From assembly GCF_019320115.1 (NCBI RefSeq), contig NC_089591.1, forward strand, positions 62,381,798 through 62,445,797: a stretch of DNA of 64,000 nt. The letters run 5' to 3'. Within the stretch, counting starts at the first letter, position 1. Each line of letters opens with the position of its first letter. This stretch comes from Miscanthus floridulus. Lineage: Eukaryota; Streptophyta; Magnoliopsida; Poales; Poaceae. Below the pieces are notes generated by a model. The model was not told the DNA's origin. It worked only from the letters and a program-made list of their open reading frames with translations, and did no database searches. Shown piece after piece: positions 1 through 64,000 of the stretch. The position numbers and the translations under genes were made by a program.

Positions 1-534
1 CATTTAGGCATTGCTAATCATACATATCGTGCATCATCAAGCATCCTAATCATACATGCGTAATCTTGCATATAACAACTGAAACATTACTTCGAAACAT
101 ACGAAACATGTTTGTGAAAAGTAAATGATGCATACACTTATTAGAGTTGTTTTGCTCTGATTCTTGCTTGCTAGTTGAGTAGAAACTGTTGGTTATGCTT
201 GTAAATCATCTAGAATTGTTTAGCACAATTTTTGGAGCAAGGTTTGTATTCAAATTAATTCAAAATTTTGCTTCCAAAGTAATTTCCCAAAATTAGGGTT
301 TTGAGTTAAAATTTAATTTTGATTCTATAATTTAAAATCTAGATAGAATTGGACTTTGGTCATAAAAGCAAAGTTGTAGGGAATTAAATTCTAAGCAACT
401 TTCATTTTTGGTACATTTTCAAAAGAGGTCATTTTCTTGCTCAAAATAATGTTTGAAAGTTGGCATTTAAAAATATCTTGAAAATATAAATTGAAAATCT
501 TCATTTCCTTTTTCCTAGGCCGCCGCCTCGTTTC
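1..534 (+). repeat. Partial extra copy of the Tekay-type LTR 5' portion
   Basis: These bases match 561-1094 with no difference that I can see, so the start of the LTR occurs twice at an offset of 560 bp. The copy stops at CGCCTCGTTTC, where the full LTR continues with TCGGCC, and two bases (GC) later the complete LTR starts at 537. The 3' LTR of the same element differs from the 5' LTR at several positions in this stretch, so this piece is closer to the 5' LTR than the two LTRs are to each other. It could be a recent duplication, a recombination product, or an assembly error. Confidence 0.85.
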
Positions 535-536
535 GC

Positions 537-3500
537 TGTAACACCCCGGTGTTATGCCTGCATTTAGGCATTGCTAATCATACATATCGTGCATCATCAA
601 GCATCCTAATCATACATGCGTAATCTTGCATATAACAACTGAAACATTACTTCGAAACATACGAAACATGTTTGTGAAAAGTAAATGATGCATACACTTA
701 TTAGAGTTGTTTTGCTCTGATTCTTGCTTGCTAGTTGAGTAGAAACTGTTGGTTATGCTTGTAAATCATCTAGAATTGTTTAGCACAATTTTTGGAGCAA
801 GGTTTGTATTCAAATTAATTCAAAATTTTGCTTCCAAAGTAATTTCCCAAAATTAGGGTTTTGAGTTAAAATTTAATTTTGATTCTATAATTTAAAATCT
901 AGATAGAATTGGACTTTGGTCATAAAAGCAAAGTTGTAGGGAATTAAATTCTAAGCAACTTTCATTTTTGGTACATTTTCAAAAGAGGTCATTTTCTTGC
1001 TCAAAATAATGTTTGAAAGTTGGCATTTAAAAATATCTTGAAAATATAAATTGAAAATCTTCATTTCCTTTTTCCTAGGCCGCCGCCTCGTTTCTCGGCC
1101 CACGGCCGAAGCCGGCCCAGTGAAGCCCCGCGCCGCGCCAGCTCGCCTCGCCCCGGCCCAGCCCAGCGCGTTGGCCTGCCTCCGCGCTCGCTCGCCCGCT
1201 GGCGCGCCGCGTCGTGTCCCGACCGCGTCAGGGCGCGCTCGCCGCGTGGCCGCCCTGCGCTGGCAACGCCCGCCGCGCGGCAGCCACGGCCTGACTCCAC
1301 CTCCACGCGCGCGCCTTCTTCTGCCCCGCAGCGCTGCCTCCTCCTCATTCCTCCTCCCACTCTCTCAGCCGCAGAGCAACAGCAGCAGCTCACGCCCGCG
1401 CGCACCACGAGCTCGCCACCGCCGCCGCCGCTGCCTCGACAGCAGCATACCCCTCCCACGCCTCCATTCCTCGATTCACGCCGCCAGCAGCTCCGCCTAG
1501 CCTCCCTGCTTCGCTTGCGTTCACTTGCAGCCGCCGTCGTCGAGGTAAGAATCAAGCGCGGCCGCCTCCTTCCTCTCCGGCGAGCGCACTGCCGCGGCCA
1601 GGTGGCTCGTCATGCCGCCGGGCCACCTCCACCATCCCAGCCGTTGCGGCTCGGCATGGCGTACACGCTGGCACCACCCGCGCCACCGGGAGGGCTTGCC
1701 GCCGGTGAGCACCGGCCGGCGGAGCGCCTCCCCTGCTCTCGGTCGCTGACCAGCAGGGCCCAGCCGCAGTGGCGTGGCCTTTGCCCGGCCGAGCTGGGCC
1801 AGGCTGGCTTGGGCTGAGCCCCGAGCCAGGCCGCCGCTCGCCCCTTCGCTCGGACTGAGCAGGCTGATTGTGGCCGTGGGCCAGTTTGTTTCCACGGGCT
1901 GGCCCAGTAACGTTTAAATGATTTGATTTCCATTTATTCTTTATTATTTGAAATCTAAAATGGTTTGAAAAATGTTTGGATGATCAAACTTGCTCCAAAT
2001 TTGTTGAAACAAATTTTGCTAGGTTCCTTATCATCAGATCTACTTGGGAAAATTATTGCATGTCATTTTTGGGATACTTTTCTGTAGGATTTTATTTAAT
2101 CATGAATATTGCTGATAACTTGAAAAATATGTAGAAAAAATCTATAGGCTTCATAAAAATATGATTCCAAGTTTGTTAATCTTATTATGTAATGTACTTC
2201 CTAGGAAAAATATGTTTCATGCATGTGCTGTGGGAAAATTTTGAGGTGTAGTTCAAGTACCATTAATGGCTGAATTTTGTTATTTTTGCTAGAGAGCAAA
2301 CTTTGTATAAAACATGCATGTGAAAATTTTTGGACAGTAATTATATACCATGAAGAACCTAGGAAAAATAGTAATTCTATTGTTTGACACTTTTCATAGT
2401 ACAAAGTAATTTCATGCTCATTTTTATGCTATAGCTTGTCATTTTTGTGTAGGATAGTTTACTTATCCAAATGCCATGAAATTTTGATGGTAGTCTGTTT
2501 AGGGTAGTAGTATGCTACTGTAATTTTCTCAGATTTTTAGGAGCATCAGAAATATAGGTTGCTATTCAAACCTATTATTAATCAGGGTTTAAGCAAGTGT
2601 TGCTTTAAGTGTGATTAAGAAATTAGTAAAGCTTTGGTGTATCTTTGAAGCATTCCATAAGGTATGTTAACTTAACATATTAGTAGTAGAAGAGAATGCA
2701 GTAGATGACATGTGCTTGTAGTATAGTCCTTGGATGATGTTGACTACCTTGCATTTCAACATATCCATTGCATTCATCTCCTTCGATGCACCGTGTGCAT
2801 AATCACTTACGCGCATTGCATCATACAGGATCGCAAACCGAGAACCCAGTCGTCATACCCGAGGAGCCCAAGGAGCAGCTTGAGGTGCAGCAGCAGGAAG
2901 TGCCAGAAGCCGACGAGGAGGACGTTGAGGAACTTCCGGAGTGCCCCGATCACCGTCCGAGCTCCTTCGAGAGAGGCAAGCCCCGGAGCATTTTTCTCCT
3001 AGTTTGCAATTATTTAATTAAATACTTTACTTTAAATTGATGCATTACGTTCAGAAGTTGTTTGCAACCGTTGCTGCATTATACCTTGCTTACCTTTGTT
3101 ATACTATATCCTTGTTACCCTGGTATCCACAGTCGAGTCAATGCTTAGCTGGCTTAGACCGGTAGAAGTCGGGTGATTTCCTATCACCTGCGAGCTATAG
3201 GTGGTTACCTGGATCTGCTTGGATGACTATGAAGTCATGGTATAACTAAGTGTTAAATGAAGTTGAGACCGGACGGAGACTTGCAGAGTTTTGGACTGTA
3301 GTGCTTCCGTCTGTGTCGATTAAGGACCGACCGTTGTTGGGCCTCGAGTCATGTTGAACGCATGCCTTACATTTAGCTAGCCGGATAAAGTACCTTCTGA
3401 CTGTGAAGCTGGGAGATTTTTCGGGCCGAGTAGATTGCCCGCAACGCACTGTACCAGAGCAGGTGTGGTAGGACATGGGGGCGGGATGATAAGACCAAAG

Positions 3501-4444
3501 TGCAGTCGGTCGGCCCCTGGGTACATGTGGTTCTTGGCAAACTCGAGATTCCTGGAAAGTTGACTCGGTGATCAATATCTCACTTTAGCGGGTGAGTGAG
3601 GTTTGTGTAAGGAATAAATCACCAGCTGGTTAGGAATCGATTCAAATCGCCATCGCTCCTGGATAGTGAGCACTTGACTTGAGTTACTTCATCGTAGTAA
3701 TGATTATGGAACACTGGGACAGTTATAATGAATATGACAGTATGGAAGTTGCTTAATGATCATTGGTTATCATTATCTGCTTAATCACATGTTTACTCTA
3801 GTATAGGTGCAAATCTAGTCGACAGGATAATAACAATTAACTTGACAATAATGCTTTTGAAAAGGTTCTTGAAATACTAAAATGCTTCTTTTTGCAAATG
3901 AGTCAGCTACCCTACTATAAAGCCCTTCATAATCCTTGGTGTCAATTATTTTCGGTTATGTCGGGTAAGTCTGGCTGAGTACCTTCTTGTACTCAGGGTT
4001 TTATTCCCACTTGTTGCAGATGGGCAGATGTATTACGGCTACTGTATCAACTGCCTTTATCCTGCGATGGGTGATGCTTAGGACCATGGGCATGGTCATT
4101 CCTTACGTCTCATCTGATGCTTTTGTTGGAGACGATCATCCGCTGGCACTATATTTCAACTCTGCGTGTGTGTGTGTGATTTGAACAAAAGACTTCCGCT
4201 ACTTTCATTCAAACTAGTTTGTAATAACTATGTTGAAACTCTGATGTATTTGAGATTGCGAACTTTTATGTAATATGTGATGGTGACCGCTAAACTTATT
4301 ACGATCATGGCTGGGACATGAGTTGGTTTAAAATCCTTCGTGATTTCACGGACTACCGGGTTATACGGGCTTAAGTTTGTCAATCGTCTGCTCTGGTGGA
4401 TGATTTTCTTACTTAATTTCGTATAATTGGTCGGTTCTGTCACA
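537..4444 (+). repeat. 5' LTR of the Tekay-like element
   Basis: The LTR runs from TGTAACACC to GTCACA, immediately before the PBS, and is 3908 bp long. It is AT-rich apart from a sharply bounded GC-rich island at about 1075-1905 containing a good splice-donor match (GAG|GTAAGA, donor at 1545). A short coding-looking acidic stretch lies at about 2830-2990. The long open frames in the GC-rich island occur on both strands and look like composition effects. A TG microsatellite lies near 4168. Confidence 0.93.
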
Positions 4445-4446
4445 GC

Positions 4447-4458
4447 TGGTATCAGAGC
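4447..4458 (+). other. Primer binding site, initiator tRNA-Met type
   Basis: TGGTATCAGAGC lies two bases after the 5' LTR end. It is the standard complement of the 3' end of plant initiator tRNA-Met used by most Ty3/gypsy and copia elements. Confidence 0.93.
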
Positions 4459-5233
4459 GTGGTTTAGCGTGTTACTCTTCACAAGTGTATTTAAAACAAA
4501 AAGGCATTTGGAAAACGTGATTTTTAAAACTATAAAGTGTGCCAGTGATCATATCCTTTATGCCCAGTTAAGGACTTTAGGTGGCTTAATTAAGTACTGA
4601 CTGGGGTTCTTGCATCATATTTCTCTTTCGTCGCTCATACGGCGTGCTATTGTATGAGTGCCACTTGTTTGAGTGGTAATGAATGGATCATTTGCCTCTA
4701 CGCCTCGGTAAGTGTGAGTTGTGAGAGCATGATCGGATACACCGCCGATCTAGGGTAAATGCTTATATGATGCCGGAGTAATTACATGTTCTACGCGTGT
4801 TTTACAAAGGTATCTCATGTATGGGTCTTCCGTCTGTGGAGGCGATGCCGTCAATAGGACGATGGTTCGGGTAGTTACTACCGTTGTACACGTATCTGGG
4901 GATTCGTGTAGAGCGTGTAGATAAAACTTTACTGCTTTTATGCATTCATTGGGAATTGGGCTGAAATGAATCTTCTGCAGGTACATAACAACGCTATCGT
5001 GTAGAACGTATTAGCTACGTATTGAGAGATCGTTGTATGCCACCGAATTAGTCATTAGAAATTATTTATTTCCTAAGTTTGTGAGAACGTACGACCCGTA
5101 CATACATCATGTTAATAGTGCATTTCATTCATCTCATGCATTCCTCCCCTTATAAATTGATTATCTCATTTTGATAAAAGTTGTATCATCTAAAATATGT
5201 TTCTCCGAGGTAATAAGAGAACTTTTGCTACAG
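4459..5233 (+). other. Untranslated leader between PBS and ORF0
   Basis: I see no convincing coding sequence here. The last bases before the ORF0 start read ACTTTTGCTACAG followed by ATG, which fits a splice acceptor (pyrimidine-rich, then CAG). There are many short ATG-initiated frames upstream, so ORF0 would be poorly reached by scanning on an unspliced RNA. Splicing into this acceptor is one possible solution, but this is inference. Confidence 0.5.
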
Positions 5234-6223
5234 ATGGCCCGCACAAAGCAGACCGCCCGTAAGTCCACCAGAGGAAGAGCACCTCGACGTTCGTTGGCCC
5301 TGAGGGAGCACCGCACCACGGACACCTTCTTGAGCGAGTTTGGCATGCCAACTTTGCTTTGGAGAGTGCTCCATGATGTGGGGTACCCAGAGGGTCAAGA
5401 GCCGGTGTACTCTTGGAATGAAAGCCAGTTAGCAGATGATGGACTTGTAGTGGTGGAGATCACGGTTCCTGCTCTCGGTGATGCTCCAGATTGGGATGGT
5501 TGGCATTTGGAGTTTGAGGGTCATACTCCAGCTGAGGGTGCAGAGGGAGCAGCCTTCCGTGTCATCAGGGACATTATGAGCAGATTTCCCAATGAGCTTG
5601 CAGCAGCTCTAGCTGGTACTTTTCCTAGGGATGATCCTCGTGATGCCATTTGGGTTCAGCCTCAAGGAAGTGCATTGGTCAGAGGTCCAGCTGAAGGACA
5701 GGCTAGCGACAACCAGGCAATGAGTGCTATGTTCACCGCCATCAGAGCGTATGAGGGTCTCGAGAGTACCTACTGGACTTTGACTGGCTTGCGTAGTGAG
5801 GATAAGCTCAAAGGGAAGAAGCAGAAGAAGAGACAGGCACGAGCTATAGCTAGCTTGCAGGAGCAGTTGGCTGATATGAACTTACAGCGAGATCAAGCGA
5901 TTGAGAGAGGTGATAGAGCTATGCAGCGAGTGCATACGTTGACTCAAGCCAACAACAATGCAGACCGCATGATTGGACAGCTGGTTCAAGAAAGGAATGA
6001 AGCCTGGAACGCAAGAAACCTTCTGCTGCAGAGGGTCGATGAGCTAGAGGAATACAACGGCTACTTGCACGAGGAGTTTCACGCGCTCTACAATGGGGTT
6101 GGCCCATATGCTCCACCGAACGCCGCTGGCATGGACATCGACGACGACAACCAGAACGAGCCTGTAGTTTCACCGAGAGGCGATGGTGACGTCTCCGATC
6201 CCGACGATGGCCCCGAGGAGTAG
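5234..6223 (+). CDS. ORF0: extra retrotransposon protein with a histone H3 N-terminal tail, coiled coil and acidic C terminus
   Basis: This intact 329-codon frame lies between the leader and gag. The only in-frame ATG near the start is 5234. After Met the protein reads ARTKQTARKST, identical to residues 1-11 of histone H3, with further similarity up to LA at H3 20-21. The H3 Lys14 and Lys18 positions are Arg here, while the Lys4 and Lys9 contexts are exact. The rest is not histone: a globular-looking region at about 30-175, a Lys/Arg-rich patch near 190-205, a predicted coiled coil at about 205-290, and an Asp/Glu-rich tail to 329. A spacer without genes (6224-6589) separates it from gag in the same frame. 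From memory, rice RIRE3 and RIRE8 have an extra frame (orf0) in this position. Its function is unknown. The frame is open while gag-pol is broken, so it may be the better preserved part. Confidence 0.88.
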   Translation: MARTKQTARKSTRGRAPRRSLALREHRTTDTFLSEFGMPTLLWRVLHDVGYPEGQEPVYSWNESQLADDGLVVVEITVPALGDAPDWDGWHLEFEGHTPAEGAEGAAFRVIRDIMSRFPNELAAALAGTFPRDDPRDAIWVQPQGSALVRGPAEGQASDNQAMSAMFTAIRAYEGLESTYWTLTGLRSEDKLKGKKQKKRQARAIASLQEQLADMNLQRDQAIERGDRAMQRVHTLTQANNNADRMIGQLVQERNEAWNARNLLLQRVDELEEYNGYLHEEFHALYNGVGPYAPPNAAGMDIDDDNQNEPVVSPRGDGDVSDPDDGPEE

Positions 6224-6589
6224 GCTAGTTGCTTTGTGTTAGTATCTAGGTCTTGTCGCGATGACCTTTCTTTTGTTGGCATGTAATCTATCGTGTGTTG
6301 CTTCGAATGTATGAGACTTGGCATATGGTTGGAACTTGATTTTAGAATGCGATATCTGAACGCATAAAAAGTCCAGTGTATGTATGCTGGCAATGTGATT
6401 GTATGGACACAATGTTTGCCGTTGAAGTAATTCGATTAAGTGCTGTTGTTTTAATTGGAATGCGATTGTTGTGCCTCTGTTTTTATTGTATGAATTTATT
6501 CTCTCCAGTAAATTCAGTATGGCATAATTTTTCCTTCACTCGCAATTATTACAGCGTCACTCAATCGTACTTGTTGCTGAAATATGTAG

Positions 6590-7876
6590 ATGACAAACAC
6601 TCACCGAACCACGTATGAGGCCGCTGAGCCCGGTGCCAACGGTGCGGGGACCAGTGGTGGTGGTGGTGGTGGAAACCACAGCAACAACAATGAGCCTCCC
6701 CATGAACCGCATTTGCCACCTCCTCCTCCATTTACCCCCGAGATGTTCCTCGCACAGCTGCTCGGGAGTCAGCGCAACACAGAACAATCTCAGAAGAACA
6801 TGGAGGATCTTCTCAAAACCATCGCCAACAACGTTCAACATGGTAACAATCAAGGTGGTGGCATGGGAGTGAACCAATATAGCAGCTTCAAAGATTTCAT
6901 GGACACCAGGCCACCAGTATTCAAGGAAGCAATAGAGCCACTCGATGCTGAGGAATGGATCAACACAATGGAAGATAAATTCCGTGTGTTGAGAATGACT
7001 GAGGTGCTGAAAACGGAATATGCTGCACTTCAATTGCAAGGACCGGCGGGAATGTGGTGGAAGCACCATCGCACCACCTTCCCTCCAAATGCTCAAATTT
7101 CTTGGAGAGAGTTTGCTGAGGCCTTCCGTGGAGTCTATATTCCACCAGGGCTGACCGAAATGAAGTTGGGAGAGTTTCTGGCATTGAACCAGGGCACCAA
7201 AACCGTGACACAATACCTGCATGCCTTCAACAACTTGTGTCGCTATGCTCCCGACATGGTTGACACAGATGCTAAAAGGATAGCCAGTTTTAAGAGGGGT
7301 CTCAATCCAAAAATGATGAAGCATGTTGGTACCAACAACCGCGTCAGATTCAACGACTTCATCAGCGACTGTCTGAAGCAGGAGAAGAATAACAACGCCA
7401 GCACCGCCGCCAAGACACGCAAGAGAGCCTTTGAAGGTGGGCCGTCTCAAGCTAGAGCACCTATGGGAGGTCGTCCTCCATATCGCCCATCGGCACCTGG
7501 CGCTAGATTCAGGCCACCTCAGTCAAGAAGCCAGAATTTCCGTGGACCTCAAAAGCCGTACAAGATGGCAGTATAGCCCAACAGAGCAGCCGCAACTGCG
7601 GTGCAAGGCAGTTCCAAGGGAGCTGTGGGATCTGCCGGGACAGTAAGAGGACCCTGCTATAACTGTGATCAACCCGGTCATTTCTCGAAGTTTTGTCCGT
7701 ACCCGCCCAAGAAGAAACAGCAGACTTATAATGCTAGAGTGCACAGCACAACAGTGGATGAAATTCCAGAGGGAGAGCCCGTCACTGCTGGTAAGTTTAC
7801 TGTCAATGAAAACCCTGCAGTTGTTCTATTTGATTCTGGATCATTGCATTCTTTTATGAGTCAAGCATTTGCATAG
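6590..7876 (+). pseudogene. gag: gag polyprotein of the Tekay-like element, with internal TAG stops
   Basis: The frame opens at ATG 6590 and encodes the capsid-type region. It has a Gly/Asn-rich N terminus, then the Retrotrans_gag core with WWKHH and the FxxAF...YIPP pattern near residues 120-200. A basic Arg/Pro-rich stretch follows, and then the zinc knuckle CYNCDQPGHFSKFC (C-x2-C-x4-H-x4-C) at 7655-7696. In-frame TAG codons at 7574-7576 and 7874-7876 interrupt the otherwise continuous gag-pol frame, the first just before the zinc knuckle. Both fit C-to-T change at a former CAG, though the ancestral codons are inferred. The gag and pol parts share one frame, as is usual for Tekay elements. 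The copy should not make full Gag-Pol without readthrough. Confidence 0.88.
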
Positions 7877-9583
7877 AAACATGAACAACTATGCACAGAA
7901 TTGGGTTATGGTTACCGTATAAGTTCAGCAGGGGCTGATGTTTTGACCAACCGGATGGTTCGAGGGGCAACCCTTGAATTAGGTAGCAGAAAGTTCCGAG
8001 TGAACTTGATAGTTATGCCTGGGTTAGTCTTGGATGTCATTATAGGGATGAATTGGATGAAGGATTGGGGAGCAGTCATAGATACAGGAAGTCGAGTACT
8101 TACCCTAAAGGACCCCCTAGGTAAGGGTACTTTCCAAGTACCAGTGCCTCGAAGGACAGACCTTATAAGTGTTACATGTGCTACGGCAGTCACTCCTATT
8201 CATCAGATTCCGGTAGTGTGTGAGTTCCCGGACGTATTTCCGGATGAGCTACCTGGTCTTCCACCAGATAGGGAGATTGAGTTTGGAATTGAGCTAGTCC
8301 CCGGAACAGCTCCGATTTCAAGGAGACCATATCGGATGCCTCCAGATGAGTTAGCTGAGCTGAAGAAGCAATTAGAAGATTTGTCGAAAAAGGGGTTTAT
8401 TCGACCAAGCAAGTCTAAATGGGGATGTCCCGCTTTGTTTGTGAAAAAGAAGAAAGAGGGCACGTTGAGAATGTGCGTAGATTATAGGCCACTCAACGCT
8501 GTGACCATCAAGAATAAATATCCCTTGCCTCATATTGATGTTCTATTTGACCAATTATCCAAGGCCAAGGTGTTCTCAAAAATAGATTTGAGATCCGGTT
8601 ATCATCAGATCAAGATTAGGCCACAGGATATACCGAAAACTGCATTTTCCACCAGATACGGGTTGTATGAGTATCTTGTCATGTCTTTTGGCTTGACGAA
8701 TGCTCCCGCATACTTTATGTTTTTGATGAATACAATTTTCATGCCAGAATTGGATAAGTTTGTGGTAGTGTTCATCGATGACATTCTGGTGTACTCCGAG
8801 AACGAAAAAGATCATGAAGAGCATCTGAGAACTGTCTTGACCAGACTTAGAGATCATCAATTGTATGCTAAGTTTAGCAAATGCGAATTCTGGTTGAAGG
8901 AAGTTCCTTTCCTTGGTCACATTCTGTCAGAGAATGGAGTTTCAGTCGATCCAAGTAAGGTGCAAGAAGTTATGAATTGGAAAGCACCGACCACAGTTCC
9001 TGAGATTAGAAGTTTCTTAGGATTAGCAGGTTATTACCGTCGCTTTATACCAGATTTCTCGAAGATCGCCAAACCAATGACAAGCCTCCTTCAGAAGGAT
9101 CATAAATTTGTGTGGACAGAAGAGTGTGAAGCAGCTTTCCATACTTTGCGGAAACTGTTGACCACTGCTCCGGTTCTAGCACAACCAAATATTGAGAAAC
9201 CATTTGATGTGTTTTGCGACGCATCAAAAACTGGATTGGGTTGTGTCCTTATGCAAGAAAGGAGAGTCATTGCTTATGCATCACGACAGTTGAGAAAGCA
9301 CGAGGTCAACTATCCAACACATGATCTTGAACTTGCTGCAGTTGTGCACGCCCTCAAAATTTGGAGACATTATCTACTTGGTAATGTGTGCAATATTTTC
9401 ACAGATCATAAGAGTCTTAAGTATATCTTTACCCAACCAGAGCTAAACATGAGACAATGTAGATGGTTGGAATTGATCAAGGATTACAACTTGAATGTGC
9501 AATATCATCCTGGTAAAGCCAATGTAGTGGCAGATGCTTTGAGCAGAAAGTCACATTACTTGAATGTGCAGCCATTACCTTGA
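7790..9583 (+). pseudogene. pol: pol part 1: protease, reverse transcriptase, RNase H
   Basis: The aspartic protease motif VLFDSGS is encoded at about 7820-7845, and a TAG at 7874 falls inside the protease. From there the frame is open to a TGA at 9581. The reverse transcriptase is well preserved, with [21 protein letters not shown], and the catalytic FIDD at 8771-8782. The RNase H follows, with VFCDAS, the [13 protein letters not shown] helix and FTDHKSL, ending at VVADALSR near 9545. The frame stops just past the RNase H, and the integrase continues in another frame. A one-base change close to 9560-9583 is therefore the likely cause. The domain order PR-RT-RH is standard for Ty3/gypsy. Confidence 0.9.
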
Positions 9584-11120
9584 AGATGGATTCGATCTAA
9601 TGCATCCTGCTGTGTTACATAGTATTCAGATTAGTTGCTCTTTGGAGAGTAAGATAATAGAAGGTCAGAAAACTGACAAGGGGATATTCCACATCAAAGA
9701 GAAAATAAAAGAGAAGTCGTCTCAACACTTTAAAGTGGATGAACAGGGCGTGTTGTGGTTTGACAACCGTCTTGTGGTTCCTAAGGATCGAGAGCTTAGG
9801 AATAAACTCATGGATGAAGCTCACCTTTCTAAGCTATCTATCCATCCCGGAAGTAGTAAGATGTATCAAGAACTAAGATCTCGTTATTGGTGGACCAAAA
9901 TAAAGAAAGAAATTACAGCATATGTTGTTAGATGTGACACATGTTGTCGAGTGAAAGCAATTCACATGAAACCTACCGGTATGTTGCAACCCTTATCAGT
10001 CCCTAGTTGGAAGTGGGACGATATCAGTATGGATTTTATCACGGGTTTGCCCACTACTCAAAAAGGACATGATTCAATATGGGTAATTGTGGATCGTCTT
10101 ACCAAGACAGCTCATTTCTTGCCTGTCAAAACAGATTATTGACCACCTCAATATGCCGAGAGATATATCGCAGAAATTGTGAGGTTGCATGGTATACCAA
10201 AGACCATAGTATCTGATAGAGGCTCACAGTTCACGGCCCACTTTTGGGAACATTTACACAAAGGTTTAGGAACTAGTTTAATTCGCAGTACCGCTTATCA
10301 TCCTCAGACAGATGGTCAGACTGAACGAGTGAATGCTGTTTTAGAGGATATGTTAAGAGCATGTGTATTGTCTTCTAAAGGATCATGGGAATCATGGTTA
10401 CCGTTAGCTGAATTTTCTTATAATAATAGTTATCAAGAAAGCATTAAGATGGCCCCATTCGAAGCTTTATATGGCAGAAAATGTAGAACACCATTGAATT
10501 GGGTCGAGCCTGGTGATAGAAGGTATTATGGCATTGACTTTGTAGAAGAAGCCGAGAAGAAAGTTCATATTATTCAGCAGAATATGAAAGCTGCCCAATC
10601 ACGTCAGAAAAGCTATGCAGACAAAAGAAGGAGACCCCTTGTATTTGAAGTTGGTGACTATGTTTATCTGAAAGTCACGCCAATGAAGAAGAAAAGGTTT
10701 GGAATCCGAAGAAAGCTTGCTATGAGATTCGTAGGACCATACAAGATCTTGAAACAAAGAGGTCCGGTAGCCTACAAGTTAGAGTTACCAGAGACAATGA
10801 GTACCGTTTTCCCAGTTTTCCATGTATCACATCTCAAGAAATATTTGCGTGTTCCGGAGGAAAGAATAGAACCTCGAGGTATTCAACTCAAATCAGATTT
10901 GGTGTATCGTGAGCAACCAGTCCGGGTGTTAGACACTAAGGAACGTGCTACTCGGAATAGTGTGGTGAAAACATACAAGATACAATGGGATCATCATGAT
11001 GAGGGAGATGCAACTTGGGAAACAGGAGAGTATCTACAAAAAGCTTATGAAGAATTTTATAACAAATGGTTCGTAACCCAAATCTCGGGACGAGATTTTT
11101 ATAAGGGGGGAGGGCTGTAA
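9564..11120 (+). pseudogene. pol: pol part 2: integrase with GPY-type module and chromodomain-like C terminus
   Basis: The integrase is read in a different frame from the RT. It shows the HHCC zinc region (a His pair before SRYWW, then CDTCC), the catalytic core with Asp in SMDF, Asp in VSDRGSQF and Glu in QTERVN, and the GPYKI module. The C terminus (VRVLD...YKIQW...TWE...L) aligns with chromodomains. Compared with HP1, one cage position keeps Trp (IQW), whereas the first is not aromatic and the third appears to be His. This resembles the plant chromodomain class lacking a full aromatic cage. A TGA at 10140-10142 splits the core, and a former CGA is plausible. The frame ends at the start of the 3' LTR. 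Confidence 0.9.
11102..11115 (+). other. Polypurine tract of the Tekay-like element
   Basis: The purine run AAGGGGGGAGGG ends one or two bases before the 3' LTR TG at 11116. This is where plus-strand DNA synthesis is primed in LTR elements. It overlaps the last codons of the integrase frame. Confidence 0.85.
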
Positions 11121-14100
11121 CACCCCGGTGTTATGCCTATATTTAGGCATTGCTAATCATACATATCGTGCATCATCAAGCATCCTAATCATACATGCGT
11201 AATCTTGCATATAACAACTGAAACATTACTTCGAAACATACGAAACATGTTTGTGAAAAGTAAATGATGCATACACTTATTAGAGTTGTTTTGCTCTGAT
11301 TCTTGCTTGCTAGTTGAGTAGAAACTGTTGGTTATGCTTGTAAATCATCTAGAATTGTTTAGCACAATTTTTGGAGCAAGGTTTGTATTCAAATTAATTC
11401 AAAATTTTGCTTCCAAAGTAATTTCCCAAAATTAGGGTTTTGAGTTAAAATTTAACTTTGATTCTATAATTTAAAATCTAGATAGAATTGGACTTTGGTC
11501 ATAAAAGCAAAGTTGTAAGGAATTAAATTCTAAGCAACTTTCATTTTTGGTACATTTTCAAAAGAGGTCATTTTCTTGCTCAAAATAATGTTTGAAAGTT
11601 GGCATTTAAAAATATCTTAAAAATATAAATTGAAAATCTTCATTTCCTTTTTCCTGGGCCGCCGCCTCGTTTCTCGGCCCACGGCCGAAGCTGGCCTAGT
11701 GAAGCCCCATGCCGCGCCAGCTCGCCTCGCCCTGGCCCAGCCCAGCGCGCTGGCCTGCCTCCGCGCTCGCTCGCCCGCTGGCGCGCCGCGTCGTGTCCCG
11801 ACCACGTCAGGGCGCGCTCGCCGCGTGGCCGCCCTGCGCTGGCAACGCCCACCGCGCGGCAGCCATGGCCTGACTCCACCTCCACACGCGCGCCTTCTTC
11901 TGCCCCGTAGCGTTGCCTCCTCCTCATTCCTCCTCCCGCTCTCTCAGCCGCAGAGCAACAGCAGCAGCTCACGCCCGCGCGCACCACGAGCTCGCCACCG
12001 CCGCCGCCGCTGCCTCGACAGCAGCATACCCCTCCCACGCCTCCATTCCCCTGATTCACGCCGCCAGCAGCTCCGCCTAGCCTCCCTGCTTCGCTTACGT
12101 TCGCTTGCAGCCGCCGTCGTCGAGGTAAGAATCAAGCGCGGCCGCCTCCTTCCTCTCCGGCGAGCGCACTGCCGCGGCCAGGTGGCTCGTCACGCCGCCG
12201 AGCCACCTCCACCATCCCAGCCGTTGCGGCTCGGCATGGCGTACATGCTGGCACCACCCGCACCACCGGGAGGGCTTGCCGCCGGTGAGCACCGGCCGGC
12301 GGAGCGCCTCCCCTGCTCTCGGTCGCTGACCAGCAGGGCCCAGCCGTAGTGGCGTGGCCTTTGCCCGGCCGAGCTGGGCCAGGCTGGCTTGGGCCGAGCC
12401 CCGAGCCAGGCCACCGCTCGCCCCTTCGCTCGGACTGAGTAGGCCGATTGTGGCCATGGGCCAGTTCGTTTCCACGGGCTGGCCCAGTAACGTTTAAATG
12501 ATTTGATTTCCATTTATTCTTTATTATTTGAAATCTGAAATGGTTTGAAAAATGTTTGGATGATCAAACTTGCTCCAAATTTGTTGAAACAAATTTTGCT
12601 AGGTTCCTTATCATCAGATCTACTTGGGAAAATTATTGCATGTCATTTTTGGGATACTTTTCTGTAGGATTTTATTTAATCATGAATATTGCTGATAACT
12701 TGAAAAATATGTAGAAAAAATCTATAGGCTTCATAAAAATATGATTCCAAGTTTGTTAATCTTATTATGTAATGTACTTCCTAGGAAAAATATGTTTCAT
12801 GCATGTGCTGTGGGAAAATTTTGAGGTGTAGTTCAAGTACCATTAATGGCTGAATTTTGTTATTTTTGCTAGAGAGCAAACTTTGTATAAAACATGCATG
12901 TGAAAATTTTTGGACAGTCATTATATACCATGAAGAACCTAGGAAAAATAGTAATTCTATTGTTTGACACTTTTCATAGTACAAAGTAATTTCATGCTCA
13001 TTTTTATGCTATAGCTTGTCATTTTTGTGTAGGATAGTTTACTTATCCAAATGCCATGAAATTTTGATGGTAGTCTGTTTAGGGTAGTAGTATGCTACTG
13101 TAATTTTCTCAGATTTTTAGGAGCATCATAAATATAGGTTGCTATTCAAACCTATTATTAATCAGGGTTTAAGCAAGTGTTGCTTTAAGTGTGATTAAGA
13201 AATTAGTAAAGCTTTGGTGTATCTTTGAAGCATTCCATAAGGTATGTTAACTTAACATATTAGTAGTAGAAGAGAATACAGTAGATGACATGTGCTTGTA
13301 GTATAGTCCTTGGATGATGTTGACTACCTTGCATTTCAACATATCCATTGCATTCATCTCCTTCGATGCACCGTGTGCATAATCACTTACGCGCATTGCA
13401 TCATACAGGATCGCAAACCGAGAACCCAGTCGTCATACCCGAGGAGCAGCTCGAGGTGCAGCAACAGGAAGTGCCAGAAGCCGACGAGGAGGACGTTGAG
13501 GAACTTCCGGAGTGCCCCGATCACCGTCCGAGCTCCTTCGAGAGAGGCAAGCCCCTAGAGCATTTTTCTCCCGGTTTGCAATTATTTAATTAAATACTTT
13601 ACTTTAAATTGATGCATTACGTTCAGGAGTTGTTTGCAACCGTTGCTGCATTATACCTTGCTTACCTTTGTTATACTATATCCTTGTTACCCTGGTATCC
13701 GCAGTCGAGTCAATGCTTAGCTGGCTTAGACCGGTAGAAGTCGAGTGATTTCCTGTCACCTGCGAGCTATAGGTGGTTACCTGGATCTGCTTGGATGACT
13801 ATGAAGTCATGGTATAACTAGGTGTTAAATGAAGTTGAGACCGGACGGAGACTTGCAGAGTTTTGGACTGTAGTGCTTCCGTCTGTGTCGATTAAGGACC
13901 GACCGTTGTTGGGCCTCGAGTCATGTTGAACGCATGCCTTACATTTAGCTGGTCGGATAAAGTACCTTCCGACCACAAAGCTGGGAGATTTTTCGGGCCG
14001 AGTAGATTGCCCGCAACGCACTATACCGGAGCAGGTGTGGTAGGACATGGGGGCGGGATGATAAGACCAAAGTGCAGTCGGTCGGCCCCCGGGTACATGT

Positions 14101-15016
14101 GGTTCCTGGCAAACTCGAGATTCCTGGAAAGTTGACTCGGTGATCAATATCTCACTTTAGCGGGTGAGTGAGGTTTATGTAAGGAATAAATCACCAGCTG
14201 GTTAGGAATCGATTCGAATCGCCATCGCTCCTGGATAGTGAGCACTTGACTTGAGTTACTTCATCGTAGTAATGATTATGGAACACTAGGACAATTATAA
14301 TGAATATGACAGTATGGAAGTTGCTTAATGATCATTGGTTATCATTATCTGCTTAATCACATGTTTACTCTAGTATAGGTGCAAATCTAGTCGACAGGAT
14401 AATAACAATTAACTTGACAATAATGCTTTTGAAAAGGTTCTTGAAATACTAAAATGCTTCTTTTTGCAAATGAGTCAGCTACCCTACTATAAAGCCCTTC
14501 ATAATCCTTGGTGTCAATTATTTTCGGTTATGTCGGGTAAGTCTGGCTGAGTACCTTCTTGTACTTAGGGTTTTATTCCCACTTGTTGCAGATGGGCAGA
14601 TGTATTACGACTACTGTATCAACTGCCTTTATCCTGCGATGGGTGATGCTTAGGACCATGGGCATGGTCATTCCTTACGTCTCATCTGATGCTTTTGTTG
14701 GAGACGATCATCCGCTGGCACTATATTTCAACTCTGCGTGTGTGTGTGTGATTTGAACAAAAGACTTCCGCTACTTTCATTCGAACTGGTTTGTAATAAC
14801 TATGTTGAAACTCTGATGTATTTGAGATTGCGAACTTTTATGTAATATGTGATGGTGACCGCTAAACTTATTACGATCATGGCTGGGACACGAGTTGGTT
14901 TGAAATCCTTTGTGATTTCACGGACTACCGGGTTATACGGGCTTAAGTTTGTCAATCGTCTGCTCTGGTGGATGATTTTCTTACTTAATTTCGTATAATT
15001 GGTCGGTTCTGTCACA
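11116..15016 (+). repeat. 3' LTR of the Tekay-like element
   Basis: This 3901-bp copy is collinear with the 5' LTR. The 7-bp length difference is explained by one 9-bp deletion (near 13446) and two single-base insertions, near 12050 and 13556. Substitutions are concentrated in the GC-rich island, and many are C/T or G/A. The copy ends GTCACA, and the flanking sequence at 15017 is unrelated to what lies left of the 5' LTR. Confidence 0.93.
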
Positions 15017-15384
15017 ACCGCAGTACCGAGCGAGCAACCGAGAGCGACGACGGTGGAGCGATGGCGCCGTCGCCGGCGTGCGTGCTCCCCGGCGGGTGAG
15101 CGCGCCGCCGTCGAGCGGCCTGGCTACGGCGCCCCCTTGGCCAGAGCCCGACGAGCAGCGCCCCGGCTCAACATTCTTTTCCCCGTGCATCGGCGAGGCA
15201 GTATCGCTGCGCAGCGGTGAGTAGGCCACCCCTTCCCCTTCTTCCCCTTTGGCTTTGCTTCTCTATCGGTGCTCGGATTCAACCGATTTGGGATGGGGAT
15301 CGAAGTGAGGGTTAGGGTTTTACTGTTGTTCTTTTTCCCGAATTGATTGCGGGTTTTAGAGTTCGGTTTAAACGTGAAACCGAG

Positions 15385-15520
15385 CCCTCCTTCTTTCTTT
15401 AACCCAGTTAGGGTTAGGGTTCATCCGAACCCTCCTTTCTTTAACCCAGTTAGGGTTAGGGTTCATCCGAACCCTTCTTTCTTTAACCCAGTTAGGGTTA
15501 GGGTTCGACTTTCTTCCGAG
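15385..15520. repeat. Three copies of a 42-bp tandem repeat containing telomere-like GGGTTAGGGTT
   Basis: The block AACCCAGTTAGGGTTAGGG starts at 15401, 15443 and 15485, giving a period of 42 bp. Each unit has a CTTTCTTT tract before the telomere-like heptamer pairs and CATCCGAACCCT after them (the third copy diverges after GGGTT). It lies in the leader of the minus-strand LTR element. It is not a telomere, since the heptamers occur only in pairs. Confidence 0.85.
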
Positions 15521-15582
15521 ACCCCTTCTTTTCTCAGATCCGAAAGGATCTAAACTGATAAGCTAGATCTATACCTAAACCT

Positions 15583-15595
15583 GGCTCTGGTACCA
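15583..15595 (-). other. Primer binding site of the minus-strand LTR element
   Basis: The minus strand reads TGGTACCAGAGCC, a one-base variant of the tRNA-Met PBS, one base from the LTR end at 15597. Confidence 0.7.
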
Positions 15596-15596
15596 T

Positions 15597-16093
15597 TGTT
15601 AAAACTGTTGAATCGCGAGGACCATAGATCTAATCGGGGTGCTTGATGAAACAAAGACCTAGAACACGTTCTAGTGCAACGATAGAGGGACAGAGAGAGG
15701 TGGATGAGGTCTGACGAACCTGACACCGCGGAGGGGTTAGATCCAGAGGCCTCCATCGGGTTCGTTGGCGAAGTCTGCGCACGGGCAGCGACGGTCGGGG
15801 AAGATGTGTCGGAGATGCGGTGCCGGCGGTGAAGATCGATGACGGCACAGTGCTGTGGCGGAGGTACTTCCCGTCACTGGCTGCGCCCCTCACTTAGATC
15901 GGGTTTAGGGTTTGTCGGTGGGGAGCTCGGCTCAGGCGAACCTCGTGATAAGAGCCGCCGGCCCCCATCTCTTTTTATAGCGCAGGGTGACATGGGCCCT
16001 CCAGCCATGGTGGGATAGACGCCCCCGATCAGGACGCGAATCAAAGGTCCAACTAGGCCGTTGGGTCCAGTTAGGTTAGAGATCAATCTAACA
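15597..16093 (-). repeat. LTR (497 bp) of the minus-strand LTR element
   Basis: The copy is bounded by TG and CA and adjoins a PBS on its lower-coordinate side, so it is the 5' LTR of an element read on the minus strand. At its upper side it abuts LINE sequence directly, indicating insertion into the LINE. The second LTR is not in the window. Confidence 0.68.
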
Positions 16094-18195
16094 AATGAAG
16101 CTCTGAAGAATCAGTTGGATGCCATCATTCTCTTGAGGAAGATTGTCAGTTCTCATAGAAGGGGTGAAAGAGAACCATACCTCCCGCGGAAGGTCGCAGT
16201 GAAAGAACAGGTGGGCATCATCTTCCACAGCCCCGCAGGTGGAGCAATGTTTATCTATGTGAGTTGAATACCTGGCTGCTCTCTCTCTGCAGTGGCAAGA
16301 GCTCGACGAATAAGCCTCCAAGTGAATGCTTTGATTATGGGTGGAAGAGCCCTGCTTTTCCACGCTTGCCTAAGGATCTGGCTAGCTTGGGGAAGAATGC
16401 TCCTAGAGCCCTGTTGTGGGAGTTGAATGAAGTTTTGGGCAGAGAGGTGCTTGTAGATATCCTTAGTGGTGGAGATGCCATTCCAAGAAGGCATCCAACG
16501 AAGAATATCCTGATGATCATTAGGAACTGGCCGAACAGAGGTGATATCCTTAGTGGTGGCCGAACAGAGGTGATGGCTTTGGCCGTAGTTAACTTGGCTC
16601 TGAACTTGTTGATGATGAATTCGTAAGCCTTGTTCCTGTCATTGTGGTTGAAGATGATGGGGTGACCCAGATGCAAGGTATTAGGAAGAAGATTAGGGAC
16701 AAGGAAAATTTCCTTGATCTGAGCTTTGGTGTGGCTGTCAACATTTTTACTAAAGAGGATAGAGGATTTGTGGATGTCAGGAGTTTGACCAGAGGAGCTG
16801 CAAAAAGTCTTTCATGATGCGGCAGATGGTAGAGGCTTCATGCAAAGTAGCAGCACCACAGAGAATTAGATCATCAGCAGAGAGCAAGGAGTGGATGGGG
16901 CGACAGTCAGGTCCCAGCTTGATACCCGACAAGTTGGATTGTTGGAGTTCATTACGAAGGCGAATGGAGAGCTCATTGATGGCCACCACGAAAAGGTAAG
17001 GAGAGAGGGGACACCCTTGACGAATTCCCCTCTGGGAAGAAAACTGAGCTGTGGGCTGACCATTCACAAGGACGGAGAAAGTCGGGGTGGAAATGCAGGC
17101 ATGGATCAGGCTGATGAAGGTAGTAGGGAAATCCATTATGTGAAGCGCAGCAACGATGAAGTCCTAGCTGATGCGATCGAAGGCCTTGGCAAGATCTATC
17201 TTAAGAAGGAAACCCTTATAGTTCCAACTCCTAAGATTGAAAGAATGGATGATTTTCTGAGTGATGACAATGTTAGAAGAGATGTGCATATTCTTAATAA
17301 AAGCCGCTTGGGCATTGTCAATGAACCCTGAAAGATGAGATTTAAGTCTATCCGCTAGAGATTTAGCGATGACTTTATAAATAACATTACACAAACTGAT
17401 CGGTCTGAAATCTTGGGGAATCATGGGCTGCATTTTCTTGGGGATGAGATCAATATTAGTTCTGTTGAGATCATTGGGGAGGACAGCCGTAGTGTAGAAA
17501 TTTGTTACCAGAGTGTGGACGTCGTCAGCAATCCAAGGCCAGGCCGATTTATAGAAGGCTACATTGAGACCGTCAGGCCCAGGGGAGGCGTTGCTGCGCA
17601 TGTTCTTGATGATGGAGTGAAATTCCGTCTTGTCAGGGACGGAGTTGATACGCTGAGTAGACTGGAGAGACATCACCTGTTGCCCTGCATTGATGTGGTT
17701 AAGAGTATGAACAGCGGCATTAGTAGTTGCTTGAGTTGGGATTAGAGAAAATGTCCTAGAAGTAAGCCATTAGTGTAGCTGAAAGCTGGTCATGAGTGGT
17801 TGAATCAGAGCCATCGGGTTTTGAAGGTAGGTGATCCGGTTCTTCCTGGTTCTTTTGACAATCGACTGATGGAAGAATGAAGTGTTGCGGTCGCCATGAA
17901 GTGCCCAGTTTTTTTGCACGTTGGTGATGAAATTCTTTGTCCTTCGGCAAGGAGCTGATGGTGCTGGTCGGTGAGTTGGGCTTGAAGACTGAAGTCTTGC
18001 TGACGTGGTGGTTTGGTTTGCTCTTGGAGAAGTTGATCTTCCACCATGGCTAGCTGATTCGAAAGCTTGGGTTTGGCTCTACGCCATTTTTTGAGGTCAG
18101 CAGCAAGGTATTCGGTTTTTTGGTAGAAGGGTTTGTTGGCTGACCGACCTCAGCTAGTTTTAGCTACCTCTTCGTGATCCTGTTCCCTAAGCCAT
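16094..18195 (-). pseudogene. L1-type LINE, reverse transcriptase and zf-RVT region, 5' truncated and decayed
   Basis: Read on the minus strand, the fragment starts near 18195 in the linker between endonuclease and RT (ADLKKWRRAKPKLSNQL, then GDRNTSFFHQS near 17890). It continues into a non-LTR RT at about 17676-16777 with SPGPDGLN, FRPISLCNVIYKV, IDLAKAFD and RQGCPLSPYLF. The catalytic box reads SADD where FADD is usual. Near 16250-16100 is the zf-RVT domain (HCSTCGAVEDDAHLFFHC). Several stops and frameshifts separate these blocks. The endonuclease is absent. The 3' end is cut by the LTR at 16093, so no poly(A) or target duplication is visible. A short duplication of GATATCCTTAGTGGTGG lies near 16457 and 16544. 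Confidence 0.85.
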
Positions 18196-18416
18196 CAATT
18201 TTCAAAACGGAAAGGTTTATTAGTTTGTTGTCTGGTAGAATTGAGAAGTGTTAGAATGGGAAGCATGGTCACTGCGAAGCATAGGAAGATGGTACACAGT
18301 CGTCCGTGGATACACTGTGCACCATTCAGCATTTGCAAGACATCGATCGAGGCGTTGGAAGGTGGGCGCAGTGCTGAAACACTGGTTGGTCCAAGTATAA
18401 GCCGGTCCAAGTTTGA

Positions 18417-18686
18417 GGGCGTTCCCAACAACAACTTTGCTTACGTGGAGGGGAGAGAATACGTAGAAAACTGCTCGCTAGCGCTTCCCTCCTCTCCTGC
18501 CTCGCTCGGTTCCAAAAAAAAATCTACCGTCTGTGTTGCACGACCCCACTTCCCTCCGTACCATGCTACTGACAGTTTTTTTTTATTTCTACGGAGCCGG
18601 CGGTTTGACTAACTGAAGTTGATTTGTTGCGAGAGAAAAACGCTTTTCCATAAGTCGTGGCTGATAAGTTCTCCTTGAGAACGCCC
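18417..18686. mobile_element. Small TIR element (MITE-like), GGGCGTTC termini
   Basis: GGGCGTTC at 18417 is mirrored by GAACGCCC ending at 18686, and the match continues imperfectly for about 19 bases. The 270-bp interior has no coding frame of note. Flanking triplets are TGA and TTA, so a Tourist-type 3-bp duplication is only approximate. It resembles the element at 19342. Confidence 0.6.
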
Positions 18687-18689
18687 TTA

Positions 18690-19338
18690 GAGCGTCAGCA
18701 ATGTATTTTGCCTGCCTCGGTAGGAATGTGGGCCCAAGGAACAGCGTAGTAATTCCCCCACTCACGCAATGTTTATCCGGTAAGAAGGTGGGCCCTGCAA
18801 TAGATAAATCAGGCATCCAACTCCAACCTCCTCCTGCGCTCGTTCGGTTGTCAGGACAACGACGCCAGGAAAAAGAAATTATAATTCATCTTACCAGGTA
18901 GTAGCGTTGCTGCCGATATCAACTATTACCTGCTCTTCTACTACCCTTCGTAGTGTATCTTACTACCCTCTTCTTACCTCCCATTGTGGACCTTATTAGG
19001 CCAGGCTTAGGGTATGCCACACCATCCCCGATTCCCCGTGTAACCCACTCGTGAGATTTTGTAACTACAATTCAAACATTGTTGCTAGAGGAAACCAAGT
19101 CCTACTTTTGCTGATGTTTGATTTGATTTGGAGATAAGAGTGTCTTCTCCTTCGGAAATATTTTCCTATAGACATGGTAACTTCATTCCTAAAAAAAACA
19201 GTGGACAAGATTGTCTCTCCTCTACCGTGTGAATCTCTGCCGCTCGTCAACTAGTTAGCCCTGCCACACGCTCGTTGGCCCGTTGCCCATTCAACTATCT
19301 ATTCACTCGGTTAACTCTGCCCACCGTCTACTAGAAAA
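18690..19338. other. Intergenic stretch, nothing recognised
   Basis: I see no gene, RNA gene or clean repeat. There is a pyrimidine-rich region near 18920-18990 with several CTACTACC-like words, and a stretch starting GAGCGTCAGCAATG at 18691 that could be a decayed MITE end. Confidence 0.4.
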
Positions 19339-19341
19339 TAA

Positions 19342-19670
19342 GGGCGTCCTCAACGGTGTATAAATAGCGAGTCTATATGAAAAACCTCATGGGTCCGTGC
19401 AAAGACAGGGCATTGCGCTAGCGACTCACTCCTAGCTAGGCTCGCACGTTCTTCAAGAAGACCTCCTTACAGTTTCTACATTTACGTAGTCTGATGTCTG
19501 TTTTTTTATTCTCCATTCTCCATGTTCACTTGAACCGTTTATCAGTCATCTTACCGTTTTTTTCTCTCACAACAAAACAGCATCAGTCGACTTATCATCC
19601 ACAGAAACCATCAGCCGAACAGGGCGATTGTATCTTGGCTGGCGACTTCTCTGTCCCATTGCGGACGCCC
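19342..19670. mobile_element. Tourist-like MITE with TAA target duplication
   Basis: GGGCGTCC at 19342-19349 is mirrored by GGACGCCC at 19663-19670, and both ends are flanked by TAA. The 329-bp length, TIR sequence and 3-bp TAA/TTA duplication fit the Tourist/PIF-Harbinger MITE class. It has no coding capacity. The ends are close to those of the element at 18417, so both may be mobilised by one transposase. Confidence 0.75.
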
Positions 19671-19785
19671 TAAGGCACATGAAAAGAGAATGACAGGTGA
19701 AGTAATTGGCTTGTGGGGCCACTGACTACTGACACTATTGGTGTAAAAACTATCTTTCTATCTCTAAAAAAATTAGGATTGATTT

Positions 19786-20438
19786 AGTGTGTGTTTGGTT
19801 TGGGAACCAAATGAAATGGGTTGGTTCTATGCTATTTTTTTTTAGTTGGATTGAACCCATCTCACATTGAGTTAAAGGTACGGGTTATCTTAGTTTTTTA
19901 TTAGTTTAAAGGCAAATGGATGCGGGTTCAGGACTCTAATGTGTGAGCCCAACGTGTAATCTTATTTCTCTTTCTTCTTCCTCTATCTCTGTCGCCGTCA
20001 CGTCGCCTAGTCAGCACCCGCCGCTGCCCGAACACACCATGACGCCACCTCTGCACACATCACCGCCTAACCATGCCGCTCTGCCCATAGGAGCTCCACG
20101 GCTCTCACGAGCTTCGCTCACTAGAGCGCCGCCGCTCCTCCAAGCTCTAGCTGCGGGAGCTCCGCCACGCCCCCCGACGCTGCACCGAGCTCCGTCACAC
20201 CCTAAAGGTCCTCTTGTCGGAGCTCCATCCCCGAGCAGCGTCCCCAATTGTCGTCGACCGTGTTCGCGAAGTGGGTTTGTCTTGTTTCTCCAATTTGGAG
20301 GAATAGGATGAAGCTGTATTTAGAGAGAATATTTCCTTTGTAGGATGAATCTAACCCACTGCTCCTTAGACAAATATAGAAAAAAAATTGATCCAACTCA
20401 CTGTAATCCACTTGAACCCTTGAACCAAACACAACACT
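19786..20438. mobile_element. TIR element with GTGTTTGGTT termini
   Basis: AGTGTGTGTTTGGTTTGG at the left is mirrored by AACCAAACAC and ACACT at the right. The TGTTTGGTT-type terminus is common in grass PIF/Harbinger and hAT small elements. The GC-rich middle (20000-20270) has open frames on both strands without recognisable domains. The exact ends are uncertain. Confidence 0.6.
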
Positions 20439-20480
20439 TCTCTTGTCCAAAACACTAGGGCACACTACAAGATTCTGGTT

Positions 20481-20940
20481 CTTTGCCGAGTGCAGGCCGC
20501 ACTCGGCAAAGCCCGCTTTACACTCGGCAAAGGCTTTGCCGAGTGCCGCACTCGGCAAAGAGCACTCGGCAAAGAATTCGTCGGCAAAGAATTCTTTGCC
20601 GAGTGCCACCTGTCGGGCACTCGGCAAAGCCTTTGCCGAGTGCCATTTCAGCACTCGGCAAAGTTAACGTCCACCGTCATCTGTCGGTTTCTTTGCCGAG
20701 TGCTGACATGGCAGGCACTCGACAAAGAGTTTTTAATTTTTTTTAAAAAAAATAATATTTGCCGAGTGCCGCTCTGACAGGCACTCGGCAAAGTAATTTT
20801 TTTGGAAACAATCTTTGCCGAGTGCTGACACTCGGCAAACTTATGGTCACTTTGCCGAGTGCCGTGTCAGCACTCGGCAAAGCTGTTGTGCTGGAAAAAA
20901 CTTCCCCAGCTTTGCCGAGTGTTTGCACTCGGCAAATCTG
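20481..20940. repeat. CACTA left subterminal repeat array
   Basis: About twenty copies of CACTCGGCAAAG or its complement are packed into about 460 bp, many as closely spaced inverted pairs able to form hairpins. In En/Spm, words of this size are the binding sites for TNPA. The minor variants CACTCGACAAAG and CACTCGGCAAAC are present. Confidence 0.92.
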
Positions 20941-21178
20941 GGTAAATTTTTTTTTCTAGTTTTTTTCACATTCCATCCATGCAATATCACATATATTCAA
21001 CACAAATCCATACAATATCACATATATCACATATATATCACATTCCATCCATACAATTCAACACAAATCCATCCACAAGTTCATCCGTAACAAATCCATC
21101 CATCACAAGTACATCCATACAAATCCATCACTAGTCCAACATAAGTCTAACATAACCCTCACAGAAGCCAATCCATCA

Positions 21179-23608
21179 CTAGTCCAACATAACCATCACA
21201 AGTCCAAAAGCAAAATGAGAGGTACCTACTGTGTCCCTTGGTCCCCATGGCCCCCAGAGTGTGAAGAGCTCCCAGATGGCCACGAAGGCCACCCTTGCTG
21301 CGGAGGGCCACCCTGGAACGTCCACCTGGGCGGCGGAAGATGGTCGCCTGTCCACCCAGAGTACCCGTGCTACGTAGACGGAGGAACACCACCTGGCCAT
21401 GTGTACTATGGAGTCGAGCCAATCGTGCCAACTGGCCACCCGTGCTGTGGAGAAGGGCCACCTAGAGGAGTCGGGTTCGAACCCGCCGACTATGCCTGCA
21501 CAAAGGAGAAGCGATCTCATTAGTACCTGCAGGATGGCCGCATAAGATAAAGCAATAAACAACCATATATACTCACCAGAGTCCCTGTAGGACTAGGAGG
21601 AGGGGGTGGAACAAATAGCGAGGGAGGCAACGGAGGCATGACCAAACCCGGGATCTGAAGGCCCTGAAAGTAGGTCGCCATGTCCTGCAGCTGACGCGCC
21701 AAGTGCTGCTGAACAGCCTCCAGCTGATGCGCCGACTGCTACTGGACAGCCTCCAGCTGCCGCTGATGGGCCTCCGCCTGGGCCATCTGCTAGGCCTACA
21801 ACTCTGCCAGCTGGGCCTAACATATTACACTCGCAAGGTTTAAACAATGCAAAGGTTAGGTACATGTGTAAAACCAGTGAACGATGAATAAAACTGTACT
21901 TACCTGAAATGCCACCATCATCTACATGGAGCTCGACTGCCGAGGTGCTATGGGGATGTCGGAGGAGCTCATGCTGGTTTGTCGAATCTGGCTCAGTCTG
22001 GGAACAGAGGACGACTCGATTGCGCTGTTGGCCATCCAGTATTGACCGTGTTGCTTCCCTCCTCCCAACCTCATCACGAGGTCCGTATCCAGGGGCTAGG
22101 TGGCTGGATCGAAGTCCTCCCCGTGGCGCGTGCGAGCCGTCGAGGTGTACTTGGCAAGCTTGGGGTAGACGCTCACGTTGGTGTACGCATCGTCCTCGTC
22201 CTCCAGGTTGTAGACGTTGTCCGTCGCTGTCGCTGGGCCCTTGTGAGCCAGGGCGTACCCCATGAACTCGTTGATTTCCTGGCCACCATGCGACTGGGAC
22301 TACGAGGAAAACACAAAGATGATTGCAAGTAATGACAATTGAGCGCTAGAATAAATAAATAAATAGATCAACAGGAGCGTACCCATCTTTCCATGTAGAC
22401 TGGGAGGGGCCGGTTCCCTTGGTGGTGTGACGACCCTTGCATCTCCAGGCGGCACCTCCGACGGCTTCTGCACTAAGTGTATGTGTCCTCCGAGACCCAC
22501 TTGTTCACGATGTCCACCCAGCAGTCTTTGTACTTCGAGCACCAAGCAGGACACATCTACATGACATCAAGTATTTGACATGTCAGAAGATGAATTGAAG
22601 CCTACTTATTTTTCATGGAAGGAATCAGAATGAATGTTTTCTACTTACCTAGAGGTACTGCTCCCTGGTGAGGTCGGTCTCCCTCTAGAGCATCATCTGC
22701 CTGGCTTCCCTCTTCCTCACCACCTGGCCAAGCACGTCGGCATTGTAGGTGATGATGCACTGGATACGCCCCTCATGGTACAGGTCCTTGAGTCACTCTC
22801 TGCATACCTTGTCCTGCACTCACGCCACCTCAGCCTGTTTCCCATCCTCACACGTGAAGTAGTCCTACATACATACATCATGTATCATTTCATTATTTCA
22901 AGAACGTCCAACGAATGCGTAGTACTGAGCAATGCGGTGCGATGAAGACTCACCCAGAACTCCCTCTTGATCCTCGTCGCAAGGGTGCCGTGGTCAGGGT
23001 CCACGACGCTGGCGAAGTGCTCCCACGACTAGGGCAGCCCTGTCACCCTAGCATGGGTGACCCTGCCAGGGTAGTGCTTCCGAAGTAGGAGGCTCTAGAT
23101 GCCATTGACATGGCGTGCATTGCCCCCTCCACTCACAATCGTCCAGTTACTGCACCAGTCATTAAGAAGAATTGTTAGTCTGAAGTATGATTTTCAACAT
23201 GTCATATGAACAAGTAGTGAAAACATCAATGGTTACTTACTTGTCATCGCAGGGTCGAATCACCGGGCGGCATGAAGGCGCGAGCGATGCTGAAGGGAGG
23301 GACGAGGGCCCACGCGAGTAGACCTTGCTCGAACCTGAGGAAGGCATCTCCCCTGGTGTCGCCTCGCCCCTATGGTCCGAGTCCGACGAGGAAGAGGAAC
23401 TGTTGATCATCGTCGTCGTCACCCCCTATTGGGGCGTCGGGTCGGGAGGCAACTCTAGCCTCCTCGTCGCCGAGCGACGTCCGTGGGGCCTCCTCTCCCT
23501 GCTCGTCGACGGCTCCACCGACGGTGGCTCCTCATCAGCGGTGGGTGAGTGGTCCCTCTGGTAGACCGAGGTGATCCCCTGTCGTTGCTGCCGCCTTCCG
23601 CCCGACAT
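21179..23608 (-). pseudogene. TNPA-like (Transposase_24/ORF2-type) gene of the CACTA element, decayed
   Basis: The frame starts at ATG 23608 with a basic, Ser/Pro-rich N terminus, then a Ser-run and RPCDDK, with a clean donor (GTAAGT) after position 23241. Later exons can be traced on the minus strand. Near 23145-22950 lies NARHVNGI and HYPGRVTHARV up to a donor after REFW. Near 22860-22640 is the ITYNADVLGQVVRKREARQM block. Near 22270-21910 there is an acidic segment with YNLEDEDDAYTNV. Near 21830-21577 lies a Gln/Ala-rich helix followed by a Pro-run. These match the DNA-binding accessory protein of plant CACTA elements. Several TAG codons interrupt the exons. In En/Spm this protein binds the subterminal repeats; here it is presumably non-functional. 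Confidence 0.72.
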
Positions 23609-23729
23609 TTTTTCGAGTGCCTACAATGACAAAGATTAAACCCTTGTTCATAAATAAATTGTAAAGAGATGCAAAATGAACAAAACATAATTGCAAGGTA
23701 ATAATAATAACAATATATTATTACATGAA

Positions 23730-26700
23730 TTAGAAATTATCTCCATGAACGGCAGTGACTGGCGTGTCGTCATCATCATCACTATCACTATCACTATTGT
23801 CGTCATTACTATCAATATTGTCGAGCTCGTATAAGTCCTCATCATATCCACGAATGGCATCATCTCCATCGTCCTCATCATCTACATCGTCCTCATCATC
23901 TACATCGTCCTCAACAACTCCATCGCGCTCCATCCTCCATCGCTCAAGCATTCTTAAGTCCTTGGCATTCTGCACCTCATCACCCTCATCCTCATCGATG
24001 TCGTTGTCTACTTCCATGCCCATCAGCGAAGTTATGTCTATCTCCAAACTCCCTTCTAGCCCCTCAGGCTGATAGAACTCTCCGCTATCTGTCTTTGGGT
24101 CAAAGTTGTAATCATCATCGTTTGGGACAGGCGCTTTTACCGCGTGGCGATACCAAGTGCACAAGGTACCAACCCGTAAGCTTCTCATCTTTTTGGCACG
24201 CCCATGGGAGATAATAAACTTGCTTGGCCTATTGAGCCACAATATAGACATCGTCTCCTTTATAGATGGGATCCTGTCGAATTTCGACTTGCCCAATCTT
24301 AGGGGCTCTTCTCGTGACTTCAGGATCGAACCAATGGCATTTGAAAACCACTAGATTAAGAGCTTTGGGACCCTCAAAGTTGAGCTCATATATTTCTTCG
24401 ACTATGCCGTAATAGTCGCGCTCATCGGTGCCGGGCGTACGAACTCCGGTGCACGTGGTGCTTCAATTGGGCCGACTCTCCTCGTAGCTTCTCGTGCGAA
24501 AGCGATAGCCATTCGCATCATAAATGGTGAATGACTTGACCCTATGGGAGAAGCCCCTGCCAACCTGTTTCAATTCATCACTCATTTTCGCATCCGTGTG
24601 GGCCTGCAAGGTGAGGCCAGGTAGATCGTTACATTAGTCGCTCCTAGGAGCAAAGTGGAATCTCAAAGTTGGAACAAGGTAAGTTGGATGGTACCTTCGT
24701 ACAGAACTAGGAAATAAAATTAGGCACACCATATTTGAGAAGATGGTCTTCTTCTTAAGGGGAAGGAGCCCTATTCCCTCTCTAGTATTCATTAATAAAT
24801 TCCCTAAAAAAACAAGAGACAAGGGGGTCAGATCGATAGGTGGAGGATAGTGACGGTGTATGTAACAAGCTCATTGAGAACTTACCTCTGATAAGGATTC
24901 ACTTCTTCAAGGTTCAACAACACGTAGAGGAAGATAGTGCGCCACTCATAATCTCGCAAGTTCTTGGGGGTACCTGCGCTTCCTCTTCCGAGTTGCCCTG
25001 TGAAAAGGCTAAGGTTCGATGAACTCTCGACGGCGTTGTGATGAGGGGGTGGATTGTGCATGCTGGGAAGGGTCTCATTATAGTACGCCGTTGTGAAGTT
25101 CGACACCTCCTCCAGAATGAATGCCTCTGCCACGGAAGCCTCAATTTTGGCTTTATTTCTACACTTTTTTCTGAAGAACCTTTAGACACCTCTCGATTGG
25201 ATAGCACCAATGGGCCTGCATGGGCCCCCCAAACGTGCCTCGCACGGTAGGTGCAAAATCAGATGTTGCATCAGTAGGAAGAAGCCGGGTGGAAAGATCA
25301 TCTCCATCTTGCAGAGCAACAAAGGTGCAAGATGCTCCAGTTCAGCAATCGTGGCCTGAGATAACTCCTTGGCACAAAGCTGGCAGAAGAAATAGCTCAA
25401 CTCTGCCAGTACACGCCACACTAGCTTGGGGAGGTATCCCCGGGTCATCGCAGGAAGGAGCCATTGAATCCATATGTGGAAGTCATGACTCTTCATCCCG
25501 TTGACTTTCATAGTCTTGAAGTTCACTCCCCTACTTAGATTCACCGCATACCCATTAGGGAACATTAACGTCTTGATCCACTACAGTACTTCCTTCCTAT
25601 TGCCCCTTTTTAGGATGTAATCGGTCGGGCCCCTTTTCCATCTCTTGCCGAGCGCAGGGGTCTTCATCACTAGCTTTGGTCTATCGCACATCTTTTCCAC
25701 GTCTAGTCTAGCCTTACATTGTCCTTTGACTTTTCCTTTATGTCCATGAGTGTTGCCCAGAGTGCCTCGGCAACATTCTTTTCTATGTGCATTACATCGA
25801 TGTTGTGTGGAAGAAGAAGGTCCTTGAAGTAGGGGAGCCTAGTCAAGCCTGATATATGAGTCCACATGTGTTCGGTACCATATCCAATAAAACCACCCTT
25901 GACTTCATCAATTTGGAGAGCCTCTATCTCGGCAAGGACCTCGGCACCGCCCATAATCTGAGGAATGGGGTCGGTGACTTCAACACCTTTCATGAAGTGC
26001 TTGATGTCTCTTCTGAATTCATGGTTGTCAGGCAGGAATTGACGATGTTTGTCGAACAAAGAATACTTGCCACCCTTGTTCAGCTAGGTGAACATCGCAG
26101 CTGCCTTGCATGTTGGGCAAGAGAACTTCCCGTGAACACACCACGCGCTGAATATGCCATACGCCAGGAAGTCATGCATTGAATATTGGTACCACACATG
26201 CATTGTGAAGTTCTTCTTTGTAGCTCGGTCATACGTCAGTACCCCCTTTTACCAAGCATCTTGCAATTCATCCCACACTAGCTGCATAAACACACCCATA
26301 TTGTTGCCCGGGTGTCCAGGTATTATCAGCGACAAGAACACGTTCTTGGGTTCAAAAATGACGCCGGGGGGAAGATTGAGGGGGATCATGAAAATGGGCC
26401 AACAAGTGTACGGGGCCGCCATCATTCCAAACGGGTTGAACCCATCTATTGCCAGTGCTACACGTACATTCCGAGCCTCCATAGCTTTGCTAGGATGCAT
26501 GACATCGAAGTGCTTCCATGCATCACCATCCGATGGGTGTATCATCTTGTCAGGACTGTATCTTTTGCCATTCTTGTGCCATGTCATTTGTTTCGCGGAC
26601 TCCTTTGTCATGTACAGCCGTTGGATCCTCGGTAGGAAAGGAAGGTACCGTAGGACCTTCTTGGGGATCTTAGACTATTTCTTCTTGCCATCACTACCGT

Positions 26701-27418
26701 CTACCTCCACAAACCTAGAGGCGTTGCACTTTGGACAGTGCGTTGCTTTCTCGTGGTCTCCCCTAAATAGGACGCACCCGTTCGGACAAGCATGGATCGG
26801 CTCATACGGCATCTTAAGTGCATGAAGGAGTCTCTGTGACTTGTACATGTTCTTCGGCAGGATGTGACCCTCTGGAAGTAGTTTGCCCAAAACTGTCAAC
26901 ATGGCATCGAAGCTGTCTCGACTCAAGCTCAATTGCGACTTCAACGCTATTAGGCGTGAAATGGCATCCAGTTGCGAAACCATTGTCTTCTCGTGAAGGG
27001 GCTTCTGTGCCGAATCCAGCATGGCTAAGAACGCCTTTGCGGTTTCCTCTGGATCCTCCTCCTCCTCCAATCCTTCAACGAACCGTGCATCGTGAAAGTC
27101 TACCATCATGTCTGCCATCCTGGCATCTCCATCATACTCCTCGAGGCATGGTCTCACCACCTCCTCTCTAATACGATCGCCTTCACTATGGTAGATCCAG
27201 CGGGTATAGTTTGCAACGAATCCGTGCTTGTAAAGATCTCTCACCACCTGACTCTTTCGTTTTCTTTTCGTGTTCTTACATTTGCTGCAGGGACATGGCA
27301 TCCGACTCGACCCTTTAGCAGCCCTGCCAAATGCATGCTCTAGGAAATGACCGGTCCCCCTAACCCATTCATGGCTCTTACTTGCGTAGCCCATGTACAT
27401 CCACTCATGGTTATCCAT
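23730..27418 (-). pseudogene. TNPD-like transposase gene (Transposase_21 family) of the CACTA element, decayed
   Basis: The frame opens at ATG 27418 (MDNHEWMY) with the Transpos_assoc zinc region (PCPCSKCKN). The Transposase_21 core follows in the same frame, with HACPNGCVLFRG and CPKC near 26750, ALAIDGFNPFG at about 26450, and HNIDVMHIEKNV near 25800. Stops lie at 26675, 26249 and 25703, plus one more near 26078. A DUF4218-like block (NGMKSHDFHIWIQWLLP) is at 25565-25182, then C-terminal pieces with KCHWFDPEV near 24345 (DUF4216-like). The end is an acidic Asp-run (23730-24296). The Asp in IDGF and the HxxDVMH region are conserved. Frameshifts separate the last blocks. The protein would have catalysed cut-and-paste transposition. 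Confidence 0.85.
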
Positions 27419-28697
27419 CCTCTATCATACACATATGTAAGCGAGTAATAAAACCAGCAATTGCATCTACATGGCGTTCCCTACCATCTAATAGGTGAAG
27501 GATAGGTCCTAATCCCACCCGAGGATACGTAGATAAGGTTAGCTTCCATGCTCCGCTCCTATCCGAGACGGAATTTCGGCATCACCTCCCTGTTGTTCTC
27601 CCGATACACGTCCTGCAAAGGAGAGTGTGTATCCGGAGAACAACAGGGAGGTGCTGCCGAAACTCTGACTCGAATGGGAGCAGAACATGAAAGCTAACCC
27701 ATCTACGCATCCACGGGCTGTCCAAAAAATGTGGACAATCCGAAAGAGATATGGTGGGAACCGTATCTCTTTCGAACGGGAGACGCCTAACTGGGTGACG
27801 AGATCTACGACCAAGGTACGGGTACAGGGGTTATACCTAGGGTGGTGGGGCTGTGGTGAGGCGATGCTGTGCAGGCAGACCGGCATGGCGCGGGGCTACT
27901 CCGGATCTGCTCTTCTCTACAAAACAAGAAAATACTGTCATTTCCAAAAAAAAAATCGGTAGAACCTCCCCTGCACGGTGAGGTTTCCAAAACCTGCAAA
28001 AAATCATCGGCACGATGGCCGGCAACCACACAAACATCCACAAGTACACATTTAACACCACAAGCATACATCACAACCATATACTTTAATTATGAAGCCA
28101 TAAAACCTCCTCCACCTCCAACTCTACATCCACCTCCATCACCACTACCACCACAACCCCACCACCACTTCCACCTCCACCTCCACAAACACCTCCATTT
28201 ACTCCACCACAACCACACCACCACCTCCACCACCATCACCACCACATGTGGGGATGTATTGGTTTGTGAACATCGTATGTGCAACGTGCTAGAAACTTTT
28301 TCAAATTTTGACCACAGCATACGCATACGATATCATGACATCTCGACAAGTTTCGCGATTTTCAGGAATTCGTTTGCATTTTTTAGAATTAAAAAACCGC
28401 CCGCACAGAAGATGGTGGCGTTGCCCCGTGCGCACGTTGATCGAAATTTTGGGTCAGTTCATGAATTTGGCCTAACTTTACACTCAAAAACAAGAATATC
28501 ATTTTTTGAATCATTCAAATCGAATATTCGATGCATCCGCAGTTCAAACCTACATTTTTCGGAAAAATTCAATAAATCGAAATAAAGTGAAAAAATATAG
28601 CAAAATGTAATAAAAATATGCCAAATTTGAACATGTTGATCATGGTACTGTAGGAATGCTTCACAACAAAACTGGCGGCCAAAATAAATTTTTTTTT
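27419..28697. other. CACTA internal region upstream of the TNPD-like gene
   Basis: There is no recognisable coding sequence. A low-complexity CCA/CCT-rich stretch (about 28105-28250) gives spurious Pro/His-rich frames. A near-palindromic pair CATCACCTCCCTGTTGTTCTC (27580-27600) and its complement (27637-27657) could form a long hairpin. The right subterminal repeats begin at about 28698. Confidence 0.5.
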
Positions 28698-29080
28698 TTG
28701 CCGAGTGCTAGGGCTGACACTCGGCAAAGAGATCCTTTGCCGAGTGCCGACCACGTGGCACTCGGCAAAGGCGAGCCGGCCTGGTGGCCCCTGAGCCGAC
28801 CACGTGGCAGCTCTTTGCCGAGTGCCTAACGGCCGGCACTCGGCAAAGGTGACGGCCATGGATGCCGTTTGCCCCCTGGCACTCTTTGCCGAGTGTCCCA
28901 TGTTTGCCGAGAGCCCGGCACTCGGCAAAGAACTTCTTTGCCAAGTGCCTGAGTTTGCCGAGAGTCAGGCACTCGGCAAAGCGTTCTTTGCCGAGTGCTG
29001 GGTTTGGCGCTCGGCAAAGTGGCTCTTTGCCGAGTGCCCGAGTTTTGCCACTCGGCAAACCTCTACGCACTCGGCAAAAA
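28698..29080. repeat. CACTA right subterminal repeat array
   Basis: About sixteen copies of the CACTCGGCAAAG word in both orientations occupy about 380 bp before the right TIR. Several are arranged as inverted pairs around 10-30 bp loops, like the left array. Confidence 0.92.
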
Positions 29081-29097
29081 TCCAGTTTCCTGTAGTG

Positions 29098-29455
29098 CGA
29101 CCGGCCCATTCCAAACCAAGCCTATTAGGACCAAACAATTGCACTGTTTCCTATTAAAAAAAACAACTGCACTGTTCCGAGAGTGCAATTTATACCATTC
29201 CTTACAAGCACTGTCCTATTTTCCGATTTCTTTTTTTGGTACAGTGCTATTTCCGATTTCCACCAGCAATACAAGACTACAAGAGCATAGGTTACCTAAT
29301 AGCAAAGCTAAACCTAAACGCTAGATAGCAAATCGATCACACGCAGATGTGATGCCTACGGCACGTACTCCATGCTTGCTTTCAAGCAAGCACGTCTGTA
29401 CTGTACACGGACACATACATGGTGGCTTGCTTGGAAGCAACCGCTGTACCTGTCT
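29098..29455. other. Spacer and probable 3' UTR of the cyclin gene
   Basis: There is no gene. The hairpin TGCTTGCT-TTCA-AGCAAGCA sits at 29373-29392, about 65 bp past the cyclin stop on the minus strand, and a related word recurs near 29424. It could be an RNA structure in the 3' UTR, but this is inference. Confidence 0.45.
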
Positions 29456-31516
29456 CTATGCAGGTAGCTGCTGCTGCGAACTACTGCTGCTGCCGTCGTC
29501 TTCTGACAGGCAGCAGCTGTGCAGCTTTGGACCGGCAGCAGCAGCAGGAGGAGGACCCTCCAGCTCCAGGTATAGCATCTCGGCCCGGAGGACCGCGCAG
29601 TAGTGCCCGAACGTCTCCGGCGACACGTTGAGGTCGAACTCGACGGCGAAGAGGAAGTCCACCTCCAGGTAGTTCATCTCCGCCAGGCTGATGCCGCCGA
29701 CCCTGGCGAAGTAGGCGTTGTTGTAGCACCTGCAAGGTAACGCGTAGCCGTCAGTACAGGCTTGTTTCAGAATTTGGAAATCAGACTAGTAGTGCTTGCC
29801 AGCAGTGGGCTGCCAGTCAGACATGCACGCCAAACCAGATGGGCCAAACAGCTGCATCACCAAACCAATTCTTTTAGGGTTGTCAAATGGCGAGTTGAGT
29901 ATTCGTTTGAGAGAAGAGAAGATGTCACTCCAGTGGACAACTGGGTAATTTGTCTATGAAAAAGACAGTCAGGTTCAGTTCAGATATGATGCTCTTGGCA
30001 GGAGAGAATTGTGCCAGTGAGCATCAGCATGGGGCAAGTTGCCCTCCAGTCTAATTCTATCGCAACTTGGCCATGGATTAAATTCCAAAGGGAGGAAAGG
30101 TGGTGACAGGGACAGAGAGGGTGAGGAACTTTATCCTATGTTTTTGGGTCCCCAGTGCATGTGTGGCTGTATGGAAGGAACTGGATCAGCTTACTTTTTT
30201 TTGTTGGACAAGCAGGATTTTCCCCAGATATTATAGCCCCCAAAATGGCCAACTCAACCTCAAGAGAAGAGAATTAGATAACAATTGGTGTACAAGTACA
30301 ATACATATAATACTTGCTGCATTTGTCAATGGTATATAATGAAATGTAACGTGTGGTCTTGTCATATGGTTGCTGCATTTTTCAATTGCCAGTGCATACA
30401 ATTTAGGTACAGCAAGTACCTGTTAGAATTTAGGCAGCAAGTTGGTGAGCTCTGTTCCTTGAAGAACTTGCTCTGCTTATGCATCCTACGTGACTCTGGA
30501 TTTCAAAATCTGATTGATATCTTAATCTTATCAGAGGCTCCTATATCCAAAATACCACAATTCACCAAGCTTCTTTACTATCGCTATATAGAAGGCATCA
30601 GTGTTCACTAATCACTATTCAGTTACACCCTTAACACCAGTTCCAACAGTGGAAATGTGGAATAGAAACTGTAAAATAGATACTTTTAATTCATATAATT
30701 CCGAACTAATACATGGCTGACAATGGTTTGTACTGTCTTGTAAAAGGGAAGCAAATATGATATTGTTGGCAAATATGATTGGTCCCAGAATCAGCAACTA
30801 GCTAGGTAAAATAGTGATCCAATTTATCACAAAAGAACATGGTTCATATGAGATCAAGCTATCGCGCCGCGGTCTGCGTATTCCTTAGTAATTTGTCTCT
30901 GAATTTCTCTCGTATGTAGTATATCCAACGCCTGGCTCCTGAACTTCTACATTTGCGCTCGCTGATCCAACTGTTGCTGTAGGGTGAAAATTCAGGCCGG
31001 GAACAAGAAACTGAACGCTACAACGCAAAGAAACCGAACGCCGTACCATCAAGAAATGAACAATTCGATTGCGCGCGTGGAACGATCGTACTAGGAATTG
31101 AATTGTGACAAGGGCGATCAGGCGTGAAGCAGGCACACTCACACGTCATCCATGAACTTGACGGCCGCGAGCACGGCGGTGATGAGGAGGCGGTGCACGC
31201 TGTACGAGTCCACGGCGAGCGCGCCGCGGCGGCGCCGGCCGCGGCGCAGGAGGCGGTCGAGGTAGACGTACGCCACGACGTAGCACGCGGGGCTGCACCC
31301 CGCGAACCGCGCGACGCGCGCCATGTACGAGCGCACCGAGATGTCGGGCCTCGCCGTCGCCCGGAACGCCGACGGCGGTACCAGCGACGCAGCGGACGCG
31401 GTCTCGGCGGTGAGCTCGTCAGCCACCGCGTCGTTGCGCTCCACGACCCGCTCTAGGAGCGCGGAGAGGACGCTCACCACCCGCGGTGCGTCTGCCAGGT
31501 CCTCCTCATCGGCCAT
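29456..31516 (-). CDS. CYCP4-1: P-type (U-type, PHO80-like) cyclin, two exons
   Basis: Exon 1 is 31516-31143 and exon 2 is 29729-29456, separated by a 1413-bp intron with donor GT|GTGAGTG and acceptor TTGCAG. The exons sum to 648 bp, giving a 215-aa protein in phase. The start is ATG 31516 (MADEEDLAD), with no earlier in-frame ATG. The N-terminal helix VVSVLSALLERVVERND is followed by the cyclin box: PDISVRSYMARVARFAGCSP, then YVVAYVYLDRLL and SVHRLLITAVLAAVKFMDDV. Exon 2 resumes with YNNAYFARVGG and MNYLEVDFLFAVEFDLNVSP. The Gln-rich end resembles rice CYCP4 proteins. P-type cyclins bind A-type CDKs and are linked to nutrient-dependent cell-cycle control. The symbol is a best guess at subgroup and orthology is untested. 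Confidence 0.92.
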
Positions 31517-31650
31517 GACCGCCTCTTGCCGTCGTGGGCTCGTGGCCTTCTGGATGATGTGTGTTTGCTTGGCCAAGTTCTTGAGCTTGTGGAGACTTGG
31601 AGCTGGAGCAGGGGTGGACTGGACTTGATGTTGGCGAGCTGAAGAGGTTG

Positions 31651-31658
31651 TTATATAA
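31651..31658 (-). promoter_or_regulatory. Probable TATA box of the cyclin gene
   Basis: The minus strand reads TTTTATATAAC about 135 bp before the start codon at 31516. The intervening CA/CT-rich leader has no ATG that I can see, so the first ATG would be the annotated start. Confidence 0.7.
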
Positions 31659-31659
31659 A

Positions 31660-33936
31660 ATGGAGGGAAGATAGTTAAAAAAAAAAACTGTGTGAATATT
31701 TAGGATATACAAAAATCTTGAGGCGATTTTACTTAATTCTGTACTGATCATTTCCATGTTGAGAGAAAGCAGTACTGCAGTAGAAGCGTCAGTATCAAGA
31801 TCGGCGACCTCATTTTCCAGCATTTCAGTTCTTCATGTAATGCTCAGTCACAATTCTAAATAGGATCTTACAATTTTCGGGACCCTGATTGTACAGCAAA
31901 ATAGACACAAATGTTGCCAAGTCATTTATACTACGCCCTTCAGATGTTTTTTTTTTTCTAGTTCATGTCATCCAAAGAGTCAATTATCTGCCTTTATGGT
32001 CTTCCTCTTCTTTTATATTTTTGGTCGCTTTCATTTTTAACAAAGGAATATCCCTTGCACATCTTACATGATTGGCGCCTGTGGCTGGTTGTTGATTGGT
32101 TGGGTAGTAGCTTGGTGGGGTAAAGAGACCAAAACTCTTTCTTTACTGTCTAAGTTGCACGCTCAGTTGTTCTTACTTGAGATTGGCTCATTAGTGGTGT
32201 CACAGCCGTGTCAAAATGGTGAGATGTGAGTGATGCTCAATGAGTGCCAAAATGGACAGGTGCACCTGGATCAAAGATCAGTCGGTTAAAGTATTTTTCC
32301 ATAATTGCATGTTTCTTTTTTTGTTTTCAAAATTTCTTCCATGCTTATTTTTTAAAAAAAAAGCATTTAAGCAATATAATCAGGTGGACGTGTCAATCAC
32401 ATGCCCACAGTTCTCTTTCTGTGCACAAATTGTTACAAATGGAAGTGGCGATCACGTCTAAGGTCAAACACTGGAACCACCAATTGGATGGCACCAAAGC
32501 GCATCACAACATGGCTAGGTTTTAGCGTGCGCCTCCAGTCACTGCAGAACACCTTTTCTAATGTGGCCAGAAGCTGATTTGTCTCTGATGATTCAAAGCA
32601 AATTATCCAGCACCAATGCACAGTTGTTCTGTTGTTATATGTTTAGTATTAATAAATACTAGTACTAGTTAGCTTGCATGTTGTATCCCTTTTATATGTT
32701 AGCTTTGATGCCAACTACTCATACTACAGAAGATTAGATCGAGAGAGTTCAGATCATGTCCTAATGTCCTTGTCCGTATTATTGTCCAGGACACAGATTC
32801 AGTAGGCTCAACTGTGTGTAATTTGCAACAAAGAACTGCAACTTTATTCAAGGGGATATGGACAAAGCTGAGTAACTGATTCTATTTCTTACCTTGTATC
32901 GCCACTGTTCGTTTACCACCTATCTTTGATGGAATCTGACCATTTACGTGTCACACCTTAATTTTAATTTAGATGCAGCAAACGCGCCCATCAGGTGACT
33001 GCCAACTACCCTTGTGTAGTCTCTCTACTCTCTAGTGGCCCCCCACATGCTTTATTTCACATTGCTGTGAACAATCTGCTGACAAATAAGCTGCCTTTTT
33101 GAAGGATAGAGATTGCTCAGCAAAGTAGCACCACCTACTAGAGCGAATACCGGGTGGTCCTGAGACTTGCGACGAATTCGGCTACCATTATCCAGATACA
33201 AAGATATATTGAACATAAATGTAGCAATCAAAGAAAAAAACATGCCAATCCTACAGGAAGGAGCTGCATATGATATATGTAAGTATGCGCTATGAAGTTC
33301 GCAAGCCCGTAGAGTAAGTGTGAAGCAAAGGGCCGGAGTAAAACTAAGTAGTGTCAAGTCAAAGAGTGACAACATGTGAGCATTGAAGTACCCCTTCAAT
33401 CCCAAGAACGAGAAGTGACCGTGAGGAGAAAAAGCTTCTAGTCCTTCGATTGACTTCGAAGGTAATCAAGCAAAGCAATCGAATCTAATTTATGTACAAA
33501 TTAAGAAACTGAAACGATTTCTGGACAGAAAGTAAGCAAACTAAACTGGTTGCTGATAAAATAATTATTTGCACTGAGAAGGCTTGATTAAACCTCAAAA
33601 ATAATGTAAATATACACTCGGAAGTACAAATAAGCCATCTAAGTGTCCTCTTGTTGACATTTTGAGGATTTTTTTGAAGAAACATTTTGAGGATTTCTAT
33701 CTAAGCCAAGTGATCGGAAAGATCTATGTACCTCATTTTTCTGATTTCGTCTAGGGGGACAACTGATCGAATGCATTTTATCTAACCTCTCTGATGGATG
33801 TAACTGTACCAGATGAACTCACGTGGGCAATAGGTTCTCATGGTATTTTAGAAACATTATGGGCTAGTAATGCGATTGTTCAATGCACCATACTCATCAT
33901 ATCATTGATTCAATGGTATGTCGTACTCTTTCCATG
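31660..33936. other. Intergenic region between cyclin promoter and PPR gene
   Basis: I recognise no gene in these 2.3 kb, which are AT-rich with short A and T runs. The part nearest 33936 should include the 3' UTR of the PPR gene and the part nearest 31660 the cyclin promoter. A TGTCACACC-type word occurs at about 32949, but no LTR could be delimited. Confidence 0.5.
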
Positions 33937-35867
33937 CTACGTGCCCGCAAAAGCATAGGTGTTAATCAGTGACTTGTATTCTTCATCCTCAGCACATCCT
34001 CTACTTGCAAGTACACTCACTAACCTGTCTGCACCTTCTGCGTCATTCTTCTCCTTAAAACTTGCCAGGAGACTCTCAACATTGGTGGGCCTTGGTTTCC
34101 ATTTATTTGCACTTTTAATTGCTGTGGCTTTTTCCATACATGACAGAGCTTCAGATATTTTATCATCCTTCATGTAGGCTGTGGCAAGGATTTCCCAGGT
34201 GTTTGGCTTGGGATTTCCACCTTTCTCAACAAATCGATTCAGAGTTTGCTCAGCCTTTGTAATCAAACCTTCTTTAGCATACCATGCTAATAAAATGTTC
34301 ATGGTCTTAGGATCGAAACTAGAGCTTTTGGATGCCCATTCCTCATATAGAAGCTCAGCTCCCTCGATATCTCCTATCCTTATAAGAGCAGACAGTAACT
34401 CCTGGTAACCCAGGTTATGAATCATAGGGAAAGTTGCCTTATACCAGTTCCAAATACGGTAAACCTCTTCCTTCTTGCCAAGATGGCTATAGAGTGTCAT
34501 GAGATAGTGAAAACACTTTTTCTCCCGGCCAGTTGTTCTCTTTTCAGCATCTTTCAAGCATTCTTCTGCCTTGTCAGAGTTTCCTAGCTTAATATACATG
34601 CTAGCCAGAGTAGTATAAGTAGTCCAATTGGCAACAACAGACTCATCAGCAATCATCTGGCTAAAGACTCGCTCCATTTCTTCAGCATCTTGTTTAGCCG
34701 CGCAACTCTTTATCCAAATGTTGTAAGTGCAGACATCAAAAGAAACATTTCTTTCCTTCATCTCATCAATAATTGCCAACACTTCATTAGGTTCCCCAGC
34801 ATCCACATAGAAATTCATCAGCACATTACAAGGTAATGTATCAGATGCGAATCCTTTTTTCCTCATTTGCTCAAATGTGTCTTCTGTTTTCTCTTTCATC
34901 ATAGCTTGGGCGTAAACATTGAGAAGGGAACCATATGTCCGCTTGTCCTTCATGGCATCAGGGAGCTCATCAAAGTATTTCTCAGCATGTGAAACACCGC
35001 GTACTTTAGCAATCAGGTCCAACTGGATTGCCATAGTCACTCGATGAGAGAGAAAATCTATCTCTGCGCTCTGTCATCCAATCGTAAACCTGTTCATGTG
35101 ATGGAAATTTTTTATGAGAACCAATATCAAGGATATCACTCTTATGTTTGGCCATCAGAAGATGCATCAAGAATGTTGTAGATTCTAATGCCTAGTCATC
35201 AATAAGCATTTTCGCAGGATGAGCAGCGAAAGGATATGTGAGATCGGTAAGGGAACCAAGCTATTTTTTCCTACCCCTAATTATTGATCTTACACCGCTC
35301 GAACAGTACCTATTTTTCAATTGGATTTCAGGTTCATGTATAAACCGTTTCGATCAATATAGTTAAGTAGGTGGGGATCCGCCGAATTGTTTGAAGGAAA
35401 AAAACATTGAACACACAGTCGCACTAGCTGAAACCGAAGGGGAATATGTCGGTGCGAGGAACGGATCGCAATAGTATAACTACCTGGAGCGCGAGGTTGA
35501 ACCTCCTGAACTTTCGGAGCTCCTTGGCGATGCGGCAGAGCTCCCACTTGTCGAGGCGGCGCTCCCCTTCGTCCCAGGCCCCCAGCGTGCGCCCCACGGG
35601 CCGCCCGCCGTGCCCCACAGCTATGCGCCGGTACAGGGTGCTCCAGCGCAGTGTAGGTCGACGCTCGTAATCCACCGCCCCATAGCTGTGCACCTTCACC
35701 ACCCGCTGCCCGGCAGCAGCAGACGACGATGGGGTGCTCGAGGAGGAGGAGGAGGCCGCGCACCTCACAGTCACTGCAACCACCGCCGCAGCGACACACG
35801 TACGCCGCTGCGGCGACGAGCGTGCCGGGGTTAGGGGGGAGGAGGAGGTGACGAGGTGGAGCAGCAT
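33937..35867 (-). CDS. Pentatricopeptide repeat (PPR, P-type) protein with an apparent 1-bp frameshift
   Basis: Exon 1 is 35867-35484 (128 codons) and exon 2 is 35089-33937, with a 394-bp intron (donor CAG|GTAGTT, acceptor GAACAG). The first ATG of the frame is 35867. Its product is rich in Ser, Arg and Ala for about 70 residues, like a transit peptide, then has KWELCRIAKELRKFRRFNLAL. Exon 2 opens with VYDWMTERRDRF. After SLSSSD the frame breaks, because the extra base at about 35035 sends it to a stop within ten codons. Removing one base restores a 367-codon frame with about eight PPR units to the stop at 33937. The family resembles Arabidopsis At1g02150-type organellar RNA-binding proteins. 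Either this allele is broken or the base is an error. Confidence 0.85.
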
Positions 35868-36009
35868 GGTGAGCGAGCGTGCGGGGGCGGGCGAGGAGCC
35901 GAGGAGGAGGAGGGCGGCTTCCGCTGCGGATGAAGCCAAGGGGATAAGAGTGGGGACTGGGGAGGCGAGGCGGAGGCTGCGCGGGTTCGGGGTTGGTCTG
36001 GTGCTTTAG

Positions 36010-36151
36010 GATTCGTGCGCGGGAATCCGCACTATCCGGGCCCACGTACCGCCTGCCTTTCCGTCTTCCCGCGCGGATTTGTATTGATGGACCGTGATCT
36101 GTTTCCTTTTGGGCCGTGGTTCGGCCTGTTAAATCTGCAGGGGAAAATTAA
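36010..36151. promoter_or_regulatory. Upstream region of the PPR gene
   Basis: This short segment contains the likely PPR 5' flank, including CCGCGCGG near 36070 and no clear TATA box. It is bounded by the foldback element that starts at 36152. Confidence 0.35.
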
Positions 36152-37024
36152 TCCATTTTATCTCCCTATCGTCTTAATCTAACTTTCATCCTCAAACTCT
36201 AAAATTATAAATTTTATCATCTGAACTCTCAAAACATTCCAAATTACCTCTATTCCCTAGTTTGAAATGGTTTTGAAGGTAGTTTTGTCCTTTCTTAGTT
36301 AAAAAATCAAGTAAATACATTTCGTAAGGTTTTTAAACCATAGAAAATGTCTCTAAGCTTCTAAAAATTTGGAGAAGAATCCTATAGATATATTGGAAAC
36401 AAAAAGCCAAATAAAATACATAGATCTCATGAGAACAAATCTAGAAGCTTCCCAAAAATAGATTTAGCTCTAGAAAAATGGGAAATATCTAGAGAAATCC
36501 TAAAACATTCTAGTTGATGTCTAATCACGTTTTGATAGCTCCACAATAAACATAAGTTGCAACTCACATGAATGTGTTAAACATTAATTTATATTGCAAC
36601 CATGCTAGTTGCATCTCATGGTTTTTTTGTATGTAAGGTTTTCTAAAGCATGTTTAGACATGGATTAGAATGATTTGGTATTTGTTTTCTTTTTTATGAT
36701 ATTTTTCCATTTTACAAGAGCTAAACATAATCTTTGGATTGGAAGTTTCTTGATTTATTTTCACAAGCTCTAAATATTTTAGGGTTGGTCATATCCTAAT
36801 CTACTCTAGATTCTTGGAACTTTTAGAACCTTGACATTATTTTGTGGTTGAAAAGCCTTGTCATGTATTTATTAGATTTTTTAATAAAAAGGGACAAAAT
36901 GCCTTCAAAACCATTTCAAACTAGGGCAAGGAGGTAATTCAAATAGTTTTGAGAGTTGAGGAGGTAGATGTCTGGTGTAAGAGTTTAAGAAGAAAAATCT
37001 GACTATGCGTGGAGATAAAATGGA
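36152..37024. mobile_element. Foldback element with long terminal inverted repeats
   Basis: TCCATTTTATCTCC at 36152-36165 is exactly mirrored by GGAGATAAAATGGA at 37011-37024. The inverted similarity continues inward for over 100 bp with gaps, for example CCCTAGTTTGAAATGG near 36260 against CCATTTCAAACTAGGG near 36910. The AT-rich interior has no coding frame. Long TIRs suggest a Mutator-like or foldback MITE. I cannot find a clean target duplication. Confidence 0.72.
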
Positions 37025-37101
37025 CTTCCTTCAATCCGTGACTGCTCCGCCCCAATACTGCTATTGATCTGTTTGGGAAACCAAGTTGTTGGCCACCTCC
37101 T

Positions 37102-37125
37102 CCCCCCCCCCCCCCCCCCCCCCCC
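37102..37125. repeat. Homopolymer run of 24 C
   Basis: An uninterrupted C24 tract follows CCACCTCCT. Runs this long are unstable and the length may be inaccurate. The complementary G24 could form quadruplexes. Confidence 0.95.
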
Positions 37126-37854
37126 ACCAAGTCCATATGTATATCTTTGGGGTCACTAAATTGGTAACTATTTTTTATTAACGATTTTTGCTTTTATTTT
37201 ACACTTCTAAAAATATAAAACATGAACTCATCCATGTTTAATAGGTATAGATGGTTTGGGCTAGCGACAACTTTCCTTTCTTCTATCAAGACGCATTTCT
37301 TTCCTTGCGCATCTTATTCGGTTATTCCTCTTCTTCGCCCTCCGCTTCTCGACTATGATACTTAGCCTTCACCATCTTCTCACACAATCATCAACTAGAA
37401 GGCTGCGGGCATGGCGCTTGTATTATTTCTTTCTGCGCGCATCTTATTCCTCTTTTCCACCCTCCGCTTTTCGGCTACACTAACTTTCACCATCTCGTCA
37501 TAGAGCCATCAACCTGACCTTCACAACCCGCAAACACATAAATTCTTGTGTTATTTTGTTCTTACAATGGAAGACCTTGCATGACCAAAGTAGGTTGGAT
37601 GATTGAGTCGTCGCAAGATTCCACCACTTGTCCACTTCTAGCTTTAGTTTGGGTGTCGCCGCCGTTATCTTAGGTGAGGATCTCTATAAGATAAGCAAAT
37701 TTGAAACTTGGATATAGACAATAGTTGCAATTTGAGTTGTTATGAGATAGAATTCAACGTTTTAAATAAAAAAGTTTTCGATCTCTAGTGGAAAGGAAAA
37801 AATGTCCAGTCAAAAGCTTTAGATCCGAGTTGATATTTTTTATACGCAGATTCA
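37126..37854. other. Intergenic stretch, nothing recognised
   Basis: There is no gene. Two related segments (near 37290-37360 and 37420-37490: TTTCTTTC..GCGCATCTTATTC..CCTCCGCTT) look like a diverged short duplication. Confidence 0.4.
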
Positions 37855-38235
37855 AAGTTATGAAATGGAGTTGAAATTCAGGCAATTACTAGAGAACTTG
37901 CCTTGTTCAAGTAGAAACATGGGATCTTCAAGGATTGGAGATATTTAGAGAGGTGAGCAGCCAGCTCCACAAGGGGAGGGAGGGGAGGTAATTTTTTCTA
38001 ACTATAGAAAATATAAAGTCTCAACAGTTTGCTTATACCAATTATAAGCAAATGGTGTTGATATTCAGGCAGTTACTAAAGAACTCGCCTTGTTCAAGTT
38101 GAAAGATGGGATCTTCGAGGATTGGAGAAATTTAGTGGAGGTGATCAGCCAGCTCCACACAGGAAGGGAGGGGTGGTAAATTTTTTCTAACTACAGCTTG
38201 CCTCAACAGTTTGCTATATCAATTATAAGCAAATA
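37855..38235. repeat. Diverged tandem duplication, unit about 180-190 bp
   Basis: The block starting near TTCAGGCAATTACTAGAGAAC (37879) is repeated from TTCAGGCAGTTACTAAAGAAC (38063). Both continue through TTGTTCAAGT, GGGATCTTC and GGATTGGAGA, then CAGCCAGCTCCACA, and both end at AATTATAAGCAAAT. The copies differ by scattered substitutions and small indels, so the duplication is not recent. Confidence 0.85.
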
Positions 38236-39202
38236 TCTGTCAAAGGAACAGTGGAAACATATATAATCTGGTAAAGCTACATCAGTTGAATCGTCAAAAT
38301 GTACAAACAGAAAAGTAAAGCACAATGTGTTGGCATTTGCTTCAAATCATGTACTAAGCCATATAACACAATTAAAAAGAACAATATCCTGTCAAGATGA
38401 TTCGAAGTGAAACCATTTGGAGAAAGGGTTGTTTAGTTTGAGCTTTTAACTTTAAGTAGCCAAACCACTATTTTAGGTACCATGATAAAGCCTCATAAAT
38501 GTCAAAACCCGGATAAATTTGTTTTTTTTAGTTTATAACCGCCAAGTAGGAGCAATGCATTTCCCACATTCAGATTTGACTCGATCCGGCCTAGGTGCAG
38601 TCTAGGCAATGCAAAAAAAATATTAGGCACACGGTCGAATTCTGACAAAACCAAGTGCTGACAAAACTGAGGCCGCTAGGGCTGTTGCCAGTGACCTAAG
38701 GCCATGCTCAGTTGCACATATCTCCAACTAACGCTATCATCATCCACATTGTCTTGGCTCAAGAGTCAAAACTCAAGAGGTCCTGCAATGCAGACACGAA
38801 CAGCCATGCACATGCTCTGAACTGGACAAACAGGTGAGCTAACTAACACTTCAGCGCCCATAGCAAACAATATTACATACATAACTCTCCAATATCCTAT
38901 CTTTTTTTCATTTTCCTGCAATAATGTGATATATTTTCCACACAGAGATAAGTTAATACTTTCTCTATGAGCCATATGCTACAGAAAACCAGCAGAAACC
39001 TAATCCAAAAGCATGCTACAAATGTCAGCTGAACGGACAATTTGCCAAGTTGGCAGACGACGCACATTGTTATGTAAATTAGGGCAATGGCAGACGCATA
39101 ACGACCATTGGTGATCGGCAAATAGAGGCGCCACGATCCAGGAGGCTAAAGTAAACTGCAACTACTGGCTGTTCCTAAGCTGCTTGCTGATGTGACCAGA
39201 GA
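38236..39202. other. Intergenic sequence and probable 3' UTR of the GATA gene
   Basis: I recognise no coding gene. The part from about 38900 to 39202 is likely GATA 3' UTR on the minus strand. The rest is AT-rich spacer. Confidence 0.45.
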
Positions 39203-42200
39203 CTATGGTTGCTTCAGGCACCCTTCTCCTTCAGCAACCCTACCCATAGAGGTGGAGCTGCGGGTTGTAGAGCTCATCAGCTGAGATGGTTGACAGAGAA
39301 GTTCTGCCTCTGGGTGTCGTGCATTGAGAGGTATCTCCAGCAGCAAGTCTTGATCAGAGTCGGCATACTGAGGAGGGACCAGTAATGATAACTTTTCTGG
39401 GGGTAACATGAATAAATTAAGTGCTCCTCCAGTGCAGGTTGAATCTTTGGTGGCGTAGCCAGATTTTGGCAAAGATGAACTTTCAAACTGAGGAGCCAAA
39501 GCCCCAGATTTTAGAACTCGTAGAGGACTCCTCATGGTACCATCTAGTTCTGCATGTTTACAAGCAAAGCAAATAAGAACCCTTCTTTGTGTCACTGACA
39601 TAAGGACATAGTGAAATAGGATTATACTATGTAAGACATTTTTGGATGTCATAACTAGAAACTTGATGCAAATCAGGATCAGAGGAACTAATATTGCTAA
39701 CCTGCATCACTCTGAAAGTGGGTGTCACGGGATCTTTTAAGTGGTTTCATAGTAGACTTGGTAAAGCCTTCCGGTTCATTGATGCTCCCCACTCCCCCGG
39801 TTTCCTTAGTTCCCTTTTCCTGAACAGAGAAAGAATTAATTAGCCATGTACAAGCAAGCTTGGAAGTTCACATAGGCATTAATTTAAAAGACAATAAAGT
39901 CAAAGGGGAAAGCAAATGTAGGTAAATGTATTAGAAAGCATTGTAATACCTTTTTCTGTTTATAGCACTCCAGCCATTTGCATTTTGTTAAATTAGTTAA
40001 GGCAAGCGTCTTCACTTTCTTCCATTCCTCATCACCAGATAAGGATGGGTCAAGAATTCCCTCTCCAAGCAGCATCTGGTAGCTGTCTATAGCATCAGAG
40101 AATTGGATAGAACTGAACATGCTTCTAAGGCTGCAGCAAGAACAAGACACAAATGAGGACTAGCACAAAGTGACCACAATTTGTATTAGTGAAACTTTGG
40201 GCAAGAATAAGTAAACCTTTCAGGAGGTGCCAAGGAATCCACAGGAGGAAGAAATTTGAGCAACTGTTGTTGATCCTCTTTAGTTAGATATTTCATGAAG
40301 TTAGTATAGTTTATAACATCCTGCTCAAGAAGGATAGGGCAGCATACAGGTTGAGTTTCAATGATTAGCCAAAATATGAAAACATTAAACATATCCAGTG
40401 GTGTTCAGTGCAAATAAACATATACAGATCATCAACCTGAACAAAAAAAGCGTGCATAGGAAGGATACCTCTAAATCTACGGAAACTAAAGGTGAATCAA
40501 CACTCTCCAGGACATGCTGATTCTCATAATGAAGTTTATCCCTGCAAAACAGAGATATAGAACAAAAAAAGAAAACTTAAATTGTTTCTTACCAAAGTAA
40601 CTTGTTTAACCAATTTTCAATGAGCATAGAGAATAAAACCAATACTCAAATACCACTTCTATGCTAATAAGAATAGAGAAATTTTATAGCGCTTGGAAAT
40701 AATGAGCCATTCATTAGGATAGATCTGATGGTTAAAAATTAAGAAGAACCGATATAGAGGAACTTAAGTTGTGGACCGGAACCTAAAATTAGTGGGGTAT
40801 GAACCAGTTACATATTAATTTCGAAGGGTATAATAGTACATTTAGGGTTTCTGGCTTGGCCTGATCCATGTGTACGGCGTTTCGGGAGAGGCAGCCGGCG
40901 AATCAACATCGGTGGCAGCGCCTATGGCAGCCCACTGTCCTACTCGCCGTCTTCCACTCGTCCCCTCAGCCCTCACCACATTCGTCGCTGTGCAGTAAGA
41001 GGCAGGGACGAGCACAGCAGGGCGTGTGTCAAGTCAAGCAGCCGGTGTGGAGCTTGGGGAGGGGCTGGTGCTCGGGTCCGACGCAGCCAAGCAGCAACCG
41101 CTTGGGGAAGTGAAGCTAGGCGAGTCAATAGTATTCTTAAAATCCATTGATGCGTAATCTAGTTCGTGGCCCTTGTGGGAGCATCGGATTTGGCCCATTC
41201 TTGAAACAGCGAACCAACAAACAACGAATATCTGAAAGCCTACAGATAGGCTCTGAATTTTATCATCAGAGCTTATTGATGGCTAACCTCAGTTCAGTAG
41301 CAATACTACCCAGTACCCACTACAGTCAGGTAGGAATTCAGTAAAGTACTACTTTGCATTTGTCGTTGTGGAATGTTACCCTGTATTTCCTCACCACATT
41401 CAAGAACATAACATCACCTACAACTAGTTAGCACTGCGGTCTTGTTCTTGATGAACCCGTGTTGGCAGGCAAACGCCAATGCTGGTGGCAGTAAACTGAA
41501 CTAAATTATTCTAGCACTTCTGATGCCAACGTTCCCAATCACCTTGGCCTCGATCCCAGTCCCCAGCCGCCGCTGCTGTCGAGGACGAGCCCAACGCCCC
41601 AAGAGGCCGAGGTTTTGGAGAGGGAGCCGTCGCCCCATGGTTTTTCAATCAAGTGGCGAAGCATAACTGCGCAGAAGTGCACAACGTACCACCTGCACGG
41701 AGACTACCGAGGCAGGCTTGGGCAGGCAGGCAACGGTGCCCTGGGCAATCGAGCTGCGGCGATGCAGGCGGCAGAAATACTCTAGCGTCTGGTCAGTCTA
41801 AATTAGAGTTAATGGTGAGCTGGGTAAAAGTACTAAAGTACCCCTAATTACAATAATTATCTTCCGTTAATGATCAACAGCTGGAAATAAACCTGCTAAG
41901 CACTGTAACAAGTCTCATAAGAATATAAAACGTATAGTACCTTCTAGCATTGTCTTCCATATGCAGCGGCGACTTCTTCGGCCTTGCAGTTGGAGCATTT
42001 AAGTTAATTGCTGCCTTGTTTCCACTGTGAACGACAAATGAGGCAGAGCCTGAATATGATTCACTTGTAATGTATGATTTATTATCTGCAGGAATGGAGC
42101 TTGCTTCTGATTCTTCCTCCAGTGATTTCGAGTTTGGATGTCTTAGAAGCACACTTCCAGAGCCTATCTCAAAGGAACCGACAGGAGTTTCAGTATGGTA

Positions 42201-44694
42201 TAGTAGGTCTTCCTCTGATGATCCTGAAAGGTTATATAACTGCTCTCCATGCATGATTGAGTTCAGATCTTTTGCAAGCTTTTCTACAGGTGAAGGTTTC
42301 AGACGGGTGACACAGCTAATCTTTCTTGATGGCACTAGAGACTCCCAAGCATGTGACTGTGCTGAACCTGAATTGGCAATACATCAGAGAGTCAAATAAC
42401 ATAGTAAAAAAAAAGGCAGACCCAATGCCGGAGGCTCCCACATGAGTGGGGTCTGAGGAAGGGATAAACCGAGACAAGCCTTTCCCCCGCAAAATCTGCG
42501 AAGAGGCTGCTTCGAACCCACGACCTGGTGACTCAGTGAGACAGCTCTCACCACTGCACCAGGCCTGCCCTTCTCAAATAACATAGTAGAACAAAGAAAA
42601 TAAGGTAAGTTCTACATAAGCATGGTAAATGTTGAGAATCGTTATTAGATCTTCATTTTGTTTCATGGTTCAATTTCATTAGATATCACTTCAGAGATGT
42701 GATTAAGGTATACATGCTATTGGCAAATCTTGTGAATCGGTATTAGACCTTTATGGTGTTTCATGGTGTTGATGTGATTAAATATCACTTCAGAGATGCG
42801 GTAAAGGGAGACACACTATTAGTACGTATGCTGTATCAAGTATCAATATTTACTTACTTAGTGAAATATTATCTTCACCATATATTAGGCTCCATGCCAT
42901 CTGAACCCAATATGTAATAGATCGCAATCCTTCATTGTTTGCTCATGATAATAATAGTAAGTAATTTCGTCACAAGTAGCTATGATTTATCAAACCCAAT
43001 ATGAGTTCCTCATCTAGACTAAGACAAAACAGGAGTTTATACTAAAAGAAAAAAGTTTGGGTGGAATCACTATGTTCGTGAAAAACAGAGACGAACAATC
43101 AGATCTGCATTACAAACTTACTACTAATTTGATCTCCAAAAGGGGAGCAGTATAGAATAAAAATATATGACATCTAAATAAAATTTTAGTTTATTGAGCA
43201 TAACTTTGAAGACGAGCATCCAAGAATGCACTTCTGACCCTAATAATCACTCATCGAATTGAATACAATCACATGTGCATCGAAAAGAATGAGAGGGAAC
43301 CGAACCATATTATTAAGAAACAGTATAGTAGGCATCGAGATCACTGACCAGTCATTTCACTTGCATCAGCAGCACCATATGGGGCACAACTCTCAGAGTA
43401 TGATACTGCAGATCCCGAACTAGACTGATAGCTTGGGTCAACACCCCCCATCTTTCGGAAATTCTGACCAGAAAATGGTCCATTCTCCGTTATAATTTGA
43501 TTTGTTTTTTTCTTCTGTGACTTCGACTTTGATGTCGGTGGCTTCAGCTTGCTAACTCTGGGTTCAACATCATCAATATCGTCCTTGCGGTGCATTGGGG
43601 TGTAGTTTGCCAATGAACCCTTCGTTCTCCATCTCGAGCCACAAGCATTGCAGAGCACCGGCTTATCTGGTGGCCCATTTCGCCACAGGGGAGTACCTGT
43701 TCCAGCATTTTGCCATGAGAAATCCATCAAAACTGATGCACAAAAATATGCCCAGCGTACAGGTTCAGAGTTAATATCACAATTTACATGTAGTAGGAGA
43801 TGATGCCAAGGTAGGGAACATAGAAAAAGGGCAATAAACTATACACATTATCAAGAATGTATCCAGAAGGCATCATGAATCTAATCACATACATTCAGAC
43901 TAAATATTTCAGATAATGCTTCCAGTGCCTCAATGGTTAGTTCAACTGTACAGGCTTGCAATTCTTAATCTGCTGCGGTATGCAATGGTGATACTGAATG
44001 CATATAGCCACTTCAAAGGAGCATTTTGCAGCAGTAAGAGCTACAAAAAAGTTCAGAACATATAATGATATTGGCACGAAATGGGATAAGCCTGTGTACA
44101 TTAAACAGGAAACCTAAGTTTTCACTTCAATGGCACCCTGAAACTAAGTATTTATGTAGCTGCAGCAGCAATCAAACTCTAGTTTTATCTGATTGGCAGA
44201 AGCAAATGGTTATTTTCTTATTGTAGAATAGGAGTCTGAGCTGCATCTAATCTCCCATTATCTGCAGAAGTTATCTAAGAAGTGTATATCCACCGTAGTC
44301 AAAAACAAGTCTAAATGTGTTCTGTGAGCATGGTATAATCTGTTCCTCACGTAGAGAATTTTACAACCGTATCCACAGATTTCTCTTGAACACTCCCCAG
44401 GCAGTTGAATGAATTTGGACTAGTAACAAACCATCAACGAACACAGAAAGAACACGGAAACATGAGGAATCCGAGTCCCACGCAGTCCAAAGATTTCGTC
44501 CGAGGCCCGCTTCCCAGATGCATAATTGGGGGAAATCATCTCCAAAGAAGTACTACTTGCTGAGGAACAAAGGGGGGAAGGGGGACGAAAACAAGAGAAA
44601 AAGGAAAAAACAACTGGAAGAAAAAGTCTAGCTTTATTCAAGAAAAGAGCTCACTTGTGACTCCGCAATGATGGCAGGGTCCTTGCTTCCCCAT
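39203..44694 (-). CDS. GATA26: GATA zinc-finger transcription factor (GATA26/27 type), eight exons
   Basis: Exons on the minus strand are 44694-44655, 43696-43349, 42367-41941, 40541-40469, 40320-40217, 40130-39950, 39819-39702 and 39549-39203. They total 1638 bp in phase, for a 545-aa protein. The tiny first exon encodes MGKQGPCHHCGVT and supplies the first Cys pair. The finger C-x2-C-x18-C-x2-C (residues 7-32) is completed by TPLWRNGPPDKPVLCNAC in exon 2, followed by SRWRTKGSLANYTP. A basic Lys/Ser stretch (about 60-85), a long Ser-rich middle, and a conserved C-terminal segment (INYTNFMKYLTKEDQQ...FLPP, then AIDSYQMLLGEGILD) match the ASXH/DEUBAD-like region of GATA26 and GATA27. It should act in the nucleus on GATA sites. 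The symbol reflects family resemblance, not proven orthology. Confidence 0.92.
40542..41940 (-). other. GATA intron 3 with a GC-rich insert
   Basis: This 1.4-kb intron has a moderately GC-rich centre (about 40860-41130 and 41530-41780) between AT-rich arms. The centre has short frames on the plus strand but nothing recognisable. It may be a captured fragment, as carried by Pack-MULEs or Helitrons, but I found no matching ends. Confidence 0.4.
42407..42573 (-). mobile_element. Au-like tRNA-derived SINE in a GATA intron
   Basis: Read on the minus strand, the insert begins GGGCAGGCCTGGTGCAGTGG and has A-box-like (GTGGTGAGAGC) and B-box-like (GGTTCGAAGC) promoter words. It ends GGGTCTGCC followed by a T-run. 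That layout, including the T tail, matches the Au SINE of grasses. It is flanked by the perfect 15-bp duplication TCAAATAACATAGTA (42392-42406 and 42574-42588). It lies in intron 2 in the same orientation as the gene. Confidence 0.9.
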
Positions 44695-46311
44695 GATTCT
44701 CTCTGCTCCTCACCACCTCACAGGTGAAGAAGAACGGACCAGAGGAAAATCCCAAGAAAACATACACGGGAAAAACAAAGCACAAACAAGCAGTTTCGCC
44801 TGTACAGGTAAATTCTTGAGCAAAAGAAAGGGGAAAAAAAGCAAGAACTATTTCTCTGTATGAATCTCGTCAAACCCAGAGGGGATTCCTGGGGACAATT
44901 CCACAGCCCATGGAGTTCTCAAAAACCAAGTCCTGCTTGGTTGGTGTTCTTCTTCCCTTCTTCCTTTCCTTTCTATATGTTTTCCTCGTTCTGCATCCAG
45001 TCTTTTAGAGAGAGGGTAGAAGAGAGAGAGGGGGGGGGAAAGGGATGGAGAAATAATAGAGGAAGGAATGCAGCAGCAGCAGCAGCAGCAGCCAGATGGG
45101 GATTTACAAAGGCCGGGTGAAAGGCATTTGGAGAGGAATCCAAAATAATTATATAGTTTAAAAGCTGGATGTTATTATTAACTAGAGAGAGAAGCAATTA
45201 GCAATTGGGCAAAGTAGGAAAAGGAGATGAGGTAGAGAGCGAGAGGGAAGGCAAAGCTTCTTTCTCTCTTGTATCTTTCGGGCCTTGGGGTTGGTTTTTG
45301 TTGTGATTTCATTTCATCCAATTCCATTATTATCCATGTGGTGTGTGTTCGCGTGTCCTTAAATCTGGCTTGATTTATTTTTTTTTATTCGGAATAATGT
45401 TTTTCTCTCATAAATTCCTCCAGCATTCTTTTAAATCATCCAAATTCCTCCAGAATTTCTCCAAGCGAACAGGCACAGTTGAAGTTGAGGATATTTCTTT
45501 ACACTAATTAGTCAATTTGCTTAACTTTAAAGCCCTCCACTCTAGGTACATTAAAAGAATCTTTTTGCCTTGTGCCATTTACATCTCACCCCCTGTGTAC
45601 GCAGTGCATCGTCCGGATACGCTACACAAGCTCAAACTGCTCAACCGGAGATCCCTGTATTCTGTGAAGTTGAAATTGAAAAGTCCATTTTGATAGGTTA
45701 AAATAGTTTTTATAGGGCACGATGCAATTTGGTGTATGCACTTCAGGCATGCTATTGCGAGATTATTAGGCACCCTTTGGCAGATTTTTGCTACGTTTTC
45801 CATCGACTTAACCAAAAACTCTACCATAAGTGCACATGTGGGAATGGCTTTTGAAGCTAAAACCAAGTAAAAATCAATGAAGTCCAGGCCATTTCACCTA
45901 TAAGCCGAAGCCACAGAAAAATGGTTTTTTCCTAGTAGAGATGCCCAAACCCTACTAAAAAGTGATAACTTTTTATCGTGCGAGAAACGCAGGAACGTAC
46001 TACATTTAAAAAAAATTATAATTGTTGTGCATTTCATATCTCATGAAATAATTTAGGCATGTATTTAGAAATGAAGTACTACAAGTCAATTTTTTGTGAG
46101 CTTCTAGCATCAATTCATGGATAAGAATTGAAAATATGTGTATGCATGAAGATTTTAGGCGAAGAGATCAGACATGGAGGTGACCAAAGAAAGGAGGAAA
46201 ATATTTTTGAAGTGACGGTGTTCAATGCATAAGATAAAATCCAAAGACACCAAAGGAGTGTGGATTGTTACTGTGGAAAGAGAAAAACTGAGAACTTACG
46301 ATGCGACGTCT
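44695..46311. other. 5' UTR, promoter and upstream spacer of the GATA gene
   Basis: The leader region carries a purine-rich tract near 45010-45050 and a (CAG)7 microsatellite at 45071-45092. On the transcribed strand these are CT-rich and CTG repeats, as is common in grass 5' leaders. I cannot place a TATA box. The region from about 45360 to 46300 holds no recognisable gene; parts look like diverged MITE sequence (repeated AAATTCCTCCAG near 45412 and 45443). Confidence 0.45.
45071..45092. repeat. (CAG)7 microsatellite
   Basis: Seven CAG units lie upstream of the GATA start codon, reading (CTG)n on the gene strand. Confidence 0.95.
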
Positions 46312-46332
46312 AGAAGACACACAGGTGAACTG

Positions 46333-47074
46333 AGGGCGAGTCATTTTCTGGCATCGATCTTGGCTGCTCCCCCTCGCCTCTGGTGACCTCTTTGGCCCCG
46401 AAGGGTGGGGAAACCTCGATTTCAACCGGTGTACATACCCTATGCTACTAGGTTTGTATTAGGTAGGTTATTGTTCAATTTACCTGTGGTGGCGACGCTT
46501 TCACGGGTGCTGTTGTTGCCTCCGTTTCATCACCGTCAGTCGCGTGGAGGACTTCGGCACGGCTGGTTGCAGGGCGCCCTTCGGCATGCGGTGCTTCGGC
46601 TCGTTCACTAGCGGAAGTGTAAAGCTTCCATTCCCTCTTTTTCGAAAGGGTGGGCACTTTCGGCATCCCCTTTGGTGGGTTCCTTGTTCATGTTGTTGAC
46701 GGTATTGGCAGTGGTGAAATAATCTTCCGATCATCGATCTCATGGTCGGCGGTGGCAGATCCCTCTTCCTCTCCTTTTCTTCACATGTCGGCGACCGATG
46801 CTTGTTTAGCGCCAACGATGCATTCTAGTGGGGTTTCGAGGCGCTAGCCTTGCGGCAAATCCAAGGGTTGGCGCCCCTTGTGAGGCTAGGAGGTGGATCT
46901 TGGATTGATCTCGTCAGTTGTTTTCGGCGGATGAAATTTAGGCGACGACGACGAGAACATTCTTGTGTGTCTGGGTGTCGTGTGTTGTAATTTCTAATTT
47001 TGCCAGGGTCTTTTCTGTAAGACTGGGATGTACCGTGCTACGGTTTCTTAATATAATTTTTCCTTTCGCAAAAA
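46333..47074 (+). mobile_element. 5'-truncated LINE insertion
   Basis: A 742-bp segment is flanked by a 21-bp direct repeat (46312-46332 and 47075-47095) with one mismatch, starting AGAAGACACACA and ending GTGAACTG. The right end reads GGTTTCTTAATATAATTTTTCC and then TTTCGCAAAAA, typical of plant L1-type 3' ends. The GC-rich left half has no complete domain. The long duplication and A-tail indicate target-primed reverse transcription. Confidence 0.85.
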
Positions 47075-47095
47075 AGAAGACACACAAGTGAACTG

Positions 47096-50000
47096 GAAAA
47101 TTGCAATAAGAATACCACAACAAACTGATGTTTATGCACCTCTTCGATTACAGTCTAAGATAATTGGTACAAGCTTAAAGGGGTAGCAACCACAGCGCGA
47201 TAGCAATAGCTCTTAGGTAGCATGAGTTAATTTTTTCTGCAAGGATGAGTTAGGTTTATGGTATCTAGTGGTCTCTTAGACATAGTTCACTGGAGGAGGT
47301 GATAGAGGGAAACCCTATATCACTATCCGCGCTAGGAAATGTGAAAAAAATAGTCAAAATTTGATACCTCTTTGGAATAAGCATAAATTGTATTTGCATT
47401 TGTGTGTGTGTGTGTGTGTTTTGTTTACACGCTATTATTGATGTACAAAATCCCTCTTCCCTCTTGGCTATTCAAAGTATGGAGACGACTAAAGTAGAAA
47501 GTTAGGAGTATTAAACAGAGAAATCTCCTAGGATATGTGGACATAATTTCCCAACGGCTTAGCATATAAACTCAGATTTGGTGTGAAGACAACTAGTATT
47601 TAGAAGCAGAGTGCGAAAGCACTCCAGGGTCCCAATATGGAAGGCTGCGTGCACAGCACTGTCCCGAAATCCGTTTTAACGTGTTTGCCAAAAATAACAA
47701 CAGGGTGACTCTCGTACTACTATTCTCTCTCTGGGTGATCTTGCCAAGGAAATTAGGCAGGGTCACCTCGTCCACCTCGTGCGAGCCATGTTTTACTTTG
47801 ACCCCACCAAATGGCCGGTGTTTCTTCTGGGTTAACATAACTTGGTGTCCACACTAGTTAGTTGGCACGAGCCAGCCCAACCTTAGCTTGCCACTGGTTA
47901 TACCAAACAAGGCTATTCCAAAACAGAAGGCACAGTTTATAAATAAATGCGGGATATTTTCTCTGTATAAAAAAACCAAGTCCATTTTCTCACGCAACAA
48001 AAAAAAAACAACAACGGATTTTTCCTGGAAATAAAAGATGTATCCCACTACCCTCCGTCCCAAAATACTTACTCAAATGGTCCAACCATTATGAAAGAAA
48101 CTAGTGCTTTGAAGAAACTAGCCATGTACCACTAGTACTTATTAAAGGTGGTCAAAGCTAATTACTAGGAATAAGTCGCTATTTTTTTATATAAAAATGC
48201 ATGGATACATGCAGACCACAGCCACATACGGTACTAAATTAATTACACGTTAGGTGGAATGCTGATATGGGCCCAACCTATGCCAAAGAGCTAAAACCTT
48301 GAACTTCTGGTATAATTTTTAAATCTTAAATCATCAAGTTTTTTGTTGCAATACAACAATGCATGATCCTATCTCAAATGGTCCAACCTTCAATAACAAA
48401 TCATGTTTGTGTCCACTAGAGATTATGAAAAGCAAATTGCAGACCGTGAAAAACTTGGATTTTTAACAATTTGTACTATGAGAAGCTGGTAGGCATCCTA
48501 AATTTTAGGATGGTGGGATTTATGTTATCTACTGTGCAATGTCTACTGTGCCCTAGTTTATATTTAGTTCTTATTCATTTAGAGCGTTGTTTTTTACTCT
48601 TAAATTAAAAAATTAAATAAATTGATACATCATCCAAAAATAGATAGAGTAGCATAAAAACAATACATGGTCGAATCAATTTAAATTTTGTCCCCGCAAA
48701 TGATACATGATCGCTACTACTCACTCGTAACAAACAAAGCGCACTACTATCATAAAAGGCATTCATGTAAAGGAGTTCCATCTCCTACTTGGTTGCCACC
48801 GCCTCCTTGGGAAGAAGATGTTTCGGTAGGAATGTAATTTCTAGTGGATTGACTCTATTGCTCCCTTAGCATAATCCCATCTGAGTCCACTAGTATAATC
48901 CCATCTGAACAAACAGTCATCACATGCCACTTCCATTTTTGGGATTTTATTCATCATAGACGTGATTCACTAAAAAGAAAGAAAAAATGTACCTTTGTTC
49001 TAGCTGAGCTCAAAAGGATGGGCTCCACCGTCGCTTGGGCGGGTGGCGGTGGTGGCGCTTCGACAGGGCAGTAGATTACGCGACATGTCGGTGGGGAGGA
49101 AAGGCATGACACATGGGCAAGGTGAGGCAGCGGTGACGCTTGGGCAGGAGACTGCGGCTTGGGTGGGGTTAACACTTTGGCGGGAGGTGGTGGCTAGTGC
49201 GGGTGTAGCCTAGCAACTGGGGGTGCGGCGGGAAGGAGAAATATAGAATGTGCGGGGGAGGAAACTAGCCAAACCGCTACTCTAGGGTTGTGTAACCAGT
49301 GGCAGGTGTGGGTAAATACATCCAACTTGTATGTTCACATTGGTTTGGTTGGAAGTTACAATCTGGTGTAAGCAAGTTCATACCGATTGATGGACTGTAG
49401 CAATTTAGAGGCCAGATTGTGAGATGTCGATTGACGATCTATATGTTTGTTTACACATGTGATTTGCAATTGCATTTTTTGTGATCTCTAGTGAAAACAA
49501 ATAGGCCCTCAATCCTGCACAAATTGTTCAACTCTTACACGTGTATAGGGTACTCTATTATAGAGTCCTTGAGTTATTAGACTATTGTATGAGTTTTTAA
49601 CCAAAACAGTCTAACTTGAAAGAAGAGTTCATGCACTAGAAGCATGAGTGCAATTTTTTACTGAGGTAAATCCTGCTTTTATAAAATGCAAAAGGAGTTC
49701 ATACAAAGTAAAGACACACACCAATCCATGCCTGGAACACCAGCTTACAAGAAATGTTTGAGGAAAAAAAAGAGCCACCACTATTCTGACAACCAGGAAA
49801 CTAAGCTACGGTTCAAAAACAGAAACCATTCAAAGCAAACCCTCTACTTCCATGACTTCAGTTCGCCTCCCGAAGGTTTCCATCCAACTCTTCATCGTCT
49901 TTATCCAGTCGTCCAAATATCTTACATCTCCTTTCTTCCACAATAAGCACCACTTCTATAGGAATAAAAAATGTAGAAAACTTCATTAGACCATCTAGGA

Positions 50001-50292
50001 AACTTCTTTTCTATCCCCATTTTATTGTGTGTATTCCACAAACTCCAACACACAAAACGAAAAGATGAATAACTTTATATGGTAGTTTTGACACTGTAAA
50101 GGAATCCAATGATTGAAGACATCCTAAAGACTACATAGAAGCTTATTCCACCCATTTTAAATAGCCTTTGGGTAGCCTGCAGTCGACCGTTGGGCCGAGG
50201 TCAGTCTGACCGCTAGGCTAAGCGGTCTAACCACCATTTTTGTAGGGTCATAGGAAGAGGCCCAAAACAACTAGTTTTTCTTCCCCCCTCTA
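47096..50292. other. Intergenic stretch without recognised genes
   Basis: This 3.2-kb AT-rich spacer contains a (TG)n microsatellite at about 47397-47419 and a Stowaway-type end word (CCCTCCGTCCCAAAATACTT) at about 48051 without a visible partner. A G-rich segment lies near 49010-49250 whose open frames appear on both strands. I support no gene here. Confidence 0.5.
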
Positions 50293-51266
50293 TGTCACAC
50301 CCAATTTTAAGGATAAAATTGAATGCACTAAACTCATGTGTGCCCAGGGATCAGTCACACACACAAGTTGACAAATTATATAAAGTATCATCACGGTGTA
50401 TCTTACATCACGATTAATAACACCATATAGTCTTACACCACACAGCAGAAGATAAAAAGATAACTCTCTCGTAGAACTCCATCACAAGGACGGTCAACTG
50501 GTTGACCACAAGCCTAATAATCCTCAGGAAACTCCTCATACACGTTGTCATCTGTTACCCATCTGGGATTTTTATCCAAAAATAGAAAGTAAACAAGCGT
50601 AAGTACTTCCCGTACTTAACAAGATAACATGGGGTTATGAAGCTCAAAAAGGATGACATATGTTTACTGCAGTTAGCACTTTTAGTAAGTCAAGATTTTA
50701 TTATCAAGTATTATCAAGTTATGCTTAAGCTCCCATTTATACCCACATAATCAGATATCAGAATCATTTGCATCATATTATCATCGTATACCATCATAAA
50801 TGAACTACAATGAGTAACCAATTATTCTGTGAGTTTTCTGAGCCGCTCGTGACCATGAGCATGACTGTTATAACAGTTTGTAACCCTCTACAGAGGTGGT
50901 GCACATTCATCGCGAGTCGTGATTCCCATATGCCCGGGTTAATTACTCCCATATCACTGCCAAGGTGAGCGGGCAAGGTACACTATGAAACCATTTCATA
51001 GGTTTCTCAAACAAGTTAGGGCCGCTAGGTTTTCTCGATAGACAGATGTAGGAACCCCCTTTCCTATGGCACATATCCATCGCGGCTATACACATAGGAA
51101 CAGAGGCAACCCTATACCCAACGTGGCAAGCCCCTTTTGTGCCATAAAGGTAACCTTTAACAAGCTAGAAAAAGGTCCTATTACTGAGCTAAAGTTAGAG
51201 CCATGTGACTCTCATGGTTGCACTATCAGTCCCAGCTTTTGTCGACAGATAAGTCCTTATGGAGGG
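50293..51266 (-). repeat. 3' part of a Tekay/Del-like LTR, minus strand, cut by the Tat element
   Basis: Read on the minus strand the segment ends GGGTGTGACA (plus TGTCACACCC at 50293). It contains a GTTAAGTACGGGAAGTACTTA hairpin-like word near 50600, matching the position and form of GAGTACCTTCTTGTACTCAG in the LTRs of the element at 537-15016. It is from a different family, since overall similarity is low. The upper end stops at the Tat LTR at 51267. Confidence 0.6.
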
Positions 51267-51652
51267 TGTCGATGTTTCACCACCGATAGCCTATCACGGG
51301 GGTACCCGGGGCAGTTTGTTCAGGCTTCAGCGTATGCAGAACTCGACGGTAAACACAAGAGACAGTCGATTTATCCTGGTTTAGGCCCTCAATCGTGATC
51401 GAGTAATATCCCTACGTCCAGTCGGTGTTAGCCTTTGCGTTGGATTGATTGTAAAGTGTTGTGTTGCGTTGTGTCTCTAGGAACCCTACCCTCCTTTATA
51501 TAGTCAGGAGGTCAGAATCCTAGTCGGTTTACAATGAGAGTTCCTAGTATGATTACAGAATAATACTACTACTAAGATTACATGGGAAGAATCCTAGTTA
51601 GACTAGATCTTCTCCCTTCCTTGCAGGGTATCTTGTGGGTCCCACACCGACA
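51267..51652 (-). repeat. 3' LTR (386 bp) of the Tat element
   Basis: On the minus strand it starts TGTCGGTGTGGGACCCACAA and ends CACCGATA...CATCGACA form (plus TGTCGATG at 51267). A TATATAAAGG-type TATA box is present on the minus strand near 51495. The purine-containing word CTCAGGGCC just before the LTR could be a decayed polypurine tract. Confidence 0.8.
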
Positions 51653-51821
51653 AGGCCCTGAGCACTTCATGGTAGAGCTCTGGAAGCCACATCTTGTTCC
51701 TTCAGGTCTTATTGAACAGGAACAAGCATCATCTAGGTGCTTTCTTGAGCGAAATCGTGTAGCGCTTCGTGAGATTTTTGCATAGTGTGTACCTTTTTGA
51801 AGAAAAAGGTACTCCCATTTG

Positions 51822-52280
51822 GGTTTAGCCCCTGAGCCTCTTGCTGTTTGGCACAAGGAGCTGGAGGGTCTTCTCTTGAAATCGCTCTGATTCTTCGTCG
51901 AAGGGCTCCTGAGCATATACCCGGGTTTGGTCTTCTCTTGAAATCGCTCTGATTCTTCGTCAAATGGCTCCTGAGCATATACCCGAGTTCTTTATCAAAA
52001 AGAGCTCAGATATAGCTATCTCTAGGTTCTTTTTGTCATGTGGCCTTGAAGTGGTCTATCTTGAAGAAGTCTTCTGGGTGATGTGCGCTTTTTTGAAGGA
52101 AAAAGTGCACTCACTGAGTGTAACCCCGAGCCTCTTGCTATTTGGAACAAAGAGTTGGAGGGTCTTGAATCTTATGTTGTTTGAAAAACTGTTGTCTTGA
52201 GGAAGTATTCTGAGTGATTTGCGTTTTTTTGAAGTAAAAAGTGCACTCTCTGAGTGTAGCCCCTGAGCCTCTTACTGGGT
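51822..52280. repeat. 62-bp direct repeat and dispersed 50-bp motif in the Tat 3' region
   Basis: A 62-bp unit (CTTGAAATCGCTCTGATTC and what follows) is repeated directly, starting near 51868 and 51930. A separate motif, AGCCCCTGAGCCTCTTGCT with TTGGAACAAGGAGTTGGAGG, recurs at about 51824, 52120 and 57450, and partially at 52256. The motif spans 5.6 kb, so it is a building block of this region and not a simple tandem array. Confidence 0.8.
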
Positions 52281-53476
52281 ACTTTTATCCAAAAAGAAAC
52301 TTGGATACAGGTTCTTGGCATGTTCTCTGGTAGTCTGCTGTTGTCAGATGTAGTTGTATGGTGGTGGTTGATAGTAAATGTTGTTTTTTATGAGTTGTAT
52401 AGTGTTGGTATATTCTTCCAAATATGCTCGTTCTTGAGTACTGCTCCTTCACGCCTGAGTCCTCTTTCATTGAATTCTGTCTTTTCACTGTGTTCTTTGT
52501 TAGGTTTGTTCTATTGGTGCTCCCGGTCCATATGCATCGCTTCTTTGGCCTATAAATATCCTTCTTGTGTGCTATTTTGAATCATCGAGCATTTTGTTGC
52601 GTGGTCTGAAGTCTCCGTAGTCATGAATATGGTAGTTTGTGAAGTAGAGCAGCCTCCGGGCGTATTTTGCAGTTCTTATGTATCTTACCATAGCTGGAGG
52701 GAGTCTTATGATAGGGATTAGAGGTAGGCTAATCCCGCAGCAGTATTGTACTTGGAAGTATGTGGCAGTAGTCGGAGGGAGTCTTGTGATGTGGGATACG
52801 TTCCTTCATCTGGCAGTTCTAGGTTGGTCATCGTCGCCTACCCTAAGACTGTCTGATGTAGATCAATACCATATCCAGCATCACATCAGACTTAGGTAGA
52901 CAGATGCCTACTGGCCTTCTATGCTCCATGTTGTCCTGCCATGCTGCTAATTTCTGCCTCGGATGCACTGCGTCCGTCCTTTGAAGAAAATAGTGTAGCC
53001 GAGTGCGGTTTGTTCTACCGAGTAGCAATTTGGAACACGTAGTCGTTCCAGAGCCTAGCTATGTTTGGGTTCCTCTTTGCTACCTTACTTGTTGTAGTAC
53101 CGAGTTCGTTGGGTCTTGTAAGATGTGTAATCTTCTCTTTTTTAAAACTATTTATAATGGAAAGAATCTTGTCATTCTTTATTCTGCTGATGTCCCGGTT
53201 GTTTATGAGATTCCCGAGTTCTTTCTATAAGGACTGGGTTGTTGCGTCCCTTGTGAGGTAACCCTTTGTTGCTTCATGGCTGATGAGTTCTTTTTGTAGT
53301 AATGTGATAACTATGCCGTGGTGCTGGATGGATAAGTCTAAAATCTGTCCGTTGAATTGTACCGTTGTGTGGATTTGTGCCATCCGCCATTTTAGCTATG
53401 TTAGTAAATGGACCATTGCGTCCCCATGCCATGTTAAAACGGGCCTGGTGGGCCACGTTTTTACTGGTGTAAAATC

Positions 53477-53484
53477 TATTTAAA
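53477..53484 (+). promoter_or_regulatory. Probable TATA box of the opposite-strand gene in the Tat element
   Basis: TATTTAAA within CTATTTAAAGGCC lies about 145 bp before the ATG at 53628. The following sequence contains the plant leader word AAACCCTAG at about 53525. This suggests a promoter internal to the retrotransposon, running against gag-pol. Confidence 0.6.
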
Positions 53485-53627
53485 GGCCTTTCTCCTCCTT
53501 TTTTGGTACCCTGCCTTTGCCTTGAAACCCTAGCATTCGAAACTCTGCCATCGCCATTGCCACCGTCATCTGAGCACTACCGTCTGAGCCTTCTCGATTC
53601 TTAGTGCCCTATTGCTTTTGCTAGTAT

Positions 53628-56600
53628 ATGAGTAGGAAGAAGTCAGCGAGTAAGTCCCAGGCGACCTTTGTCGACGAGGAATCATCGCTCTCTGTTATTG
53701 AAAATCAAGAATTCATGGCCATATGGGCTGCTCAGAAGATCTGGCCAGCTTCGACCACGACAGAGGACCAGTTGCGCGAGCTCATGAGTGATGGTCTGCT
53801 CCAGAGCAATGAGTTTGCTGATTGGAGATCTATAGGCGAGCATCGGGTCCCTACTCTAGGTCCTAGTGAGATTATTCTTTTCGTCTCCTTTATCCGTGCC
53901 AGACTTTGCCTTCCTGCTTCTACTTTTCTTCACCGATTTCTCAACTATTTTGGCATTAGCCTGAACCATCTTGCTCCCAATGTTGTCCTTCATCTTTCTG
54001 TTTTCATTCATCTTTGCGAAACTTTCCTTGGAATTCCTCCTCTCTCTCTCTCTCTCTTTCGCTACTTCTTTCGTCTGAAGCCATAGCCCCGCCACGATGA
54101 CACCAATGTTCTTGGTGGCTGTGGGATTCAGTTTCGCCAGGGTCTTAAGAGCAAATTCTTTGACTATGACCTAGTTGATTCTGTGAGGGATTAGCGTGCC
54201 ATCTAGTTTTATGCCGCCAATTTGATTCCTCCTCTTTCCGCTCATTCTGGATCTGGTCCCTTAGTTAATGATCGATGGGAAAAGAATCCTGTGACGATGG
54301 CTGAGCTCCAGGCAATCAAGCCATTTCTTGAGAGAATTTGTACTCTGAAACAGTAATGCTTGACCGGCTTTGGGATTATTTCTAGTTTTCTTCGCCGCCG
54401 AGTTCAACCTCTAAAGGAGCGAGAAAATTATAGTTTTGAGTACTCTGGGCGGAGGACCCTTCTCGTATGGTCCCTGCCCTTGAGTTGACTGATGAGGAGG
54501 TGCTTGAGCATCTTCAGAAGATGCTAAAAGGAGTAAGCGTTGTCCTGCTTGCTATCCTTGAGTACAGTGCTAACAACCCGCCCTCTGCTATGAGTTGTTC
54601 TTTTCTTATGCAGGTACTTTTGTGTGTCTTTTGTTGTATCCACTTTTTGCTTAATCTTCTTTGTCTTGTTGTTTTACTCTTTTATAGGAATTAGGGCATA
54701 ATTTCACTGATCTGATTCCCCTTGATGATTGCCCTACAAATGTGGAGGCTGGGGGTAGTCTTGCTAGGGCATCTTTGACCAGTAAGTTTCAAACTACCAT
54801 GATGCTTCCTGGTGTTTCTTCCGCATTTTCTGACGTATATGAAGAGTATGTTTCTCGTCCAATTCCCTGAGCTCCTCGTAGTGGCGGAAAAAGGGGACGG
54901 GCGGATTGTTCTTCTTCTGCTCCATCTGCTGCCAAGAAGTCTCACCAGTCGAGTACTCATCCAGGTACTCTAGATGTAGCTAGCATGCTCTTAGGTGAGC
55001 ATATTAATACACTCTGTCCTTTTGTTGTTTGTTTTTATCTTTGACCGAGTACTTTTGTCCTTTTTAGCTGGTGCTATGGTGGCCTTGGTCGAGAGTGAGG
55101 AAGAAGAGGATGATGATGCCGCCCTTGTTACTCGTCGGTGAGTTGTTTTCTTGTTTTCCTGTTGTTGAAACCCTCTTTTTGTTTTGACTTTGGTTTTGTT
55201 CCCTTGTAGTAAGCGGTCATTGGGTTTGAGTTCTTCTGGGGCTCCAGTACCGGCCGCGCTACTCCCGTCGTAGGGTGGTGGTGATGTTTTTGCTGCTGTG
55301 GTTCCCCCTATGAGGTCTTCTTTTGGTTTTATGAAGAAGAAGATAGTTGAGTGAGTGAATTTTGGTTTTATTTCTTTGCTTCTATTCTCCTTTTTTCTTA
55401 TTCTTATTGGTGAGTTTCCTTGTCAACTTTCAGGCCTTCATCTTCCCTGAACCCTCAATCGACTTCTTATTAGACCTTTGGTGTGCCCTTGTGTACTGAG
55501 TCTCAAGACTCGGAATGCATGGTCGTCGAGGTGGTTGTGAGGAGGACAGAGTACATGGCCGCTGATTTGCTGACTCCTGAGGTGACCATGGCCATGGCAG
55601 TGGATTCATCTAAGGGGTTGGCCATGGCTTCCCAGGAGATTGCCCTGGCCATGCCTTTTTTGCATCAGCCGGCTTCTCCCTCTCCTCTTCTTGCTTCTGG
55701 TGGTCTATCTTTGGCTGATGACATGGTGTAGCAATTTGATGCCACTCATCGATTGTCGGAGCTGACCGCTGCCTAGGGAAACTTGGCGACCTTTGTGACT
55801 TCTTTTGGGAAAAAGCTCCAGGTAAGTTTTTCTAAAGTTCTTTCTTTGGATGTTCGTCTTTCTTCTATCCTTATGTCTTGTTTTTCTCTCTATCTTTTTG
55901 CTCAGTCTTTTTCTCATGATCATACTGGCTTCTTTTTCTCGTCTGAAACTGAGAAAAAGTTGTCTTCTAAGGTGAGTATCCTAAAGGCAGAGCTTGACCT
56001 CTGTTAGGCCGAGTTGGAGACCAAGCGTCAGACGCAATAGAAGGAGGAGAAGGCTCTCCATGCCCGGGTGGTTGAGGCAGAAAAGTAGAGGGATGCAGCT
56101 GCCCAGGAGGCCTTGAAAAATGTGGAGGCCATGAAGAAAGAGTGTACTAGTATTGTGAGTTCTTCTTCATTTCTTTTTGTAATCAGATTTCCCTTTCTGC
56201 TGACTTCTTTTTTGGTGCTTGTTCTAGCTCTCCAAGTTGAAAAGCAGAAGCTCTCAGAGGGTATTGAGGAAATAAAGATAACTGTTTGCAATAGTCACAA
56301 CAGGGCTGAGGAGGTAATTTCTCGTGCTGAAGAAGAACTTGCGCTTGCCAAGTTGATTAGGCGTGGAGCTGACAGGGATCTTGTGCAGGTCCAAAAAACT
56401 ATTGAAGACTTGACTGGCAAGTTGGCAACGGCTACTAAGAACTGGAATGCTTTGTGGAAGTCTTTTTTGTCAGTAGCTGACCTCCTCCGGACTCTAGTAG
56501 ATGATGGTCAATCTTGGGCTAAGTTTATTCCCCAAGTGCCGACCCATTTCTAGGAGTTCGTGTAGAGATGTGCCCATCTGTGTACCAGGAATGTTCTTGC

Positions 56601-56772
56601 CCGGGTCCGAGTTCTTTCTCCAGAGTTTCCTTTGTCCAAGGTTGCTGATGAAGCCGAGAGTCAAGAGTATCCGGATGCTGTTGAGAAGTTGGAGCCTGAG
56701 GTCAAAGATTTAGCCAGGAAGATTGTAGATAATCTTAACATTGATATTTCTTCTCCCGATGACAATGCTTGA
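53628..56772 (+). pseudogene. Opposite-strand extra gene of the Tat element (PF04195/Transposase_28-like), multi-exon, decayed
   Basis: The frame starts at ATG 53628. Residues 70-150 carry EIILFVSFIRARLCLPASTF and HLSVFIHLCETFLGIPP, ending FFRLKP, which matches the domain called Putative gypsy type transposon (PF04195). A TAG at 54084 breaks it, and the same frame resumes (DDTNVLGGCGIQFRQG). Later exons have GT-AG borders, for instance donors after 54613, 55139, 55348, 55820 and 56155. They encode acidic (SEEEEDDDAAL), Ser-rich and coiled-coil segments, with the last coiled coil at about 55935-56480. Many stops are TAG. Related Tat elements such as Grande are known to carry opposite-strand genes in this place. 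The function is not known. Confidence 0.75.
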
Positions 56773-56879
56773 TGTAATCAACCTTTGTATTCTAGCTTCT
56801 GTAATAGAACACTATACTTGAAGATTGAATGGAGATTCTTTATTTTTTGTTGATGTCTTCTTTGTCTATATTTCTTTGT

Positions 56880-57225
56880 CTTGTAAACAACTTGGTTTAG
56901 GTAAATCATTATCTTGACAAACTTTCTTGATCTATCGAGTGCTTTTCTAGCCTTTGTTTGTGCCTTGTCAGCAACTCGATATATGTAGGTTGATGTTTTG
57001 ACAGACTTCCTTGATTTATCGAGTGCTTGTCTCGCTTTCGTCTGTGACTTGTAAACAACTCGGTATAGATCGTTGTTCTTTTCTGGCTTTCGTTTGTGCC
57101 TTGTAAACAACTCGGTATATGTAGATTGATGTCTTGACAGACTTCCTTGATTTGTCGAGTGCTTGTCTGGCTTTCGTCTATGACTTATAAACAACTCGGT
57201 ATAGATAGTTGTCTCGACAAACTTT
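56880..57225. repeat. Diverged tandem repeat in the Tat 3' region
   Basis: The words TTGTAAACAACTCGGTATA, TTGACAGACTTCCTTGATTT and ATCGAGTGCTTGTCTGGCTT recur about four times in the same order with variable spacing (roughly 60-120 bp). The copies are imperfect, so the array is older or evolves faster than the 110-bp array. Confidence 0.8.
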
Positions 57226-57517
57226 ATGTTCTTGTTAGTACTAAAAAGACTTAGGACATCTTCAGCTTCTTCTTTTTGGCTTAACTCAGAATGTGGTCAA
57301 CATCTGGTCCTTTCCCTAGTTGCAAAAACATCCTAGGATCAACAAGCCCCCGAGTACTTCATGGTTGAGTTTTGGAAGCCTCGTCTTGTTCCTTCATGTC
57401 CTGCCGAGTAGGTACAAGCGTCGTCTGAGCGCTTTCCTGAGTGAGTGTAGCCCCCGAGCCTCTTGCTATTTGGAACAAGGAGTTGGAGGGTCTTGTCTTG
57501 AAATTGCTCTAATTTAT

Positions 57518-58180
57518 GCTCAGGCTTAGTTTCAGTCGTTTTGCTTTTTGGTTTGGGTGTTAGCTTATTAGCTACCCTCATCAGCGGGCTCAAGCGTTTT
57601 TTGGCTCTTTTGCTCTCGATCGATATGCTCAGGCGTATTTTCAGCCATTTTACTTTTTGGTTCAGGTGTTAGCTTATTAGGTACCCTCATCGGTGGGCTC
57701 AAGCATCTTTTCAGCTCTTTTGCTCTCGATCGGTATGCTCAGGCGTACTTTTAGCCATTTTGCTTTTGGGTTCGGGTGTTAGCTTATTAGCTACCCTCAT
57801 CGGTGGGCTCAAGCATCTTTTCAGCTCTTTTGCTCTCGGTCAGTATACTCAGGCGTCTTTTTAGCCATTTTGCTTTTTGGTTTGGGTGTTAGCTTATTAG
57901 CTACCCTCATCGGCGGGCTCAAGCATCTTTTCAGCTCTTTTGCTCTCGGCCAGTATGCTCAGGCGTCTTTTTAGCCATTTTGCTTTTTGGTTTGGGTGTT
58001 CGCTTGTTAGCTACCCTCATCGGTGGGCTCAAGCATCTTTTTAGCTCTTTTGCTCTTAGCCTGTATGCTCAGGCGTCTTTTTAGCCATTTTGCTTTTTGG
58101 TTCGGGTGTTAGCTTATTAGGTACCCTCATCGGCGAGCTCAAGCATCTTTTCAGCTCTTTTGCTCTTAGTCGGTATGCTC
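57518..58180. repeat. Tandem array, six units of exactly 110 bp
   Basis: The word GCTCAGGC (or its variants) starts at 57518, 57628, 57738, 57848, 57958 and 58068, and a truncated start is at 58178, so every step is 110 bp. Each unit contains GGTGTTAGCTTATTAGCTAC, CCTCATCGGTGGGCTCAAGC and AGCTCTTTTGCTCT. The units differ by scattered substitutions but no indels. The array lies between the opposite-strand gene and the integrase end. Confidence 0.93.
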
Positions 58181-58507
58181 ATTGGAAACAACTCGGGGAA
58201 AGCCATAATAAGACATATGTTGTCGAGAAAGAACCATCTTTATTGATCATGAACATTGATAAGTCATAATAGTACATATGTTGTCGATGAGCACCATCTT
58301 TATTGATCATGAACATTGATCTCTTGTGGCTTATATATATATTTTCCCTTGAGTTGTTTTCATGCGTAGAATCTTCTTAGCTAGTTGATGTGCCATGTAT
58401 TGTTGACTTCTTTTCTGTCTTCAGTTATCAACTTGTATGTGCCTAGTCCGGTGACTTTTGTGACGATAAAAGGACCTTCCCATGGACTGAGTAGTTTATG
58501 GTGTTCG

Positions 58508-59560
58508 TCAGTTTTTTTGTATTCTTCTTAGTACTAGGTCTCCGACTTGTAGTGATTGAGGCTGGGTATAATTGTTGTAGTGGCATCTTAATCCTTGGAG
58601 GTATCTTGCTGATTGAAGGGTAGCGTTTACTCTGACTTCTTTTGTACTATCGAGTTCTAATCTTCGGGTGTGTTCTGCTTCTCCTTCGTCATATGGTTCT
58701 ATCCTTGGTGACGTCCAGATCAAGTCGGCAGGTAGTATGGCTTCTGATCCATAAACTAGGAAGAAAGGTGAGTATCTGGTGGCTCTATCTATTTGAGTTC
58801 GTAGCCCCCATACGACCTTGGGTAATTCTTCAATCCATTTTGATCCATAGTCCACTAGTTCTTCATATAATGTCTATTTTAATCCAGCTAGTATGAGTCC
58901 ATTGGCCCTTTCTACCTGTCCATTGGCCTCTGGATGTGCGACTGATGCGTAATCTATGTTGAAGCCACAGTCCTATGCCCAACTTTGGAATTCAGTGGCT
59001 GTGAAGGGAGAACCAAAATCTGTGATGATTCGATTAGGCATGCCGAAGCGGTGCATAATGTCTTAGATGAACTCGACTGCTTTGGCTGCGCTGTACTTTG
59101 TGAGTGGTTTGTATTCAATCCACTTGGTGAACTTGTCAATTGCTACAAAGATGTACTCGAAACCACCTTTTGCTTTCTTGAGAGGTCCTACTTGATCCAG
59201 CCCCCAGTAGGAGAAAGGCCAAGCGGGTGGGATACAGATGAGATTGTGAGCTGGCACATGAGCTTGTCTTGCGAACATTTGACAACCTTTGCATCTTCTA
59301 ACAAGTTCTTCTGCGTCTTTCAAAGCGGTTGGCCAATAGAATCCGGTGTGGAATGCTTTGCCAACTAGTGTTCTTGAAGCAGCATGATTTCCATAGCAAC
59401 CTGAGTGTATTTCGTCTAGGATATCTTTGCCCTCTTCAAATGAGACACATTTTAAGAGTACTCCTAATGATGCGGCTCTTCTGTAGAGCTTGTCTCCCAC
59501 TAGGACGTAGTTCTTGCTTCTGCGAACAACCCGGGTAGCTTCCTCTTTATCCACTAGCAA
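58508..59560 (-). pseudogene. pol: Tat integrase (pol), with internal stops
   Basis: One frame runs from 59560 down to 58508 with stops between 59063 and 58855. The zinc region (H near EIHSGCYGNH, then CKGCQMF) is at about 59420-59270. The core shows YWGLDQVGPL (first Asp), ITDFGSPF (second Asp, with Phe where Asn is common) and QVERANG (Glu). The C terminus (YGSKWIEELPKVVWGLRT, then SPFFLVYGSEAILP, then GDLVLRRI) is typical for Tat. No chromodomain follows. Confidence 0.87.
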
Positions 59561-59590
59561 CTTATTTTCTTTGATGTAATCAATAAAAAC

Positions 59591-60094
59591 CTAGGTCCAT
59601 GAAGTTGTGATTACCAAGATCTGGGTGTTTTTAGCTGAGATTTTAGGGGTTATCTCACTAGGTTGTTTGATAGAGGGGGCTGATAACTCCTCTATGAAAA
59701 CACTGGGTGGGACCTTTGCCCTGTTCGATCCAAGCTTGGCGAGGATGTCTGCCGCAATATTAGAATTGCGCAGGACATGTAGAATTTCTAGTCCTTGAAA
59801 ATGTTTTTTGAGCTTTCGTATTTCAGCACAGTAAGCGCCCATGTTTTCTTTGGTGTAGTCCCAATCTTTGTTGACTTGATTGATGACTACTGCCGAATCA
59901 CCGTATATGAGTAAACACTTGATTCTGAGGGTAATTGCCACTCGTAGCCTGTGGATGAGGGCTTCGTATTCTGCTTTATTGTTTGTAGCTTGCCATAATA
60001 TCTGAAGGACATACTTGAGTTGTTTTTCGTCTGGAGAAATGAGGAGAACGCCTGTACCGGCTCCACCTAGCTTGAGTGATGCATCAAAGTACAT
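59591..60094 (-). pseudogene. pol: Second (archaeal-like) RNase H of the Tat element
   Basis: The frame reads YFDASLKLGGAGTGVLL (first Asp), NNKAEYEALIHRL (Glu), LLIYGDSAVVINQV (Asp) and ILHVLRNSNIAADILAKL (last Asp), so the four catalytic acidic residues are present. This extra RNase H is a hallmark of the Tat lineage, placed between the original RNase H and integrase. Confidence 0.88.
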
Positions 60095-60097
60095 CTT

Positions 60098-60448
60098 CTA
60101 ATGATCAAGGATCATATTTGACATCGGTTGTTGAATTTCTGTCCACTCAGCGACAAAATCGGCTAGGGCTTGAGATTTAATTGCTTTCTGTGAGGTGAAA
60201 TCGATATTGAGAGCACCAAGTTCAATTGCCCACTTAGATATGCACCCTGTTGCGTCTCTATTGTGCAGGATGTCTCCGAGTGGGAAATCTATCACCACGG
60301 TAATCTTGTGGCTTTCAAAATAGTGGCGAGGCTTGCGTGAAGTGATCAAGAGGGCGTAGAGTAATTTTTGCACATGCGGGTACCGGATTTTTTTATTATG
60401 ATAGTACTTCGCTGATGTAGTATACGGGGCATTGTACTGTATATACAT
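60098..60448 (-). pseudogene. pol: First RNase H of the Tat element, degenerate
   Basis: The frame shows VQCPVYYISEVLS just upstream, then YPHVQKLLYALLITSRKPRHYF and IELGALNIDFTSQKAIKSQA, ending LADFVAEWT. This is the gypsy RNase H, which in Tat elements has often lost its catalytic residues. A frame change near 60396-60448 separates it from the RT. Confidence 0.8.
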
Positions 60449-61475
60449 GCCCTTCTTCTTCTCTTTCTATGGCAATCGTTGTGCTAATCACAGTAGAAGT
60501 TGCCGCAATATACAACATCGTGTCTTTGTATTTCTTTGGAGGTGTGAGAACGGGCAAGGTGGTGAGGTATGTCTTAAGCTTGTTGAAAGCTTCATTGGCT
60601 TCTTCTGTCCACTCGAACTTGTCTGTCTTATTTAGCAATTTAAAGAAAGGTAACCCTTTTTCGCCCAGTCTTGATATAAAATGATTGAGGGCCGCCATGC
60701 AGCCTATTAGTTTCTGCACATCTTTGACACTTCAAGGAGGGCCCATCTCTGTTATGGCTCAAATTTGCTTGGCGCTTGCTTCGATTCCGCGATGACTGAC
60801 CAAGAATCCGAGTAGTTATCCTGAAGGAACTCCGAATACACACTTGTTTGGGTTCAATTTCTAGTTCCATCTTTTTAGGTTTTCAAAGGTTTGCTTTAAG
60901 TCTTCAATTAGTGTATCTAGGTTCTTTGTCTTTACTACTACGTCATCCACGTATGCCTCTATGTTTTCCCTGATCTGATCACCAAGGCACATTTGGATAG
61001 CTCTTTGGTAAGTGGCACCAGCATTCTTGAGTCCAAATGACATGGTTTTGTAGCAGTAGGCGCCGAACGGAGTGATGAAAGGTGTCTTGCTCTGGTCTTG
61101 TTCCTTTAATGCGATCTGGTGATATCCTGAATAGCAATCAAGGAAGGATAATAGGGCAGATCCTGCTGTTGAATCAACTATCTGATCAATGCATGGTAGC
61201 CCGAATGGATCTTTTGGGCAGTGTTTGTTGAGATCTGTGTAGTCGACACACATGCGCCACTCGTTCATATTCTTTTTCTGTACTAGAACTGGGTTTGCTA
61301 GCCAATCTAGATGGAGTATTTCTCTGATGAATCCGGCTACCATTGGCTTTGCGATTTCTTTTTTAATTGCTGCCTTCTTATCGGGTGAGAATTGTTGTAG
61401 TCGTTGCTTCATATGCTTGGAGATTTTATTGATATCAATTCTGTGCTCAGCCAACTCTCTTGGGACACCTGGCAT
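60396..61475 (-). pseudogene. pol: Tat reverse transcriptase
   Basis: From 61475 the frame encodes MPGVPRELAEHRI, then WRMCVDYTDLNKHCPKDPF, LDCYSGYHQIAL, FGLKNAGATYQRAI and the catalytic YVDD near 60950. After about 60861 the frame is broken by stops and shifts. The thumb/connection segment resumes at 60719-60396 (LIGCMAALNHFISRLGEKGL, then FEWTEEANEAFNKLK). Confidence 0.88.
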
Positions 61476-61538
61476 GTCGGCTGGCTTCCAAGCAAAGATA
61501 TCTTTGTTGTCCCAAAGAAAGTTGGTGAGCGCGAGTTC

Positions 61539-62274
61539 CTATTTTGCCAAGAGGTGGGCGCTGATGGTTGCCGTTTTGGAGGGATCACCGGTGCCTAGGT
61601 CGATTTGCTTGGCGTTGGCTTCTTTTGGTGGTGTGAGGATACTGGGTTTTTTAGCCGGTATCTCTAGCTCTTCTGGGTTCATTTCTGCTGCGACAGTGGC
61701 TATTTCTTTTCTTCCATCGGTGGCTTGTGCTTTTCCTACAATTTGGATTGCCTGAACATCACAGTCAAAAGCGCGCTTCAAATCACTCCGAAGAGAAAGA
61801 ACACCGTTAGGCCCTGGTATCTTAAGCAATAGGTACGGATAATGCGGTATCACCATAAATTTTGCTAGTGCTGGGCACCCGAGGATTGCGTGATATGATG
61901 AATCAACGTCTGCAACTTCAAACTTGATGAACTCTGTACGGTAGTTCGAGGGAGTCCCAAAAGTAACCGGTAGAGTGATTTGTCCAAGTGGCATTGCTGC
62001 CTTGCCTGGTACTATGCCATAAAAGGGTGCTTGTGGGTGTAATCATCCCGACGAGTTGTAGTCCTATCTTCCTTAGAGTTTCTAAGAAAATGATGTTGAG
62101 TCCGGCTCCCCTATCGATTAGTACTTTTGTGACAGTCATACCGGCAATAGTTGGATCTAGAACCAGTGGGTAATGGCCTGCGTTTCCTACGCTAGTCCAT
62201 TGGTCTTCTCTTGAAAATTGGATTGGATACTGTGACCAGTTGAGATATCTTGGAGTAGCTGGTTCTGCTGCCAT
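61539..62274 (-). pseudogene. pol: Tat protease region and linker
   Basis: Near 62120 the protease box reads VLIDRGAGLNI, where D-[GST]-[GA] is expected, so Arg replaces the second residue and the enzyme is probably inactive. Downstream, ITLPVTFG, then AILGCPALAKFM (flap-to-C-terminal part), is typical of plant gypsy proteases. A frame shift near 61994-61918 and a stop before the RT frame break the polyprotein. Confidence 0.8.
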
Positions 62275-62298
62275 GATGGTTTGCAGCGCTAGCTTTTC

Positions 62299-63999
62299 TT
62301 GATGTTTACTTCTAGAATCTGGAACCCAAGCAAAGATTACTGCTATTGTCCCCCTGGGTTTTTAGAATCCCTTATCTTCGTGGTTGTCTTCTTCTTTTTT
62401 CTGATTGCTTTCTTTGGTATTCTCCTTACTATCTTTTCTTGTGTATCGATCTTTGAATGTGTAGCAATCTCTAATGGTGTGAATTCCTTTGGGGTGCAAG
62501 ATGCAATGCATGTTTTCAATGTCGTCATACCTTCTGGGCTTGGAAAACTTCCTTGATTTGTCGGTCACCGCTACGGTGTTGTCTAGTCCACGTTTTCTCT
62601 CTTGATATCTGTTGTTTCAATGATTTTGCTTGTCTCGGTTGTTTCTATTCGGAAACCTTTCTCATGTCTTTTCCTCTGCAGTAATCATCTTCTCTACTGT
62701 TTGTCTAAATTCTTCATTGTTTCTCAGGTTTTCTTTGTAGAAATCTTGAAATTGCCACCTAGCCATGATTCTGTGAGAGAAAGCCTTGATTACTTCTCTT
62801 TTGGTGATGTCATGTACTTGAGCTCATAGTTCGCCAAATCATCGATAGTAATTTCTAAGACTTTCACCTCCTTTATGCTTGAGTCCTTTTAACTCTGCGT
62901 GGGTGATTGGGTGTGTAATGATACCTACGAAATTCTCACAGAAAGCTCTTTGCAAGTCCTCCCAATTTCTGATTGATCCTGGATTCAATTTGTCAAACCA
63001 TTGAAGGGGCATCGTTTCTAGGGCCATGGGAAACAACAAGGTCTTGATATCATCGTCTCCTCCGGCCAATTTAATCAATTGTGAGTAAATCCTGAGCCAC
63101 TGCCTTGGTTCGGTCTTGCCATCATACTTAGAGTGGTTGGATGGCTTGAACTTGTGAGGTAGTCGTAATGAAGTGAGTCTATTCGCAAAACAGGAGAATC
63201 TATCGTGCGCCCCAGCTTCTTTGTATTCTGATTCGCCACCTCCTTCTAGCCAACTATCGTCTTGATGAGAGTAGTTCTGCGTGGCTATCTAAATGGGTAC
63301 TTTGCTTTTGATCTTTCTTGGTTGTTTGACTCGATAGTTTTGACTATGGTCCCTTCTACTTTCCCCGTTGTGACTTCCACTTGGTTCAAGTCTCTCGAAA
63401 GCGGATTTCCTTTGATTTTGATCTTCTTGCGCATGAGATGTTGATCTGGCAGGTAGTTTTGAATGGGTTCTTCCATTGTGCGTCCTTAGGGCTATTGATC
63501 GGAGGTAGTCCCGGAGTTGTTCCTATTTTTCACTGGGATGTGAGATTACTTTGAGTTCTTCTAGTGCTTCTAGGATCCTATCGTAGGGTGTATTTGCCGC
63601 ATGTCCTTCTTTGACTTCTTGTTCTGATTTTCTTCTTTCGTACTCAGCTAGATCTAACTCAGATCTGATCCATGCTTCCTTGTGCTGCCTAGCAGGGCGT
63701 TGGCATCCTTGTTTCAATTTGTTTTTTCTTTCTCTAGCTTGCTTTTGATTTTCGGTCTCACCATCGTGCCCTTGGATAAAGGGTGATATGTTTGATTCAG
63801 ATTTGTCTGATGACCTGATGTTGGGTGCTTCTAGGGGGGGCAATGGTGATCGAGGATAGCGAATCATGAATACTTCTCGTGCGTGGGTTGTTCTGTCATC
63901 GATGTTGGTTTCTGTACTGTTAGAGTTGTTGATAACTTTAGTAGAGGCTTCAAGGTCGCAGATCGAGTCTCCTTCTTGGTAGGGTAGAGCTGTTGTCAT
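62299..63999 (-). pseudogene. gag: Tat gag, decayed and incomplete at the window edge
   Basis: At 63078-62839 lies the gag core (MALETMPLQWFDKLNPGSI, then FCENFVG and LKHKGGESLRNYYR). Near 62560-62340 is the region with CILHPKGIHTIRDCYTF, a diverged Cys/His box. The part from 63999 to 63523 is hydrophilic with a Lys/Arg-rich helix (KQARERKNKLKQGC), and the piece at 63476-63285 is a Lys/Asn-rich linker. Frameshifts separate these pieces. The true start lies outside the window. Confidence 0.78.
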
Positions 64000-64000
64000 T

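What the first reader, a model, noticed from the sequence alone, without database searches (positions are those of the whole stretch)
5234..5300. Retrotransposon ORF0 starts with an exact histone H3 tail
After the initiator Met, ORF0 reads ARTKQTARKST, identical to H3 residues 1-11, with partial similarity to about residue 21. The K4 and K9 contexts are exact, while the H3 K14 and K18 positions are Arg and cannot be acetylated. The rest of the protein is unlike a histone and carries a coiled coil. Because the match sits at the very N terminus, Met removal would expose the same Ala1-Arg2 end as real H3. Inference: it could be methylated by host H3 methyltransferases, compete with nucleosomes for readers or writers, or attract them to the element's particles. 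The frame is open while gag-pol is broken. I do not know whether this has been described.
Basis: partly seen in the sequence, partly recalled or inferred. Interest (0 to 1): 0.92.

Follow-up and report, generated by a model that had tools for sequence, protein, structure and literature searches.

The report
Retrotransposon protein wearing a histone tail
A plant jumping gene carries an extra protein whose first 21 residues copy the tail of histone H3; distant relatives keep the same tail, so it is probably useful to the element, but what it does is untested and the histone likeness seems to have been noticed before.

Summary
ORF0 (5234-6223) of a Tekay-like Ty3/gypsy element encodes 329 aa; after Met, 11 residues in a row and 17 of 21 equal histone H3. 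This is not chance and not private to this copy: of 120 ORF0 homologues, 5 reach residue 1 and all 5 have the tail, two of them from a clade only 35-41% identical overall. Between clades the disordered tail is 59-73% identical, the disordered linker behind it 11-33%, the folded domain 37-52%. K9-S10-T11 never changes; K14 and K18 are always lost; K4 is lost in the second clade. Behind the tail lie a predicted dsRBD-like fold, a long helix and an acidic end. Best reading: a captured H3 tail kept as a K9-type histone mimic on an oligomeric scaffold; its partner is unproven. The open frame beside a broken gag-pol is uninformative (P about 0.42). Grass Tekay ORF0s are known, and I recall, unverified, that Steinbauerova et al. 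2011 reported partial H3 similarity in some. No DNA of relatives was reached, so no dN/dS.

The parts
537..4444 (+). 5' LTR (TGTAACACCCC...TCTGTCACA)
   Evidence: 98% identical to 11116-15016
4447..4458 (+). primer binding site, TGGTATCAGAGC, the form expected for plant initiator tRNA-Met
   Evidence: sequence 2 nt after the LTR end; tRNA assignment recalled
5234..6223 (+). ORF0 (5' extra ORF), 329 aa
   Evidence: 120 homologues
5237..5299 (+). H3-like tail, 21 residues after Met, 17 of 21 identical to H3(1-21); predicted disordered
5300..5326 (+). disordered linker (residues 23-31), poorly conserved (11-33% between clades)
5339..5599 (+). alpha-beta-beta-beta-alpha domain (residues 36-122), dsRNA-binding-domain-like fold; the usual lysine motif of the second helix is absent
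   Evidence: lysine motif recalled
5705..6097 (+). long helix, probable coiled coil (residues 158-288)
   Evidence: block pLDDT 87-97 over residues 191-280, 62-72 over 161-190
6101..6220 (+). acidic C-terminal end (last 40 residues, net charge -11)
6590..7576 (+). gag, ends at an in-frame stop; a zinc-knuckle-like stretch lies downstream of it (my reading of the sequence)
   Evidence: PF03732 E 2.7e-18; stop list
7955..9583 (+). pol piece: protease end, RT, RNase H
9564..10142 (+). pol piece: integrase zinc-binding domain, other frame
10350..11120 (+). pol piece: integrase SH3-like domain and chromodomain remnant
   Evidence: SH3_Tf2-1 E 3.9e-24; Chromo E 9.7e-4, below the curated cut-off
11103..11114 (+). 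purine stretch before the 3' LTR (probable polypurine tract)
   Evidence: sequence
11116..15016 (+). 3' LTR

Best explanation
ORF0 is of the kind of the 5' extra ORFs of grass Tekay (Del/Retrosat2-type) chromoviruses. An ancestor took over the first codons of a host histone H3 gene, and the element has kept them as a flexible N-terminal tail. After Met removal (expected, not shown) the tail ends in the same Ala1-Arg2 as H3. Selection appears to keep the K9-S10-T11 core with A1, R2, T6, P16, R17 and L20, and to do without the acetylatable K14 and K18. The tail sits on a dsRBD-like domain without the usual RNA-binding lysines, a long probable coiled coil and an acidic end, so an oligomer would show several tails at once. 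Most likely it acts as a K9-type H3 mimic in the nucleus: it can be bound or methylated by host H3K9 proteins (SUVH writers, CMT or SHH1-type readers) and so either draws them off the element's chromatin or tethers ORF0 and its particle to them. Shown: tail, architecture in prediction, retention across two clades. Inferred: capture, oligomer, modification, partner, effect.
For: Exact 11-residue and 17 of 21 match at the very N terminus. H3-like start in 5 of 5 homologues that reach residue 1: P0009, P0077, P0110 in the window's clade (17, 19, 17 of 21) and P0015, P0109 in a distant clade (14 of 21 each). The most H3-like member has 19 of 21, which fits capture followed by divergence. Tail identity between clades 59-73% over 8 pairs against 11-33% in the adjacent linker and 37-52% in the folded domain; one-sided Fisher P of tail against linker plus domain 0.035, 0.007, 0.18, 0.046 for the four pairs tested. 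K9, S10, T11 in 6 of 6; K14 R or C and K18 R or H in 6 of 6. Residues 1-36 predicted disordered.
Against: Only two clades and five complete N termini were available, the pairs are not independent, and one of four Fisher tests is 0.18. The first part of the folded domain (residues 32-55) is as conserved as the tail, 62-75%, so the tail is not the best kept part of the protein. The query itself held H3-like words, which may favour relatives with the tail, although full-length relatives share many other words. 35 of 120 homologues are annotated as starting exactly at M38, after the tail; this may be gene calling in metagenomes, but loss of the tail there is not excluded. P0110 has V7 C8 and P0015 has H8, which should weaken binding by proteins that read A7-R8-K9. 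No DNA of relatives, so conservation at the RNA or DNA level is not separated from protein selection. No expression or modification data.
Confidence: 0.42

Rival explanations
1. The tail is a nuclear import signal. The H3 tail is itself bound by importins, and a basic disordered N terminus would carry ORF0, with gag or the particle, into the nucleus; histone readers play no part.
For: Net charge of the first 36 residues is +5 to +7 in the six sequences that have them, and K14 and K18 are mostly replaced by Arg or His, so basic character is kept. Poaceae 5' aORF proteins are predicted nuclear (PMC11728184, section 9 read).
Against: A charge-only signal does not explain invariant S10, T11, T6, P16 and L20, nor the fixed position at residue 1. 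H3 K14, recalled as a key contact of the importin Kap123, is lost in 6 of 6.
Confidence: 0.22
2. Neutral relic: a gene fragment taken over by transduction that has not yet decayed.
For: Host-gene capture by LTR elements is known (PMC7264820, part 1 of 3 of the text read). The window's own open frame is expected by chance (P of about 0.42). One of four Fisher tests is not below 0.05 (0.18).
Against: Between clades only 35-41% identical to the window overall, the tail is better conserved than the folded domain as a whole and clearly better than the adjacent linker.
Confidence: 0.16
3. Targeting: the tail, once methylated at K9, is bound by the element's own integrase chromodomain or by host HP1-like proteins and helps place new copies in chosen chromatin.
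For: The element has a chromodomain remnant.
Against: Tekay chromodomains are type II (PMC11728184, section 10); [quoted passage not shown] The remnant here scores below Pfam's cut-off.
Confidence: 0.1
4. ORF0 is mainly a silencing suppressor acting through its dsRBD-like domain on the DCL/DRB machinery, and the tail is secondary.
Against: Foldseek has no match at E <= 0.001. Pfam dsrm is not listed for any of 10 members scanned at E <= 10 (for P0024, 25 of 27 families shown) nor among the first 25 of 47 families for 48 members; a profile of the domain finds no dsRBD among PDB sequences. Helix 2 lacks the usual lysines in the window.
Confidence: 0.1

Closest known systems
ORF0 / 5' extra ORF of grass Tekay chromoviruses (Retrosat2, RIRE3, RIRE8, ZmSat2, SorSat2)
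   Same: Position between 5' LTR and gag, long LTRs (3.9 kb here), and for maize and sorghum a part with helices and strands and a long C-terminal helix (PMC3485330, abstract and sections 10 and 14; PMC11728184, section 9).
   Different: Neither paper has the word histone in its held main text (0 occurrences); I had no sequence of those ORF0s, so whether they carry the tail, or are homologous to this ORF0, is unknown here.
Poaceae chromovirus extra ORFs with partial similarity to histone H3 (Steinbauerova et al. 2011, Genetica 139:1543; recalled abstract, not held)
   Same: Same lineage and position and, as I recall, the same H3 likeness, explained there by transduction or recombination of a cellular gene.
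   Different: I do not recall any statement there on the exact N-terminal register, the K9 core, loss of K14 and K18, or a mimic function.
Viral histone mimics (influenza NS1 tail, SARS-CoV-2 ORF8 ARKS motif; recalled)
   Same: A short H3-like motif in a protein of a parasite.
   Different: Those are motifs of a few residues, internal or C-terminal (recalled); here 21 residues in register at a free N terminus.
H3K9 mimics in host proteins (G9a/EHMT network; PMC10611923, search listing only)
   Same: K9-type sequence outside histones that can be methylated and read (recalled).
   Different: Host proteins.

Membership tests
Tekay/Del chromovirus with 5' extra ORF | Ty3/gypsy gag-pol domains | tested here: met
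   gag PF03732, RVT_1, RNase H, Integrase_H2C2 above their cut-offs
Tekay/Del chromovirus with 5' extra ORF | Integrase chromodomain | tested here: inconclusive
   Chromo E 9.7e-4, 19.5 bits, below the curated cut-off of 25.1
Tekay/Del chromovirus with 5' extra ORF | Placement within the Tekay clade by RT tree | not tested
   no reference set was built; assignment rests on the chromodomain match, the long LTR and ORF0
Tekay/Del chromovirus with 5' extra ORF | Sense ORF of 250 or more codons between 5' LTR and gag | tested here: met
   329 codons at 5234-6223
Histone H3 | Histone fold after the tail | tested here: not met
   no Pfam histone hit; score with H3 falls to 32 without the first 22 residues
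Histone H3 tail mimic | H3-like sequence, at the correct place for a free N terminus, conserved among relatives | tested here: met
   5 of 5 homologues reaching residue 1, of 120 examined
Histone H3 tail mimic | Modified or bound by H3 enzymes or readers | not testable with these tools
   needs peptide assays
dsRBD (dsrm) | alpha-beta-beta-beta-alpha fold | tested here: met
dsRBD (dsrm) | Recognised by the Pfam sequence profile | tested here: not met
   dsrm not listed for the window or 9 homologues at E <= 10 (for P0024, 25 of 27 families shown)
dsRBD (dsrm) | Lysine motif of helix 2 for RNA binding | tested here: not met
   window TPAEGAEGAAF, no lysine; P0015 has TPKEGAGKAAY and P0021 TTKEAAERAAF, so one or two basic residues occur in other clades; motif recalled

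The most novel reading that the evidence does not exclude
A plant retrotransposon lineage has carried a full-register histone H3 tail at the free N terminus of an oligomeric accessory protein, tuned by evolution to a form that cannot be acetylated at K14 and K18 but can be methylated at K9, and uses it as an anti-silencing decoy for the H3K9 methylation and RNA-directed DNA methylation machinery (SUVH/CMT/SHH1), joined to a dsRBD-like module facing the DCL/DRB side.
Probability: 0.22. Interest if true: 0.88.

Novelty: new variant of a known kind. Interest (0 to 1): 0.62.

Why it matters
If the tail is methylated or read, this is histone mimicry by a plant transposon, at a length and register not known to me from viruses, aimed at the very mark (H3K9me) that silences such elements. 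It would give a function to the extra ORF of a grass retrotransposon group, for which I know of none that has been shown, and a natural peptide that separates K9 reading from K4, K14 and K18.

Tried and rejected
Chance match: rejected. A second ORF0 in the window: a weak tblastn match at 25191-25433 (-) has E 1.1; the same frame upstream has a stop and no H3-like start, and a transposase-associated domain lies nearby at 26675-27418; rejected. DNA of relatives: viral contigs and genome contigs gave none, so no dN/dS. A third protein search with residues 1-64 of P0015 scored 2 candidates, P0015 and P0109. Viral structure library: no match at E <= 0.001. Domain folded alone without an alignment: pLDDT 53, not used. 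Sequence profile of the domain against PDB: 3 matches at E 1.6-1.9, none a dsRBD. Profile of A3 (12 rows) against PDB: 12 matches at E 0.24 or worse, all in the part behind the domain, no H3 among them; six of the 12 rows of A3 lack the tail. Own-chromodomain tethering: kept as a weak rival. Papers: 10 searches brought up no held paper that I saw describe an H3 tail in a retrotransposon; I judged this from the listings and opened parts of five papers (PMC3485330, PMC6317226, PMC7264820, PMC9289625, PMC11728184). The library lacks most subscription journals, and Steinbauerova 2011 is not held.

Full report
What is there. The window holds a Ty3/gypsy LTR retrotransposon: LTRs at 537-4444 and 11116-15016 (98% identical), a primer binding site 2 nt after the 5' LTR, gag at 6590-7576 and pol pieces with RT, RNase H, integrase zinc-binding and SH3-like domains and a chromodomain match below the curated cut-off. 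Between the 5' LTR and gag lies ORF0, 5234-6223, 329 aa. It begins MARTKQTARKSTRGRAPRRSLALREH. After Met, 11 residues in a row and 17 of 21 equal histone H3.

Is it more than chance. A PDB sequence search with the whole ORF0 lists 130 sequences at E <= 1; the 60 shown are H3 proteins or peptides at E 3.3e-4 to 2.4e-3, aligned from query residue 1 or 2. The local score against H3 is 92, against a maximum of 58 in 2000 shuffles; without the first 22 residues it is 32. So the likeness is real and confined to the tail.

Is it in relatives. Two searches of 5.8 billion proteins gave 122 listed proteins (in one search, 120 of 193 matches were listed and only the 7998 candidates sharing most words were scored). 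I set aside P0017, an insect protein with whole H3 copies, and P0016, whose first half is unrelated, leaving 120. Of these, 5 reach residue 1, 6 start at residues 2-31, 2 at 32-37, 35 exactly at M38 and 72 beyond. All 5 that reach residue 1 have the H3-like tail: P0009, P0077 and P0110 in the window's clade (17, 19 and 17 of 21 matches to H3) and P0015 and P0109 in a clade with 41% and 35% identity to the window (14 of 21 each). Of the 35 that start at M38, 32 are JGI and 3 ENA proteins by my count of the lists; whether DNA for the tail lies upstream could not be read. P0099, of a further clade, starts at residue 21 with Leu-Ala, the H3 L20-A21 pair, a hint but no more.

Which residues are kept. 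Over the six sequences A1, R2, T6, K9, S10, T11, P16, R17 and L20 never change. K14 is R or C, K18 R or H in all six. K4 is K in the window's clade and R in the other. So K9 with its 3' side, not K4, is the constant part, and the two acetylatable lysines have gone. Between clades the tail is 59-73% identical over eight pairs, the linker behind it (23-31) 11-33%, the folded domain (32-128) 37-52%; within the domain, residues 32-55 reach 62-75%, as high as the tail. One-sided Fisher tests of tail against linker plus domain for four of the eight pairs gave 0.035, 0.007, 0.18 and 0.046; against the linker alone 0.05, 0.005, 0.13 and 0.018. The pairs share sequences and are not independent. Tail and linker are both predicted disordered, so the contrast between them is the telling one. 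This speaks for selection on the tail but rests on proteins only.

How it most likely works. Shown: the tail, its place at the N terminus, its retention in two clades, the predicted scaffold. From general knowledge: Met before Ala is removed, and H3K9 methylation by SUVH enzymes read by CMT and SHH1 proteins silences plant retrotransposons. Inferred: the tail is bound or methylated as a K9-type H3 mimic; several tails on a coiled coil would compete well with nucleosomes; the effect is anti-silencing or tethering. An import signal is the strongest rival, since H3's own tail binds importins (recalled) and the charge is kept, but it does not explain the invariant uncharged positions. Binding by the element's own chromodomain is unlikely because Tekay chromodomains are type II (PMC11728184, section 10), and these lack most of the aromatic cage (PMC6317226, passages).

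The open frame is not a sign of preservation: four lesions in 4530 nt of gag-pol predict 0.87 in ORF0's 990 nt, P(0) of about 0.42. K4 is not a constant feature.

What is known. ORF0s of grass Tekay elements were described for Retrosat2, RIRE3 and RIRE8 with homologues in maize and sorghum; the authors suggest metabolic enzyme functions from homology models and call its role in transposition unclear (PMC3485330, abstract, sections 10 and 14 read; no occurrence of 'histone'). A 2024 paper reports structural similarity to a DRBM-containing protein, a long C-terminal helix and predicted nuclear location for 5' aORFs of maize and sorghum Tekay elements (PMC11728184, sections 9 and 10 read; no 'histone'). 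That agrees with the architecture found here. I recall from the abstract of Steinbauerova et al. 2011 (Genetica 139:1543-1555) that extra ORFs of chromoviruses occur in Poaceae only, in 5' regions, and that part of them show partial similarity to the histone H3 gene. The paper is not held and I could not check it; PMC9289625 (passages) confirms another item that I recall from it, a LONELY GUY-type domain. On this ground the H3 likeness is probably not new. The exact register, the K9 core, the loss of K14 and K18, the contrast with the linker and the mimic reading did not turn up in my searches (listings only for most papers).

Limits. The species is unknown; the genome search tool did not complete. 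No DNA of relatives, hence no dN/dS, no test of host H3 as source, no expression data.

Noticed in passing
window 537-4444 and 11116-15016: The two LTRs differ by 67 transitions and only 2 transversions (K2P 0.018, about 0.7 My at the recalled rate of 1.3e-8), as expected for a heavily methylated, silenced copy.
   Followed up: partly
window 1-534: A 534-base piece of the same LTR (from LTR position 25), 100% identical to 561-1094, ends just before the full 5' LTR; the flanks TTCGC and ACCGC give no target-site duplication and the right flank does not continue the LTR. Recombination, duplication or assembly effect.
   Followed up: partly
window 5220-5236 and 6575-6592: The ORF0 ATG follows TTTTGCTACAG, which looks like a splice acceptor, and the gag ATG also follows AG; the leader 4445-5233 has 19 ATGs. 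ORF0 and gag may be reached by alternative splicing.
   Followed up: no
window 6101-6220: Acidic C-terminal end, shared by the six ORF0s checked that have it; it could fold back on the basic H3-like tail.
   Followed up: no
window 5345-5347 (codon of M38): 35 of 120 homologues are annotated from exactly this Met, after the tail: gene-calling artefact or a second, tail-less product.
   Followed up: partly
window 26675-27418 (-): Transposase-associated domain (PF13963), probably a CACTA-type remnant (CACTA recalled).
   Followed up: no
window 33937-35034 (-): PPR protein ORF.
   Followed up: no
window 57515-58181: Tandem repeat with a period of about 110 bases seen in the self-comparison.
   Followed up: no
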